From Lamellibrachia columna (Eukaryota > Annelida > Polychaeta > Sabellida > Siboglinidae): a stretch of 64,000 nucleotides of DNA. The position numbers and the translations under genes are program-made. The DNA is taken from the NCBI GenBank assembly GCA_963662155.1, contig OY759266.1, forward strand, positions 59,659,010-59,723,009. The letters run 5' to 3'. The notes under the pieces were generated by a model. The model searched no databases and was not told the DNA's origin. It saw only the letters and a program-made list of their open reading frames with translations. The number at the start of each line of letters is the position of its first letter. Position 1 is the first letter of the stretch. Positions 1 to 64,000 of the stretch are shown one piece after another.

Positions 1-357
1 ACTCCTCCTTTGTTAGCAACCACTGTTTTGGTGGTCGGTGAGCAGCAGCCATGGTTTCGTTATGCAGAATAATATGGCACGTTGTTTTGTTACGAGCAAA
101 TGTCAGTCTGGTCACTGCTGATCGTAGCCACGCCTTTGGACTGGCATTTTGGCTTTAGCAACAGCTTTTATACTACGCTGCTTGCAACACCCACGATGTG
201 TTGGGGCGAGAATATAAACACACTAGTTATTTGGATAAATAAAGTTAACGGGTAATATATTGAGCCGCCTGTGTATCGGTGACTCTTTTGGACGTGGGTA
301 AAACGCTGCCATCACGCCAATTGATTAGACCCGTGCTTTTATGAAATTTAGGTTAGC

Positions 358-690
<333 letters not shown>

Positions 691-1251
691 ACATGAAAAA
701 CATTGAATTCTACGATAAGCTTAGTTGCTCATGTTTGTATTCTTTTCGATGTTCTTATAGCATGGCCTCTGTGCTTGTGTGCAGCATTCTAATGAAAACA
801 TTCTGTTCAAAATGTGAACAACTACGGCAGTATCTTGAGTAGCTAAGTTAAGCAAGTAAGCCCGCCTGGGGCTGTGGGCTTGTCATTTGAAACACTTTCA
901 GAAGAGTGCGATTCAAATGCTTAACAAAATATCAGTTGACATGTCTCATTCACTGATTATTTGTCATGTTTATGCTTTATGCAATGTAGTAGGGTAACAC
1001 AATGCTTGATAGTTTCTAAATACTAAACAACATTATCTTCCTATGCACTGTGGCATAAGGATAAGATTATCAAAACATGCTTTTTGTGAATATATATGTT
1101 GAACTGATTTTTGGCAAAACAAAACCACATTGAAGATGACAATTTTTTTAGTTATCAGAAAAGCATGTTTTTTAAAACAGTGCACCATTATGGGACATTT
1201 TAGAGAGTTTTTTGCCAAAGACTATTCGTTCACATATCACTGTCTATAATC

Positions 1252-1378
1252 AAGTACTCATTTATACAACTGAGGCAATGTGGCATGAATAAAATTGCCC
1301 AAGATTCGAAACAGCATCATAAGAATTGGAACTCGGGTTCTCTCGATTGAGAGTCTGGTGTTCTAACCATGTCCCACT
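1252..1378 (-). repeat. tRNA-derived SINE, copy A
   Basis: Read on the - strand, the head has a tRNA-like A-box region (TGGTTAGAAC) and B-box-like region (GAGTTCCAATTC), followed by a unique body containing a reverse-complemented TGAGGCAATGTGGCAT. The same unit recurs at 35155-35295 inside the other duplication copy, so it predates the duplication. The B box is degraded, so it is not a working tRNA gene. Confidence 0.55.
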
Positions 1379-1514
1379 GACAGCGGCTGACAAGTAGTAG
1401 CTGACAATTTTGCAATCATAATAATTATATGCCTAACTGCATACAGATGTAAGCAAAGCCAACGGCTGAAAACATGCAATGAATATAGTATAATATTACG
1501 AAAACATGGTTGAA

Positions 1515-1888
1515 ACAATGAAGATGAAGTCGGCGTCTCGCTGGGTGGGCGGTCGGCTTGGAAGGCATCTGAATGGTTGTTTCGAGATACACGTTGAAGT
1601 ATACCGGCGACAGCGAGTGGAATGCCGACTGTCGAGTTGAACGGGGCAGACTAGCAGGGCACAGTCAATCAGGACTCCGATAGTAGAATCCGCATCATTC
1701 GGGCGTTGTATATGTCGAGGAACGAATGCAAAACGTCCAGGAGTTTCTTTCGACAGATTGTATCGAACGCAAATGATAAGTCGATACCCAGTATTTTGAC
1801 CACGTACTTGTAACGTTAACTTCACGACGTACCACCGATGTCCCCATACAACATCTGATGTTGACCATACGCGTCGAAATCCCCTAAG
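1515..1888 (-). pseudogene. Non-LTR retrotransposon RT fragment (copy A)
   Basis: This is homologous at DNA level to 38170-38440, which carries a recognisable non-LTR reverse transcriptase. Only a short decayed part of the RT remains, and it is open for just over 100 codons. It lies directly upstream of the exon-1-like sequence of the collagen-like gene, where copy B still has the signal-peptide codons. Confidence 0.5.
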
Positions 1889-2397
1889 GGTTGGCGAAGT
1901 CGTTCACCTGGAGCCGCGCCCTACGGCATGCCCACCACTCTTTGTCATTATGTCCGACGGACAAAGTACCACTTCGGCCTACTCTCGCTGTGTGTACATG
2001 TTCAACGTGCCCGCCAGTGAATGCAGCCAGACTCCCGACTCCAACGGCGAAGTGGAGGTCGTCAAGAGCTTGGCCGTCGGGCTGCAGGCCCAGGTGAAAC
2101 AACTCGTCAGTGAGTTGAGAGACTTGCGGGCAGAACAGGCAACGATTAAAGCGACAGGTGGGAATATTTTATTTGATGTAATCTCATTTATAACTTTAAA
2201 TATACAGATATACATGATGTCATTCTAACAATAGTTGCTACGCCCACGTAGCCTGTCACGTGTTCATAATTCACACTAAGGTCACATGGGCATAACTGGT
2301 ATGAAGAATGTCGCCACCCGTTGTGGCCTGGATAGAATCGTGAAATCTAGTCACGCGTCCAGTGCGCTGTGTGTTTAGCAACACGTAACACACCACT

Positions 2398-2622
<225 letters not shown>

Positions 2623-2685
2623 CACACAAACACACACACGTTTTAATTATTTGATAGCTTAAACTTTCTTCGTGTAAGAACCATC

Positions 2686-3012
2686 ACCGTGGGCCCCCGG
2701 GCCCCTTCAAAATGTCATCCCCGTGGGTCCCCGGGCCACTTCAAAATGTCATCCCCGTGGGCCCCCGGGCTTCTTCAAAATGTCATCGCTGATGGCCCCG
2801 GGCCTCTTCAAAATGTCATCGCCGTGGGCCCCCGGGCCCCTTCAAAATGTCATCCCCGTGGGTCCCCGGGCCACTTCAAAATGTCATCCCCGTGGGCCCC
2901 CGGGCTTCTTCAAAATGTCATCGCTGATGGCCCCGGGCCTCTTCAAAATGTCATCCCCGTGGGCCCCCGGGCCTCTTCAAAATGTCATCCCCGTGGGCCC
3001 CCGGGCGGCCTA
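2686..3012 (+). repeat. 34-bp GC-rich minisatellite
   Basis: About nine to ten units of 34 bp, each containing CTTCAAAATGTCAT followed by a GTGGGCCCCCGGG block. A higher-order pattern is visible because unit variants recur in the same order. It lies in what would be the intron before exon 3 of the decayed collagen-like gene. The matching place in copy B (about 41760-41800) has only one degenerate unit, so the array expanded after duplication. Confidence 0.9.
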
Positions 3013-3805
3013 CAAAATATCAGCCCCATACATACGAGACTGACGGAGATATGAGGGAACAGTCAGACAAACACTGCTTTATATATATAATAGATTGTTT
3101 CTGTCACTAGGCATGGCTGGTGGCACTCTTTATAGTGTCAAAGGAGGCGGTACCAACTACCAGTGTCTGCCCCGCGACCCTCAGTGGGGTGCACACACGG
3201 ACGGCCTCCACTCGCACGCCTACATGCACGGGGTGGAGTACGAAATGCCCCATGGCAACTCTCCATTTCTAAAGGTATACTATTTTATTCGCCTATCAAT
3301 TATGAAATTGGAGTTAGAGCAGATAAAGTCAAAGAGTAAACAGATGAATTTGGGTGGTTTTATTCCGTTTCTCATCCAATGGCGACGGCTGCTATTCGCT
3401 CTACTTCCCCAGTGTAGTAAGGTTTCTCAAAACGTGCTTTTTTCCTCATCATAACTGAATGAATGATACTTTACTAATCTTTACTCATTTTCAGACAAAC
3501 TTCGCAGGAAATCTCTTCAACAATGACGTGCCATGTGCCGTGTGTCACGTGACGGATCGTCAGGCAAAAGTGATGGTTCCAGCCAGGAAGCAGTGTCCTG
3601 TGGGGTGGACACACGAGTACCACGGATACTTGACGACAAGTGCTGATATTTACCACCCGACTACGTTTGAATGCATGGACGAGGCCCCTGAGGTGATCGA
3701 GGGGGCGGGACGTGCCACGGACGGAGCCTTGTTCTACACAGTCGAGGGAGATTGTAGTCGCTCCCTCCCTTGTCCCAACTACGTCAACGGGTGGGCGATC
3801 ACGTG

Positions 3806-4790
3806 TGTCGTCTGTACCAAGTGAACCCGTCGTCGGTACTAAGTGAACCCATCGTCTGTACTAAGTGAACCCATCGTCTGCACTAAGTGAACCCGTCGTC
3901 GGTACTAAGTGAACCCATCGTCTGTACTAAGTGAACCCATCGTCTGCAACAAGTGAACCCGTCGTATGTACTAAGTGAACCCGTCGTCTGCACTAAGTGA
4001 ACCCATCGTCTGTACTAAGTGAACCCATCGTCTGCACTAAGTGAACCCATCGTCTGTACTAAGTGAACCCATCGTCTGCACTAAGTGAACCCATCGTCTG
4101 TACTAAGTGAACCCGTCGTCTGCACTTAGTGAACCCGTCGTCTGTATTAAGTGAACCCATCGTCTGTACTAAGTGAACCCATCGTCTGTACTAAGTGAAC
4201 CCGTCGTCTGTACTAAGTGAACCCGTCGTCTGTACTACGTGAACACCATCGTCTGTACTAAGTGAACCCGTCGTCTGCACTAAGTGAACCCATCGTCTGT
4301 ACTAAGTGAACCCATCGTCTGCACTAAGTGAACCCATCGTCTGTATTAAGTGAACCCATCGTCTGTACTAAGTGAACCCATCGTCTGTACTAAGTGAACC
4401 CGTCGTCTGCACTTAGTGAACCCATCGTCTGTACTAAGTGAACCCATCGTATGTACTAAGTGAACCCGTCGTATGTACTAAGTGAACCCATCGTCTGTAC
4501 TAAGTGAACCCCTCGTCTGTACCAAGTGAACCCCTCGTCTGTACTAAGTGAACCCATCGTCTGTACTAAGTGAACCCGTCGTCTATACTAAGTAAACCCG
4601 TCGTATGTACTAAGTGAACCCGTCGTTTGCACTAAGTGAACCCATCGTCTGTAGTAAGTGAACCCGTCGTATGTACTAAGTAAACCCATCGTCTGTACTA
4701 AGTAAACTCGTCCGCACTAAATGAACCTGTTACCTGTACTAACTGAACTCGTCTGTACTAAGTGAACCCATTATATATATTCAGTGAATC
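3806..4790 (+). repeat. 22-bp minisatellite derived from the gene's last codons
   Basis: About 40 units of 22 bp with consensus GTCTGTACTAAGTGAACCC plus ATC or GTC. The first unit is the coding end of the collagen-like exon 4: Val-Cys-Thr-Lys-stop is written GTCTGTACCAAGTGA. The array therefore grew out of the terminal codons and the stop. Units become degenerate after about 4690. Confidence 0.95.
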
Positions 4791-6372
4791 CGGTGTTTAT
4801 TAGTAAAAAAAAACCAGTAGTAGCACACAATACATTCGATATAATATAAACGTTAAGCACCTAGTAGTCACAAACGTTACATTTTGGTTAAAAGTCATCA
4901 TTTTGACCAGTTTTCAAAGCCGTTTGCCCTATTGACACAACTGACTTACGCTTTATGCAAATATAGTAAATATATATTTTTATTTTATCGATCGACATGT
5001 TCAACACGTTTAAAAAATATATATTTTCAGATAAATGCTTGAAATAAATGAACGTGGCTTTTGAATCTTCTGCAAGTAAACAGCATTCTTGACATGCACC
5101 GATGGCATCGTTACTTTGTAAGCCACTGTGTACGTTTTGTTTAATATAACTATCCTAGTTGGAACGATCATTTGCGCCAGGTGTACTCGTCGTTTGTACG
5201 TGTTGAACCCACCTTATGTACTAAGTGACCTAGTCACCTCCACTAATGTTGATGGTGACAGTGATAAATAAGCAGTACTGTGTGTCTAATGTTGAGGTTG
5301 ATTTGGTGATGAACAGATATCCAGGATAACATTATTCTAGAAATTAGACTAACCAGTGTAGCCACTAATGTTAGCAACTCAGAGTGACCCCAGTGGATTG
5401 ACTGGAGTCTAGTTGGTCATCAAATAAACCTACATGTTGAGGTATACACGAGTTGTAGTCTGCTATGTCACGAGTTGTAGTCTGCTATGTCACTGTATAT
5501 CTTCAAAGTATCAGGAATCTGAAGCTGTGCATCAATTACAGTAGGCTCTACTTCAACTTGACATTGGAGGGACACAAGACACTGAGTTATCCATTGTGTT
5601 CTAGTTGGGAAGACACTCTATTTAGATACAGATTTTCTTTAATGTGTCACTATTGTATATGCCCAAAGTGATGAGTGGGTACAAAAAAGTTAAAAATATA
5701 TTTATAATTTTTCTGCCAGACCATCATTTATATGGTAAAAACAAAATGGCTGCCACTTTGAACAAATATTGGCAAATTGAGAATGGAGTCGCACCTGGGT
5801 CAATGCTATTCTTTATAGAACAAAGATATTGATCATCACAATTCTTGATTGCATTCCATCACAAAACCATCTCCAGTATGGATTCTGTCACAGAACTGGT
5901 AGAAGACACTAACAAAAAGTGTTTTTGTTTTTTAATATTTATTTTGTAGCTTCCAACAATTTTTTGTAGCAATCAAATTAATACTGATGTAACTTGATAA
6001 AGTCAATAAAAAGACCACGCTAGATCTTAACAGACCAACACTTCTGGCCATATGTTAACAATGAGCTGAACAACTTTAGTAGTTAAAATCATCACATACC
6101 TCTAGTTCACTTAACCCTGTCACAAACGCTCACCCTAAAACAAGCAGTTTTCGTAATCTATGTATACACTTATGGGCCTACTGGTGTTTCACGAATATCA
6201 CCACAAAAAACCTACGCAGAGCTGCCAAGTTTCCAAATTTCTTGAGTTTTTGTCAAGTGAAGCTACTTTATATAACCTTTTTGAATTTTTTGTATAGGTT
6301 TTAATTATTTAAACACTTCTGTGTGAAAAGAATGCTATGGAGTTTATAATCCTTTTGCAATGTTTTTTATTT
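4791..6372. other. No gene seen (duplicated non-coding DNA)
   Basis: AT-rich sequence with only short, unconvincing reading frames. The part at 6036-6260 is conserved with 45743-45960 in copy B. A short tandem duplication (TCACGAGTTGTAGTCTGCTA) lies near 5450-5490. I see no RNA gene. Confidence 0.6.
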
Positions 6373-6704
6373 GTGTTAATCCTGGAGACAAGGCTCAATT
6401 TGACTGGTTGACAAGAGTGTCCGGTGCACCTGTTGTTGACGAAGCTGCAACATCACTGCTTCGATTAATTGTCGAGGAGACAGTAATGACGTCTGCCAGT
6501 TTCAGTAAATCACATTCAACTGTTCCAGTGCAGTAGTGTCGCATTTAAGTTCACTCTCTTCAACAGTGTTATCTGATGACGGGCGTTCTATGTCCTTCAC
6601 TTCCGCCGGCTCACTGTCCACGTGACCTGGAACATGCTTGGAGGCTGTTTCGTCACCGGAAGCCGGGTTATGCGGGACGACGGTGGCGCCATCAAGTAGC
6701 ACGA
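6373..6704 (-). pseudogene. C2H2 zinc-finger gene, truncated 3' copy
   Basis: This matches the C-terminal, finger-free part of the gene at 48138-50857, including the LLDGATVV and VEESELKCDTT motifs. It is truncated at 6704, in the codons just before LLDGATVV, and carries a one-base deletion near 6534 (CAGTGCAGTAG against CAGTGGCAGTAG in copy B). All zinc fingers are missing. It is the far end of duplication copy A. Confidence 0.8.
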
Positions 6705-7763
6705 TATGTTATGAAGGTTCTAGCTTGTGTTGCATCTTTCAGCAGGTGTACATTAAATCGTTCTTGGACTGTCTGCTTACAGAAGCCTGTTCTTCTGAGC
6801 TTCAGCTTGAAGAACAGGCTAGTCCACAGTCGGTGTAACAGGATGAACTTCAATGTCTTCTGGGATTGGAGGCAAATACGGTAACTCCATATGGTCCACA
6901 GTCGGTGTAATAGGATGAGCTACAATGGCTTCTGTGAGTGGAGGCAAAGTGGAGGCAAAGATGGTAACACCGTATGTACACCTCTGTGTACATGATTTTC
7001 TGCTTTGCTCGAGTTTGGACTTAGAAGCAGCTGCCTATCCGTGATTGGTAACTGCTCAGCAGTGATTTGGTCTCTCTGTGTCCAGACCTCACAGGCTTCG
7101 ATATGGGACCACCCTCTGGAGAAAGCTGCAAGAGCTCAATACTCTACTGTTTGATGGCATGTTCGGCTACAGGGTTTTTGTTGACGTTTTTAACTTGCCC
7201 AATCTACAGCAGGATGCCATGGTTTGCTAAGGCTGGGTCGTTGGCCAGTGTAACAAATCCTAGAGCAGGGTCGACGCGGACTGTGATCGAATTGTCGCCC
7301 AGTAATCGTAGTTCAGCACACATGGAGAGAAGGGCGTTGCGAGCGCTGATCGTGTCGCTCACCATCACTAAGTGAAGACAGAGTGTACGAAGACACAGTC
7401 TCGCGAACGATGATGTACTGGCGATAACGGCGTGCAATATCTGCAGCGAAGGATGAACCCACTACAGTAGGAGATTGTGTGGATGACTGTGGGTGCAAGT
7501 ACGTAGGACTGGATTTAACGGCTTGGCACTGGTGACACGCAGATGAAACAGCTTCTGAAGCCTTGTCGATGTATAGTGTGAAAAAGTATCTGTTGAAGAT
7601 ACGCTTGAGTTGGGTCCTCGACGGGTGGCAAAACGTGTAGTGCGGTTAAGAGGCCATCGATGACAAGACGGGGACAACAATGCGCTCGCGTGATGGTTGG
7701 GGAGGCTGACTATCCCTGACGAGCAAGACGCCATCACTGGCTAATGTTACAGTTTTTAGATAT
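6705..7763 (-). pseudogene. Ty3/gypsy-like element: integrase part
   Basis: The - strand carries integrase pieces in shifting frames: a zinc-binding region near 7680-7500 (HPSRTQLK-like and CHQCQ), a catalytic-core start near 7470-7340 (SSFAADIARRYRQYI), and a tail with the repeated motif HPITPTVD / HPVTPTVD ending in a stop near 6822. Several frameshifts break it. It continues the retroelement seen at 11666-12692 and is separated from it by the LINE at 7764-11665. No LTR is visible at the 6705 end, so the element is truncated there or its LTR has been lost. Confidence 0.7.
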
Positions 7764-7766
7764 CTC

Positions 7767-8687
7767 TTGACATCGCCCACTTTGGGAGGGAAGACAACAG
7801 GAGCGAAGGAGAGGGGAGTAGGGGAGACAGGAGGGAAGGAGAAGGGAGTGGGGGAGACAGGAGGGAAGGAGAAGGGAGTGGGGGAGACAGGAGGGAAGGA
7901 GAAGGGAGTGGGGGAGACGGGAGGGAAAACAACCGGAGTAAAGGAGAGGGAAGTGGGGGAGACGGGAGGGAAAGCAACCGGAGTGAAGGAGAGGGAAGTG
8001 GGAGAGACAAGAGCAAAGGAGTGGGAAGTGGGGGAGACAGGAGCGAAGGAGACAGGAGGGAAGGGGTCAGGACAGAATGTGATGGAGGGGATCGAACGGA
8101 AGAGTTATTCTGCAGCAGTGATAGAGGGGGTGAGGAAGAGAGCGAGGGTGTTTGTGGGGGATTCGATAGTTAGGAAGACCGACAGAGTCTTAAACAAGGG
8201 AGATGATGTGGTGGTCTGCTTGCCTGGAGCCAAAATAGAGGCGATAACTCAGAGGGTAAAAAACATCGTAGGCTCGGGAAAGGGTGGATCTGTTTTAGTA
8301 CACGTAGGGACAAATAACGTAGAGAGGGAGGGTACAACTGCCATAGTTAGGAAATATAGGCAGTTGGTCAGAACACTAAAACAGACGCGGGTTGAGCAGG
8401 TAATACTGTCAGGGATTTTACCTGTAATGGGCAGGAGGGGTCACAAATATCGAAATTGTCGGGGGATGGCAATTAACATGTTAGTCCAGAAGTTATGTAT
8501 GGAAGAGGAAGTTGGATTTGTGGATTTATGGGGAAGTTTTGTTGGGAGGGCTGATATGTACATGAAGGATGGGCTTCATTTAAGTGGAAAGGGGGCGGCA
8601 GTATTCGCGGACAAACTTTCAGCAGCAGTAGATAGTGACTTGGGTACAATGACAAATATTTTTGGAAGTAAACATTCTTTAAACTAG
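7767..8687 (+). CDS. LINE ORF1 with SGNH hydrolase domain (5'-truncated)
   Basis: About 306 codons are open. The first codon of the open frame is TTG and there is no ATG until about codon 106, so the true start is missing. The N-terminal third is a Gly/Glu/Lys-rich 10-residue repeat (GETGGKEKGV, about nine copies, 7786-8075). The rest is an SGNH/GDSL-type esterase fold with GDSIVR (catalytic Ser), VHVGTNN (Asn) and DGLHLSGKG (Asp-His). CR1-clade ORF1 proteins commonly carry such an esterase domain, which is thought to help the RNP act at membranes or lipids. It ends five bases before the ORF2 frame opens, in a different frame. Confidence 0.8.
   Translation: MTSPTLGGKTTGAKERGVGETGGKEKGVGETGGKEKGVGETGGKEKGVGETGGKTTGVKEREVGETGGKATGVKEREVGETRAKEWEVGETGAKETGGKGSGQNVMEGIERKSYSAAVIEGVRKRARVFVGDSIVRKTDRVLNKGDDVVVCLPGAKIEAITQRVKNIVGSGKGGSVLVHVGTNNVEREGTTAIVRKYRQLVRTLKQTRVEQVILSGILPVMGRRGHKYRNCRGMAINMLVQKLCMEEEVGFVDLWGSFVGRADMYMKDGLHLSGKGAAVFADKLSAAVDSDLGTMTNIFGSKHSLN
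7786..8075 (+). repeat. 30-bp repeat inside LINE ORF1
   Basis: Purine-rich 30-bp units (GGAGACAGGAGGGAAGGAGA-type), about nine copies, in frame with ORF1. They encode the low-complexity Gly/Glu/Lys segment. Later units are degenerate. Confidence 0.85.
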
Positions 8688-8689
8688 AA

Positions 8690-11563
8690 GTGCAGGGGGG
8701 TTACCTAGAGGTGTCTCAAGCAGAACAAGAGGCCACTAGCACAGATAAACCAATATCAAATCATCCGAAAAACATCACTGAAAAAGGTTATAGATGCGTA
8801 TGTTTAAATGCAAGGAGCATAGTAAATAAGAAAAACGAATTAAACATTATGGTAGAAGATATTGACCCTCACATAATTGGTATAACTGAATCATGGGCCA
8901 ACATAGATATAACAGATGCTGAATTAGGACTGACAGGATATGTAATGTTTAGGAAAGATCGAATAGGAAGAAGGGGCGGGGGAGTTATTTTATATGTTAA
9001 AGAATCTATTCAGGCTTATGAAATAAAACTAGAACGGGAAGCAGATTGCGATGAAGCTGTTTGGTGCAAAATTGTTTCAGGAAATTCAAAATTAACTATT
9101 GGATTAGTTTACCGAAGTCCAAACATAAACGAAGAGGACAACACAAAAATAAAAAACGCTATAAAGGAAGTTAGTAAAGGGGAATGTATCATAATGGGAG
9201 ATTTTAACCATGGACACATACAATGGAATTCTCTAGAGAGCACAGGGTTTGAGGACCAACAATTTCTATTTTTAATCCAGGATAGCTTTCTTACTCAGCA
9301 CGTACTAGAACCAACCAGGGGAGAAAATGTATTAGATATAGTTTTGTCATCACAAAAAGAATTAGTGGACAATGTAAAAATATTTGAACCATTGGGTAAT
9401 AGTGACCATAATCAAATACATTTTGACATCAATGTAAAATCAGAAAGTAAAAATAAGAAAACGTACAAGAGAAACTTCCACAAAGGTAACTACAAAGATA
9501 TGAGAAAATACTTAGCAAAGCTAGATTGGAATAACATGCTGATGAATAAGACCGCAATTGAATGTTGGAATATTCTAAAATATGAAATTGAGAGTATCAT
9601 CGATAAATTTGTTCCCTTCCAAAAACAAGGAAAACGGTGTAGAAAGAAACACTTGTCAAAAGAGGCTATTAGAAAAATAATGCTAAAACAAACTATGTGG
9701 AGGGTTTATAGGCGTACCAGAAAGGACGAAGACTATGCAAAATACAAAGAGGCACTTAATGCAGCTACAACTGAAATCAGACAATCTAAAAGAAGCTATG
9801 AGCAAAAACTAGCATGTAACATAAAAAATGACAGCAAGAGTTTTTATGCATATGTCAGGAGTAAACAAAACGTACAAGACAAGGTTGGACCTCTAGAAGA
9901 CAGTGCTGGAAATATAATATCACAGGGGTTTTTAATGGCGGAAGACCTAAATGGTTACTTCAGTTCAGTGTTTACCAAAGAAGATATTAGTTCATTACCA
10001 GTTGCTGATGCTAAATTTCAGGGGGCTAAATCTGACTATTTAGGTCCGTTAGTTGTAACTCCAGAATTGGTAGCTAAGAAAATAAAGGCAATGAAGGATA
10101 ACAAATCACCGGGAGTGGATGGGATTCCTCCAAAATTACTAATGGAAACAGTAGAACAAATCAGTATACCACTTGCAAGAGTATTCAACTTGTCATTAAA
10201 AGAGGGAGTTGTTCCGTTTGAATGGAAAGAAGCAAACATCATACCATTATTTAAAAAGGGTTCGAGAAATAAGTCAGCGAATTACAGACCAGTGAGTTTA
10301 ACGTCAGTGATTTGTAAATTATTAGAAAGGTTAATTAAAGACCATATGGTGGACTTCCTCGTTAAGCATAAATTATTAAATTCATCTCAACATGGATTCC
10401 TTAAAGCGAGGTCATGCTTAACAAATATGTTATGTTTTTTGGAAGAAATCACTAAGTGGATAGACGTGGGATCGCCAGTAGATATTATCTACTTAGATTT
10501 TCAGAAAGCTTTTGACAAAGTGCCACATCAAAGATTACTACTTAAATTAAAAGCCCATGGTATCGGGGATAGCATAACTGACTGGATAGAACAATGGCTG
10601 ACTGACAGAAGACAACGAGTTGTAGTAGATGGAGAAGTTTCAAATTGGAAATCGGTTTTGAGTGGGGTACCTCAAGGATCAGTATTAGGACCTATATTAT
10701 TCTTAATTTATATCAATGACTTGGACGACAGTATAACAAGTAATGTACTGAAATTTGCGGATGACACAAAACTGTTTAGAAAGGTTAATACTGATGGTGA
10801 TAAACAACATTTACAAAACGATCTAGACAGATTAGTGAAATGGTCTGAGAAATGGCAGATGTTGTTCAATTTTGGGAAATGTAAATGCCTACATACAGGA
10901 CATAGGAACTTGAATGTAAACTATAGAATGGGAGATACTGTTCTGGGTACTACTGTAAAAGAAAAGGACTTAGGAGTTACAATAAGCGCTGATATGAAAG
11001 TTTCAGAGCAGTGTGGTATTGCAGCTTCAAAGGGTAATCAAATTCTTGGATTGATTAGAAGAAACATAACATACAAGGGAAAAAAGTTAATTATACCTCT
11101 TTATAAAGCAATAGTTAGACCTCATTTAGAATACTGTATACAAGCATGGAGACCATATCGTAAGAAGGATATAGATACACTTGAACGCATACAAAGGAGA
11201 GCAACTAAAATGATTCCAGAACTGAGAGACCTTAGTTATGAAGAACGCCTGAAAGAATGTGGTTTAACAACTCTAGAGACAAGGAGGTTAAGAGGAGATC
11301 AGATTGAAGTTTTTAAGATATTGAATGGGTATGAAAATATTGATAGAAATATGTTTTTCTCACTCAAGAAGGATAGCAGAACTAGAGGACATGAGGTAAA
11401 ATTAGTAAAGGATCAATGTAGATTGGACATCAGGAAGCACTCGTTCTCACAGAGGACAATAAATGAATGGAACAAATTGTCAACAGATTGTGTAACTGCT
11501 AGCAGCGTGAATATGTTTAAAAACAAGGTTGACACATATCTCAGGAGGGCAGGCTATAAGTAG
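8690..11563 (+). CDS. LINE ORF2: endonuclease-reverse transcriptase
   Basis: 957 codons are open. The apurinic-type endonuclease comes first (LNARSI, ITESW, GLVYRSP, GDFNH, SDHNQ; about residues 35-245). Next comes the reverse transcriptase (about 470-740), with YRPVSLTSV, DFQKAFDKVPH, SGVPQGSVLGPILF and the catalytic FADD at KFADDTKLF. A C-terminal CR1-type domain follows (ERIQRRATKMIPELRDLSYE, TLETRRLRGD). All catalytic motifs are present and there is no internal stop, so this copy may encode active enzyme. The frame opens at a GTG just after the ORF1 stop, and its first ATG is codon 54, already inside the endonuclease. Translation therefore probably depends on reinitiation or a non-ATG start. 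Confidence 0.92.
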   Translation: MQGGYLEVSQAEQEATSTDKPISNHPKNITEKGYRCVCLNARSIVNKKNELNIMVEDIDPHIIGITESWANIDITDAELGLTGYVMFRKDRIGRRGGGVILYVKESIQAYEIKLEREADCDEAVWCKIVSGNSKLTIGLVYRSPNINEEDNTKIKNAIKEVSKGECIIMGDFNHGHIQWNSLESTGFEDQQFLFLIQDSFLTQHVLEPTRGENVLDIVLSSQKELVDNVKIFEPLGNSDHNQIHFDINVKSESKNKKTYKRNFHKGNYKDMRKYLAKLDWNNMLMNKTAIECWNILKYEIESIIDKFVPFQKQGKRCRKKHLSKEAIRKIMLKQTMWRVYRRTRKDEDYAKYKEALNAATTEIRQSKRSYEQKLACNIKNDSKSFYAYVRSKQNVQDKVGPLEDSAGNIISQGFLMAEDLNGYFSSVFTKEDISSLPVADAKFQGAKSDYLGPLVVTPELVAKKIKAMKDNKSPGVDGIPPKLLMETVEQISIPLARVFNLSLKEGVVPFEWKEANIIPLFKKGSRNKSANYRPVSLTSVICKLLERLIKDHMVDFLVKHKLLNSSQHGFLKARSCLTNMLCFLEEITKWIDVGSPVDIIYLDFQKAFDKVPHQRLLLKLKAHGIGDSITDWIEQWLTDRRQRVVVDGEVSNWKSVLSGVPQGSVLGPILFLIYINDLDDSITSNVLKFADDTKLFRKVNTDGDKQHLQNDLDRLVKWSEKWQMLFNFGKCKCLHTGHRNLNVNYRMGDTVLGTTVKEKDLGVTISADMKVSEQCGIAASKGNQILGLIRRNITYKGKKLIIPLYKAIVRPHLEYCIQAWRPYRKKDIDTLERIQRRATKMIPELRDLSYEERLKECGLTTLETRRLRGDQIEVFKILNGYENIDRNMFFSLKKDSRTRGHEVKLVKDQCRLDIRKHSFSQRTINEWNKLSTDCVTASSVNMFKNKVDTYLRRAGYK

Positions 11564-11665
11564 ATGAACATTGTTGGACTCTCGATAAGCCAATGGCTTC
11601 CTTGTCCACTTGCCATCTGGGCCTTTGGCTTGGATGGCAAATCTTGTTAAATCTTGTTAAATCTT

Positions 11666-12692
11666 CTTGAAAGGGCGTGTCCCTTGAGTCCAGTGAGCAT
11701 GAATGCGCCTGAGGTTGGGGCATTCGAGCTGAGTGGCGTTCCAGGCAACGCGGCCTGTGAATGGCATTTTGACAGAACCATCGATAACATCGCTCATGGA
11801 AACTCAGCACAATCGAGTCCTCCATCTCGTCAATGAATTTGCAAACATGACAGCTAGTTTTCTGATACTCACAGGGGTTGCGGCTTCCAAAGTCCGATGG
11901 TAAGTTAGCAACACCGTCAATGTGTCTAATGTGAACACGGTAGCGGCTTACGGTTGAAAGAAATGTGGTGACTCTTGAACTGGACGAAACACACCACGCA
12001 CGAGCTTCTCGTGTGCCTGGACACACGGGCGATTGTCAGTTAGAACCTATGTAACGTATGAGGACTGTATGATAAATGGAGCAAAGCGTTTTATCGCAGC
12101 ACCTATGCTCAATGCTTCGACTTCACAAGGTAGCCATGTGATCGGACGCATGCGTAGCTTTGCGTTGAAGAAACCTGCCAGTAACAGCTTGTTGCTTCTG
12201 CGAACGTACAATGTCGCTGCAATCCCTATGTTCTTTACAGATCCACATGCGACAATCCATAACACGTCGCTGGGCTGAGGGATTGTAATATACTTACAGG
12301 TACTTAGAGCTAACTGTGCTTTCTTGTGCTCACTAAACAAAAAGACCCTCTCTATCGACGCTCTGTCGGCAACCTTTTGGTCAAGTGGATCAAATAGATC
12401 GGCGTAGCCTTGTAGAACACGACTGAGGACCTTGTAGAACACGACTGAGGATCTTGTAGAACACGACTGAGGACCTTGTAGAACACGACTGAGGACCTTG
12501 TAGAACACGGCTGAGGACCTTGTAGAACACGGCTGAGGACCTTGTACGCACCCACAAACGAGCGTAGACCATGGATGATGCACTGTAGAGTACCATTGCA
12601 CCATATCCACCCTAAGATGACGGCAGACCTGGGGCAGATAATAATTTTTGAGGCTGAGAAACGCAGGTTGTTGTGCTTCAGTGCAGCTAGTA
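11666..12692 (-). pseudogene. Ty3/gypsy-like element: RT end, RNase H and linker
   Basis: On the - strand, going down from 12692, the RT thumb and connection appear ([32 protein letters not shown]). An RNase-H-like part follows (LWIVACGSVKNIGIAATLY), then the tether to integrase (VANLPSDFGSRNPCE). Frames shift several times. The RT reading continues from the other side of the Polinton (30598-30909), once the Polinton and one target copy are removed, with a small further disruption at the junction. A 22-bp repeat expansion (12403-12545) distorts the connection region. Confidence 0.75.
12403..12545. repeat. 22-bp tandem repeat inside a retroelement pol
   Basis: Six units of CTTGTAGAACACGACTGAGG-type sequence (22-bp period). 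On the - strand one unit encodes the KVLSRVLQG part of the RT-RNase H connection. Because 22 is not a multiple of three, the frame cycles through the array. Confidence 0.9.
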
Positions 12693-12698
12693 TTCGAC
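12693..12698. repeat. Polinton target-site duplication, left
   Basis: TTCGAC directly before the left terminus. It is identical to 30592-30597 directly after the right terminus. Six bases is the duplication length known for Polintons. Confidence 0.95.
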
Positions 12699-12910
12699 AG
12701 TAGTTAGCAGAGGTTTTTGGGTCCCCCTTATCGGGCCATCAAAAGATCAAAGTAAAACGACCCTAATATCGCCCACCGCTAATGAGTGCGCGCAGCCAAT
12801 CAGAAAGCAGCACTAGACCTTGGAGCGCCCCCTGGCGGCGGCGGCGGCTCAGCGTGGCGCGCATGCGCGTGCCGCGCCCCTAGCGACCGGAGGAGGAACG
12901 AACAGTGACC
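12699..12910. repeat. Polinton left terminal inverted repeat
   Basis: 212 bp matching 30379-30591 in inverse. Differences are a small A-rich indel near 12752 and one CGG unit fewer in the GGC repeat near 12835. It contains a GC-rich palindromic part (GCGCGCATGCGCGTGCCGCG). The near identity implies recent insertion or repair between ends. Confidence 0.95.
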
Positions 12911-12982
12911 TAGTTACGTGTATGTGCCGAAGGGTCGTTGACCCAGTAAGGAGACGAACGCAATCGTACGGTGCACACGTAT

Positions 12983-12988
12983 TTTATT
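12983..12988 (-). terminator. Polyadenylation signal for the core gene strand
   Basis: AATAAA on the - strand, about 215 bases after the protease stop and just inside the left inverted repeat. It is well placed to end transcripts of the capsid/protease end of the core. Confidence 0.6.
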
Positions 12989-13039
12989 AAATACAACAAA
13001 GCGGCAGCAGCAGTACAAACGAGGCGATCGTATGCGATT

Positions 13040-13202
13040 GGATACAACGAGCCGGGTATGATGAAGATGATGATGATGATGAAGTCGAGGCGACTTGCGA
13101 ATGGTGACCATCGCGCCAGAGGTCGCGAACTTACGGGTGTCTCCACCGCGCCAGAGGTTCGAGGGCGAGCTTACGGGTGGAGCGACCACCGCGCCAGAGG
13201 CT
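13040..13202. repeat. ATG trinucleotides and CGCGCCAGAGG repeats
   Basis: A short (GAT)n run at 13060-13085 is followed by three spaced copies of CGCGCCAGAGG with GAACTTACGGGTG-like spacers. This is non-coding sequence between the protease stop and the poly(A) signal. A weaker relative occurs at 25050-25068 (ACCGCGACAGAGGTTCCG). Confidence 0.6.
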
Positions 13203-13681
13203 CAGTATGACACGTTATAGTACGGTATACCCTTTTGTAGCAGCCTGATCCAATCGAACACGCGACAATCGTTAGCGACCAGATCGGTGTGGAAAGCGTT
13301 GACGAAAGTTCTCATAGGAGCGCCGTTACAACGAAGCATGATATAAGTGACGCAATATTGTCCGCAAACGTTAGACAGAGGACTCTGGAGTCTCGTGCTG
13401 TTATGAGTCCACTCGGAACAGTGTTTGTTCAAGAAGGTGCGGAACGCCGCGTGACGAGGCGGCAGACCGTACGAACAGAAGTATTCGCCGCGCCCGTCGG
13501 AGGACAGGTACAGCGCTATCCAGTGTTCGCCCGGTTCGTCGGCGTCGTCGGTGTTGCACACGAAGGCGATCGGCAGAGCGTCAATTGTTGCAGGCAGTCC
13601 ATCTCGGGGTACGACGCCACCAAAGACGGATGCGGTCTTCGGATCCATCGCCAGTAGACGGGCGATCTGCAGGGTGTCCAT
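13202..13681 (-). CDS. PRO: Adenain-like virion maturation protease
   Basis: 159 aa cysteine protease of the adenain/Ulp1 clan. Visible active-site parts are GEHWIALY (His53), LQSPLSNVCGQYC (Gln99 and nucleophile Cys106, seven apart as in adenain) and a VTYIML core helix. The acid that normally follows in YF[D/E]S/P[Y/F]G is missing: the sequence reads YFCSYG, with Cys69 in place. The start ATG lies one base after the major capsid stop on the same strand, so translation coupling or a shared transcript is likely. Its role would be processing capsid precursors in the assembling particle. Length and context fit Polinton PRO well. Confidence 0.92.
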   Translation of the reverse strand: MDTLQIARLLAMDPKTASVFGGVVPRDGLPATIDALPIAFVCNTDDADEPGEHWIALYLSSDGRGEYFCSYGLPPRHAAFRTFLNKHCSEWTHNSTRLQSPLSNVCGQYCVTYIMLRCNGAPMRTFVNAFHTDLVANDCRVFDWIRLLQKGIPYYNVSY

Positions 13682-13682
13682 C

Positions 13683-14999
13683 TCAGTAGTCGTAGATGAC
13701 GTTGCGGTTCTTGTCGATTTCCAGCACGGACTCGAATTCGGCGTAGGCGACGACGTTCACGGTGGTCTGAAGCGCTGCACGGAAATGAAATTCTAAGCGC
13801 AGGTTGCCCTTTTGTACCATATTAAAGCAGGGACCGTCGCACTGGTCGGGGGTCAGGTCGAAACAGAAGTAGGTGTAGCCGTCTCGGTACTCTTCGCGTG
13901 TCAGACAGTTCCCCTCGTCCTGCCACACCTTGCCGGTCGAGGTGAACATGCTCGCGTAGCTCCTGGCGAAGAGGTTGTCTGCGAAGTTGGGCTGGAAGGG
14001 TTTGGCGGGTATCTGACGACCGTCGACGTACACGGCGACGAAGCTGATGTCGTTGTTCTTGGCGTGAAACGGGTTTGTGGCGTACGTGCCGTTGTAGGCG
14101 TCGTTGTCGATGCAGCACAGTACGAGGCGTTTCGGCAGGGAGCCGAGGAACAGGTTCTCGTGCGTGTGCGACAGAGCACCCGTGGGAATGGAGTACACCT
14201 TGGTTTCGACGGGTCGTAACGCATACTTGACCGTGGTCCGAGCGAGAGCCGAGATGTGAGCCTTCTGCACGGCCGGAGCGATGGTGGCCTTCTTGACGAA
14301 CAAGGACGCGTTGACGACGGTTATCGAGTACTCGTTCGCTCCAGCAGCCATCAGCGCAAACTCGGGCTTACTGCGCACCAGGCGTAACTTGACGTCGACG
14401 CCGTTGATCAGGAATTTATCCTGCAGAAACATATCCACGTGGAGACGACCCATCATGTCGACCACGCGACTGTTGGATATGTACTCTCGACGAGTCACGA
14501 ATCCGGGGTTAGGATCGGGTCCGGCGGCTAGCTCGGTGGTGTGCATGCGACTGGCCTTGTCCTTGTACCACAGCTGATTCGTCATCTGCGTCGACTTGGC
14601 GTCGGATCCGTAACTCAACAGCGTCTCTATGAAGGCTCGATACGGGTACGCGTTGAAGGACGAAGAGGTCACTTGCGTGTTGTTCAGGGAGAGGTCGACA
14701 TTGCTGAACAGCGCATGCAACCAGTTGTTCACCGGTCCCACGGGTTCGCCCGCGTCGATAGGGTTACCGTTGGCTCGCGTCACCTTCACCTGCAAGTGTA
14801 GCATCGTGTTGGCGAGATCCATGTAATCGTCTCCCGATCCGGGGATGAAGAATTCTATCGGTCCTCCAGAGTCCAGAGAGGCCGTGGGTTGATGTTCCAC
14901 CACGTGACTCTCGACGATGCAGGTCTGAGTGGGGGGTACGGTAAAGAGATCCAGCTCGGTCTTGACTCCCTCGCACGACTGTCTATGCACGAACGCCAT
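13683..14999 (-). CDS. MCP: Major capsid protein (double jelly-roll)
   Basis: 438 aa. The opening region (TELDLFTVPPTQT, IEFFIPGSGDDYMDL, LHLQVKV) and the later region (NDISFVAVYVDGRQIPAKPFQPNF, CFDLTPDQCDG, FHFRAALQTTVNVVAYAEF) match the Polinton major capsid family, which folds as a double jelly-roll and forms hexon-like trimers. The family is also annotated in animal genomes as uncharacterised proteins. The frame is intact with an ATG start. It overlaps the upstream core-like ORF by 17 bases and ends one base before the protease ATG, so it sits in a tight structural cassette. Confidence 0.88.
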   Translation of the reverse strand: MAFVHRQSCEGVKTELDLFTVPPTQTCIVESHVVEHQPTASLDSGGPIEFFIPGSGDDYMDLANTMLHLQVKVTRANGNPIDAGEPVGPVNNWLHALFSNVDLSLNNTQVTSSSFNAYPYRAFIETLLSYGSDAKSTQMTNQLWYKDKASRMHTTELAAGPDPNPGFVTRREYISNSRVVDMMGRLHVDMFLQDKFLINGVDVKLRLVRSKPEFALMAAGANEYSITVVNASLFVKKATIAPAVQKAHISALARTTVKYALRPVETKVYSIPTGALSHTHENLFLGSLPKRLVLCCIDNDAYNGTYATNPFHAKNNDISFVAVYVDGRQIPAKPFQPNFADNLFARSYASMFTSTGKVWQDEGNCLTREEYRDGYTYFCFDLTPDQCDGPCFNMVQKGNLRLEFHFRAALQTTVNVVAYAEFESVLEIDKNRNVIYDY

Positions 15000-15387
15000 C
15001 TTTGTCGTCGGCGTCGAATATGTCGGCAGCGCGTTTCGGGGACGTCCTTTTCTTGCGGCGGCGCTTGACTGCAGTGAATGTCGCCTTTGCGGCCGTTCGT
15101 TTTATACGTTTACCAGGAGGGGCTCGAATACTGCCGATGGCGTCGGTGACGCGTCTTTTGGCAGCCGTTTTTATGTTCTGACCCGATAAGACGTCGCCGG
15201 CTATGCGAACGCCGGTCTTCAACGCTCCCCTGCCCAACGCCACGGCACCTCTCTTGATGAGCGGCATGGCGCTGCGCAACAGACTGCCGAACAGACTGCC
15301 CAGTCCGTGACCTCGCTGGTATTGCGCACCGGCGAAGTAGGGCAGCGCACCGCCAGCCTGGCGCGCGTAATAATCGTTGTAATTCAT
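14983..15387 (-). CDS. Basic core/minor virion protein (pX/pVI-like)
   Basis: 134 aa with two halves. The first (about 29-68) is amphipathic and glycine-rich (HGLGSLFGSLL, GAVALGRGALKTGVRIAGD). The second is strongly basic (KRIKRTAAKATFTAVKRRRKKR). This resembles adenovirus core and cement peptides in composition only. Small proteins of this make-up next to the capsid gene are usual in Polintons. A QAGG-A sequence at residues 10-14 could be a maturation-protease site. The start ATG overlaps the stop of the minor capsid gene (ATGA), and the end overlaps the major capsid start. Confidence 0.75.
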   Translation of the reverse strand: MNYNDYYARQAGGALPYFAGAQYQRGHGLGSLFGSLLRSAMPLIKRGAVALGRGALKTGVRIAGDVLSGQNIKTAAKRRVTDAIGSIRAPPGKRIKRTAAKATFTAVKRRRKKRTSPKRAADIFDADDKDGVRA

Positions 15388-16217
15388 CAGAACAGTCCGG
15401 GCTTGCGTCGACGAAAATGAAGCGTCACCGTCACTCTACCGTATTCGAATGGCACGCGTCGACCCATGTCGTTCCTTATATCCACCTCTATCGAGTCGAA
15501 GTTCGAACGCAACAGCGGTACGTAGTGCACGTTGGTGAAACGAGCGGACACCGTGTCGCCGTTACGTCCGCTGATCGGAACGGCGCGCAACAGAGGTGCG
15601 AGAGTGTCGCCCACATTACGCGGCTCCACGACGTCCGTGTAGATGTAGAGGGTGTCGAACCCCTGCGTCAGGTTCACCACATCGTCGGCCTCGATGTGGA
15701 AGGGGTACGACGAGTCGGGATGGCGGGTGTCGATGGGGAGGATGGGAGACGACACACCCGACTCCGCCGGGCTGGCTACGGGTCCGCGGAATCCCAACAA
15801 GGTCGCCACCGCGCTGTGGTACGGTATGGTGAACGTGGTGTTCGCCGTCATGTGTAACGTCATTTTCTGAGTGACGGTACTATAACTGAGCTGAGCCTGT
15901 GTCTCATACGTCCGCATATTGGACAGTCCCTTGTTGACGTGATACAGCAACGTAAACGGATCGTCGTAATACCCACACGGCAACTTCGAACGTATGGACG
16001 AGTCCGTAGCATCGATCGTGTTGAGGAAGAACCAGACGTCGGTATCCGTGACGTTGTACCAGGTGTGCGGATACTGGACCTCGGCCAACCCACACTCCCA
16101 CTCGCCGGTAAGATCGATGCGTTGGGGCAAGGCCGTGACGTAATGGGTCAAGGTGTTGTCGGGGTGCATCTTCATGGAAGCGTTGCTAGGCAGCGTCATG
16201 TAGAAATCAGTCGCCAT
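15387..16217 (-). CDS. mCP: Minor capsid (penton) protein
   Basis: 276 aa. It starts MATDFYMTLPSNASMKMHP and carries WECGLAEVQYPHTWYNV, YYDDPFTLLYHVN and a C-terminal YGRVTVTLHFRRRKP, a pattern typical of the Polinton minor capsid, a single jelly-roll forming the fivefold vertices. Strong tyrosine/beta-strand character supports this. It overlaps the following membrane-protein ORF by 11 bases upstream and the core-like ORF by an ATGA overlap downstream. The assignment rests on remembered family pattern and neighbourhood and was not tested by a search. Confidence 0.82.
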   Translation of the reverse strand: MATDFYMTLPSNASMKMHPDNTLTHYVTALPQRIDLTGEWECGLAEVQYPHTWYNVTDTDVWFFLNTIDATDSSIRSKLPCGYYDDPFTLLYHVNKGLSNMRTYETQAQLSYSTVTQKMTLHMTANTTFTIPYHSAVATLLGFRGPVASPAESGVSSPILPIDTRHPDSSYPFHIEADDVVNLTQGFDTLYIYTDVVEPRNVGDTLAPLLRAVPISGRNGDTVSARFTNVHYVPLLRSNFDSIEVDIRNDMGRRVPFEYGRVTVTLHFRRRKPGLF

Positions 16218-16518
16218 TGCGTCTCAACGTGGGATTGGGCAGTAGGTAACCCAACGAACTACTCAACAGAGCCGTCCACAGATTAGAATCGCCGCGACCT
16301 GTCGTCAGGTTGTAAATGCTGATCAGAATGACCGTGTACAGGACGACGACCTGACACAGAAACACGATCTCCTCTTTGGGACACGCGGTACCGAAAATAT
16401 GCCAGGGAGTGCTGTCTGGCTCGTTCGGTGCAGCGTCAGTACAATCCTCCGTCTCCTCCTCGTCTATGGTGGTGAGGCAGGTCGGTGGTGATGGTGATGG
16501 TGTCGCGTCGTGTGTCAT
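16207..16518 (-). CDS. Small membrane protein
   Basis: 103 aa. An acidic Pro/Thr/Glu-rich N-terminus is followed by one clear transmembrane segment (VFLCQVVVLYTVILISIYNL, about 52-71) and a second hydrophobic stretch (LWTALLSSSLGYLLPNP, about 80-96). Short proteins with the same ending occur next to the minor capsid gene in other Polintons and adintovirus-like elements. The function is unknown; a role in virion membrane contact is a guess. The ORF ends inside the start of the minor capsid gene. Confidence 0.72.
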   Translation of the reverse strand: MTHDATPSPSPPTCLTTIDEEETEDCTDAAPNEPDSTPWHIFGTACPKEEIVFLCQVVVLYTVILISIYNLTTGRGDSNLWTALLSSSLGYLLPNPTLRRNGD

Positions 16519-16548
16519 TCCTCGAATGCAGTGTCGTCGTGTACGCGG

Positions 16549-17622
16549 CTAGGCTTTATAGTTGACGAGTCCCTTGGCATCGATCCAGCTGTTGAAGTAG
16601 GAGCCATGGCCGAACCATTTCACCAAAGCTTCCTTACGTTTACCAACCGTACGGCGTTTCAGTACCGCTTCAACACGGTACACTTTATCAAAGGGCACCG
16701 TCACCTTCTGCAGCTCCAGTTCGTAGAAGGAACCCTCCAGCACGTCGCCGAGATCGTCCCGCAAAAGATACACGGGTGGGTCGGAGGGGTGAACCTCGTG
16801 TACCGCGAACACCTCTTCGCTCCAGTTCGTCTCGTAGCCCTTTTCGAACGTGCGTTTGTACTTGCTGACACGCACGCGATCCGACACGTGCAACTTGGGC
16901 ACGCCCTTACCGTCGTGACCGTACAGACGTTGCCACACCTCTTCTTGGTTCTGTGCATTCACCTGTGACGGAGCCATACCGATCATGCGGTGGCGGGCAT
17001 TGTTATACGATCGCATCAAGTCCGGAAGGACGTCGACGTACCGCCACGTCTGGTGTTTCGTGAAGTAGCGCCACATGCGCGTCTTCAACGTTCGGTTGAA
17101 CCGTTCCACGACGGCTGCCTTCGTCTCCGCGTTGTGCGTGGAGAAGTGATGGATGTCGTAAGCCCGCAATATAGACTGAACGGATTTGTTCCGAAATTCT
17201 CTGCCGTCATCTGTCTGCAACGTCTGTGGCCACGAACCGTCGACGAACGTGGATTGCAGCGCTTTTACCAACGACGCCGCGGACTTGTTCTTCATGGGAA
17301 CACACCAGGCCACTTTCGAGAAGACGTCGATCACCGTGAGGAGAAAGGTCATACCGTCGTTGACGCGTTTGACCTTCGACATGTCCACGAGATCGGCCTG
17401 CCACTGCTGATGCATACCACCCACGATGACTTGTCGTCTCTTGAAATGACGTCTCGCTGGTTTGTGTAAGGTGTAGGTGTCCTGTGCCGACAACCATGCC
17501 TTGACGGTCTTCTGTGGCAGACGCGTGACGCGTCGCAAGCCAGCGACGCCACCATAACTGCCTACCTTCGTGGGATCGAAGTAGACCTCGCTCATGGAGC
17601 GTTCTTCTCCCCTCTGAGCCAT
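16549..17622 (-). CDS. INT: Retroviral-type integrase with chromodomain
   Basis: 357 aa from the ATG at 17622. The frame is open further, to 17823, but that extension starts at TTG, overlaps a small ORF and is not family-like. The N-terminus has the Polinton pattern FDPTKVGSYGGV, VKAWLSAQDTYTLHKP. The catalytic triad is D77 (QADLVDM), D138 (TDDGREF) and E173 (VVERFNRTL), giving the DD(35)E spacing. The last 45 residues form a chromodomain-like module (YRVEAVLKRR, LVKWFGHGSYFNSWI), which may guide insertion to chromatin marks. It catalyses integration of the linear element and would make the 6-bp duplication seen here. Confidence 0.93.
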   Translation of the reverse strand: MAQRGEERSMSEVYFDPTKVGSYGGVAGLRRVTRLPQKTVKAWLSAQDTYTLHKPARRHFKRRQVIVGGMHQQWQADLVDMSKVKRVNDGMTFLLTVIDVFSKVAWCVPMKNKSAASLVKALQSTFVDGSWPQTLQTDDGREFRNKSVQSILRAYDIHHFSTHNAETKAAVVERFNRTLKTRMWRYFTKHQTWRYVDVLPDLMRSYNNARHRMIGMAPSQVNAQNQEEVWQRLYGHDGKGVPKLHVSDRVRVSKYKRTFEKGYETNWSEEVFAVHEVHPSDPPVYLLRDDLGDVLEGSFYELELQKVTVPFDKVYRVEAVLKRRTVGKRKEALVKWFGHGSYFNSWIDAKGLVNYKA

Positions 17623-17767
17623 CAAAAGAGGTGGAGGGTCGATGTGTTGACGGGGGCGGTGACGTTGACTTCGGATTCCCACTGCTGACGAATGACGAGG
17701 AGCACGCCGACGTGTATTAGGACGCATACTATGGCACCCACAATGACAGCGGTGGAACAACAACGAG

Positions 17768-17902
17768 CTAGCGGAGTAACCATAGTCGGAATAACAGCTG
17801 TTGTAGAAGAATGTCGGCTGCAACGTCTCCCAGCACGGTAAGTCCTTCGAACAATAGCGCAGCGACGATGGATCGGTACGTGTCCTGTGGATCGATGAGC
17901 AT
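17768..17902 (-). CDS. 44-aa ORF, shortened copy of the next membrane ORF
   Basis: It begins MLIDPQDTYRSIVAALLF and runs through ILLQQLLFRL to a TAG. It aligns with the start of the 73-aa ORF at 17931-18152 (MSPDPQDAVYQAIVGAIF), 250 bases away, and the DNA around both starts is similar. It is too short for the table of long frames but is plausibly translated. It overlaps the non-family extension of the integrase frame. It may be a remnant of a tandem duplication rather than a working gene. Confidence 0.45.
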   Translation of the reverse strand: MLIDPQDTYRSIVAALLFEGLTVLGDVAADILLQQLLFRLWLLR

Positions 17903-17930
17903 TACTGCTACGGATACGCGTCGTACCGCC

Positions 17931-18152
17931 TTATACGTTGTTCCGTCCAGCCAATGACGACGAAGCCTTGCGTGATGAGTGGGGAGGGTGGGTGGGTGTA
18001 CGAGGAATGGTCCAGTCGTCGAGCGTGGGGGGTTCGAATAACGCCTGTTGCATAAAACTTTGGAGTATACCGTGAGCCATCATGTAGAGTCCACTGATAA
18101 ATATAGCACCGACGATGGCCTGGTAAACGGCGTCCTGTGGATCGGGCGACAT
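17931..18152 (-). CDS. Small membrane protein, possible chimera
   Basis: 73 aa from the ATG at 18152, which aligns with the start of the 44-aa copy (an earlier ATG at 18179 is not conserved there). One hydrophobic helix (AIVGAIFISGLYMMAHGIL) is followed by a Pro/Ser tail. The tail end (PPHSSRKASSSLAGRNNV) resembles the end of the adjacent 257-aa protein (PPERRKALTSLAGWDDL). A duplication of about 250 bp that included one gene's end and the next gene's start explains this. Function unknown. Confidence 0.6.
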   Translation of the reverse strand: MSPDPQDAVYQAIVGAIFISGLYMMAHGILQSFMQQALFEPPTLDDWTIPRTPTHPPHSSRKASSSLAGRNNV

Positions 18153-18188
18153 GACGAACACTGTGCTACGGACACGCATCGTACCATC

Positions 18189-18962
18189 CTATAGGTCGTC
18201 CCAACCAGCCAATGACGTCAAAGCCTTGCGTCTTTCGGGGGGTGGGGTGGGCATGGAATGTTCCATTCGACGGCTCTTACGGCCGAGGGGTGTCCAACTT
18301 AGCGATCTTCGTGCACGACCTGATGCAGCACGCGGAGGAGTACTGGACCGACGAGAGGGAGTGACCGTCGGCTCCGGACGTATGTAGGCTCTTCTGGCGA
18401 CGTTACCGACCAACGTCATGGGTAGGTTGATGGCACGGAGTTGTCGTGCGAATGGCAGCCAACCCGTCGGAGCGGTCTGTCTCTTACGCAACAGATCATT
18501 AACGAGATCCACCACGTTACTTCCGACAACCGGCACGCCCTCGTGTATCAGTTCGCCGCGAGCGGTCCACGTGATATCTCTCTTGAGATGCTCCATCAAA
18601 CGGCTGGCTTTGGCCTGCATGGTCTTGGGAACGGTGGCCAAGACGGTGGCCTCCAGTCCGCTAATAGGAGCTGGTGCTGTACCCGTCGACCCCGACTCCG
18701 ACGCCACCTCCGACTCGTTCACCGTGACCACACGTAGCGGTTCCTTGATGCGTTTATCGGCCAAGACGTTGTAACGCTGCAACACCTGATTATACAGGGT
18801 CACCTTGGTCCAGTCGTCTAGGTCCGTTCTATCCAGGATGGTCTTCATCTCGTCATCGAGGGCTTGCACCTTCTTGCCTAAGGTGTCGGTCGCGGGTGGG
18901 GGTGACCGAAGCGTGTCCAACAGTCGCGGGTCCACCAAGGCCATCTTGCGTGCGTGGTCCAT
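18189..18962 (-). CDS. Conserved Polinton protein, function unknown
   Basis: 257 aa. The N-terminal part (MALVDPRLLDTL, LDDEMKTIL, LYNQVLQRYNVL) and the middle (GVPVVGSNVVDLVNDLLRKR, PTGWLPFARQLRAINLPMTLVGN) match a family I recognise from other animal Polintons, which lies between the integrase/membrane ORFs and the ATPase. The first third is probably helical or coiled-coil and the C-terminus is basic and Ser/Pro-rich. No enzymatic motif is visible. A structural or assembly role is inferred from its place in the virion cassette only. A second in-frame ATG at codon 7 is the likelier start by family pattern. Confidence 0.65.
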   Translation of the reverse strand: MDHARKMALVDPRLLDTLRSPPPATDTLGKKVQALDDEMKTILDRTDLDDWTKVTLYNQVLQRYNVLADKRIKEPLRVVTVNESEVASESGSTGTAPAPISGLEATVLATVPKTMQAKASRLMEHLKRDITWTARGELIHEGVPVVGSNVVDLVNDLLRKRQTAPTGWLPFARQLRAINLPMTLVGNVARRAYIRPEPTVTPSRRSSTPPRAASGRARRSLSWTPLGRKSRRMEHSMPTPPPERRKALTSLAGWDDL

Positions 18963-18966
18963 GTAT

Positions 18967-19335
18967 CTACCTTTTGTTCAGCACCTCTCGGAGCAAGGGT
19001 AGCAAGACCGAACTGGCCAACGGTGCTAGGAAGGCCGATAGGAAGCCGCCGCTCTGTCCCTCACCAATCTGTGGTTGCAGCAGTAGACGTCTTCTCCTGG
19101 CAGCTGGCGTTCGTCTATTAGCCAACGCGCGTAACCTCGTCCTGTATTTATTCAATCGTTGCCTCTGTAAAGGGGACAATGGAATGTTTTTTGTTAGTAT
19201 GTTGTATGCACACTCGGCTAGTGCACACAGCAGATCGGAGTCGGCGTTGGCGATGATAGCCTTTTTAATTTTGTTGCTCTTGACTCTGGCCAGAGCCTGT
19301 ATGCACACGATGTGTCTCTTCACCCTGGCGGACAT
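18967..19335 (-). CDS. Conserved small Polinton protein with hydrophobic tail
   Basis: 122 aa from the ATG at 19335 (MSARVKRHIVCIQALAR). The frame is open further upstream, but that part overlaps the ATPase and is compositionally odd. The middle (LLCALAECAYNILTKNIPLS) and the Arg-rich stretch (RTPAARRRRLLLQ) are typical of a Polinton family of unknown function. A QSGG-F sequence (94-98) precedes a hydrophobic C-terminal helix (FLSAFLAPLASSVLLPLL). If the maturation protease cuts after GG, a membrane-active peptide would be released, much as adenovirus pVI works. That is inference. Confidence 0.65.
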   Translation of the reverse strand: MSARVKRHIVCIQALARVKSNKIKKAIIANADSDLLCALAECAYNILTKNIPLSPLQRQRLNKYRTRLRALANRRTPAARRRRLLLQPQIGEGQSGGFLSAFLAPLASSVLLPLLREVLNKR

Positions 19336-19372
19336 GATGCGAATGAAGAGACTATCCACACACTCGGTCGTT

Positions 19373-20029
19373 TTATACCTTCGGCAGGTACACGTACTGA
19401 ACACCGTCGTCTGGAAAGATGGCCGTGCGCAGACGCATGTCCTCGGGCGTGTCCTGTTTGAGATCGACCAATAGATAACCGTACGGTACCGCCGTGGCGT
19501 CTTTAAACGCCTCTTGCACGAACTTGCCGCGTCCCGGATACATCTGCCGCGCCAAGGTCGACATCTGCGATGCGTCACGTGGATTCTTGAACACCACCAT
19601 GTACTGCGAATTCAGACTGATGGTGCGACTCTCTTTGTTTTTAGGGAACAGGTTCTGTACGAGATACAGCACGGACGTGTTCCTGTGGTGACTTTTTTTA
19701 GTGAACAGGGCCGTGACCCGTTCGTCCGTTTCTGCCATGAGATCGTCTATGACGATGAGGTTCCTCGTTGTCGGATCGAACATGGCCGCCGTCGGTAACC
19801 CTTCCTCGAATCGCACGTGACCCAATTCCGTCGTTGCGTAAGCCTCTTGCCATTCTCCGTAACACCACGTGATCTGCTGGGGCGGTGGATCGATCATCGC
19901 AGCGGCGTGACGCAACATACGCGTCACGAAAGTACTCTTGCCGCACCCCGTCGGTCCGGCGACGATGCACGTGAAGGGGTGTTTCCATCGCGCATCCATG
20001 AATGCGTGTGCAACGAATGCAGCGTGCAT
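19373..20029 (-). CDS. ATP: Genome-packaging ATPase (FtsK/HerA type)
   Basis: 218 aa. Walker A is GPTGCGKS (residues 25-32), Walker B is LIVIDD (91-96), and YLVQNLF, a sensor-like motif, follows near 125. Length and motifs match the Polinton A32-like packaging ATPase, which is thought to pump the linear genome into the procapsid. It lies 11 bases downstream of the polymerase stop on the same strand. A start at codon 11 (MDARWKHPFT) is also possible. Confidence 0.93.
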   Translation of the reverse strand: MHAAFVAHAFMDARWKHPFTCIVAGPTGCGKSTFVTRMLRHAAAMIDPPPQQITWCYGEWQEAYATTELGHVRFEEGLPTAAMFDPTTRNLIVIDDLMAETDERVTALFTKKSHHRNTSVLYLVQNLFPKNKESRTISLNSQYMVVFKNPRDASQMSTLARQMYPGRGKFVQEAFKDATAVPYGYLLVDLKQDTPEDMRLRTAIFPDDGVQYVYLPKV

Positions 20030-20040
20030 CGCCTTTTCTA

Positions 20041-23000
20041 CTATACGTCCACCGGACCCGTGGTCACCCCGTCCTCGTGCACCACGCGTTTGGCGTAAAA
20101 GAAGGTGAGTGCATCCCGATTCTGCACGTACGTCATGACGGTGGAGTTATGCACCCGGAAACCCCGGTTCGAACCGCCTCCGCTCCGACGGTTGGTGAGC
20201 ACCTCCAGGAACGCGTCCTTGTCTATGGTGTTGTGCCGTTTGCTGAGACCTTTGGTGCTGTACTTGTCGGTGGCGCCGAAACAGTAGTACGTCTTGCTAC
20301 ACAACCCCACGAACCCCGCACCGGACCACTCGACCTTGAACAGACCCGGCGTCCTCTTGTCGAATGCTCTGCGCGCCTTGCAGCACGCCTCGTCGCCGAC
20401 CCACGGTCTATTGGCGAGACGACAGCGCACGTAGTCGTTCCGATGGTCGTCGCAACATTCGGACGGCAGCCATTCCGACCGATGGCGGAAATAATGGGCT
20501 CGCAGTGTCGGGGTCACGAGGTCGTCGACGGACTCGGCGGCCAAGGCTAAATAGGCACTATCCGTATCCATCTCGCAGTACTCGAACAGAGGGCGCTCCA
20601 CGTACCTGACGATGAAATCGTAATAGAACTGCAACATGCGCAACTTGGCGTACTGCAGAACGAAGAATCCCACGTGTACGGGTAGGGTGTACTTGATGGT
20701 CTTCTTGTTCAGTTCTATCTCGTACGCGTCGTCGACGACCATGTCGAGTTGACGGAATCGTTTATCGTTGACGAGGAGCGATGCCGCCTTCTCCGTGCAG
20801 TAGCTGACGTCACGATGTCGGTCGACGTTGGTGATGGTCTTTCCGTAGCCCGAGTTCCCCAGCAACTTCATGGTGTCCGCGATGATGGTCCTGTCTCGGT
20901 GAACGTCGCCCTCGCGTCGGGCCTTGGACACTGCATCGCCGAACCGCCGGAAACACGGAACGGGATCGTATTCGACGACCTGGTACACGTGCAGCACCTC
21001 GAGACCGTGGTCCAGATACCATCGCAGCAGTGGCGTTGCGAGCAGTATCTTGTCGCCGCAATAACTACCCACGAGCATGCGCCGCGGAGTCTTCATTATG
21101 TCGTGCTCTTCGGCGTATCGGCGCATGAACGGACCGAGATCCTCCCGTTGCATACCGATGTTCTTGAACACGGGCTGCATCTCGGCAAAGTGCGCGCGCA
21201 ACGCTTCCGGTACGCGTACGTCGCACTCGATCATGCCGAACACGGTTCCGGCACGCACTCCGTTCAGGATCTGTTGTGACGTCATCGTCCATTGCACGTG
21301 TCGACGTCGGGGAAATGCTGCATCCACACACTTGCGTACGGCCGGTGTTCGTCTCATCTCCTTCCACTCGCATTCCCACAACTCGACGACCGTGACAAAG
21401 TGTCGTAGGTAGGCGGTGGTCTTTCGGGTCTCGGCGAGCAGTTGCGCCATGGGTTTCCCGTTGACGGCGTTCACCTCCTCTCGGTTGCACGAGCAACCGT
21501 GAAAGAAGCAACCTTGGAACTGATAAGCCGTCTTCGTCTCGCTGCACCATCCGTCCACCCGATGTTTGCCTATGCGCTTCTCTCGTCCGTTGATCTGATG
21601 CCGTATGGACCGTCCCGTGCGTTCGGATTCCCACGTCAACCATTCTCCGGCCATCTGTCCGTACAGCTGCGCCGATTCGGGGCGGAAGTCCTTCTCCGCT
21701 CGTCGTCGCGTGTACCATCCCATAGGCATGTCCTGCATGAGCGACCACAGGTACAGTGCGTTCGCATCGTATCCGACGATCGCTCGACAGGGACGAGCCG
21801 CCTCTCCGTACTCGTTCCGACGTAGCGTGGTGACCCCTGTCGCGTGATAGCGATGAAAGATGATCGAAGGCCCGCCTACAATGTTCGCTTTGACCAGGTC
21901 GTGCAGGTCTTTGTTCTTCTCGTTGAAGATGGTAAAGTAGGTCTTCTCTGGCAGGTCGTTGAACAGGTACAGCAGGGTCAGACCGGGTACGCTGATACCT
22001 TGCTTGAACATGTCTATTCCCCGTTGTCGATAGAACGCGAACTGTCTGTCGATGGCCTGTAGAAAGGGAACCACGTCCCTGTTGTTGTACCAGACGAGAA
22101 AGTCGCGCAACGTCGTCATGCCATTGACGCGCCAGGCCTCCTGACAACTGGCGTAATCCTCGTCTGAAATCCCTTCGTTCTTCAGTCGACTGAAGAAGGC
22201 CTCTTTCGGTGGAAGTGTGGTGTCGTCGAGTCTCTCCAGTCTGTCCATGTACTCGTACGGGAAATGACCTTTCGTCACCTCGCATCCGTACGCTTTCAGA
22301 TACTTGTCGTAGCTGAACCCGGGGGCTATGTAGTTGATCATGTCTACGAATTTCAGCTGATCCGTCGAAAGACACATGAAAGTGTTGTTGCGTTTGATTA
22401 CGAACATTGACCCGATGCCGTCGGTCTCGACTTTCCTGTTGCCCTCCTGCTCCCTCTCGTCCGCGGCCTCGTCCTGTTCCACGTCGGTCTTTGAAGTCGT
22501 CAGGAAGTACGGTATGAGGAACTGTTTGATGGCATTGAGATCATACTTCCCCGAATTGAACCCGACGACGGGTAACTGACGCATCCATCCATACATTTGT
22601 CCCATCAGCGTTTTGTACGGATTGGTTGCCGCTCGCCCTTTCTTCTCGCCGGCCTCCCGTGCAGCTGCGTCCCGTGCAGCCTCCTCCCGTGCGTCCCATT
22701 TCGTCATCTCTTCTGCGAGTTGTTCCAGCACATGATCGTACGAGTCTTTGATCTTGTCGTACGCGGCCTCACTCATCGCTTGTAGGACAGTCATCATGGT
22801 GCTCACCAACTTGTTGACGTCTCCGTCCGTGACGATGCATGTCACCTGTTCGTGTCCGGGTACGTTGGATGCCACGCTGACGCTCAACGGGACGTGACGT
22901 GCAACCCAGTGAACCTGGGCACTGTCCACCGGAAGGTGTTCGGTGTCGAACCAACACTCGAAGTCGAAGGTGGCTCGGTACGGATAGTACTGCAACGCTT

Positions 23001-24564
23001 CGGCCACTCGGATGTTCTCGTCTGCCAGACGTTCGAACACCGATGGAGTCGAATGGTACACGCCACCAGGATAGACTCGGCGCACACCCCCCGTACACGT
23101 GCTCTCGTGGTTGCGTAGATGCCATGCGTCTTTCCACAACGAGTCACCGCACTTCCGACATCTGTACGAGTGACAGTACATGCGTCTATCCTGGATGTAG
23201 GAAAAATGCGTCCCGTGCAGATTGAGGTAGAGTGTGTCCGGGTACTTACATACCGAGCGACGAACGAGTTCTGCGGTCGCCTTTCCACCATCCTCCTCCT
23301 CTGCCTCATCTCCATCCGGTTTTACGAGACTGTACACGCACACGTTTGTTTCGAACGTGGTCTCGACACGATAGAGGTCGTCCATCGTGACCCCGGCAAA
23401 TGCTGCCATGGGTACGCCGTCTTGGGCGTACGTCGCGTACAGCGTCTCCACAGCCGGTTCCAATCGACGCCGTTCACATCCGCGATGCAGGGCCAGACAT
23501 CGAAAGAGACACAGGTTGTCATTGTACCTTTTGGTATACTGGGGCTCCGTGTCCAATGCGATGACGGCTTTGTTCCTCTTGATGTACATGGGAAGGTCGG
23601 TCATTCCTACACATCCTATCGGGTGATCGATGATGCGATTGACGAAAAATGTGACATTGGTCACGAGTTCGCACACCCACGCCGAATCCGGTCTTTGATT
23701 GATGGCCCATTGCAAGACGTCGGTTTCGCGGATGCGTTCGAGGAACTTATCAAAGTCCTTGCTGTTGGTGATGAGACTGGGCTCGTCCAGGTAGCGTCCA
23801 CAGCAGTTGCACGAGGGATGGTAGTACTTGTATTGACCCGTGTTCTTGTTCCTCAGAACGAACCCGTAACTGAGGTTAATCTTGAACGCGTTGGTCTGTT
23901 CCTGGAACACGTTCCTCAACGACGGCTCTAGAACGGTCGTGTCCAGCGTCGTTACTCTGTAATCGTACCTGCACTGAAGAGGACCTCTCGTTACACGTGT
24001 CCGTATGGTCGACCAGTGCGCTCGTACGACATCTAACAGTTCCGACGACAGGTTGTCGGCGAAGGGGAGTCGGGCAGGTGGGTCTATAGGGTCGGCATCG
24101 GTAACGAGTGGATGGTTGGGTGTGGTGTCTTCCCTGATTGATATCTTAGGCGATGGTGGCGTCGTGTCGTCGTCGTCGTCGGCGGTACACGCATTTCGTA
24201 CGTGTCTGGTCAGGGTACGGCGTCTATTGAACGTCATTCCACATTTCGCACATGTGTACACTGTGGTCTGTTTTCTATTACTGCTACTGCTACTGCTACG
24301 GCTACGGTTACTGCTAAGACGACATACGGACCTCACATGGTCTTGCAGATCGTCCCATATGTCGAACGTTGCATCACATTTACAGGAATACTTAGTTCGC
24401 TTTGCCTGTTCGCTAGGTGGCACCTCCCGTGGCACATCTAGTGGTGGCGCCACCGAATACGTATGTTCGATCACTGCCGGTGTCGCATGACTCACTAGGT
24501 GGCGTTTGAGCGCTGCATAGGTGTCGAGCACCTGTCCGCAGTGACGACATTGGTGTCTTTTCAT
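20041..24564 (-). CDS. POLB: Protein-primed family B DNA polymerase with N-terminal add-ons
   Basis: 1507 aa. Three C2H2/C2HC-type fingers open it (about 5-26, 59-81, 104-126). An OTU-like region follows, with DNLCLFRC (Cys352 or Cys356) and THFSY (His453), then another zinc motif near 469-490. The 3'-5' exonuclease has motifs FDFE (533-536), FNSGKYDLN (669-677) and YNNRD (826-830). Polymerase motif A is GYDANALYLWS (Asp933), motif B is KLLGNSGYG (1233-1241) and motif C is DTDS (1333-1336). A nuclease-like insert (VDGWCSETKTAYQFQGCFFHGC in outline, 1003-1024) lies between A and B. All catalytic residues are present, so replication of the element by protein priming and strand displacement is possible. 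Confidence 0.95.
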   Translation of the reverse strand: MKRHQCRHCGQVLDTYAALKRHLVSHATPAVIEHTYSVAPPLDVPREVPPSEQAKRTKYSCKCDATFDIWDDLQDHVRSVCRLSSNRSRSSSSSSNRKQTTVYTCAKCGMTFNRRRTLTRHVRNACTADDDDDTTPPSPKISIREDTTPNHPLVTDADPIDPPARLPFADNLSSELLDVVRAHWSTIRTRVTRGPLQCRYDYRVTTLDTTVLEPSLRNVFQEQTNAFKINLSYGFVLRNKNTGQYKYYHPSCNCCGRYLDEPSLITNSKDFDKFLERIRETDVLQWAINQRPDSAWVCELVTNVTFFVNRIIDHPIGCVGMTDLPMYIKRNKAVIALDTEPQYTKRYNDNLCLFRCLALHRGCERRRLEPAVETLYATYAQDGVPMAAFAGVTMDDLYRVETTFETNVCVYSLVKPDGDEAEEEDGGKATAELVRRSVCKYPDTLYLNLHGTHFSYIQDRRMYCHSYRCRKCGDSLWKDAWHLRNHESTCTGGVRRVYPGGVYHSTPSVFERLADENIRVAEALQYYPYRATFDFECWFDTEHLPVDSAQVHWVARHVPLSVSVASNVPGHEQVTCIVTDGDVNKLVSTMMTVLQAMSEAAYDKIKDSYDHVLEQLAEEMTKWDAREEAARDAAAREAGEKKGRAATNPYKTLMGQMYGWMRQLPVVGFNSGKYDLNAIKQFLIPYFLTTSKTDVEQDEAADEREQEGNRKVETDGIGSMFVIKRNNTFMCLSTDQLKFVDMINYIAPGFSYDKYLKAYGCEVTKGHFPYEYMDRLERLDDTTLPPKEAFFSRLKNEGISDEDYASCQEAWRVNGMTTLRDFLVWYNNRDVVPFLQAIDRQFAFYRQRGIDMFKQGISVPGLTLLYLFNDLPEKTYFTIFNEKNKDLHDLVKANIVGGPSIIFHRYHATGVTTLRRNEYGEAARPCRAIVGYDANALYLWSLMQDMPMGWYTRRRAEKDFRPESAQLYGQMAGEWLTWESERTGRSIRHQINGREKRIGKHRVDGWCSETKTAYQFQGCFFHGCSCNREEVNAVNGKPMAQLLAETRKTTAYLRHFVTVVELWECEWKEMRRTPAVRKCVDAAFPRRRHVQWTMTSQQILNGVRAGTVFGMIECDVRVPEALRAHFAEMQPVFKNIGMQREDLGPFMRRYAEEHDIMKTPRRMLVGSYCGDKILLATPLLRWYLDHGLEVLHVYQVVEYDPVPCFRRFGDAVSKARREGDVHRDRTIIADTMKLLGNSGYGKTITNVDRHRDVSYCTEKAASLLVNDKRFRQLDMVVDDAYEIELNKKTIKYTLPVHVGFFVLQYAKLRMLQFYYDFIVRYVERPLFEYCEMDTDSAYLALAAESVDDLVTPTLRAHYFRHRSEWLPSECCDDHRNDYVRCRLANRPWVGDEACCKARRAFDKRTPGLFKVEWSGAGFVGLCSKTYYCFGATDKYSTKGLSKRHNTIDKDAFLEVLTNRRSGGGSNRGFRVHNSTVMTYVQNRDALTFFYAKRVVHEDGVTTGPVDV

Positions 24565-24621
24565 GCTGCTCTGCTCTGCTCTACGTGTCTACAACTGAGA
24601 GAGTGCGGTTCTTAGTACAGC

Positions 24622-24628
24622 TATATAG
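24622..24628 (-). promoter_or_regulatory. TATA box for the polymerase gene
   Basis: TATATAG on the - strand, 57 bases before the polymerase ATG, a fitting distance for a short leader. It is the only TATA-like element in this spacer. Confidence 0.55.
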
Positions 24629-24633
24629 TACGT

Positions 24634-24708
24634 GTGGTGGTGGTGGTGGTGGTGGTGGTGGTGGTGGTGGTGGTGGTGGTGGTGGTGGTGGTGGTGGTGG
24701 TGGTGGTG
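24634..24708. repeat. (GTG)n microsatellite
   Basis: About 25 GTG units just upstream of the polymerase TATA box. The - strand reads (CAC)n. No protein-coding role is likely. Confidence 0.95.
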
Positions 24709-24709
24709 A

Positions 24710-25234
24710 TGGTGGAGGTTATTGGTGAAGGGTGTATCACCTATGGTGGTATTGGCAACTGTGTGTCCCACTATCCATGGCTACGGGTTATATTTCAACT
24801 CATGACAACACCACTAACAACACGTTTCGTTCATTGTAAGACGTTTTATTGCGTATATAAAGACATAGCGATATACATAATATACATATACATATACACG
24901 GTTAGACCTATATAATTACTATGATGATGATGATGTTGATTACTTGTGGGTTTGTGGGAATGCTACATCCTCGCCAGTGACCCCTAGCTTACGGTCGGTT
25001 ATCGACACGCCAGTGGCTAGTACAATGATTATTAACTTGTGGGTTTTTACACCGCGACAGAGGTTCCGTACAATGATGTAATATATATAGGTTGGTATGT
25101 ATATTTATATATATATATATGTATTACTATATGTCTTGCAAATACAATATGTGCGCGAATACATACATACAATACAGGCGAGAGAGAGAGCGAGAGAGAG
25201 ACACTACCTACTATTATCCCGTTGCAAACGGTGC
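24710..25234. other. Accessory-region spacer with poly(A) signal
   Basis: No convincing gene. An AATAAA on the - strand at 24845-24850 could end transcripts coming from the accessory genes at higher coordinates. AT and GA repeats lie at 24865-24915, 25080-25120 and 25180-25200. Confidence 0.5.
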
Positions 25235-25838
25235 TTATTGAAATGCGGAGGTTTCAAGCATGAAATCAACAATTCCCTGTATTAAATTATGTATTGTGCG
25301 TCTTCTCTCATCCCTTGCTAGCACGGGTGCTTCCTCCACCTCTTCCTCCCTCTCCTCCTACATAACAAGAAATGCGTCTACTGTATTCGTATACTGATAT
25401 AATGTTTTCTATTATCTTTACTAATTTCAATAATGTGGTCAGCAATGTCGCTCATTAATTCATGTAATGGACGTCTCATCTCGTCCCTTGCTGGCACCTC
25501 GTCCTCCCTCTCCTGCTCCTACATAACACAATAGATCTACTGTTCATCGTTTGTTGATATCATATATTCAAGTATCATCACCACTAATTGTCGGCATGCA
25601 CGTCTACGCAGTTCCATCGGTGACACAGGTACGTCATCCTACATAACAAATTAAAGGATACCAATATATCACTCCATATTACGTCATACACCAACTACTT
25701 CTAACTAGGTTATGTTTACTACTGCTACTACTAATAATAATACTCTGTTGACGACGTCATATACGCGGAGAACATTACTGCAGATAGCTCCCGAATGCTG
25801 GCTGGGAGGACGGGTGCCTCGTCGTCATACTCTTCACT
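25235..25838 (-). CDS. Array of four homologous alternative last exons (predicted)
   Basis: On the - strand, GTTATGTAG occurs four times, each time followed directly by a short open segment ending in its own stop: 25838-25731 (35 aa), 25638-25537 (33 aa), 25518-25378 (46 aa) and 25357-25235 (40 aa). All four read in the same phase right after the AG. All share one design: an acidic start, then APVL/VPV/VPA, then an Arg-rich amphipathic helix, for example DDEAPVLPASIRELS, DDVPVSPMELRRR, EDEVPARDEMRRPLHELM, EEAPVLARDERRRTIHNLI. Branch-point-like and pyrimidine-containing sequence precedes each. A phase-0 donor (AAG then GTGTGT, exon end 26151) lies in the acidic gene just upstream. I infer alternative 3' exons; there is no transcript evidence. 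Confidence 0.5.
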
Positions 25839-25940
25839 CTACATAACACCAATGTTAATATTACTAATAATACAATTATTACGTTTACTACTAATTACCA
25901 CCTATTTAAACACCAACAACAACAACAACAACAACACCTT

Positions 25941-26771
25941 CTACCTAAGCGGTCGCGTTATTGCCCGCGGTTGACGGATGGCACATCGCACGTATTGCAT
26001 TGTGTGCTCTTGATATTCGGCGGAGAGTACCGTGCCGGCCAGTGCCCGACACACGTCGACCGTCACCTCTTCCACCGTGGCAGGGGCGGTTCTCCGCCAC
26101 AGTTTAGTAATAAGACGTGCGAGGTGCAGTTGCATTTTGTGGAAACACACCTTGCCCGTCTTGTCCGCGTCTTCTTCTTCGTCGTCGGTGGCGTCGTCCT
26201 CTTCGTGGGCATGCGCCGTCGACGTCGACGGCTGCGGCTCCGGCTCCGGCTTTGTGTGTGTGATGGTATGTTGATCGGGGATGTCCACCTGTTCACCGTC
26301 GCGGGTCAATACGACGGTTTTATCCGGGAAGACATAGAGGGTCGTCAGGGATGCGTCGTCGTCGTCGTCGTCGTCGGCGTCGTCGTCGTCGTCCTGCTTG
26401 CGCTGGACGAGTGGTGGCGACGCGGGACTAAATTGGAAGTCCGCATCGTCGACTTTCGCGGGCTCGGGGGATGAGGCAATCGCATCCTCATCCTCACTGT
26501 AGTAATGGGGAGGGGTGTTTATAATGCACTCGTCTATAATGCACACGTCTTCCTCGGACTCAGACTCCGATTCGATGGTCCACGGTGGTAGCAACCCCTC
26601 TTGGTTGTCCGGATACGATTCGGGATTGGTCAGGGGTGATGGTGGGTAGAACGAGGTTGTCATCGAGGATGTCTTCAGCCTCTTCGCCGCTCGTGTCACC
26701 CCATCCTCGCTGTCGTTGTACAGTGCCGCCAGGTCGCGTTTATACGCGTTCTGGAGTTGCTCCAGTCCCAT
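25941..26771 (-). CDS. Acidic accessory protein, predicted alternatively spliced
   Basis: 276 aa if unspliced. The N-terminus is basic/helical (GLEQLQNAYKRDLAALY). The middle is Ser/Glu/Asp-rich, with an Asp tract (127-139) and a SUMO-interaction-like motif (VCIIDE, 76-81, preceded by acidic residues). The C-terminal 69 residues look folded (MQLHLARLITKLWRR, VTVDVCRALAGTVLS). Codon 207 ends exactly at a GT donor (exon end 26151). Splicing there would replace the C-terminus with one of the four exon modules downstream (products of 242, 240, 253 or 247 aa). A TTCTGTTCAATAG acceptor-like sequence precedes the ATG. No known family recognised; acidic transactivator-like composition is all that can be said. 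Confidence 0.6.
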   Translation of the reverse strand: MGLEQLQNAYKRDLAALYNDSEDGVTRAAKRLKTSSMTTSFYPPSPLTNPESYPDNQEGLLPPWTIESESESEEDVCIIDECIINTPPHYYSEDEDAIASSPEPAKVDDADFQFSPASPPLVQRKQDDDDDADDDDDDDASLTTLYVFPDKTVVLTRDGEQVDIPDQHTITHTKPEPEPQPSTSTAHAHEEDDATDDEEEDADKTGKVCFHKMQLHLARLITKLWRRTAPATVEEVTVDVCRALAGTVLSAEYQEHTMQYVRCAIRQPRAITRPLR

Positions 26772-26811
26772 CTATTGAACAGAACGCATAGGTTACATTA
26801 CGTGGGTTATA

Positions 26812-27372
26812 TTATTCCGCGTCGCCCTGCATATCGTTATTGTCGTATGTTTCGTACATACTCTTTCTAACCAATTCGGTCACTCGGTTACGCCATTTCA
26901 TGGTCCCGCACGTTGCGATGACATCTATAGATAGCCACCGCAAGACGTGCATGACCATGCTGGTCGATGGCACGTAACGATCCTTATCATCGTTTAGATT
27001 CATTATGCGTTCAACCTCGTCACTGGCATATCGCACACTGGCGGCCTCTAGCGCCTTATAGAATATGTTTTCATTGGTCATGGCTTCGGATCTATCACGT
27101 AACCTATCTAGACCGCTAACAGTAGCCTCCATATCAGCGCTACTGCTAATGCTATAATGTGACGCCGACGACGCACTGTTCTCCCCCTGGTCGTCATCTG
27201 ATATTACAATCAGTGGTGGCGGCGAACCGCTGTCCACCGAGGAGGAGAACAGTATTTCCGTGCTGTTAGCCTGTAACCATTGCATTACCTTAGCGCGTCC
27301 ATCTCCGTCGATGATGTCATCGCCGCTTCCGGTTGCCACTGCAGTGGCTGCCGCAGCGACGATCGAGCCAGC
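26812..27372 (-). CDS. ORF without ATG start, predicted downstream exon of the NADAR gene
   Basis: 187 codons are open from an AG acceptor (CCGTTGACAG, exon starts 27372) to TAA. There is no ATG until 27285; an apparent start at 27339 is a GTG. The frame after the acceptor is phase 0 and matches a phase-0 donor (AGCAG then GTAGGT, exon end 27806) inside the NADAR-RPA gene. Joining them would give a NADAR protein of 450 aa with this tail instead of the OB-fold. The tail has a strong SUMO-interaction-like motif (PLIVISDDDQ) and a helical C-terminal half (VERIMNLNDDKDRYVP, VMHVLRWLSIDV). No family recognised. Independent use from the ATG at 27285 remains possible. Confidence 0.5.
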   Translation of the reverse strand, partial: AGSIVAAAATAVATGSGDDIIDGDGRAKVMQWLQANSTEILFSSSVDSGSPPPLIVISDDDQGENSASSASHYSISSSADMEATVSGLDRLRDRSEAMTNENIFYKALEAASVRYASDEVERIMNLNDDKDRYVPSTSMVMHVLRWLSIDVIATCGTMKWRNRVTELVRKSMYETYDNNDMQGDAE

Positions 27373-27388
27373 CTGTCAACGGAATGGT

Positions 27389-28597
27389 TCACACTGTGAC
27401 TACTTCCATGTTGGCCACCGTGTAATTTACGTACGGTCCTGCCATACGTTTACGAATGGTCACCATGACTCGGGCCCCCCGCAGCATGTCCAGTGCTGCA
27501 TACCGCTCGGCATCTGACGTCATGTTTATGTAATCGTTCCCCGTGTATCCTAGCAACTGGACAGCCTTGTCGTTAAATATGGTTCCCCACACTTCGCTGC
27601 CGATGGCGTCTTGTAGGAGGACACGCATGGCGAACCGATACACTACACCCCGCTGCCATCGATGAATGGGACACACATACCCATTGTTTTCGGGAATGAC
27701 CCGTTTGTTGCACTGCTGACATGATGGATAAACGATATATTTCTCTTGAACGGCGACTTGTACTATGGTTAACGGTCGTCTTATTATATAGGTACCGTTA
27801 CCTACCTGCTTCTCGAGTTGGCTCAGAGTGGTCATCATCTCGGCGTCCTGGTCGCTGGTTGTCTTGGTGACTGTGGTGGCGGCCATTTCTATGTCTCTGC
27901 TGGTGCTGTTCGTGAAGGGTTTCGAAGTCGTCTGTGAAGCGGAGAGTGGTTGTATGACTCGATCACTCCGAGTCGGGCTTATATAGTCCTCTCCCCGACT
28001 GTGGCGCGCTTTCTTATCGTCGCCCCTTGGTCGAGCGCGTGACGCCGATGCTGATGCTGCATGTCTGGTATCTGCGTCCGACCCTTGGTCGATCGCGCGA
28101 TGCGGCCGCTGGATGTCTGCCATCTGGCTGTACTCTGGAGTCTGATGTAATCGTATGGCCTCGCGTACTAGCATGGTTATATGACCTAGCATGTTCTGAC
28201 CGGCTTGACCACTGTATGTCAGTGCACCCCAGTATCCTTCCCGACTCTTGACCCATTCCTGCAACTGGGAATGCCCAGTGTCCAACAGTCGTTTACGTAG
28301 GGTTGGATCGCGATATTTAACGGTCACTAACCCATACATTAATGCATATCGTTGTCTCGTCCATTCTGAGCGTAACATTTCCTTTTCTCGTATGTACTTG
28401 CTGAGCTGTTTCGCCTGTAGACCCGTGCGCGTGGCCAGCATCCTTTGCGCCGTCTGCATGTCGTCATGATGCATGCACTTCCGCCATTGATACGCGCTTT
28501 CGACACTGGTGAATTCTCTATTACAGGCGTGTATCCTGCAGGCGTAGAAATTGGACAGGAACTGTTTACCTCCTTTAAACCGTATAGGTTGGTTCAT
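27389..28597 (-). CDS. NADAR domain fused to RPA70-type zinc OB-fold
   Basis: 402 aa. Residues 5-150 are a NADAR/YbiA-like domain: FKGGKQFLSNFYAC, SVESAYQWRKC (Glu34), RYALMYGLVTVKYRDP, LLDTGHSQLQEW, YWG (122-124), GQNMLGHITMLVR. NADAR enzymes are N-glycosidases acting on ADP-ribose-linked bases or riboflavin intermediates. A charged linker (152-235) follows. Residues 265-402 resemble the RPA70 DBD-C OB-fold, with a zinc site C293-x2-C296-x12-C309-x2-H312, then YRFAMRVLLQDAIGSEVWGTIF and AVQLLG. This suggests a single-strand DNA binder that brings ADP-ribose removal to replicating DNA. An in-frame donor at codon 264 and an internal TATA box in the linker suggest separate isoforms. Confidence 0.82.
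   Translation of the reverse strand: MNQPIRFKGGKQFLSNFYACRIHACNREFTSVESAYQWRKCMHHDDMQTAQRMLATRTGLQAKQLSKYIREKEMLRSEWTRQRYALMYGLVTVKYRDPTLRKRLLDTGHSQLQEWVKSREGYWGALTYSGQAGQNMLGHITMLVREAIRLHQTPEYSQMADIQRPHRAIDQGSDADTRHAASASASRARPRGDDKKARHSRGEDYISPTRSDRVIQPLSASQTTSKPFTNSTSRDIEMAATTVTKTTSDQDAEMMTTLSQLEKQVGNGTYIIRRPLTIVQVAVQEKYIVYPSCQQCNKRVIPENNGYVCPIHRWQRGVVYRFAMRVLLQDAIGSEVWGTIFNDKAVQLLGYTGNDYINMTSDAERYAALDMLRGARVMVTIRKRMAGPYVNYTVANMEVVTV
27978..27985 (-). promoter_or_regulatory. Internal TATA box in the NADAR linker
   Basis: TATATAAG on the - strand, the same octamer as the + strand promoter at 28815-28822. The next in-frame ATG (27886, codon 238) has a good context (GAAATGG) and lies 92 bases downstream. 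It could drive a short form holding only the OB-fold, or the spliced tail, without NADAR. Confidence 0.45.
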
Positions 28598-28722
28598 GGT
28601 GACTTTATGACGTTAACATGTACAGTTACTGTCTTAACTACGCGGTGTTCTAGCACTGTAGAGTACGTAACCCCCTGCTTTTTCCTTGCGTGATGGATGC
28701 CAGGTGTTGGTAAGCTGACAGT

Positions 28723-28768
28723 TGCCGGCCGCTTATCTCTTTTCTGCCGGCCTCTTATCTGTTTTCTG
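28723..28768 (+). promoter_or_regulatory. Tandem GATA-type sites in a divergent promoter
   Basis: Two direct copies of TGCCGGCC(G)CTTATCTcTTTTCTG in outline, overlapping end to start. Each holds CTTATCT, the complement of the AGATAAG GATA-factor site (28732-28738 and 28754-28760). They lie between the NADAR gene (- strand) and the + strand spliced gene, 55-83 bases before the latter's TATA box. Confidence 0.5.
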
Positions 28769-28814
28769 ATTAGTGTGGTATTGTTCCGAGGCTGACGCAG
28801 GTTCTAGCATGCTC

Positions 28815-28822
28815 TATATAAG
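28815..28822 (+). promoter_or_regulatory. TATA box of the + strand accessory gene
   Basis: TATATAAG, 73-80 bases before the ATG at 28895. A transcript start near 28845 would give a 5' leader of about 50 bases. This is the cleanest core promoter in the element. Confidence 0.65.
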
Positions 28823-28894
28823 ACGTCTGGGTTCGTCGTGTCGTCATAACAACCGCCATTGCCGTCGACACCGTTAGTAGCACACACACGCATA

Positions 28895-29712
28895 ATGTCT
28901 GTATTCGGCTTGCGCGATTGCATGGAGTTCGTCGTCGTCGCGGAACTCCTGCAGGCGGTACCTCTATTGCAGGGTATTGTGTGAGTATTTCTTTTATTTA
29001 TTTATTTATTTATTTCTATTTTGTTACTTTCATAGCTCTCCATAGCTCATACCTGTTTTAACTTATGCCTTTGCATATTTTGACTCTTATTGTGTCCTTT
29101 ACTTATTACAGCGTTCCATGTTTCAACTGGGCCTGCGTGCTCATCGAGTTGATGGAGGACGCCCCCCTACGCCGGAGCTGCCAGGCGACCGTCCTGTTTC
29201 GGGAGGCGCTCTACGATGCCGGTCTCCTGTCGGCCTTCGGTGTTCATGCCAGTCGTTGGCGCCACGTCATGAGTGACATTGCGTTTATGTACGGCGATGG
29301 ATTTCGCACCTCGACCGCCTCCCCAGAGTCGTGGGATGACGACTTGACCGCCATCACCGCCGCCGTCACCGACACTCACGCTGCCGACGAGGACTTCGAC
29401 GATGCCGGAGAGTGGGACGACGACGACATAGCCGCCATAGACACCGCCACCGACGCCCACGAGGTCGAGGTGATGGCCTTCCGGGATCATATGTCCAAAT
29501 GGGAGCGGGTGATGCATGAGTTGGTCCTCATCCACGCCCCATCGACCGCATCCGTTTTCCGTCACGTTCACCTCGGCCCCGTCCATCTCCCATCACTCTT
29601 CCGGCGTCGTCGATCTGTATCGCTACGAATTGCGTTGGCGCGCAAGTTGACCGCTCGAGCCGTCCGGAGGTCGTTGCTGACGGCATTCAACACCGTTCCA
29701 CAATGCCCTTGA
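28895..29712 (+). CDS. Two-exon acidic accessory protein (228 aa)
   Basis: Exon 1 is 28895-28980 (MSVFGLRDCMEFVVVAELL). The intron is 28981-29111 (GTGAGT to TTATTACAG), 131 bp with a TTTA repeat. Exon 2 is 29112-29712. The join keeps the frame and total coding is 687 nt including TGA. The intron-side reading of exon 2 has no conserved start, so splicing decides the gene. The protein has a helical N-terminal half, an Asp/Ala-rich middle (ADEDFDDAGEWDDDDIAAID) and a basic C-terminus (LFRRRRSVSLRIALARK). Two segments look alike: SRWRHVMSDIAFMYG and SKWERVMHELVLIHA. No family recognised. It is the only gene on the + strand of the Polinton. ATTAAA at 29800-29805 may end its transcript. Confidence 0.75.
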
Positions 29713-29722
29713 CTTTATTATA

Positions 29723-29723
<1 letters not shown>

Positions 29724-29765
<42 letters not shown>
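29724..29765. repeat. (CTA)n microsatellite
   Basis: About 13 CTA units directly after the + strand accessory gene. Confidence 0.95.
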
Positions 29766-29799
29766 GCTTTTATATTTGTACTTGTTCTTTTTTCGTTTT

Positions 29800-29805
29800 A
29801 TTAAA
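29800..29805 (+). terminator. Poly(A) signal variant
   Basis: ATTAAA 88 bases after the stop of the + strand accessory gene, in a T-rich 3' region. Confidence 0.4.
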
Positions 29806-30378
29806 TTTGCATCACCTTATATTCCCGTCTTGTATTGCGTTCTTGCTCCAACTGCGTGTTGGCACATTATATTATATTATATTTTATGTCCATTTTCGTC
29901 CTGCTACATTTTATTTAACGAACGGTCCGATTTCCCTCGTCCAGCGGTTATATTGTAGCCATGCATGTCGACTATTTATTCACTTTTACACATTCGTCTT
30001 ATCTTTATCGGTTTTAATTTTATCACGTATTTTGTCCACTACATATAACAGGCTATAACATGCAGCGGTCCCACATCAATGTCGTCACTGCAACTTAGTT
30101 GCTGTTTATCGCTTATTAGCTCAGCTAACTTGCTACATTGTACAGATTAGCGTCCTTTGATCTCGCGCTATGGCTCACAGCTGGATAAACGCTTCGGCTT
30201 ACAGTTAACTCCAGTCGTTCGGACGTCCAGTTGTCATTAGCTAACCACTCGGACTGGTCACTCCGTCGAGGTCACGGTCACGTGTTGTCGTGGGTGGGTG
30301 GGTGGGTGGGTGGGTGGTGGTGGGTGGGTGATATTACGTGTATTTTCTTTGTTCCTATGTCCATCATAGATGACCACC
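29806..30378. other. Polinton right subterminal spacer
   Basis: No gene seen. It contains a G-rich (GGGT)n run on the + strand at 30289-30330, with enough G-triplets for a quadruplex, followed by unique sequence up to the right inverted repeat. Confidence 0.6.
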
Positions 30379-30591
30379 GGTCACTGTTCGTTCCTCCTCC
30401 GGTCGCTAGGGGCGCGGCACGCGCATGCGCGCCACGCTGAGCCGCCGCCGCCGCCGCCAGGGGGCGCTCCAAGGTCTAGTGCTGCTTTCTGATTGGCTGC
30501 GCGCACTCATTAGCGGTGGGCGATATTAGGGTCGTTATTTTGATCTTTTGATGGCCCGATAAGGGGGACCCAAAAACCTCTGCTAACTACT
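30379..30591. repeat. Polinton right terminal inverted repeat
   Basis: 213 bp, the inverse of 12699-12910, ending GCTAACTACT. It has one extra CGG-type unit and lacks two bases of an A-rich stretch relative to the left end. Confidence 0.95.
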
Positions 30592-30597
30592 TTCGAC
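30592..30597. repeat. Polinton target-site duplication, right
   Basis: TTCGAC directly after the right terminus, identical to 12693-12698. Confidence 0.95.
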
Positions 30598-32660
30598 TAC
30601 AGTGCAGAAAGCCTCACCAGGGGTGTTGCCGCTAATGTAGAGATCGTCAGCGATTTTGGTTACACACCCTTCTTGTATCAGGTCTCCCAGAACTGTGGAC
30701 ATCAACTCTTCTAGGTGTGTCTCTGAACCAGGCACAACCATTACCGATCTGGTGTACACGCGAACCCCATTGAATGCAGTAGCCACACCGCAGTACTTCA
30801 TTGAGTCATGAGCAAGTGGGATCTGGTAAAATGCTTTTATAAGATCAGTGACAATGATGTAGTTCCACTTTGTTATCTGGCGGAGGACACTGTCGACACT
30901 TGGCATCAACGATGGCTGAGGCTTGCTGTACTGAGAGACAGCATCAAAGGAAGTGACGAGTCTACTGCCGCCATGAGGTTTTCTTACAAGAAATGACGGG
31001 ATGAGGTATTCTACCCTGACATTGACCTGCTCTTTAGTTTAGCGATGACACCGGCAGACTCACGCTCATCAAATTTGTCTTGAAGCTCATTTAGAGTACT
31101 TCTGGTGCACTGAGGGGGTCTTCCCTTTCGTTGTGGGGGCAAAGTGGGACCCATATTAGCAAAGACTTGAATCTTCCCGCTAGCTCCGTTACACAAGGAT
31201 GGCTGCTAATCGAACACGTCATCGAAGTATCTGTTTAGTGCATGGACATCTCCTTACTCAAACATGAGTCGGGGTCAATGGAAACCCCAGTGGCGTACAA
31301 TGTCGCACTGTTGTTGTTCGAGCTGAGTGATGTACAAGTTGAACGGAAGTCAGGATCCACAGTAGCAGTGACAGAGGCAATCTGACGTGTATGGCAGATG
31401 TGCTCGCCACTGCTAACCATAGGGACTCCGGTATCATTAAGGACACGCAGAGCTCCATCGACGGAGAGGATCTCTTGGGGAGAAGACCATGCTCGCTCAA
31501 GCTTACTCCACATGTTGGAACGACTGTCCATCCGCGGTTCGAGAGCCCACATTGTATCGGAGTTGCCGTCGTGAGGTGTATGTAGCTCCAGGTAATCTCC
31601 TGGGAAAACAACAGTCTTTCGGGGACTGCGCAGGGGGAAGGCTTTCATACGCCTTACAGAGAGAAAACTGGTTTTGCCACCCTCAGTTCCGTAATGGACA
31701 ATGTCGGCATCGCCGATAATGATTTGCTTCTTGCATGAGCGGACAGCTATATCATTGCGAACAAGGAAAGAATTCCCTACCAAAACATCGACATCAAGTT
31801 GTTTGACAACCAATGCATCGAGCTGGAACGGCAAGTGACCTCTGGTGACGTTGCAGTGCACTTCACCAATAGCATCCAAAGGAGTCAAACCATCAGCCTG
31901 ACGAGCAGTCTGGGATGCTGGTTTGATGGGTTGATGGGTAGATGGTACAAACAAACTGTGGATACACGTGGCATGTTGGTCGTAGCACCAGTATCAAGGG
32001 TCAGTACCATAGGATGATGTTGGTAGAAGGTGTACAGCACAGGTGACTGTACTACATTGACTCGGCGTGAGGAGAGACGACACCGAGTGGTCACTAATTA
32101 CGTTTTCAGGATCGTCATCGTCATATAGATCGACCTCGCCTTCGTCACATGCATCGTTGATCACGAGTCTTGACCAGCCCAAGGTTTTCTTGTCACTGTG
32201 AGGTAAGTAGCGGCATTCAATCAGGTTGTGACTGTTGGACGTCCGTCCTGCAGTTTTGCACAAGACACACGACTTGTGAGAGAATGTCCGCCGCCCATTA
32301 GATGAGACAGATTTGCGGTTGTAGCCGAAGCCACCCCCAATACGCGTAGCCCGAGTGTCCTCATTGGTGCGTAGCTCGTCCTGAAGGGAAGCCAGTGCTT
32401 GAGAGATATCTGGCTTTAGTGAAGCCAAAGAACGGTTGCGCAGCTCTGCGCCGTATCTTTGCTTCACGAGTAGCGGAAGGCCCGGGTTGATAAGTTGCAA
32501 CCAGACATAGACAACAGCGAGGGCGACACTTCTTCATCATCGACATCTGTATCAACTCCCTGGTGGGTGACGTCACAACCCACGGTGAGTAGATTGTACT
32601 AAACAAAAGCAGTGAGCCGCTGGAACAGATCCTCCGCACGCTCGTCTGGTTCAAGTCGAA
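30598..32660 (-). pseudogene. Ty3/gypsy-like element: gag, protease and RT start
   Basis: On the - strand from 32660 downward there is a gag end (RLEPDERAEDLFQRL; RYGAELRNRSLASL) and a zinc knuckle of CVLCKTAGRTSNSHNLIEC shape near 32270-32210. The retropepsin motif LTLDTGATTNM lies near 32010 and the rest of the protease at 31850-31720 (DVLVGNSFLVRNDI). The RT start follows ([34 protein letters not shown]) up to the catalytic ADDLYI near 30640. Frames shift several times, so it is a dead copy. The RT is cut by the Polinton just after the catalytic motif. At 32660 it meets the tail of another LINE and no LTR is seen. Confidence 0.8.
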
Positions 32661-34990
32661 TGTTATATATAAGATAAGATAAGAGATAAGATACGATTAA
32701 GATAAGATAAGTTTTATTACCAAGTAGCAAGTACAAGGAATTTGTAGTATTGTGGCGTTAGCACAAACATACACTCATGCACCCAATAACACATGGACTA
32801 AACATTACATATCACCAATCGTAATACTGAAAACAGTTGAAACAAACGAGAGTTATATAATAGATTTTTAAAAAAAACCCGACATTGCAACTACCTGCCA
32901 GAGACATTTATGATGGCTCCGTTTAAAAATCTCAGCGCTTGAGGATAGAAAATATTGTTGAATCTCGTCGTTTTAGTTTTTATGCAACGGTAGCACTTAT
33001 CGGAGGGAAGAAGTTCAAAGAGATGGTTGGCTGGATGATATTCGTCTTGTACATTACGCTTGGATTTACGCAAACTGCGAGATAGATAAAGAGACCTGAT
33101 GGACGGCATATTTAACCCGATTAGTTTAGAAGCGTTCTTGACGACTGATTCAATTTGATTAATTTCATCTTGGCTGGCGCGACCAAACCAGACAGTAATA
33201 GAAAATGACAAGACACTTTCAATAACTGCGCGGTAGAAACGTGTTAATATTGCTTGAGATAAGCCGAATCGTTTGAGGTGTATAAGGAAGTACATGTGTT
33301 TTTGTACTTTTTTAATGATGTCAATCGAGTTGTTACACCAGGAGAGATCTTTTGAAATAGTCGAACCCAAATAGTTTACAGAGTCGGCTTGTAAGACTTC
33401 AGCACCGTCAATGAAAGGGGGTGGATGGGTGTTTTCTTTTTGCGAAAATCAATGATCATTTCCTTCGTTTTGGATATGTTTAGTACCAGGTTGTTGTTCT
33501 TACACCAGCCAGCCAGTCTTTGAACTTCCTCTCTATACACAGACTCGTTAGCATTGTTGACACAGCCAATTACAGTGGTGTCATTCGAGAACTTAACCAT
33601 GCGAACAGATTGGTTACCAGATACACAGTCGTTTGTAAAGAGAGTGAAAAGGAAAGGAGAAAGCATGCAGCCTTGTGGGGCACCAGTGTTAAGAATAACA
33701 GGTTTGGAGAGAGAGTTGTTGACCTTGACAGATTGAGGCCTGTGAAGAAGCAGGATGCACATTCAGAGATACAACTTTTATCTAACAACTTCACAGGAAT
33801 TATGGTGTTAAAGGCCGAGCTAAAGTCTACGAAAAGAATCCTCGCATAAGTATTCGGTTGTTCCAGGTGATTCATAACATAATGTAAACCTAAGGCAACT
33901 GCATCGCCCGCAGATCTGTTAGTTTGATAAGCAAACTGGTGATGATCCAACTGACCGACCGTGGATGATTTCAGATAACGGAGCATGATATGTTCAAAAA
34001 CTTTCATTGCAACTGAGGTAAGTGCCACTGGACGGTAATCGTTCATGGTAGAGACTTTAGCCTTCTTAGGAATAGGTATAATCACTGAAGTTTTAAAACA
34101 CGTTGGAACTATGCACTGTCGTAAAGATGAATTGTAGACGTCAGCGAATACTGGAGCAAACTGATCGGCGCAATTCTTGAATGTATATGATGAGATGTTG
34201 TCAGGACCCGAAGCCCGGTAAGCGTCCTTGAAGATGGTGTAGCAGTAGTCCAGAGTTTTATTGTTACGAGTGTTGTTTGTATCGGGGTAGAACTTTCTTC
34301 AGATTAGTGTGATTGAAGTCACCCAGGATGATGATGACACTATCAGGGTAAGTTGTTTCTGCTGCCAACACGCGGGTAGTCAACTGGTTAATTGCACTGG
34401 TTGCGTTCGCGTCGGGCGGAATGTAAACACCCATTAAAACAACACTGGAGAATTCCCTCGGCGAGTAGAACGGTTTGTAGTTAACTGTGAGTGATTCAAG
34501 TTCAGGAGAACAGGAAGAGGACACAATAGTTGAATCATTGCACCACCGATGGTTGACAAGGAAGCATATTCCACCACCCCTTTCCTTGCCCGACAGTTCG
34601 CTTGATCTGTCGGCTCTAAGCAGAGTGTGGCCCGATGGGGTAACGGCAGCTTCAGGTGTCTATGGGTCAAGCCATGTCTCAGTAAAGCACAAAATGGAAG
34701 AGTCCTTGAATTCACGTTTGAAAGACAATAGGTGGAACAGTTCGTCTGTTTTGTTCTTGAGCGAGCGCACGTTAGCGAGAACAATAGCAGGAAGTGGTGG
34801 TCTAGAGCCGCGCCGACGAAATCTGCACAGTGCCCCGCCTCGTCTGCCCCGTTTGCGAGCGCGATGAAGCGTGGCGTGGTGGATTTCAGAAGTAGGCCGA
34901 GTAGAATTGATGACGGGAAAACATTCTCAGAGGCAAAGTTAGGTCGATAATCCTTATGCATTGAATCCAGAATAGTCAGCAAATGTTCAC
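32661..34990 (-). pseudogene. L2/CR1-like LINE, decayed
   Basis: The 3' end is at low coordinates, with a (TTATC)n tail (32665-32712). Pieces in shifting frames are an endonuclease end (LMGVYIPPDANA, IIILGDFNH; 34524-34264), RT fingers/palm (IIPIPKKAKVSTMNDYRPVA, SAFNTI; 34085-33570), the RT active-site region (33762-33376) and a C-terminal domain (33370-32891). The active site reads FSNDTT where FADD is expected, so the enzyme is dead even apart from frameshifts. It lies between the gypsy-like element and duplication copy B. Confidence 0.75.
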
Positions 34991-34994
34991 GCTC

Positions 34995-35037
34995 ATACAC
35001 ACGCACGCACGTACGCACGCACGCACGCACACACACA
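34995..35037. repeat. (ACGC)n/(AC)n microsatellite
   Basis: A CACGCACG-type run ending at the border where duplication copy B begins. Confidence 0.9.
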
Positions 35038-35154
35038 GCTTGTCATTTGAAACACTTTCAGAAGGGTATGATTCAAATGCTTAATAAAATATAACTTGAC
35101 ATGTCCCATTCACATAATTATTTCAGGGGAATAGCACACATGTTTATCAAGTAT

Positions 35155-35295
35155 AATCAAGTACTCATGTATACAACTGAGGCAATGTGGCATGAGTGAA
35201 ATTGCCCAAGATTCGAAACAGCATCATTAGGATTGGAACTCGGGTTCTCTCGACTGAGAGTCTGGTGTTCTAACCATTATGTCACCGTGCCCCAC
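35155..35295 (-). repeat. tRNA-derived SINE, copy B
   Basis: The counterpart of 1252-1378 with a fuller tRNA-like head (GCACGGTGACATAATGGTTA on the - strand). Confidence 0.55.
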
Positions 35296-35556
35296 TGACA
35301 GTAGCTGATAAGCAAATAGTACTGTTTTGGTAGTTGAATGGGAATTTCATATTAAAATGTTTATTTTTACAAATTTTATGTTTAAACATTTGGCTATTTT
35401 AGTATTGACCTAGAACAGTAATCAATATTATTATTAATTACATGAATGTTTGCAATCATAATAATTATATGCATACTGCATGCATAACTAAGCAAAGCTA
35501 AAGGTTGAAAACATTGCAATGAATTCTTTATATTAAGAAAACATGGTTGAAAAAAT

Positions 35557-37230
35557 TACTCTTTAACAAGATTTAACAAGATTGCCATCCCAAACAACAA
35601 GTTCCAGATAGCAAAGTGGACAAGGAAGCCATTGGCTTATCGAGAGTCCAAACATTTTCTCATCTATGTGTAGCCCACCCATATCAAATATCTGTCAATT
35701 CTATTTTTAAACATATTCACACTACTAGCATTAACACAATCATTTGGCAGTTTGTTCCATTCATTTATCACCCTCTGTGAGAAAGAGTACTTTCTCATGT
35801 CCAACCTACACTGCTCCTTAACTAATGCTGCTTTGTGTCCTCTGGTTCTACTGCCTTCTTTAAGTTTGAAGAACATATTCCTATCAACATCCTCATAACC
35901 GTTCACTATTTTAAATACTTCTATTTGGTCTCATCTTAGTCTCCTGGTCTCTAGTGTTGTCAAACCACATTGTAATAAGCGACTTTCGTAACTAAGGTCT
36001 CTCAATTCTGGAATCATTTTGGTTGCTCTTCGTTGTATTCTTTCTAGCTTGTCTATGTCCTTTTTACGATACGGCCTCCATGCTTGAATACAATATTCCA
36101 AATGTGGTCTAACTATTGCTTTGTACAGGGGTATAATTAGCTGCTTCTCCTTATACATGATAGTTCTCCTAATTAGCCCTAGAATTTGATTTCCTTTTGA
36201 AGCAGCAATCCCACATTGCTCTGAAACTTTCATGTCATCACTAAATGTTACTCCTAAGTCATTTTCTTGTGTGGTTCTACCTAGTACAGCATCCCCCATT
36301 TTATATTCTTCGTCTAAGTTTCCATGTCCTATGCGTATACATTTGCACTTCCCAAAATTTAATAACATTTGCCATTTTTCTGACCATTTAACTAATTTAT
36401 CTAGATCATCCTGTAAACTTTATTTATCTGTATCATTTGTAACCTTTCTGAATACTTTTGTGTCATCTGCAAATGTTAGTACTTTGCTAGATATGTCATC
36501 TTCTAGATCATTTATATATATATTAAAAACAGTATAGGGCCTAATACTGATCCCTGTGGTACCACACTCAAAACCGATTTCCAGTTTGAAATCTCACCGT
36601 CTACTATTACTCTCTGTCTTCTGTGTGTAAGCCACTTTTCTATCCAGTTGATTACATCATTACCTATACCATGGGCTTTTAGTTTAAGTACCAATCTTTG
36701 GTGTGGCACTTTATCGAAATCTTTCTGAAAATCTAAGTAGACAACATCCACTGGTGACCCGTCATCTACCCACTTTGTAATTTCTTCAAAAAAACACAAA
36801 TTAAATTAAATTATGTTTTACAAGGAATTCCACCATGTGGTCTCTAATTAATGTTTCGAGTACTTTACATACAACTGATGTTAAACTCGCTGGTCTGTAA
36901 TTTTCTGGCTTGTTCCTCGATCCCTTCTTAAATAGTGGCGTAATGTTTGCTTCTTTCCATTCTGATGGAACTATTCCTTCTTCTAGGGACAAGTTACACA
37001 ATTTTGCAAGTGGTGTACTAATTTGCTCAACAATTTCCTTAAGCAGTTTTGGTGGTATCCCATCAACTCCAGGTGATTTATTATCTTTCATCTTCTTAAT
37101 GTTGTTTGCTATCATTACAGGAGTTACAAATAACTGCCCTAAATGTTCTGATTTATTTCCCTCAAATTTAGTAAATGGAACTGAAAGTGAGCTGATATCT
37201 TCTGTGGTAAATACTGAGCTGCTCTTGCAT
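35557..37230 (-). pseudogene. CR1-type LINE, decayed 5'-truncated copy
   Basis: The same family as 7764-11665 in the opposite orientation, starting (3' end) with the tail TTTAACAAGATTTAACAAG. It carries RT to C-terminus pieces: SPGVDGIPPKLLKE (near 37070), a palm region with DFQKDFDKVPHQ and SVVPQGSVLGP (36799-36512), then the C-terminal domain (36368-35931 and 35906-35664). Stops and frameshifts separate the pieces, and AFDKV is changed to DFDKV. The endonuclease is missing. Copy A lacks it at the equivalent site, so it arrived after the duplication. Confidence 0.85.
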
Positions 37231-37255
37231 GCGAAGTCACTTAATTAGCCACTTG

Positions 37256-38074
37256 TATTACTGTGACCACGTGGCGTCGCCTATGACAAATGTTCTACGC
37301 TATTAACAGTGAATTTCGAAGGTTGTTCAATAATTCAGTCGTGATGAAGAGTGTTATTAATGAAAATAATGCAATAATTTTATAATGTTATTACGTTTTG
37401 TAAGACGTATACATTTCAGTGCCATCCACGTGAAAACAGGAAACATTACTTGCGACAAAAGTCCTAAAATATATATTTTAAAAGACCACGCACGGCAATA
37501 ATTTCACAATGAATATGTTGGTGTTTCAATATGGTTTATATATCTAACGATTAGTGAGTATTTTGCAATTTGATTGTGCTTACGAAACTACGTGCATTTG
37601 TTTTTGTCAAGTTTAACTTACGAAAACTAATCACACGGATCCTGAAAATTATGAAGATTGCGACAGTTTGTTCCCTAGTTATCACTAAATCAATGTATAC
37701 CCACGTGTCAATATAAAACATTATAAATCCATAGCATGCAGCAATTACACAAGAGCCAGTAAAACTTACCAAGTAGGCGGTGCTTAACATGTAAACATCT
37801 ATTGCGCATGACGCGAGCCTGTCAACTTCCTTTGGTTGTTACCCACTGTCACCACTCCATTTTGTGCAGACGTTCCCGTGAAGTACCAGTAGCCAATCAG
37901 CGTCATTATCGAGATTCTACACTAATTTTGTTTGCCTCATTTAACTTTTAACTCAGTTTGACAGTTGTGTCAATATAATCAAAGCTTAAGGTTAATTCGA
38001 ATTGCATCGTATACACTGATAAAAGTTCACTCTTATTTTTTTATTATCCAAATGCCCTATATCATCGAAATTAG
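37256..38074. other. No gene seen
   Basis: AT-rich unique sequence with only short frames. I see no RNA gene or repeat. Confidence 0.5.
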
Positions 38075-38845
38075 TTAATTATGTATGCCTCGTTTTTTTT
38101 TCGACGTTGACACACAGGAACCAATCACCCAGTGCTGTTGGCGCGATCTCGTTGACTTTGTCCGGGTAGTCATGGTCAGTTGAGATGAAGTCGGCGTCGT
38201 CGGCGTCTCGCTGGGTGGGCGGTCGGCTTGGAAGGCATCTGAATGGTTGTTTCGAGATACACGTTGAAGAGTACCGGCGACAGCGTGTGCCCTAGTGGAG
38301 TGCCGACTGTCGAGTTGAGTATCTTGACCACGTACTGGTATCGTTGGAACTTCGCGGCAAGCCACCGATGTTCCATCTGCTGTTGACCGTCGGCGTCGAA
38401 ATCCGCTTTGGTTTGGCGAAAGGAAGTCATTCACCTGGTCGGAGATCCGGTGCAATATGATGAGAGATAACGTTTTTCGTAGAGTCGTCAGAAGCACTAT
38501 TGGTCTTAGGCTGTTCAGATGGCCTAGATGTTTGCTGGGTTTCTGCAGTGCTATTAGTACCCCTGTGCCTACTTCCAGTGGGAGATGTTTCTCGAAGACT
38601 TCGTTGAACATGTCAGCGATGAATCTGGATAGTTCGGCAGGTGCGTACTTCAGAAGCTTGTTAAAACGCTCAACGGCCAATCTTTCCAGTTTCGATTTCC
38701 TAACTGCGCCGAATGTTAGGAACATCCTGTCTATATTGAATCGAACGACAAGGATCCTATGTTCACTGTTAGTCTGTCGTCCGTTGTACGATCGAGCGTC
38801 CTTCAGCAGTTGCCGGTGGGTCTGTTTACAGAAAGGACACAGCAT
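38075..38845 (-). pseudogene. Non-LTR retrotransposon RT fragment
   Basis: 256 codons are open on the - strand. The first part has a putative zinc/linker end (LCPFCKQTHRQLLKDARSY) and the RT fingers (FNEVFEKHLPLEVGTGVLIA, LRPIVLLTTLRKTLSLIIL, LSPNQSGFRRRRSTAD). It then jumps, with frame changes, to a palm piece (VGTPLGHTLSPVLFNVYLE, 38430-38176), skipping the DxxxAFD region. The catalytic motif is absent. A homologous scrap is at 1515-1888. Confidence 0.65.
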
Positions 38846-39229
38846 ATCTGGTTGTAGATTGAGACGACTCTACCTGAGGTCTTGTCATTTCGGTGTCCGG
38901 TCCATGAGGTTTAGCTGTGTTGCATAGAAACAAGTTCAATGTTCCGCGGAAGTGGACCAGTAATCCACCCGTCATATTTCTACGTCCCCGTCCGTGGCCT
39001 CCGATACGTCGTTCACCGTGCTTACGTGTGCTGGCCATCGCGTTCCAATCACCGACGATGAAGGCCATTGTAGACGAAGCGAGACTTGAGTACGTCGTCG
39101 AAATATAGTAGGTTAGATATGTATATATAATAATAGTTGATATATCCGCCCCTCGGTTTAACCACCGCATATCCGATCCCGCAGTACAACAATCGGAGAT
39201 CCGAAACCGCAGTCCAACCACGGGGGAGC

Positions 39230-39590
39230 TGCTCTCTATGGCATAGCCTCCGATGAGCCGCTTTCTACGGTATGGCCACTGAGGAGCCGCTCTCTACAGT
39301 ATGGGCACCGGGAGCTGCTTTCTACGGTATTGCCACTGAGGAGCCGCTCTCTACAGTATGGGCATCGGGAGCCGTTTTCTACGGTATGACCAATGGGGAG
39401 CCGCTCCCTGCGGCATGACCACAGGGGAGCCGTTCTCGACGATATGACCACATGGGAGCCGTTCTCTACGATATGACCACAGGGGAGCCGTTCTCTATGA
39501 TATGACCACATGGGAGCCGTTCTCTACGATATGACCACAGGGGAGCCGTTCTCTACGATATGACCACAGATGAGCCAATCTCTACGGTAT
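39230..39590. repeat. 30-bp minisatellite
   Basis: About 12 units of GAGCCGTTCTCTACGATATG plus ACCACAGGGG. The period is a multiple of three, which keeps chance frames open on both strands. No protein is implied. Confidence 0.9.
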
Positions 39591-40173
39591 GACCCTACAA
39601 CGTTTTTGGATGTCTTAAAACCTTTTCTTCGACAGCATGCCTTCACCCACTGTGTGTATTCGAGGAAGGATGTTTTACATAACGAATGTATCGTACGTGT
39701 ACGAATAATGCATTTGTGGTTTGCAAGTAGAATTAATTGTCGTGTTAGCAAGTGCTGACAAGAAATCTTAAACGTCTGGATAACTATTCTAATAGCTGTA
39801 AGTTATTATTTAAATTGAGCGTGTAAAAATTTGCAAATAAGTATTTTAGTCCGACATAATTATTATGAAATTGTAACACAGATTTAAATAGGGCAGGCAT
39901 ATTGTGATTGGTGTGCAGCAGGGGTCTCAACGTCCCATCTCCCACTTATTTGTTGGGCAACTTCCCACCATTTCTGAGAGTCCACCTCCCATATAACCTG
40001 CAGCACAGTACGTACATAGCTTCGTGCTAGACCGCTTGGTCGTTTATCTGATCGCTTATTGTATCGTGGCTTTAAACTTCCTCTTTGTCGTTACGCTTGG
40101 ATAGCTAAGAATACTGTGTAATTATGTGCAGTGACACACATACACACTTGGTAGTCGAGGTAGACACCACATC

Positions 40174-42810
<2,637 letters not shown>

Positions 42811-42825
<15 letters not shown>

Positions 42826-43260
42826 ACCTGTCGTTTGTATTAAGTGAACACATCGCCTGTACTAAGTAAACCCGTCGTCTGTAGTAGGTGAACTGGTCTG
42901 TTCTAAGTGAACCCATCATCTGTACTAAGTGAACCTGTCGTTTGAACTGAATGAAACTGTCGTCCGCAGTAAATGAATCCATCGCCTGTACTAAGTGAAC
43001 TCCTCTTTACTAAGTGAACCCAGCATCTGTACTAGGTGAAAACGTCGTCTGTACTATCTGAACCCATCGTTTGTACTAATTGAACGCGTCTGTACTAAAT
43101 GAACCTGGCATATGTACTAAGTGAACCCGCCGTCTGTTCTAAGTGAACCCGCCGTCTGTATTAAGTGAAACCGTCGTCTGCACTAAGTTAACATCTGTCA
43201 TCACTACTAAGTGAACCCGCCTTCTGCTTATAGTACCATCTGTACTATAAGTTAACCCAG
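42811..43260 (+). repeat. Degenerate 22-bp repeat after the collagen-like gene
   Basis: It starts in the last codons of exon 4, as in copy A, but has only about 18 diverged units. The nucleation is therefore ancestral to the duplication, and copy A later expanded and homogenised it. Confidence 0.85.
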
Positions 43261-45389
43261 TGTATATTAGTCATAAACCAAAAAAAGTGTTTTTTATAAT
43301 TATTTTTATAGCTTAAAAAAAAGGAAAAATTGCAATAAAATTAATACTGATGTAACTTTTGAATATTTGGATGTTTTCTAAAAGTTGTGTAACGAAGAAT
43401 AAGTTGAATGTACTGTTCTAAAATTATGGGGGTGGCATAACAACTTCCACATATATTCATTCTTATTCCACATTTGAAAAACGCGTACCTTGGTAGGTTA
43501 ATATTATAATATATGCTTTGAATCAAGCATAAACACTTGTTGAGGTCTATCTTTGCTCTCATTGGCTAAAGGTTACATAACAGATTCGACTGAATATTAG
43601 ACCCTCTTCCACCCATATAGCTGAATGAATTGCGTCATTTTATGATTGTTTAGAAGCTAGAGCTACTCACCAGGAAGTCTAACTGAGGCATGATCCCAAA
43701 TAGGGAAGCTTTTTTCTGTGAAAGTGTCAAATTTTATGTCATGTTGCGGCACAATGTATATGTAAATTATTATTTGTTTCACAGCCAAATCAAAACAATG
43801 CCCTGCCCATAATAATAGCTGAAAACCAGTCACATAATTTAATTATAGGTAAATTTTGACACTTGATAAATCATAGACCATGTACACTAGATTTCTACAG
43901 CATACAGAACCAATGAAACCTACTTACTCTTTCTTTAAATATATCAACTATTTATTTTCAAATTAATGTTTATATAATTGCTTGATTTTTTACCAAATAT
44001 GGCGCAACTTTGTCCGAAAAGTGACAATTTGTCATACATAAAGGGATTTTGAGTGAATTCCAATGTGTCAGACTTGTTAAATGTTATTGTTGATGTGACT
44101 GCTTTCATGCTTCTAGTTGATAGGGTACATGGCATACTGCTTGATTTGGATACGCCACCATAAAGGGGTGTCACATGACCAGATTCCCGTTGCGGCCACA
44201 TTTGAAAATTCTGATCTACGCGATGCTTCCAGTGGCTGTGACACAACCAACATACAACTATTCTGTCCAAATTTGTTACACAATATTACAAATGCACTGG
44301 GCCACATAACAAATATCACCAATGACTATTATGTTGCAAAATAGCTACCTGCCCCCTCGCAAACTGGTGCCATACCCCCTAATTTTGAGCAAATTTCCAT
44401 TTTGGCATCCGGTCTGTACCATGCTATTCGTGATCGTTACTGCTGTCTGCCTTTTCCAAGCAAACTATTCACTTTTCCTATCAACATATGCCTTTGGGAA
44501 TGGTTATATCTTCTGTAAACCACTTCGTAGTTAGGGTTAGCTAGGGAAGGGATTAGCTGGAGATGGGGTTAGCTAGGGATGAGGTTAGCTAGAGATGGGG
44601 TTAGCTACGGTTAGGCTTGCATACCTTCAACTCCATGTGTCCGTTCACTTACAAAGAACTGCACACAACATGACATGGGTATTGAGACGTGGTGAATAGA
44701 CATTTATGAAAATTAACGTTGATTTCCCATGGAAAAATTTGCTTATTTTATGCTTTTAGCTAACCATAAACTCTTTCGGGCAATTTTAGCAGATGAAAAA
44801 TAAAAAATGGTGTTTATCGACAATTAAATATCTTATTAACCATCAAATAGCTTAACATGTCAGTTGATGCACATCAAACGTTATAGCACAACATTAAAAT
44901 GTACATTTATTTGAATTTTTTTATATAGTAGATCTAAAGGAGACGGTTACAAAGTTTAAACAATAGCGGCGCTTAGCAAGTAATGCTCTTGTTGACTAGA
45001 TGGAATTAATAAAATTTATATAATAATATAATATTAACTAGCCTGACGTAGACATTGTTCTAAGTCAAACGCATGCAACATAAGGCAAGTTAGCAGCCGT
45101 TTTGATTTATTCGTGTTATTCCATGCTGGAGCATGTAACTGAGCCTATACACGTGCCTTGTGGCGAAAAAATTGCCAAAAATCCTTCCGCCTATTTAAAT
45201 CATCTAAAAATCCACGGTTACACTTCTAACATGTTCTACCAGCAAACTTGCCAATGTATCTGCTCAAATGCAGTTATGTCAGATGACATGATTTTTTGAA
45301 AATTACACATCTAAAATTACTGTGCTCTACATTCATCTGTAACACGCCAGGAAGTCTAACTGAGGCATGATCCCACCAGCGCTGTCGCG
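43261..45389. other. No gene seen; long direct repeat
   Basis: AT-rich. A 29-bp direct repeat (CCAGGAAGTCTAACTGAGGC plus 9 more bases) occurs at 43670-43698 and 45347-45375. GGTTAGCTAGGGA-type short repeats lie at 44525-44610. Most of this block is absent from copy A. Confidence 0.6.
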
Positions 45390-45506
45390 ATCATGCCATA
45401 TATGTGGGACGAAATCCCCCAGCAGACCATGCGGCGCCTGGTGTAAAGCATGCGATGCAGATGCGTTGCTTGTATCACAGCCAACGGTGGCCACGCACGT
45501 TATTGA
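45390..45506 (+). pseudogene. Tc1/mariner transposase C-terminal scrap
   Basis: The frame reads MWDEIPQQTMRRLV, a stop, then SMRCRCVACITANGGHARY and a stop, matching the usual end of Tc1-type transposases. Only the last 38 codons remain, with one internal stop. It follows directly after the right member of the 29-bp direct repeat. Confidence 0.7.
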
Positions 45507-46309
45507 AGCGTGACTGCAAAATCGCCTTGCTCGACTTATGGCTGTTGTGCGCTGTAGTCGCTGCTCTTACTACTGATCTAATGTCAGATTTATGCAAATA
45601 AAATATCAGTCTTTCCATATCAATACAATTGTTTTTTTTTTTGCAACACAACACTGTTTTCCAACGTTAAAGCAGTGGTAAGTTTCTGTTGACGCCGAGT
45701 ATATAATATGTGCACCCTATAGTCACACAGAGCTTGGCGACACCAAACGTCTGGCCATATGTTAACAATGAGCTGACCAAGTTCAGTTAAAATCATCACA
45801 TACCTCCAGTTCATTTAATGCTGTCACAAACGCTCACCCTAAAAACAGGCAGTTTTCGTAATCTATGTAGACACTTATGGGCCTACTGGTGTTTCAGGAA
45901 TGTCACCACAAAAAACCCACGCAGAGCTGCCAAGTTTCCAAATTTCTTGAGTTTTTGTCAAGTGAAGCTAAGTATAAACTTTATATAACATTTTTGAAAT
46001 TTTCAGTATTTAAACACTGTAATGGAAAATGACATAATGCGTAATATATTGAAGTGAAATAAAGTCATAAGACCCTAAACTGTTAGTAACTTGACCTACA
46101 TTAATATTTGACCTATTTACGGATTGTTTATGTAATAAAGTAGGTTGTGACTCTGTATGTTCCCTCGCATATCTGTCTGTTTCACAGATACAGGGCCGAC
46201 ATATTGTCGGTGTGCCCGCGGGATAGTTCGTACGTTACAATATTTTCAACCCCCGCCCCTCGTATTATTAAGTCAGAACAATAGTACAATTGTTAGCAAC
46301 GCTATGCCT

Positions 46310-46410
46310 GTTTTCTACGATTGTTGTGAGTTACGTGATCTACGTGAGTTTCGCGAGTTACGTTATCTACGTGAGTTACGTGATCTACGTGAAACGTCCA
46401 CATACAAGTG
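46310..46410 (+). repeat. Short ACGTGAGTT/GATCTACGTG repeats
   Basis: Several copies of GAGTTACGTGATCTACGT-like sequence with variants, immediately before the 54-bp minisatellite. Confidence 0.7.
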
Positions 46411-46454
46411 CTACGTAAAACCGGCAGTTGTAGATGATTTTTGGGGCTTGAAGT

Positions 46455-47818
46455 AGTCATTGCCAATGTCCTACCAAGTCATAAACTCTTACATTGGTTG
46501 CCTTTCTCTGTCCCGTGCAAGGTCCTACCAAGTCATAAACTCTTACATTGGTTGCCTTTCTCTGTCCCGTGCAATGTCCTACCAAGTCATAAACTCTTAC
46601 ATTGGTTGTCTTTCTCTGTCCCGTGCAATGTCCTACCAAGTCATAAACTCTTACATTGGTTGCCTTTCTCTGTCCCGTGCAATGTCCTACCAAGTCATAA
46701 ACTCTTACATTGGTTGTCTTTCTCTGTCCCGTGCAATGTCCTACCAAGTCATAAACTCTTACATTGGTTGTCTTTCTCTGTCCCGTGCAATGTCCTACCA
46801 AGTCATAAGCTCTTACATTGGTTGTCTTTCTCTGTCCCGTGCAATGTCCTACCAAGTCATAAACTTTTACATTGGTTGCCTTTCTCTGTCCCGTGCAATG
46901 TCCTACCAAGTCATAAACTCTTACATTGGTTGCCTTTCTCTGTCCCGTGCAATGTCCTACCAAGTCATAAACTCTTACAGTGGTTGTCTTTCTCTGTCCC
47001 GTGCAATGTCCTACCAAGTCATAAACTTTTACATTGGTTGTCTTTCTCTGTCCCGTGCAATGTCCTACCAAGTCATAAGCTCCTACAGTGGTTGTCTTTC
47101 TCTGTCCCGTGCAATGTCCTACCAAGTCATAAGCTCTTACAGTGGTTGTCTTTCTCTGTCCCGTGCATTGTCCTACCAAGTCATAAACTCTTACATTGGT
47201 TGCCTATCTCTGTCCCGTGCAATGTCCTACCAAGTCATAAACTTTTACATTGGTTGCCTTTCTCTGTCCCGTGCAATGTCCTACCAAGTCATAAACTTTT
47301 ACATTGGTTGCCTTTCTCTGTCCCGTGCAATGTCCTACCAAGTCATAGACTCGTACATTGGTTGCCTTTCTCTGTCCCGTGCAATGTCCTACCAAGTCAT
47401 AAACTTTTACAGTGGTTGTCTTTCTCTGTCCCGTGCAATGTCCTACCAAGTCATAAACTCTTACATTGGTTGCCTTTCTCTGTCCCGTGCAATGTCCTAC
47501 CAAGTCATAAACTTTTACATTGGTTGCCTTTCTCTGTCCCGTGCAATGTCCTACCAAGTCATACACTTTTACAGTGGTTGTCTTTCTCTGTCCCGTGCAA
47601 TGTCCTACCAAGTCATAAACTTTTACAGTGGTTGTCTTTCTCTGTCCCGTGCAATGTCCTACCAAGTCATAAACTCTTACAGTGGTTGTCTTTCTCTGTC
47701 CCGTGCAATGTCCTACCAAGTCATAAGCTCTTACAGTGGTTGCCTTTCTCTGTCCCGTGCAATGTCCTACCAAGTCATAAACTCTTACATTGGTTGCCTT
47801 TCTCTGTCCCGTGCAATG
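46455..47818 (+). repeat. 54-bp minisatellite, about 25 units
   Basis: Units of TGTCCTACCAAGTCATAAAC followed by TCTTACATTGGTTGCCTTTC and a TCTGTCCCGTGCAA end. The period is exactly 54 bp. Two + frames and one - frame stay open for most of the array because 54 is divisible by three and the unit has no stop in those frames. Variation is limited to a few positions. Confidence 0.95.
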
Positions 47819-48137
47819 CCGGGCAACTCGGATAGTAATATATATTTGTAAAGATAATGTTTTAATAACTTTAGTAATAATTTCATTATTCGTACTTCAA
47901 CAAACGTATACTCAAAACATTGCAACACGAATACACAAATGGAATGGTTTAGGAGGTTTTCTGATTTGTGGTTATAATCGATGCCTTTTTCGCATTGGTC
48001 CATACTAAAGAATTGTCTATCGAAAACAAACATTTTCCAACACACCTCAAACACCACTGTCGCTATATAAAATGAGCTTTATGTATGAAACTGTACATAA
48101 TAAGTTATTACAAGCGTGTTAATCCTGAAGACAAGGC

Positions 48138-50857
48138 TCAGTTTGACTGGTTGACAAGAGTGTCCTGTGCACCTGTTGTTGACGGAGCTGCAACATCACT
48201 GCTTCGATTAATTGTCGAGGAGACAGTAATGACGTCTGCCAGTTTCAGTAAATCACATTCAACTGTTCCAGTGGCAGTAGTGTCGCATTTAAGTTCACTC
48301 TCTTCAACAGTGCTATCTGATGACGGGCGTTCTATGTCCTTCACTTCCGCTGGCTCACCGTCGACGTGACCTGGAACATGCTTGGAGGCTGTTTCGTCAC
48401 CGGAAGCCGGGTTACGCGGGACGACGGTGGCGCCATCAAGTAGCACGAGAGAAACGGTCTCCAAGCCCATGCGCTCGATGTCTTTCGCGACAGTTTCGTC
48501 CACGATTATGTAGGACGTGACTTCCCCGGAACGCGCCACCGTCTGCTCCAACGTCACTTCACGGCCATGCGCATCCTGTGGACACGGGCCAGTGGAAGTG
48601 ACGTTCAACTCGCTCGATCTCGTGCGCCGTATTTGACCCCCGGCGCTGGGCTTTGCTTGTGCAGTCATCGGCTCCGTCAGCTTCCGGTCAGCGGCGTGTT
48701 CGCGTATTTTGTGCATCCGCAACGAACGCGCGTCCTTGCACACGACACTGCACACGGGACACGTGACGGCGGTGGCCGACGTGTGCGCCGCCTGGTGGGT
48801 TCGTAGCTGAATGTTCCACGATGACGCGAACGGGCACTGCTCACAGCGGAATGGTTTCTCGCCGGTGTGAGTGCGCATGTGTGACGTCAACTGGTACTTC
48901 TTGGCCGCGGAGAACGCACACAGGTGACACGAGAACGGATAGTCACCTGTAACAGACGTAAGTCAACTGCAATAAACGTATAATAGCATCGGGCATTACG
49001 TGTATATCAGCATAATCTGTCTTACCAGCCTTTAAACAAATATATCTATTTGTGTGTAATTTGTACACACATAACTTATATTAACAGTTTTAGCTTTTAC
49101 TGTTTTATATTATTTTGTACAATACTACTTTATAGTATTTTATTTGATGCACAGCACATCGATCCACGAAAAGCTGTATAAATGCATTATTATTATTAAT
49201 AGTTTTCTCATACTGACACGAGCAAACTGAGTGTGAACAATTATATACTGAAATAAAAATGCGGTTTTGTTCCATGCATTTTGAACCTATTGCGCTGTCT
49301 TTGTCGAATGACAAAGTAAAATCAACAGAGGCGTCTATGAGATCATTATATTGAATCAGACATGAGTTCCGTAGACGAGTGCCAAAGAGTGACGTACGTG
49401 TGTGCGTGCCAAAGAGTAACGTACGTGTGTGCGTGCGCTCGTGCAGTCGCACCTGGGTCTTGGTGAAGGCCCTGTAGGAGCAGTAGGAGCACGGGACACG
49501 TTTCTCCCCCGCGTGCACCCGACGCATATGAGCGGACAGCCCGGCGCCTTTGACGACTTCGGCCCCGCACACCGAGCACGTCGCCTTGAGCCCACACGCC
49601 TGACGCACCTTGTGAGCGTCAAACCACTTCTGGTAGACGAACGTCTTACGGCACTCGTCGCACGAGTACAGCCCGTCTCCACCGTGCTCTGTCTGTAACC
49701 GACGTACACCGGCACACATTTACACATTGTTATGCATTTAGTGTCATTGCCATAACTCAGTTCTTAAGTAAAGCACAAAGCGCGTGAGAACCTTTTATTT
49801 TATATTTAATTTACATTTAAGCGTGATCTTATGCTTTTGGATGTTTTGACGATCACCGGCAACTACCTTATTGATCATGTATCAGAATCTTCTCAGAAGA
49901 AGGTCTAATTTGTTCAAATTGAGATGCCTATGTTCATTTATTTGTTTTCATGTAATGGATATACGGGTGACCACGAACAAATCACAAGCTGATTCCGAAT
50001 TAATCGCGATGAAACCAGTAATTTGTAAGACGCAAAGCTTAAGCTAGCCACAAGACTAACAAGGAGAAACGTTGTTCAACTACCTTGATGTGTTTCTTGA
50101 GTTGTTCGAGACTGTGCATGGTCTGGCCGCAGTGGTCGCAGACACGCGGGTGAAGGTTGTGGATGTCCTCGTGTTGACGCAGCTGCTTGTGACAGAAGCA
50201 TGCCTTGCCGCAGAGCGCGCACACGAACTGCGGCTTGTGCGTGTGCGCGCGTGCCACGTGCTCCGCGAGGGCCCGTACGCTGACGGAGTCGTGACCGCAG
50301 TGGACACAACGCAGGACACCGTCCTCGTGCTTGGTGAGGTGGGCCAACATCTTGCCCTTCAGCGCCACGTTCGTCGTCCACTTCTTGCAGTAGTCGCACC
50401 GGTACTTGCTACACTCGGTCCCGTTCACGCGCGTCTTCACTATCGTCGTGTGTTTGGCGATCTTCTGGTCGTCTGACGACGCATCGTTTGCACTGTCGTC
50501 CAACTTCCGTTGCTTTTTGCATCGCTCTGACTGCCTTGTTCTCCGGTCCGTTCGCGTATCTGTTTGTCCACGCGGAACTACTTTTTCGGAACCATCAACA
50601 TACTTTTTTCTGAGCGAGTTAGAATTGATATTAGAATTTAGTTTTTTCAAAGCAATCACCTGACAACATTTGTCACCTCCACTTGTAATTTCTGTTTTGA
50701 TAATGCTCTTACTTTCCTTGATGTGTCTCTGTGAACCTTGCCTGCCACTGTTCACCGCCTTCCTCTTAGTGTTCCCGTTAGCATCGTCCTGACATCGCTG
50801 GTCGTCGACACTACTTAGAGCCATCTTACTGGCAGACTCGGTCTGTCCTTGGTCCAT
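48138..50857 (-). CDS. C2H2 zinc-finger protein (host)
   Basis: Three coding exons: 50857-50084, 49692-49425 and 48946-48138. Donors are AAG/GTAGTT and C/GTACGT. Acceptors end TTACAG and TTACAG. Phases match (0, 1) and the product is 616 aa. The N-terminal 140 residues are charged and disordered. About ten fingers follow, starting with YRCDYCKKWTTNVALKGKML, and including FVCALCGKACFCHKQLRQHE, YSCDECRKTFVYQKWFDAHK, VPCSYCSYRAFTKTQVRLHE and FRCEQCPFASSWNIQLRTHQ. The C-terminus is acidic and finger-free. It is a likely nuclear DNA-binding regulator. The 5' end of the mRNA may continue above 50857. A truncated duplicate of the last exon is at 6373-6704. Confidence 0.88.
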
Positions 50858-51179
50858 CTTCTACGAGTTCTTTTATAAGGGAAACATGTATATACAATTT
50901 TTCACTTGGAATATTGTTAGTTACATTGACTGGCGTTCAACGTCATTCTACTGAGAAACAACTGGAATCATGTTGTTTACCTTTGAAGTATTCTTCTGCT
51001 GAACTTCCAAACTGATCACGCACCTGTCTGTCTGTAAATGAGACAAGAAATCATTAAACTCATGCTTCCGTGTACTGGGATGACATCTATCACATGCATA
51101 AAACAAGACCGACTATATGTACAATATAGTATGTGACGCAGATGTAGATTTATGCAGATCTGCATGTCATTGTCATTCA

Positions 51180-51335
51180 AGGTTTAACAAGATTGCCATC
51201 CACTTTCCCTCTGGGTCTTTGTCTTGGATGGCAGAGGAAGTCATTGACTTATCGATAATCCAACATTGTTTCAGCTATGTGTAACCCGCCCTCCTGAGAT
51301 ATGTGTCAACTTTGTTTATAAACATATTCCCGCAA
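51180..51335 (-). repeat. CR1-type LINE 3' scrap
   Basis: It begins TTTAACAAGATTGCCATCCA and shares the 3' UTR of the LINEs at 7764 and 35557. It stops shortly after the C-terminal codons. Confidence 0.75.
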
Positions 51336-51779
51336 TAACTGCCTTCTGTTGCTGGAACGTTATGATTCACACTGTGAAGCCTTGATGGTGTTGCCTCCTG
51401 GCGCTTTCCAGTGACATTACGATGATGGCCGTATGCATTAGGTATTCAATATTTCATTCGTTTTGCTATAAGCCGCAAAATTAATTGTTTCTAAACACTT
51501 GTTCTATTGCAACTATTAACTACTGTGCACTGGAAACAGTTGTGATTGGCGGAGGAGTTAGATAAATATCAACAATAAAAGAAAAATGCGGAAAAAGGAG
51601 TGTTTGTGTATATGTGTATACAACTGTAAGTACTCAAGACACTTTTCTATTATATTCTCATCTGCGTAACTGATGGACTGTGTTGCAGCAGTGCTGGCCC
51701 TCTTGTGTATGGTAAGGTTAGAGCTAACTTAGTAGTGGTAGACTAGCAGTAGTTACTGCATGATTGGACTGGACAAGAA
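51336..51779. other. No gene seen
   Basis: Unique AT-rich sequence between the CR1 scrap and the decayed LINE. No supported feature. Confidence 0.5.
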
Positions 51780-54430
51780 TGGCGACTGGAGGTACATCTT
51801 CACCAGTACTAGAGACCACGTCAACAAGATCATTAAGAGGAAGCTCGTCTGGAAATAAAACATCTCAAACAATTATAACAGGAAGCAACATAAAATAGAC
51901 AAGAGAACAGAGATCGAAACAAAAACAGGCTACAGAGAAATGTGTCTGCCCTGGCTGCAGCAATGAAGTAGGGGAGGAATCTGAAGCCATTGAAACTTAG
52001 AGGGAAAGACACCCTTGTTATAGGTTCCTTCTATAGAAGCTCAAGTAGCACCACCAAGAAAACTGACAACCTCAACATTCTACTAGATAAAATCACTGAG
52101 CAGAAATTGAGAAACTGCTAGATTGTTACTTGGTTCAGTACAAAAGTGAACCCCCTAGAGACAGTTACAAATGAACCCTCACTCCTGGACATTCTAAATA
52201 TTGGGAAGCACAGCATTTTCAAACGACCAGGGAGATGTGCAAGCCTAATGGGTTATCTTTACATCGAAGTTTAGATATGCAGAAGAACAATATATTCCAA
52301 AGAAGGTGATACCGGAAAGGGCCAGAAAATACCCAGTGCAACTGGATGTCAAAACCTGAGCCAAAATAATGAGGCAAAACAGATTGTGGAAGAAATATCT
52401 ACAAACTAAAGATGCCCAAACTTATACTGAATTTTGCAGACTCCGAAATCAGGTCAGGAAACTGGCAAGAAAGGCAAAGAAGCTATATGAAAAGGGTATC
52501 ACAAAGCAAATCAAGCAGAATCACAATAAGTTCTGGCAGTATACTCAGGCAAAAATGAAGACAAGAACGGGGATACCTAACTTAATAAAGAACAAAGATG
52601 ACACTGGTGAAGTCTGACTTGGAAAAAGCGATAGTGTTGGCAGCCTACTTCTCTTCGGTATTTACCAGAGAGCCAGATGGAGACATTCCCGAGGAAACAA
52701 CCATATGTTTTAACACTATAGAGACTTGCACTATTGACCCATTGATAGTGACAATGAAGATAAACAAGCTGAAGATATACAAATCACCAGGACTGGATGG
52801 CCTTCTTCCTTGTGCTCTAAATGAATTGGCAGATACTATCAGCATTCCAGTTTCCACTGTCCATCATATTTAAGACATCACTGACAACAGGCACGCTACC
52901 CACATATTGGCAAAATGCTAACATATCTGCAATAGACAAGGGAAACAAACAAGCTCAGAACAACAGACCAGTCAGTCTGACCGGCGTAGTAGGAAAATAT
53001 TGGAGTCAATAATCACAGACACCATCATTCAACACATGAATAATAACGATCTGCTCAGCAACAAACAAGTTTGTTTTACCAAGGGTAGATCCACAGTTCT
53101 ACGGCTGCTTAAAGTACTTGACATATGGACCGAGGCAACAGACAATGGAGGATGTATCGACGTAATATACTGTGATTTTATGAAAGAAATAGACAAAGTG
53201 ACACATCATCGACTTTTAAAGAGATAAACAATTCATATTCAGACTGGCAAGACGTAATAAGTGGAATACCCCAAGGGTCAATGATAGACGTAATAAGTGA
53301 CATACCCCAAAGGGTCAATGATAGACGTAATAAGTGGAATACCCCAAAGGGTCAATGATAGACGTAATAAGTGGAATACCCCAAGGGTCAATGATAGACG
53401 TAATAAGTGAAATACCCCAAGGGTTAATGATAGACGTAATAAGTGAAATACCCCAAGGGTCAATGATAGACGTAATAAGTGAAATACCCCAAGGCTCAAT
53501 GATAGACGTAATAAGTGAAATACCCCAAGGGTCAATGATAGACGTAATAAGTGGAATACCCCAAGGGTCAATGATAGACGTAATAAGTGGAATACCCCAA
53601 GGGTCAATGATAGACGTAATAAGTGGAATACCCCAAGGGTCAATGATAGACGTAATAAGTGGAATACCCCAATGGTCAATGATAGACGTAATAAGTGGAA
53701 TACCCCAAGGGTCAATGATAGACGTAATAAGTGGAATACCCCAAGGGTCAATGATAGACGTAATAAGTGAAATACCCCAAGGGTCAATGATATACGTAAT
53801 AAGTTAAATACCCCAAGGGTCAATGATAGACGTAATAAGTGAAATACCCCAAGGGTCAATGATAGACGTAATAAGTTAAATACCCCAAGGGTCAATGGTT
53901 GGCCCTCTAATTTTAATCATTTTCATAAATGACTTGCCTAACATAGTAAACAGCTCAGACATATTCCTGTTCACCAACGACATGAACCCTTTCCACTCAA
54001 TATATACTCACGATGACTGCATAAGACCTAATCCTTGCTGAACATTGGACAGATTTATCTAATTCCCGATTTTAAAGACCTCGACTATAAAGAGCGACTA
54101 CAGAGACTACAATTACCAACTCTGGCTTTTCGTCGACTCAGAGGAGACGATAGAATTATATAAGATATTATCAGGGAAATACGATGCTTCAGTTTCATCT
54201 AGTTTAGTTACGTTGAGAAACAATGATTCTGACACAAGACGACATAACCTAAAATATAAAAAGATGCAGATTAAACTTAAGAAAATATTTATTTGTACAC
54301 CGATGCACAGACATATGGAACAACCTCCCACAGTCTGTGGTGGAGGCTCAATCTATCCATTTTTAAGGGAAATAAACAAGTTGCGGCGAAGCAAATTAGA
54401 CTATCAAACTAGACTATCAAATTAGACTAT
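51780..54430 (+). pseudogene. LINE with EN-RT remnants, decayed
   Basis: + strand pieces in several frames: an endonuclease scrap (LVIGSFYRSSSS, near 52015), a linker (52369-52617), RT fingers (SPGLDGLLPCALNELADT, near 52785; NRPVSLTGVVGKYWSQ), palm (CIDVIYCDFMKEIDKVTHHR, near 53160) and motif B (SGIPQGSM). Motif B has been amplified into a 36-bp array. FINDLPNIVNSSDIFLFTND follows, in which the catalytic FADD is replaced by FTND. A CR1-like C-terminus ends it (LPTLAFRRLRGDD; 54100-54430). The part between the active site and the C-terminal domain is mostly deleted. Confidence 0.75.
53240..53900 (+). repeat. 36-bp minisatellite made from an RT motif
   Basis: About 18 units of GACGTAATAAGTGGAATACC plus CCAAGGGTCAATGATA. 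Each unit encodes DVISGIPQGSMI, the conserved motif-B region of the surrounding LINE reverse transcriptase. Units vary at a G/A (GGA or GAA) and a few other positions. One early unit has an extra base (CCCCAAAGG), which shifts the frame. Confidence 0.95.
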
Positions 54431-54574
54431 CAAACTAGACTACACTGCCCCGCCCCATCCTGGAAATTGTCAGACGCATGTGCACAATCAGACCTGACAA
54501 TAACCATAAATAAAATAAAAAACTGGCAGAAGAGGCATCGGTGCCTAAAGCCAGAAGAGGACCTGTAAGAACAT

Positions 54575-57018
54575 GTAAGAACGTGATCGTTGTACCAGCT
54601 TTCTCGTTGTATCCAATGTAGTCAAGTTGTAGCAGCATTCTCGTTGTATCCAATGTAGTCAAGTTGTAGCAGCATTCTCGTTGTATCCAATGTAGTCACG
54701 TTGTAGCAGCATTCTCGTTGTATCCAATGTAGTCAAGTTGTAGCAGCATTCTCGCTGTATCCAATGTAGTCTCGTTGTAGCAGCATTCTCGTTGTATCCA
54801 ATGTAGTCAAGTTGTAGCAGCATTCTCGTTGTATCCAATGTAGTCAAGTTGTAGCAGCATTCTCGCTGTATCCAATGTAGTCAAGTTGTAGCAGCATTCT
54901 CGTTGTATCCAATGTAGTCACGTTGTAGCAGCATTCTCGTTGTATCCAATGTAGTCAAGTTGTAGCAGCATTCTCGCTGTATCTAATGTAGTCTCGTTGT
55001 AGCAGCATTCTCGCTGTATCCAATGTAGTCAAGTTGTAGCAGCATTCTCGTTGTATCCAATGTAGTCAAGTTGTAGCAGCATTCTCGCTGTATCCAATGT
55101 AGTCAAGTTGTAGCAGCATTCTCGTTGTATCCAATGTAGTCACGTTGTAGCAGCATTCTCGCTGTATCCAATGTAGTCAAGTTGTAGCAGCATTCTCGTT
55201 GTATCCAATGTAGTCAAGTTGTAGCAGCATTCTCGTTGTATCCAATGTAGTCACGTTGTAGCAGCATTCTCGTTGTATCCAATGTAGTCAAGTTGTAGCA
55301 GCATTCTCGCTGTATCCAATGTAGTCTCGTTGTAGCAGCATTCTCGCTGTATCCAATGTAGTCAAGTTGTAGCAGCATTCTCGTTGTATCCAATGTAGTC
55401 AAGTTGTAGCAGCATTCTCGCTGTATCCAATGTAGTCAAGTTGTAGCAGCATTCTCGTTGTATCCAATGTAGTCACGTTGTAGCAGCATTCTCGCTGTAT
55501 CCAATGTAGTCAAGTTGTAGCAGCATTCTCGCTGTATCCAATGTAGTCAAGTTGTAGCAGCAGTCTCGTTGTATCCAATGTAGTCACGTTGTAGCAGCAT
55601 TCTCGTTGTATCCAATGTAGTCAAGTTGTAGCAGCATTCTCGTTGTATCCAATGTAGTCAAGTTGTAGCAGCATTCTCGCTGTATCCAATGTAGTCAAGT
55701 TGTAGCAGCATTCTCGCTGTATCCAATGTAGTCAAGTTGTAGCAGCATTCTCGTTGTATCCAATGTAGTCAAGTTGTAGCAGCATTCTCGTTGTATCCAA
55801 TGTAGTCAAGTTGTAGCAGCATTCTCGCTGTATCCAATGTAGTCAAGTTGTAGCAGCATTCTCGCTGTATCCAATGTAGTCAAGTTGTAGCAGCATTCTC
55901 GTTGTATCCAATGTAGTCAAGTTGTAGCAGCATTCTCGCTGTATCCAATGTAGTCAAGTTGTAGCAGCATTCTCGCTGTATCCAATGTAGTCAAGTTGTA
56001 GCAGCATTCTCGCTGTATCCAATGTAGTCAAGTTGCAGCAGCATTCTCGTTGTATCCAATGTAGTCAAGTTGTAGCAGCATTCTCGTTGTATCCAATGTA
56101 GTCAAGTTGTAACAGCATTCTCGTTGTATCCAATGTAGTCAAGTTGTAGCAGCATTCTCGCTGTATCCAATGTAGTCAAGTTGTAGCAGCATTCTCGCTG
56201 TATCCAATGTAGTCAAGTTGTAGCAGCAGTCTCGTTGTATCCAATGTAGTCAAGTTGTAGCAGCATTCTCGTTGTATCCAATGTAGTTAAGTTGTAGCAG
56301 CATTCTCGTTGTATCCAATGTAGTCAAGTTGTAGCAGCATTCTCGCTGTATCCAATGTAGTCAAGTTGTAGCAGCATTCTCGCTGTATCCAATGTAGTCA
56401 AGTTGTAGCAGCATTCTCGTTGTATCCAGTGTAGTCAAGTTGTAGCAGCATTCTCGTTGTATCCAATGTAGTCTCGTTGTAGCAGCATTCTCGTTGCATC
56501 CAATGTAGTCAAGTTGTAGCAGCATTCTCGTTGTATCCAATGTAGTCAAGTTGTAGCAGCATTCTCGTTGTATCCAGTGTAGTCAAGTTGTAGCAGCATT
56601 CTCGTTGTATCCAATATAGTCAAGTTGTAGCAGCATTCTCGTTGTATCCAGTGTAGTCAAGTTGTAGCAGCATTCTCGCTGTATCCAATGTAGTCAAGTT
56701 GTAGCAGCATTCTCGCTGTATCCAATGTAGTCAAGTTGTAGCAGCATTCTCGTTGTATCCAATGTAGTCAAGTTGTAGCAGCATTCTCGTTGTATCCAAT
56801 GTAGTCAAGCTGTAGCAGCATTCTCGTTGTATCCAGTGTAGTCAAGTTGTAGCAGCATTCTCGTTGTATCCAATGTAGTCAAGTTGTAGCAGTATTCTCG
56901 TTGTATCCAGTGTAGTCAAGTTGTAGCAGCATTCTCGCTGTATCCAATGTAGTCTCGTTGTAGCAGCATTCTCGTTGTATCCAATGTAGTCAAGTTGTAG
57001 CAGCATTCTCGTTGTATC
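54575..57018. repeat. 37-bp satellite, left block
   Basis: About 66 units of TTGTAGCAGCATTCTCGTTG plus TATCCAATGTAGTCAAG. Variants (CTG for TTG, TCTCG or TCACG for TCAAG) recur in runs, so higher-order copying occurred. The 37-bp unit cycles through all frames. It is continuous with 61794-64000 apart from the LTR element inserted in it. Confidence 0.97.
57014..57018. repeat. LTR element target duplication, left
   Basis: GTATC, identical to 61794-61798. Both copies come from the GTATCCAATG part of the satellite unit. Confidence 0.85.
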
Positions 57019-57196
57019 TGGTGTGGTCTCCCTATATGTGACACCCCTAGGACTGAACCCCTTATTTGGTTTAAGGTTCACTTCCGGCTTTTGACCTACA
57101 ATTATATCAACAGCTATTCTCAACCGTTCTTACAATAAACCTCTTCTACTTTAGTAATTGTGACTGGTGAGTACTATTGTATCAGAAAATATAACA
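57019..57196 (+). repeat. 5' LTR
   Basis: 178 bp. It has a poly(A) signal AATAAA near 57132. It differs from the 3' LTR only in the GAAAAT/GACAAC stretch near its end. Confidence 0.92.
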
Positions 57197-57302
57197 TGGC
57201 GCAGTCGGCATGCGGTTGTAGCTGAGAGAGAGTATACAATAAAAGCTCTACTCTAGAATTGAGAGGCATAGTCTACGTTGCTCGTAATGAAAATCGCTGA
57301 AA

Positions 57303-60300
57303 ATGGAGACAAGGTCACGCTCAGTTGTTCGCAAAGAACCACAAGAGGGAGCCACGGGTGGCGACGAAACAGTTTGCAGTGTATCGCCAGACGGCGAGTC
57401 CGACACACCTAATTGGTTAGCGACGTTTCTATCGCATCAAGAAGAGCGCGATTTGAAGCGAGAAACATTGGCAAACGAACGTCACGAAACATCGATGCGT
57501 TTATTATGCGAAACGTTCGGTAGACGCATACGAGACATTTCACCACATGCTGAACGCAATGAACCAAACGGAGACACAGCCAATGCAAACGACACGACGC
57601 CCATTCGACCGATTCCGGGGGGGCGACTCGCCAAAGCTCGACCACCAGAACTGATGCCAGCTGATATTTCACTGCGCGATCTGACTTCATGGAGGAGGGC
57701 CTGGGACGATTTCGCCGAATTGGAACAATTGAATCGTTTTACACTGCCTCAACAACGAGCTATGCTACGCACTAGCTTATCTATAGACATGCGTTCGACA
57801 CTGCATCTGGCAATTGGCATCGACAACGACGATGATGTGTCTGTGTCGGAGATTCTGGACCAGATTCACGAGTACGTTCGAGTAAAGAGGAACGTCACGC
57901 TAGACCGCGTGGCTCTTGAGGAGCGCAAACAAGAAGATGGCGAAACCTTCGACCAATTCTACATTGCTTTGCGTGAGATCGCCAACAACGCAGATCTGTG
58001 CCAGACTTGCATCGATGATCGACTTACCACGCGAATTATGTCAGGAATTCGAGATCCAGAAACGAGACGGAAGCTACTTGCACACACACCTCCGCCGTCA
58101 TTGCAGACGACGATCGATCTCTGCAGGAGTGAAGAATCTGCTCGTAAAGACAGCGCGACGCTGGCTAGAGGCGGGAATATCAACACGACAATCGAACACA
58201 TTCGACAGAAAGCGCGACCACGCAATGTCGGCAGAAAGAACGTCCCCGTAACGCACACCCAGAGCTGTGGTTACTGTGGGAAGTCAACTCACGCGTCGCG
58301 AGATGAGTGCCCAGCACGGCACAGTGAATGTGCTAATTGCAAAAGAGTCGGACACTGGGCCAATGCGGACGATAGTTTCATCATCACGGTTCAAGCGACG
58401 CCAGACACGGGCACTGAGGCTTCCGTTGCAGGAATAACTTTCCTCAAACAAATGAAACTAGAAACTGGCAACATGTGTCCCCCTCCTGATGACACTATCA
58501 TAGCAGCAAACGGTACTTCGATTGAATGTATTGGATCTCTGAACATTTACATTCACGTCGCAGGCAAAAGCACTAAAGAGACTGTTCTCATATGCAAACA
58601 ACAACGTGGATTATTGCTAGCCTGGTATGTTTGTCGCGATCTGGGAATTGTACCACACAACTACCCACTGCCAGTCCGTTCGATTACACACGAAATCGCA
58701 GCGGAACCCTCTCTTGTGCCGATAAACAGTCCGCTAGGAGGCACCACTTGCGCTGTCAAGTCATCTCGAACTCGCAAACAACTCATCGAAGAATTTCAAG
58801 ATGTTTTCGACAACACTGACGAATTGAAGACGATGGTGGGCGAACCGATGAAGATTCATCTTCTAGACAACGCTGAACCTTTCGCGATCTCGACAACACG
58901 GACTATTCCTGTTGCATGGCGCGAAGAGGTTAAAGCGAGTCTTGACAACATGACGAGACAATCTATCATCAAACCTTTAGGAGATCATCCTACGAAATGG
59001 TGTCATCCGCTCGTAGTAGTGCCAAAATCACGAGGCGGCGTTCGTCTATGCGTAGACCTTACGCAACTCAACAAACATGTGCGACGACCTATTCATCCGA
59101 TGAAGACGCCGAAAGAAGCCGTTTCGAACATCACGCCAGGGTCGAAATACTTCTCATCACTCGACGCGAAACACGGCTACTGGCAGATCGCACTATCTCC
59201 AGAATGCCAAGAACTGACGACGTTCCTGACACCATGGGGACGCTATCAATTCCTACGCAGCCCGATGGGACTATCTTCGACAGGTGACGAATATTGCAGA
59301 CGCGGTGACATCGCCATCGCCGGTCTGAACAATATTCAAAAAGTCATGGATGACGTCATTGTCTTCGATGAGAACTTTGAACGACATGTTGAACGAGTTC
59401 GTACACTATTACAACGATGCAGAGAACACGGCATCGCCCTGAATGCAGACAAGTTCGTGTTCGCAGAAAACGAGCTGAACTATGTGGGATACAAAGTTAA
59501 CGCAGACGGTGTCACCACAGATCCGGAGAAACTAAAAGCAATCGCAGAGTTCCCGGCGCCCAACTGCTTGACCGAATTGCGGTCATTCATGGGTCTGGTC
59601 AACCAACTTGGTGACTTCACGACGGATATCAGCACGACAGCAGATCCACTACGCGAACTACTGAAATCTCGGAACGACTTCAGATGGACAGAAACGCATA
59701 CTGCAGCGTTTATAGCGACAAAGAAAGCGCTGACATCCGCTCCTTCACTCGCACATTTCGACCCGACGAAATCCACCGCGTTACACACAGATGCTTCACG
59801 ACGAAAAGGCCTGGGCTACGCACTGTTGCAAAAACATGACGAGAAATGGCGACTAGTACAGTGCGGATCGCGATTCCTCACAGACACCGAGAGTCGTTAC
59901 GCCATGGTAGAGCTAGAGCTGCTAGCTGCTACATGGGCGATGAAAAAGTGTCGCATTCAACTACTTGGTATGGAACATTTCGAGCTGGTGGTAGATCACA
60001 AACCACTCGTCACTATACTCGATCGCCACCGTCTAGACGACGTAGATAACGTTCGCCTTCAACGCCTCAAAGAGAAGACATCACTCTTCACGTTCACAAC
60101 GAGATGGACAAAGGGCAAAGACCACTGCATCCCCGATGCGCTGTCACGTGCCCCGGTCTCAGACCCGTCTCCAGACGACCAAGAGGCGGAAGAAGAGGTG
60201 GAGCGTCACGTCAGCGCTGTCACCAGAAACTCATCGAGATTGGCAGTAAAGGGCGACCAAGAAGATCATCTACGCGACCCGATGATTGAGCGATTACGGA

Positions 60301-60434
60301 CGACCGCATCAACTGATGAAAACTACAAATCACTGATCGACAACGTGGAAAGAGGATTTCCGGCGTCCAGAAGTAGTGCTCACGTCAGCATTGCACCGTT
60401 TTTGGAACATTCGAAACGAGTTGTCAGTCGATGA
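57303..60434 (+). CDS. Gag-Pol (Ty3/gypsy), frameshifted before integrase
   Basis: 1043 aa from the ATG at 57303. Gag is about 1-330 and ends in a zinc knuckle ([15 protein letters not shown]) and a second knuckle, [10 protein letters not shown], that has lost its last Cys. Protease motif DTGTEAS follows. The RT has [33 protein letters not shown] and the active site VMDDVIVF in place of the usual FVDD or YVDD. RNase H has [13 protein letters not shown] and VDHKPL. The frame leaves the integrase reading near 60400, where a T run is one base longer than the reading needs. Gag, protease and pol share one frame, so no programmed frameshift is needed. Confidence 0.9.
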
Positions 60435-61548
60435 CGGCATAGTCCTATATGGACCACGCATCATAGTGCCTAAATCAGAACGACGTGAAGTACTCGAGAG
60501 ACTTCATGACTCACACCAAGGCGTCGACAGAACGAAACGTCGCGCTCGACAAAGCGTCTACTGGCCGGGAATCAGCAATGACATTGCGACAACAGTCTCC
60601 AGTTGCGACAAGTGTCAAGAGCGCCTGCCTTCCCAGCAACGCGAACCGATGAGAGCAGAATCTCCACCATCGAGGGCATTTGAAGACGTATCTGCAGACT
60701 TCTTCAACTACAAAGGCCGCGATTACCTCGTATACGTCGATCGCCTATCTGGATGGCCAGCAGTCATTCATTTCCCCAAGGGAACCACAACATCTCGTCA
60801 CACGATCCACGCATGCGCAAGACTCTTCGTAGATCTCAGCATACCAGTACGCTTCAGGTCTGACGGAGGTCCACAGTTCGCGTCGCGTTAATTCCAGCAG
60901 TTCCTGAAACGCTGGGATGTTGTGGCCGCACCGTCTACACCTTATTTCGCGCAATCCAACGGCCACGCCGAATCCGCAGTGAAAGCCGTCAAAAAGCTTA
61001 TTGCTACAACGACCGTGAGAGGCGACTTGGATGACGAAAACTTTCAGCGAGGACTCTTGGAGTATCGTAACACTCCTCGTGTCGGAGGTCTTTCTCCAGC
61101 GCAGATCTTATTCGGACACCCACTACGATCAGCAATGCCTGCACATCGCAAATCCTTCGCGAAAGAATGGCAGCAGACAGCTGATGATTATGACGCACGC
61201 TGTAGCCAATCACACGCACACGTTGAGCAGCGCTACAACGAACACTCTCATGCTTTACCGCCGCTACGGTTGAGTACACATGTCAGAGTACAAAACCCAA
61301 TCTCGAATAGATGGGACAGACAAGGCATCATCATCGGCATTGGGCGACATCGCGACTATCACGTCAAACTTCCCAGTGGCCGAGTCTACTGGAGGAATCA
61401 TCGTTTCCTGAGAACAACGAGATCGTCATCGGACGATGACGACAACGCTGACGACAGCGAATCACATCACGACGACAGCGATGAATCGCAAACCGCGATT
61501 CACAGCGCACCACGTCGAAGTACACGTCGGCGTACTCCCAGAAAATGA
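60402..61548 (+). pseudogene. Integrase part of the LTR element, with one stop
   Basis: It is in the frame one base on from gag-pol. The zinc-binding region is HDSHQGVDRTKRR to SSCDKCQ (HHCC). The catalytic core has Asp in EDVSADFF, Asp in RFRSDGGPQF and Glu in SNGHAESAVK. A TAA at 60889-60891 interrupts it right after the second Asp, and the frame continues beyond. The C-terminus has a small SH3-like part (LSTHVRVQNPISNRWDRQG) and an Asp/Ser-rich end with a basic tail. Frameshift plus stop make this copy non-autonomous. Confidence 0.88.
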
Positions 61549-61615
61549 CTGTCACTTTAAAGTAAAGTCTATAACTCTTACTACAAGACACAGACTTTAA
61601 AAGAAAGGAGGGAAT

Positions 61616-61793
61616 TGGTGTGGTCTCCCTATATGTGACACCCCTAGGACTGAACCCCTTATTTGGTTTAAGGTTCACTTCCGGCTTTTGACCTACAATT
61701 ATATCAACAGCTATTCTCAACCGTTCTTACAATAAACCTCTTCTACTTTAGTAATTGTGACTGGTGAGTACTATTGTATCAGACAACATAACA
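61616..61793 (+). repeat. 3' LTR
   Basis: 178 bp, two differences from the 5' LTR, preceded by a purine tract at about 61598-61614. Confidence 0.92.
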
Positions 61794-64000
61794 GTATCCA
61801 ATGTAGTCTCGTTGTAGCAGCATTCTCGTTGTATCCAATGTAGTCACGTTGTAGCAGCATTCTCGTTGCATCCAATGTAGTCAAGTTGTAGCAGCATTCT
61901 CGTTGTATCCAATGTAGTCTCGTTGTAGCAGCATTCTCGTTGTATCCAATGTAGTCAAGTTGTAGCAGCATTCTCGTTGTATCCAATGTAGTCTCGTTGT
62001 AGCAGCATTCTCGTTGTATCCAATGTAGTCACGTTGTAGCAGCATTCTCGTTGTATCCAATGTAGTCTCGTTGTAGCAGCATTCTCGTTGTACCCAATGT
62101 AGTCAAGTTGTAGCAGAATTCTCGTTGTATCCAGTGTAGTCAAGTTGTAGCAGCATTCTCGTTGTATCCAATGTAGTCAAGTTGTAGCAGCATTCTCGTT
62201 GTATCCAATGTAGTCAAGTTGTAGCAGCATTCTCGCTGTATCCAATATAGTCAAGTTGTAGCAGCATTCTCGTTGTATCCAGTGTAGTCAAGTTGTAGCA
62301 GCATTCTCGTTGTATCCAATGTAGTCTCGTTGTAGCAGCATTCTCGTTGTATCCAATGTAGTCAAGTTGTAGCAGCATTCTCGTTGTATCCAATGTAGTC
62401 TCGTTGTAGCAGCATTCTCGTTGTATCCAATGTAGTCTCGTTGTAGCAGCATTCTCGTTGTATCCAGTGTAGTCAAGTTGTAGCAGCATTCTCGTTGTAT
62501 CCAATGTAGTCAAGTTGTAGCAGCATTCTCGTTGTATCCAATGTAGTCAAGTTGTAGCACCATTCTCGCTGTATCCAATGTAGTCAAGTTGTAGCAGCAT
62601 TCTCGTTGTATCCAGTGTAGTCAAGTTGTAGCAGCATTCTCGTTGTATCCAATGTAGTCAAGTTGTAGCAGCATTCTCGTTGTATCCAATGTAGTCAAGT
62701 TGTAGCAGCATTCTCGTTGTATCCAATGTAGTCAAGTTGTAGCAGCATTCTCGTTGTATCCAATGTAGTCAAGTTGTAGCAGCATTCTCGTTGTATCCAA
62801 TGTAGTCAAGTTGTAGCAGCATTCTCGTTGTATCCAATGTAGTCACGTTGTAGCAGCAGTCTCGTTGTATCCAATGTAGTCAAGTTGTAGCAGCATTCTC
62901 GTTGTATCCAATGTAGTCAAGTTGTAGCAGCATTCTCGTTGTATCCAATGTAATCTCGTTGTAGCAGCATTCTCGTTGTATCCAATGTAGTCAAGTTGTA
63001 GCAGCATTCTCGTTGTATCCAATGTAGTCAAGTTGTAGCAGCATTCTCGTTGTATCCAATGTAGTCTCGTTGTAGCAGCATTCTCGTTGTATCCAATGTA
63101 GTCACGTTGTAGCAGCATTCTCGTTGTATCCAATGTAGTCTCGTTGTAGCAGCATTCTCGTTGTATCCAATGTAGTCAAGTTGTAGCAGCATTCTCGTTG
63201 TATCCAATGTAGTCAAGTTGTAGCAGCATTCTCGTTGTATCCAATGTAGTCTCGTTGTAGCAGCATTCTCGTTGTAGCCAATGTAGTCAAGTTGTAGCAG
63301 CATTCTCGTTGTATCCAATGTAGTCTCGTTGTAGCAGCATTCTCGTTGTATCCAATGTAGTCTCGTTGTAGCAGCATTCTCGTTGTATCCAATGTAGTCA
63401 AGTTGTAGCAGCATTCTCGTTGTATCCAGTGTAGTCAAGTTGTAGCAGCATTCTCGTTGTATCCAGTGTAGCCAAGTTGTAGCAGCATTCTCGTTGTATC
63501 CAATGTAGTCACGTTGTAGCAGCATTCTCGTTGTATCCAATGTAGTCTCGTTGTAGCAGCATTCTCGTTGTATCCAATGTAGTCAAGTTGTAGCAGCATT
63601 CTCGTTGTATCCAATGTAGTCTCGTTGTAGCAGCATTCTCGTTGTATCCAATGTAGTCAAGTTGTAGCAGCATTCTCGTTGTATCCAATGTAGTCAAGTT
63701 GTAGCAGCATTCTCGTTGTATCCAATGTAGTCAAGTTGTAGCAGCATTCTCGTTGTATCCAGTGTAGTCAAGTTGTAGCAGCATTCTCGTTGTATCCAAT
63801 GTAGTCTCGTTGTAGCAGCATTCTCGTTGTATCCAATGTAGTCAAGTTGTAGCAGCATTCTCGTTGTATCCAATGTAGTCTCGTTGTAGCAGCATTCTCG
63901 TTGTATCCAATGTAGTCAAGTTGTAGCAGCATTCTCGTTGTATCCAATGTAGTCAAGTTGTAGCAGCATTCTCGTTGTATCCAATGTAGTCTCGTTGTAG
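61794..64000. repeat. 37-bp satellite, right block (runs off the window)
   Basis: About 60 units of the same unit as 54575-57018. The first unit starts in mid-unit with the target duplication GTATC. The right block is richer in TCTCG variants and in CTCGTTG over CTCGCTG than the left block. Confidence 0.97.

What the first reader, a model, noticed from the sequence alone, without database searches (positions are those of the whole stretch)
27389..28597. NADAR domain fused to an RPA70-type zinc OB-fold in a Polinton
Seen: a YbiA/NADAR-like domain (FLSNFYAC, SVESAYQW, RYALMYGL, YWG, NMLG) and, in the same frame, an OB-fold resembling RPA70 DBD-C with a C-x2-C-x12-C-x2-H zinc site. Known: NADAR enzymes remove ADP-ribose from modified guanine, and RPA DBD-C binds single-stranded DNA. 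Some animals, including clams, make pierisin-like enzymes that ADP-ribosylate guanine in DNA. Inference: the element carries its own single-strand binder armed to erase ADP-ribose from its replicating DNA, a possible counter-defence against host DNA ADP-ribosylation. I do not know of a described protein with this architecture.
Basis: partly seen in the sequence, partly recalled or inferred. Interest (0 to 1): 0.88.

Follow-up and report, generated by a model that had tools for sequence, protein, structure and literature searches.

The report
Tubeworm Polinton NADAR and RPA genes
A virus-like mobile element in a deep-sea tubeworm carries two neighbouring genes, one predicted to strip ADP-ribose from nucleic acids and one resembling a single-strand DNA-binding protein; in this branch of the family they happen to share one reading frame, but they look like two genes with separate start signals.

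Summary
Both domains and the open frame are real. The 402-aa minus-strand ORF holds a YbiA-type NADAR domain with its catalytic residues and an RPA70 DBD-C-like domain with a C-x2-C-x12-C-x2-H site. The element is Polinton-like: long TIRs, 6-bp TSD. The host is probably the tubeworm Lamellibrachia columna, not a clam. The single-fusion-protein reading is weak. Ninety-nine full-length copies of this subfamily were listed, 95 without internal stops. With a sister RPA protein as query, 150 of 150 scored copies lie in frames of 178-296 aa, too short to include NADAR. Of 14 such copies read, 13 have a NADAR ORF with its own stop. The 'linker' holds a TATA box 90-99 nt before the RPA ATG in the L. 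columna copies checked and 67 nt before it in DNA from a Lamellibrachia anaximandri bin. Both genes show dN/dS near 0.27 between subfamilies. I conclude: a conserved NADAR plus RPA-like gene pair not found described for Polintons; the fused frame looks like a derived read-through.

The parts
12699..30591 (.). Polinton-type element, 17,893 bp; the genes listed here are on the minus strand
   Evidence: TIRs and 6-bp TSD read
12693..12698 (.). target-site duplication TTCGAC, left copy
30592..30597 (.). target-site duplication TTCGAC, right copy
12699..12910 (+). left terminal inverted repeat
   Evidence: I4-I6
30379..30591 (-). right terminal inverted repeat
   Evidence: I4-I6
27389..28597 (-). 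402-aa open frame joining NADAR and RPA-like domains
   Evidence: 99 full-length copies listed in the genome
28151..28567 (-). NADAR (YbiA-type) domain, residues 11-149; predicted active-site residues E33, K40, W79, R83, E114, W123
27887..28132 (-). 'linker' codons 156-237: spacer carrying a TATA box; aligns to spacer with frame-breaking indels in relatives
27978..27985 (-). TATA box TATATAAG, 99 nt before the RPA ATG
27884..27886 (-). ATG of M238, inferred start of the RPA-like gene (context GAAATGG)
27389..27886 (-). RPA70 DBD-C-like gene, residues 238-402
27662..27721 (-). zinc site C293-x2-C296-x12-C309-x2-H312
26812..27339 (-). neighbouring 175-aa ORF of unknown function; a homolog also follows RPA in L001
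25941..26771 (-). neighbouring 276-aa ORF of unknown function
20041..24564 (-). family-B DNA polymerase-like ORF (Pfam match below cut-off) with C2H2 zinc-finger-like stretches near its N-terminus
19373..20029 (-). packaging-type ATPase (Adeno_IVa2 / Pox_A32 / FtsK-like)
16549..17823 (-). retroviral-type integrase (rve) with chromodomain-like end
13202..13681 (-). possible adenovirus-type protease (weak, E 0.047)

Best explanation
The window holds two adjacent genes of a tubeworm Polinton. Gene 1 encodes a YbiA-type NADAR hydrolase, predicted to remove ADP-ribose from guanine in nucleic acid or from soluble ADP-ribose derivatives (inferred from catalytic residues and fold). Gene 2 encodes an RPA70 DBD-C-like zinc protein, inferred to coat single strands exposed in protein-primed replication, and has its own TATA box inside the 'linker'. 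In this recently amplified subfamily, changes in the spacer leave no stop between the genes, so one frame runs through both. A 402-aa protein may be made from long transcripts as a by-product or secondary form, but the RPA-like protein is probably made mainly on its own from M238. Shown: domains, catalytic residues, separate ORFs in relatives, conserved TATA box, low dN/dS between subfamilies. Inferred: promoter use, direction of change (separate to fused), enzyme activity, ssDNA binding, counter-defence role.
For: Separate genes elsewhere: 54 RPA-type and 52 NADAR-type database hits, listed as their own proteins (their length limits exclude 402-aa proteins, which one search covers), with 10 of 50 representative-contig lengths shared between the two sets. 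With the sister RPA protein P0010, 150 of 150 scored copies (of 1205 candidates) lie in frames of 178-296 aa. Of 14 copies read, picked by me, 13 have a NADAR ORF of 166-190 aa with its own stop and one (L112) a broken NADAR. Own promoter: TATATAAA 90-96 nt before the RPA ATG in 8 of 8 copies and TATATAA[AG] 93 nt before it in 6 of 6 more; TATATAAG in 84 of 85 copies of the window's subfamily; TATATAAAG in the more distant L001, where NADAR ends in its own stop and the spacer has stops in all three frames. The spacer alignment shows indels that are not multiples of three. In the RPA alignment 24 of 28 relatives have a Met at the M238 column. Selection: ratio of mean dN to mean dS 0.28 for NADAR and 0.26 for RPA between subfamilies (28 non-independent pairs from 8 sequences each). 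Within the fused subfamily the RPA core is constrained (omega about 0.28, p 0.0001; whole RPA part 0.48, p 0.008), NADAR (0.76) and linker (0.68) not significantly. NADAR active-site positions: E33 in 21 of 21, K40 in 20 of 21, E114 and W123 in 24 of 24 rows with a residue there.
Against: Of 99 full-length fused-subfamily copies, 95 have no internal stop. In 7 of 7 checked copies of a sister subfamily NADAR and RPA share a frame separated by a single TGA, so read-through could have a longer history. No A[AT]TAAA signal lies on the minus strand from the NADAR start down to 25900, so nothing seen would end NADAR transcripts before the RPA gene. Linker omega (0.68) is below 1, though not significantly. 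The TATA box is not exceptional within the subfamily: 68 of 238 linker 8-mers are as well kept. The RPA tree places the fused rows as one branch among separate ones, but only 4 of 38 inner branches are well supported and the root is midpoint, so 'derived' rests on distribution and on L001. L001 is itself a decayed copy lacking most of NADAR. No transcript data were available. Copies are the best-scoring 103 of 1921 candidates, which favours intact frames.
Confidence: 0.72

Rival explanations
1. One reading: a true fusion protein in which the RPA-like domain delivers the NADAR eraser to the element's replicating single strands.
For: One open frame in 99 full-length copies, 95 without internal stop; one-frame arrangement with a single TGA in a sister subfamily; no A[AT]TAAA signal between the genes.
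Against: Separate ORFs in the sister subfamilies checked; TATA box inside the linker; frame-breaking indels in the spacer; copies this alike (mean pairwise 1.43%) would keep an accidental frame open for lack of time. The in-frame 9-nt deletion shared by 14 copies lies just after M238, inside the RPA part, so it does not bear on the linker.
Confidence: 0.18
2. The fused frame is pure accident with no product: only the RPA-like protein is made in this subfamily, NADAR being on its way out.
For: Within the subfamily NADAR variants are not distinguishable from neutral (omega 0.76, p 0.31).
Against: NADAR catalytic residues are intact in the window copy; the sample is small and recent; NADAR is constrained between subfamilies.
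Confidence: 0.08
3. The NADAR acts on soluble ADP-ribose derivatives or RNA rather than on the element's DNA, so the neighbouring RPA-like gene is unrelated in function (compatible with the two-gene reading).
For: The authors of PMC9503650 posit that viral NADARs might prefer soluble ADP-ribose derivatives or RNA-processing by-products (passages); NADARs also occur in retrotransposons (PMC12477816 passages).
Against: The same paper proposes macromolecular targets for NADARs of eukaryotic RNA viruses; all NADAR/YbiA proteins tested in PMC11125620 acted on guanosine ADP-ribosylated DNA oligos (passages).
Confidence: 0.35

Closest known systems
YbiA/NADAR hydrolases (E. coli YbiA 2b3w, Phytophthora nicotianae NADAR 8bau)
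   Different: Carried by a Polinton next to an RPA-like gene; activity not tested
RPA70 DBD-C (PF08646; 6i52, 4gnx, 1l1o)
   Same: Sequence profile E 2e-6 to 5e-5, zinc-ribbon insertion
   Different: Stands alone, about 157 aa in most relatives listed; Cys3-His zinc site where human RPA70 has four cysteines (recalled); OB-fold not confirmed by the poor model
Polintons/Mavericks of animals
   Same: Long TIRs, 6-bp TSD, rve integrase, ATPase, family-B polymerase-like ORF
   Different: NADAR and RPA-like genes; no held paper contains both 'NADAR' and 'Polinton'
NADAR-bearing retrotransposons: Ectocarpus Gypsy, Crassostrea gigas Tx1 LINEs (PMC12477816, passages)
   Same: Mobile element that acquired a NADAR domain
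   Different: RNA-based elements, domain in Pol or ORF1, no RPA partner mentioned in the passages seen
NADARs of DNA and RNA viruses, including annelid/bivalve picornaviruses (PMC9503650, passages)
   Same: Viral use of NADAR, including viruses of annelids
   Different: 'polinton', 'RPA', 'replication protein A' and 'OB fold' have 0 occurrences in its main text

Membership tests
NADAR/YbiA | Profile match above curated cut-off | tested here: met
   60.8 bits against 35.1; phrog_1017 E 9.7e-32, a family without a name there
NADAR/YbiA | Catalytic residues equivalent to P. nicotianae E43, K50, E125, W133 | tested here: met
   E33, K40, E114, W123 by alignment; conserved in family
NADAR/YbiA | YbiA fold | tested here: met
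NADAR/YbiA | Hydrolysis of guanine-linked ADP-ribose | not testable with these tools
   needs biochemistry
RPA70 DBD-C | Profile match above curated cut-off | tested here: met
   45.6 bits against 28.5; 29 of 29 rows of A1 match PF08646 at E 0.01 or better
RPA70 DBD-C | Zinc-ribbon insertion | tested here: met
   C293 and C296 in 28 of 29 rows, C309 in 29 of 29, H312 in 27 of 29; Cys3-His, not Cys4
RPA70 DBD-C | OB-fold | tested here: inconclusive
RPA70 DBD-C | ssDNA binding and trimer formation | not testable with these tools
   needs biochemistry
Polinton/Maverick | Long TIRs and 6-bp TSD | tested here: met
Polinton/Maverick | rve integrase | tested here: met
   PF00665 E 7e-12, above cut-off; Chromo 23.8 bits, just below its cut-off 25.1
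Polinton/Maverick | protein-primed family-B polymerase | tested here: inconclusive
   PF03175 E 3.5e-4, 20 bits, below cut-off 25.8; no PDB polymerase match
Polinton/Maverick | packaging ATPase | tested here: met
   Adeno_IVa2 21.1 bits against cut-off 21, borderline; Pox_A32 and FtsK below cut-off
Polinton/Maverick | Ulp1-like protease and jelly-roll capsid proteins | tested here: inconclusive
   Peptidase_C5 E 0.047; capsid candidates without a Pfam match or a significant PDB match
Single NADAR-RPA fusion protein | Both domains in one frame across the family | tested here: not met
   Frame shared only in the window's subfamily among those checked; 150 of 150 scored sister RPA copies in frames of 178-296 aa; separate stops in 13 of 14 copies read

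The most novel reading that the evidence does not exclude
Tubeworm Polintons carry an anti-ADP-ribosylation module: NADAR clears ADP-ribosyl-guanine from the single strands that the element's own RPA-like protein covers. In this subfamily the spacer change physically tethered the two, and the tethered form is the one that spread to about 100 copies or more. This would imply that the host restricts replicating mobile DNA by ADP-ribosylating guanine.
Probability: 0.17. Interest if true: 0.85.

Novelty: new variant of a known kind. Interest (0 to 1): 0.5.

Why it matters
NADAR enzymes serve as bacterial antitoxins, but their role in animals is described as unclear (PMC11125620 passages). A selfish DNA element of an animal that keeps a catalytically complete NADAR gene under purifying selection, beside an RPA-like gene, is a natural place to ask whether animals ADP-ribosylate foreign DNA. 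It also shows that a striking 'fusion' read from one copy can be a recent frame merger over a promoter-like box, which matters for reading domain architectures from transposon ORFs.

Tried and rejected
Fusion as an ancestral, conserved architecture: rejected. Clam host: rejected, because the five longest chromosome lengths match Lamellibrachia columna. Relatives in IMG/VR: none found with the fusion protein, the RPA alignment or the NADAR alignment. One GTDB record matched, a MAG of a Lamellibrachia anaximandri endosymbiont that evidently holds host DNA. The L. satsuma gene model P0006 seems to join NADAR in frame to residues like the start of the RPA protein; it may contain a predicted intron and was not counted either way. 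Comparing tails of NADAR-only proteins with the three window frames was mostly uninformative. A full-length mixed alignment for folding aligned badly and was not used. The RPA structure model was poor and gave no useful match; absence of a match there says nothing. Capsid and polymerase searches in PDB sequences gave no capsid or polymerase. Search for a DarT-type enzyme in the host genome: unanswered three times. I first took the in-frame 9-nt deletion of 14 copies as support for the fusion; it lies inside the RPA part and says nothing on it. The open-frame column of the genome search is not strictly stop to stop: it lists 191 for the copy in L111, where I read 179, and passes one TGA.

Rows dropped or chosen: tree used 42 rows (fragments under 110 aa or without the motif left out); L108 was dropped for RPA (slice shorter than the others), L112 for NADAR (broken) and L001 for both; alignments A1 and A2 used 29 and 24 rows chosen from the hits; L105-L112 were picked from 150 rows as a spread, L113-L118 because of their listed frames of 365-412 aa; partial copies L101-L104 were not used in the counts.

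Full report

Element and host. The ORF lies in an element bounded by 212/213-nt inverted repeats (12699-12910, 30379-30591) and a TTCGAC duplication on both sides, with an rve integrase, a packaging-type ATPase and a large polymerase-like ORF. This fits a Polinton, although polymerase, protease and capsid matches were weak or absent. The genome that holds the window has 879.69 Mb, and its five longest chromosomes equal those of Lamellibrachia columna wsLamColu1.1, 879.73 Mb (PMC13080331, passages). The host is therefore taken to be that tubeworm, an inference from lengths only.

One gene or two. The full-length database search found 6 relatives among 1828 candidates, and only one (P0001, 97% identical, 140 member sequences) carries both Pfam domains. 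Searches with each half found 54 RPA-type (72 candidates) and 52 NADAR-type proteins (61 candidates). The length limits of these half searches would not list 402-aa fusions, so one search is the test for those.

The genome search gave DNA. With the fusion protein as query, 104 matches were listed, 103 of 1921 candidates having been scored. Ninety-nine are full length (85 of 1206 nt; 14 of 1197 nt with a 9-nt deletion just after M238), and 81 of 85 plus 14 of 14 have no internal stop. Mean pairwise difference among the 85 is 1.43%, maximum 3.15%: this looks like a recent burst, sampled from its best-scoring members. With the sister RPA protein P0010 as query, 150 of 1205 candidates were scored; all 150 are listed with frames of 178-296 aa, too short to include NADAR. 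I read 14 sister copies, 8 (L105-L112) and 6 more (L113-L118). Thirteen have a NADAR ORF of 166-190 aa ending in its own stop, and one (L112) has a broken NADAR. In 7 of 7 checked copies of one sister subfamily both genes share a frame with a single TGA between them; for these the NADAR search lists frames of 365-412 aa, which equal NADAR plus stop plus RPA; rows listed there with 279-319 aa were not read. In the others the frames differ or further stops intervene.

TATA box in the linker. In the window TATATAAG lies at 27985 on the minus strand, 99 nt before the ATG of M238; the element holds 3 TATAWAAG sites on both strands against 0.49 expected from 100 simulations. The box is kept in 84 of 85 subfamily copies, though 68 of 238 linker 8-mers are as well kept, so this alone is weak. 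The stronger evidence is between subfamilies: TATATAAA sits 90-96 nt before the RPA ATG in 8 of 8 copies and TATATAA[AG] 93 nt before it in 6 of 6 more. In L001, a decayed copy from a Lamellibrachia anaximandri endosymbiont bin, the word GAGGACTATATAA recurs so that the box stands 67 nt before the RPA start, in a spacer with stops in all three frames after a NADAR stop. A shared word of 13 nt or more arose in 2 of 300 simulated pairs. The spacer alignment shows indels that are not multiples of three in the very region that is the linker in the window. In the RPA alignment 24 of 28 relatives have a Met at the M238 column. Against this, no A[AT]TAAA signal was seen between NADAR and RPA on the minus strand.

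Selection. Between subfamilies the ratio of mean dN to mean dS is 0.28 for NADAR and 0.26 for the RPA core (28 non-independent pairs from 8 sequences each). Within the fused subfamily the RPA core is constrained (omega about 0.28, p 0.0001; whole RPA part 0.48, p 0.008), while NADAR (0.76) and linker (0.68) cannot be told from neutral. So NADAR has been maintained over longer times as its own gene; there is no sign yet of selection on the joined protein. The RPA tree puts the fused rows on one branch among separate ones, but with weak support and a midpoint root.

Mechanism. Most likely the element makes an RPA-like protein for single strands exposed in replication and, separately, a NADAR that reverses ADP-ribosylation. 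The substrate could be guanine in DNA, as for the enzymes tested in PMC11543638 and PMC11125620, or soluble derivatives as PMC9503650 posits for viral NADARs, which also proposes macromolecular targets for those of eukaryotic RNA viruses (passages only). The fused frame in this subfamily may yield an extra protein, but nothing found requires it.

Novelty. Held papers with both 'NADAR' and 'Polinton': 0. The 15 papers naming the NADAR domain (listing) include one with NADARs in Gypsy and Tx1 elements (PMC12477816, passages) and one on viral NADARs with 0 occurrences of Polinton, RPA or OB-fold (PMC9503650). Searches joining Polinton with replication protein A or OB-fold (5 papers each, 5 and 4 listed) showed nothing about such a gene in titles and starts of abstracts, adintovirus with ssDNA-binding gave 0 papers, and NADAR with DNA transposon gave 35 papers of which 20 were listed. 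The library lacks most subscription papers, so this is not proof of absence. I rate it a new variant: known domains in a known element class, in a combination I did not find described.

Noticed in passing
window 9961-11611 and 35614-37221: Inverted repeats, 78-93% complementary, flank the Polinton at a distance; the left one overlaps a 957-aa endonuclease/RT ORF (8690-11563), so they look like two LINE copies.
   Followed up: partly
window 7767-8687: 306-aa ORF just before the LINE RT ORF with GDSL lipase and OSK domain matches, as in LINEs with an esterase ORF1 (recalled).
   Followed up: no
window 57303-60434: 1043-aa retrotransposon ORF with RVT_1 and RT_RNaseH matches.
   Followed up: no
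window 20041-24564: The polymerase-like ORF has C2H2 zinc-finger-like stretches at residues 4-26 and 103-123 (scores just below cut-off), unexpected to me for a Polinton polymerase.
   Followed up: no
window 28815 (+) and 29065-29712 (+): TATATAAG on the plus strand 250 nt before a 215-aa plus-strand ORF that faces away from NADAR; it may be a divergent gene of the element.
   Followed up: no
L001: A public MAG of a Lamellibrachia anaximandri endosymbiont contains what looks like host Polinton DNA, including a broken RPA-like gene read in two frames.
   Followed up: yes
L105, L113-L118: Sister subfamily with NADAR, one TGA, then the RPA frame, with the same stop and next six bases in 7 of 7; possible stop-codon read-through was not tested.
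   Followed up: partly
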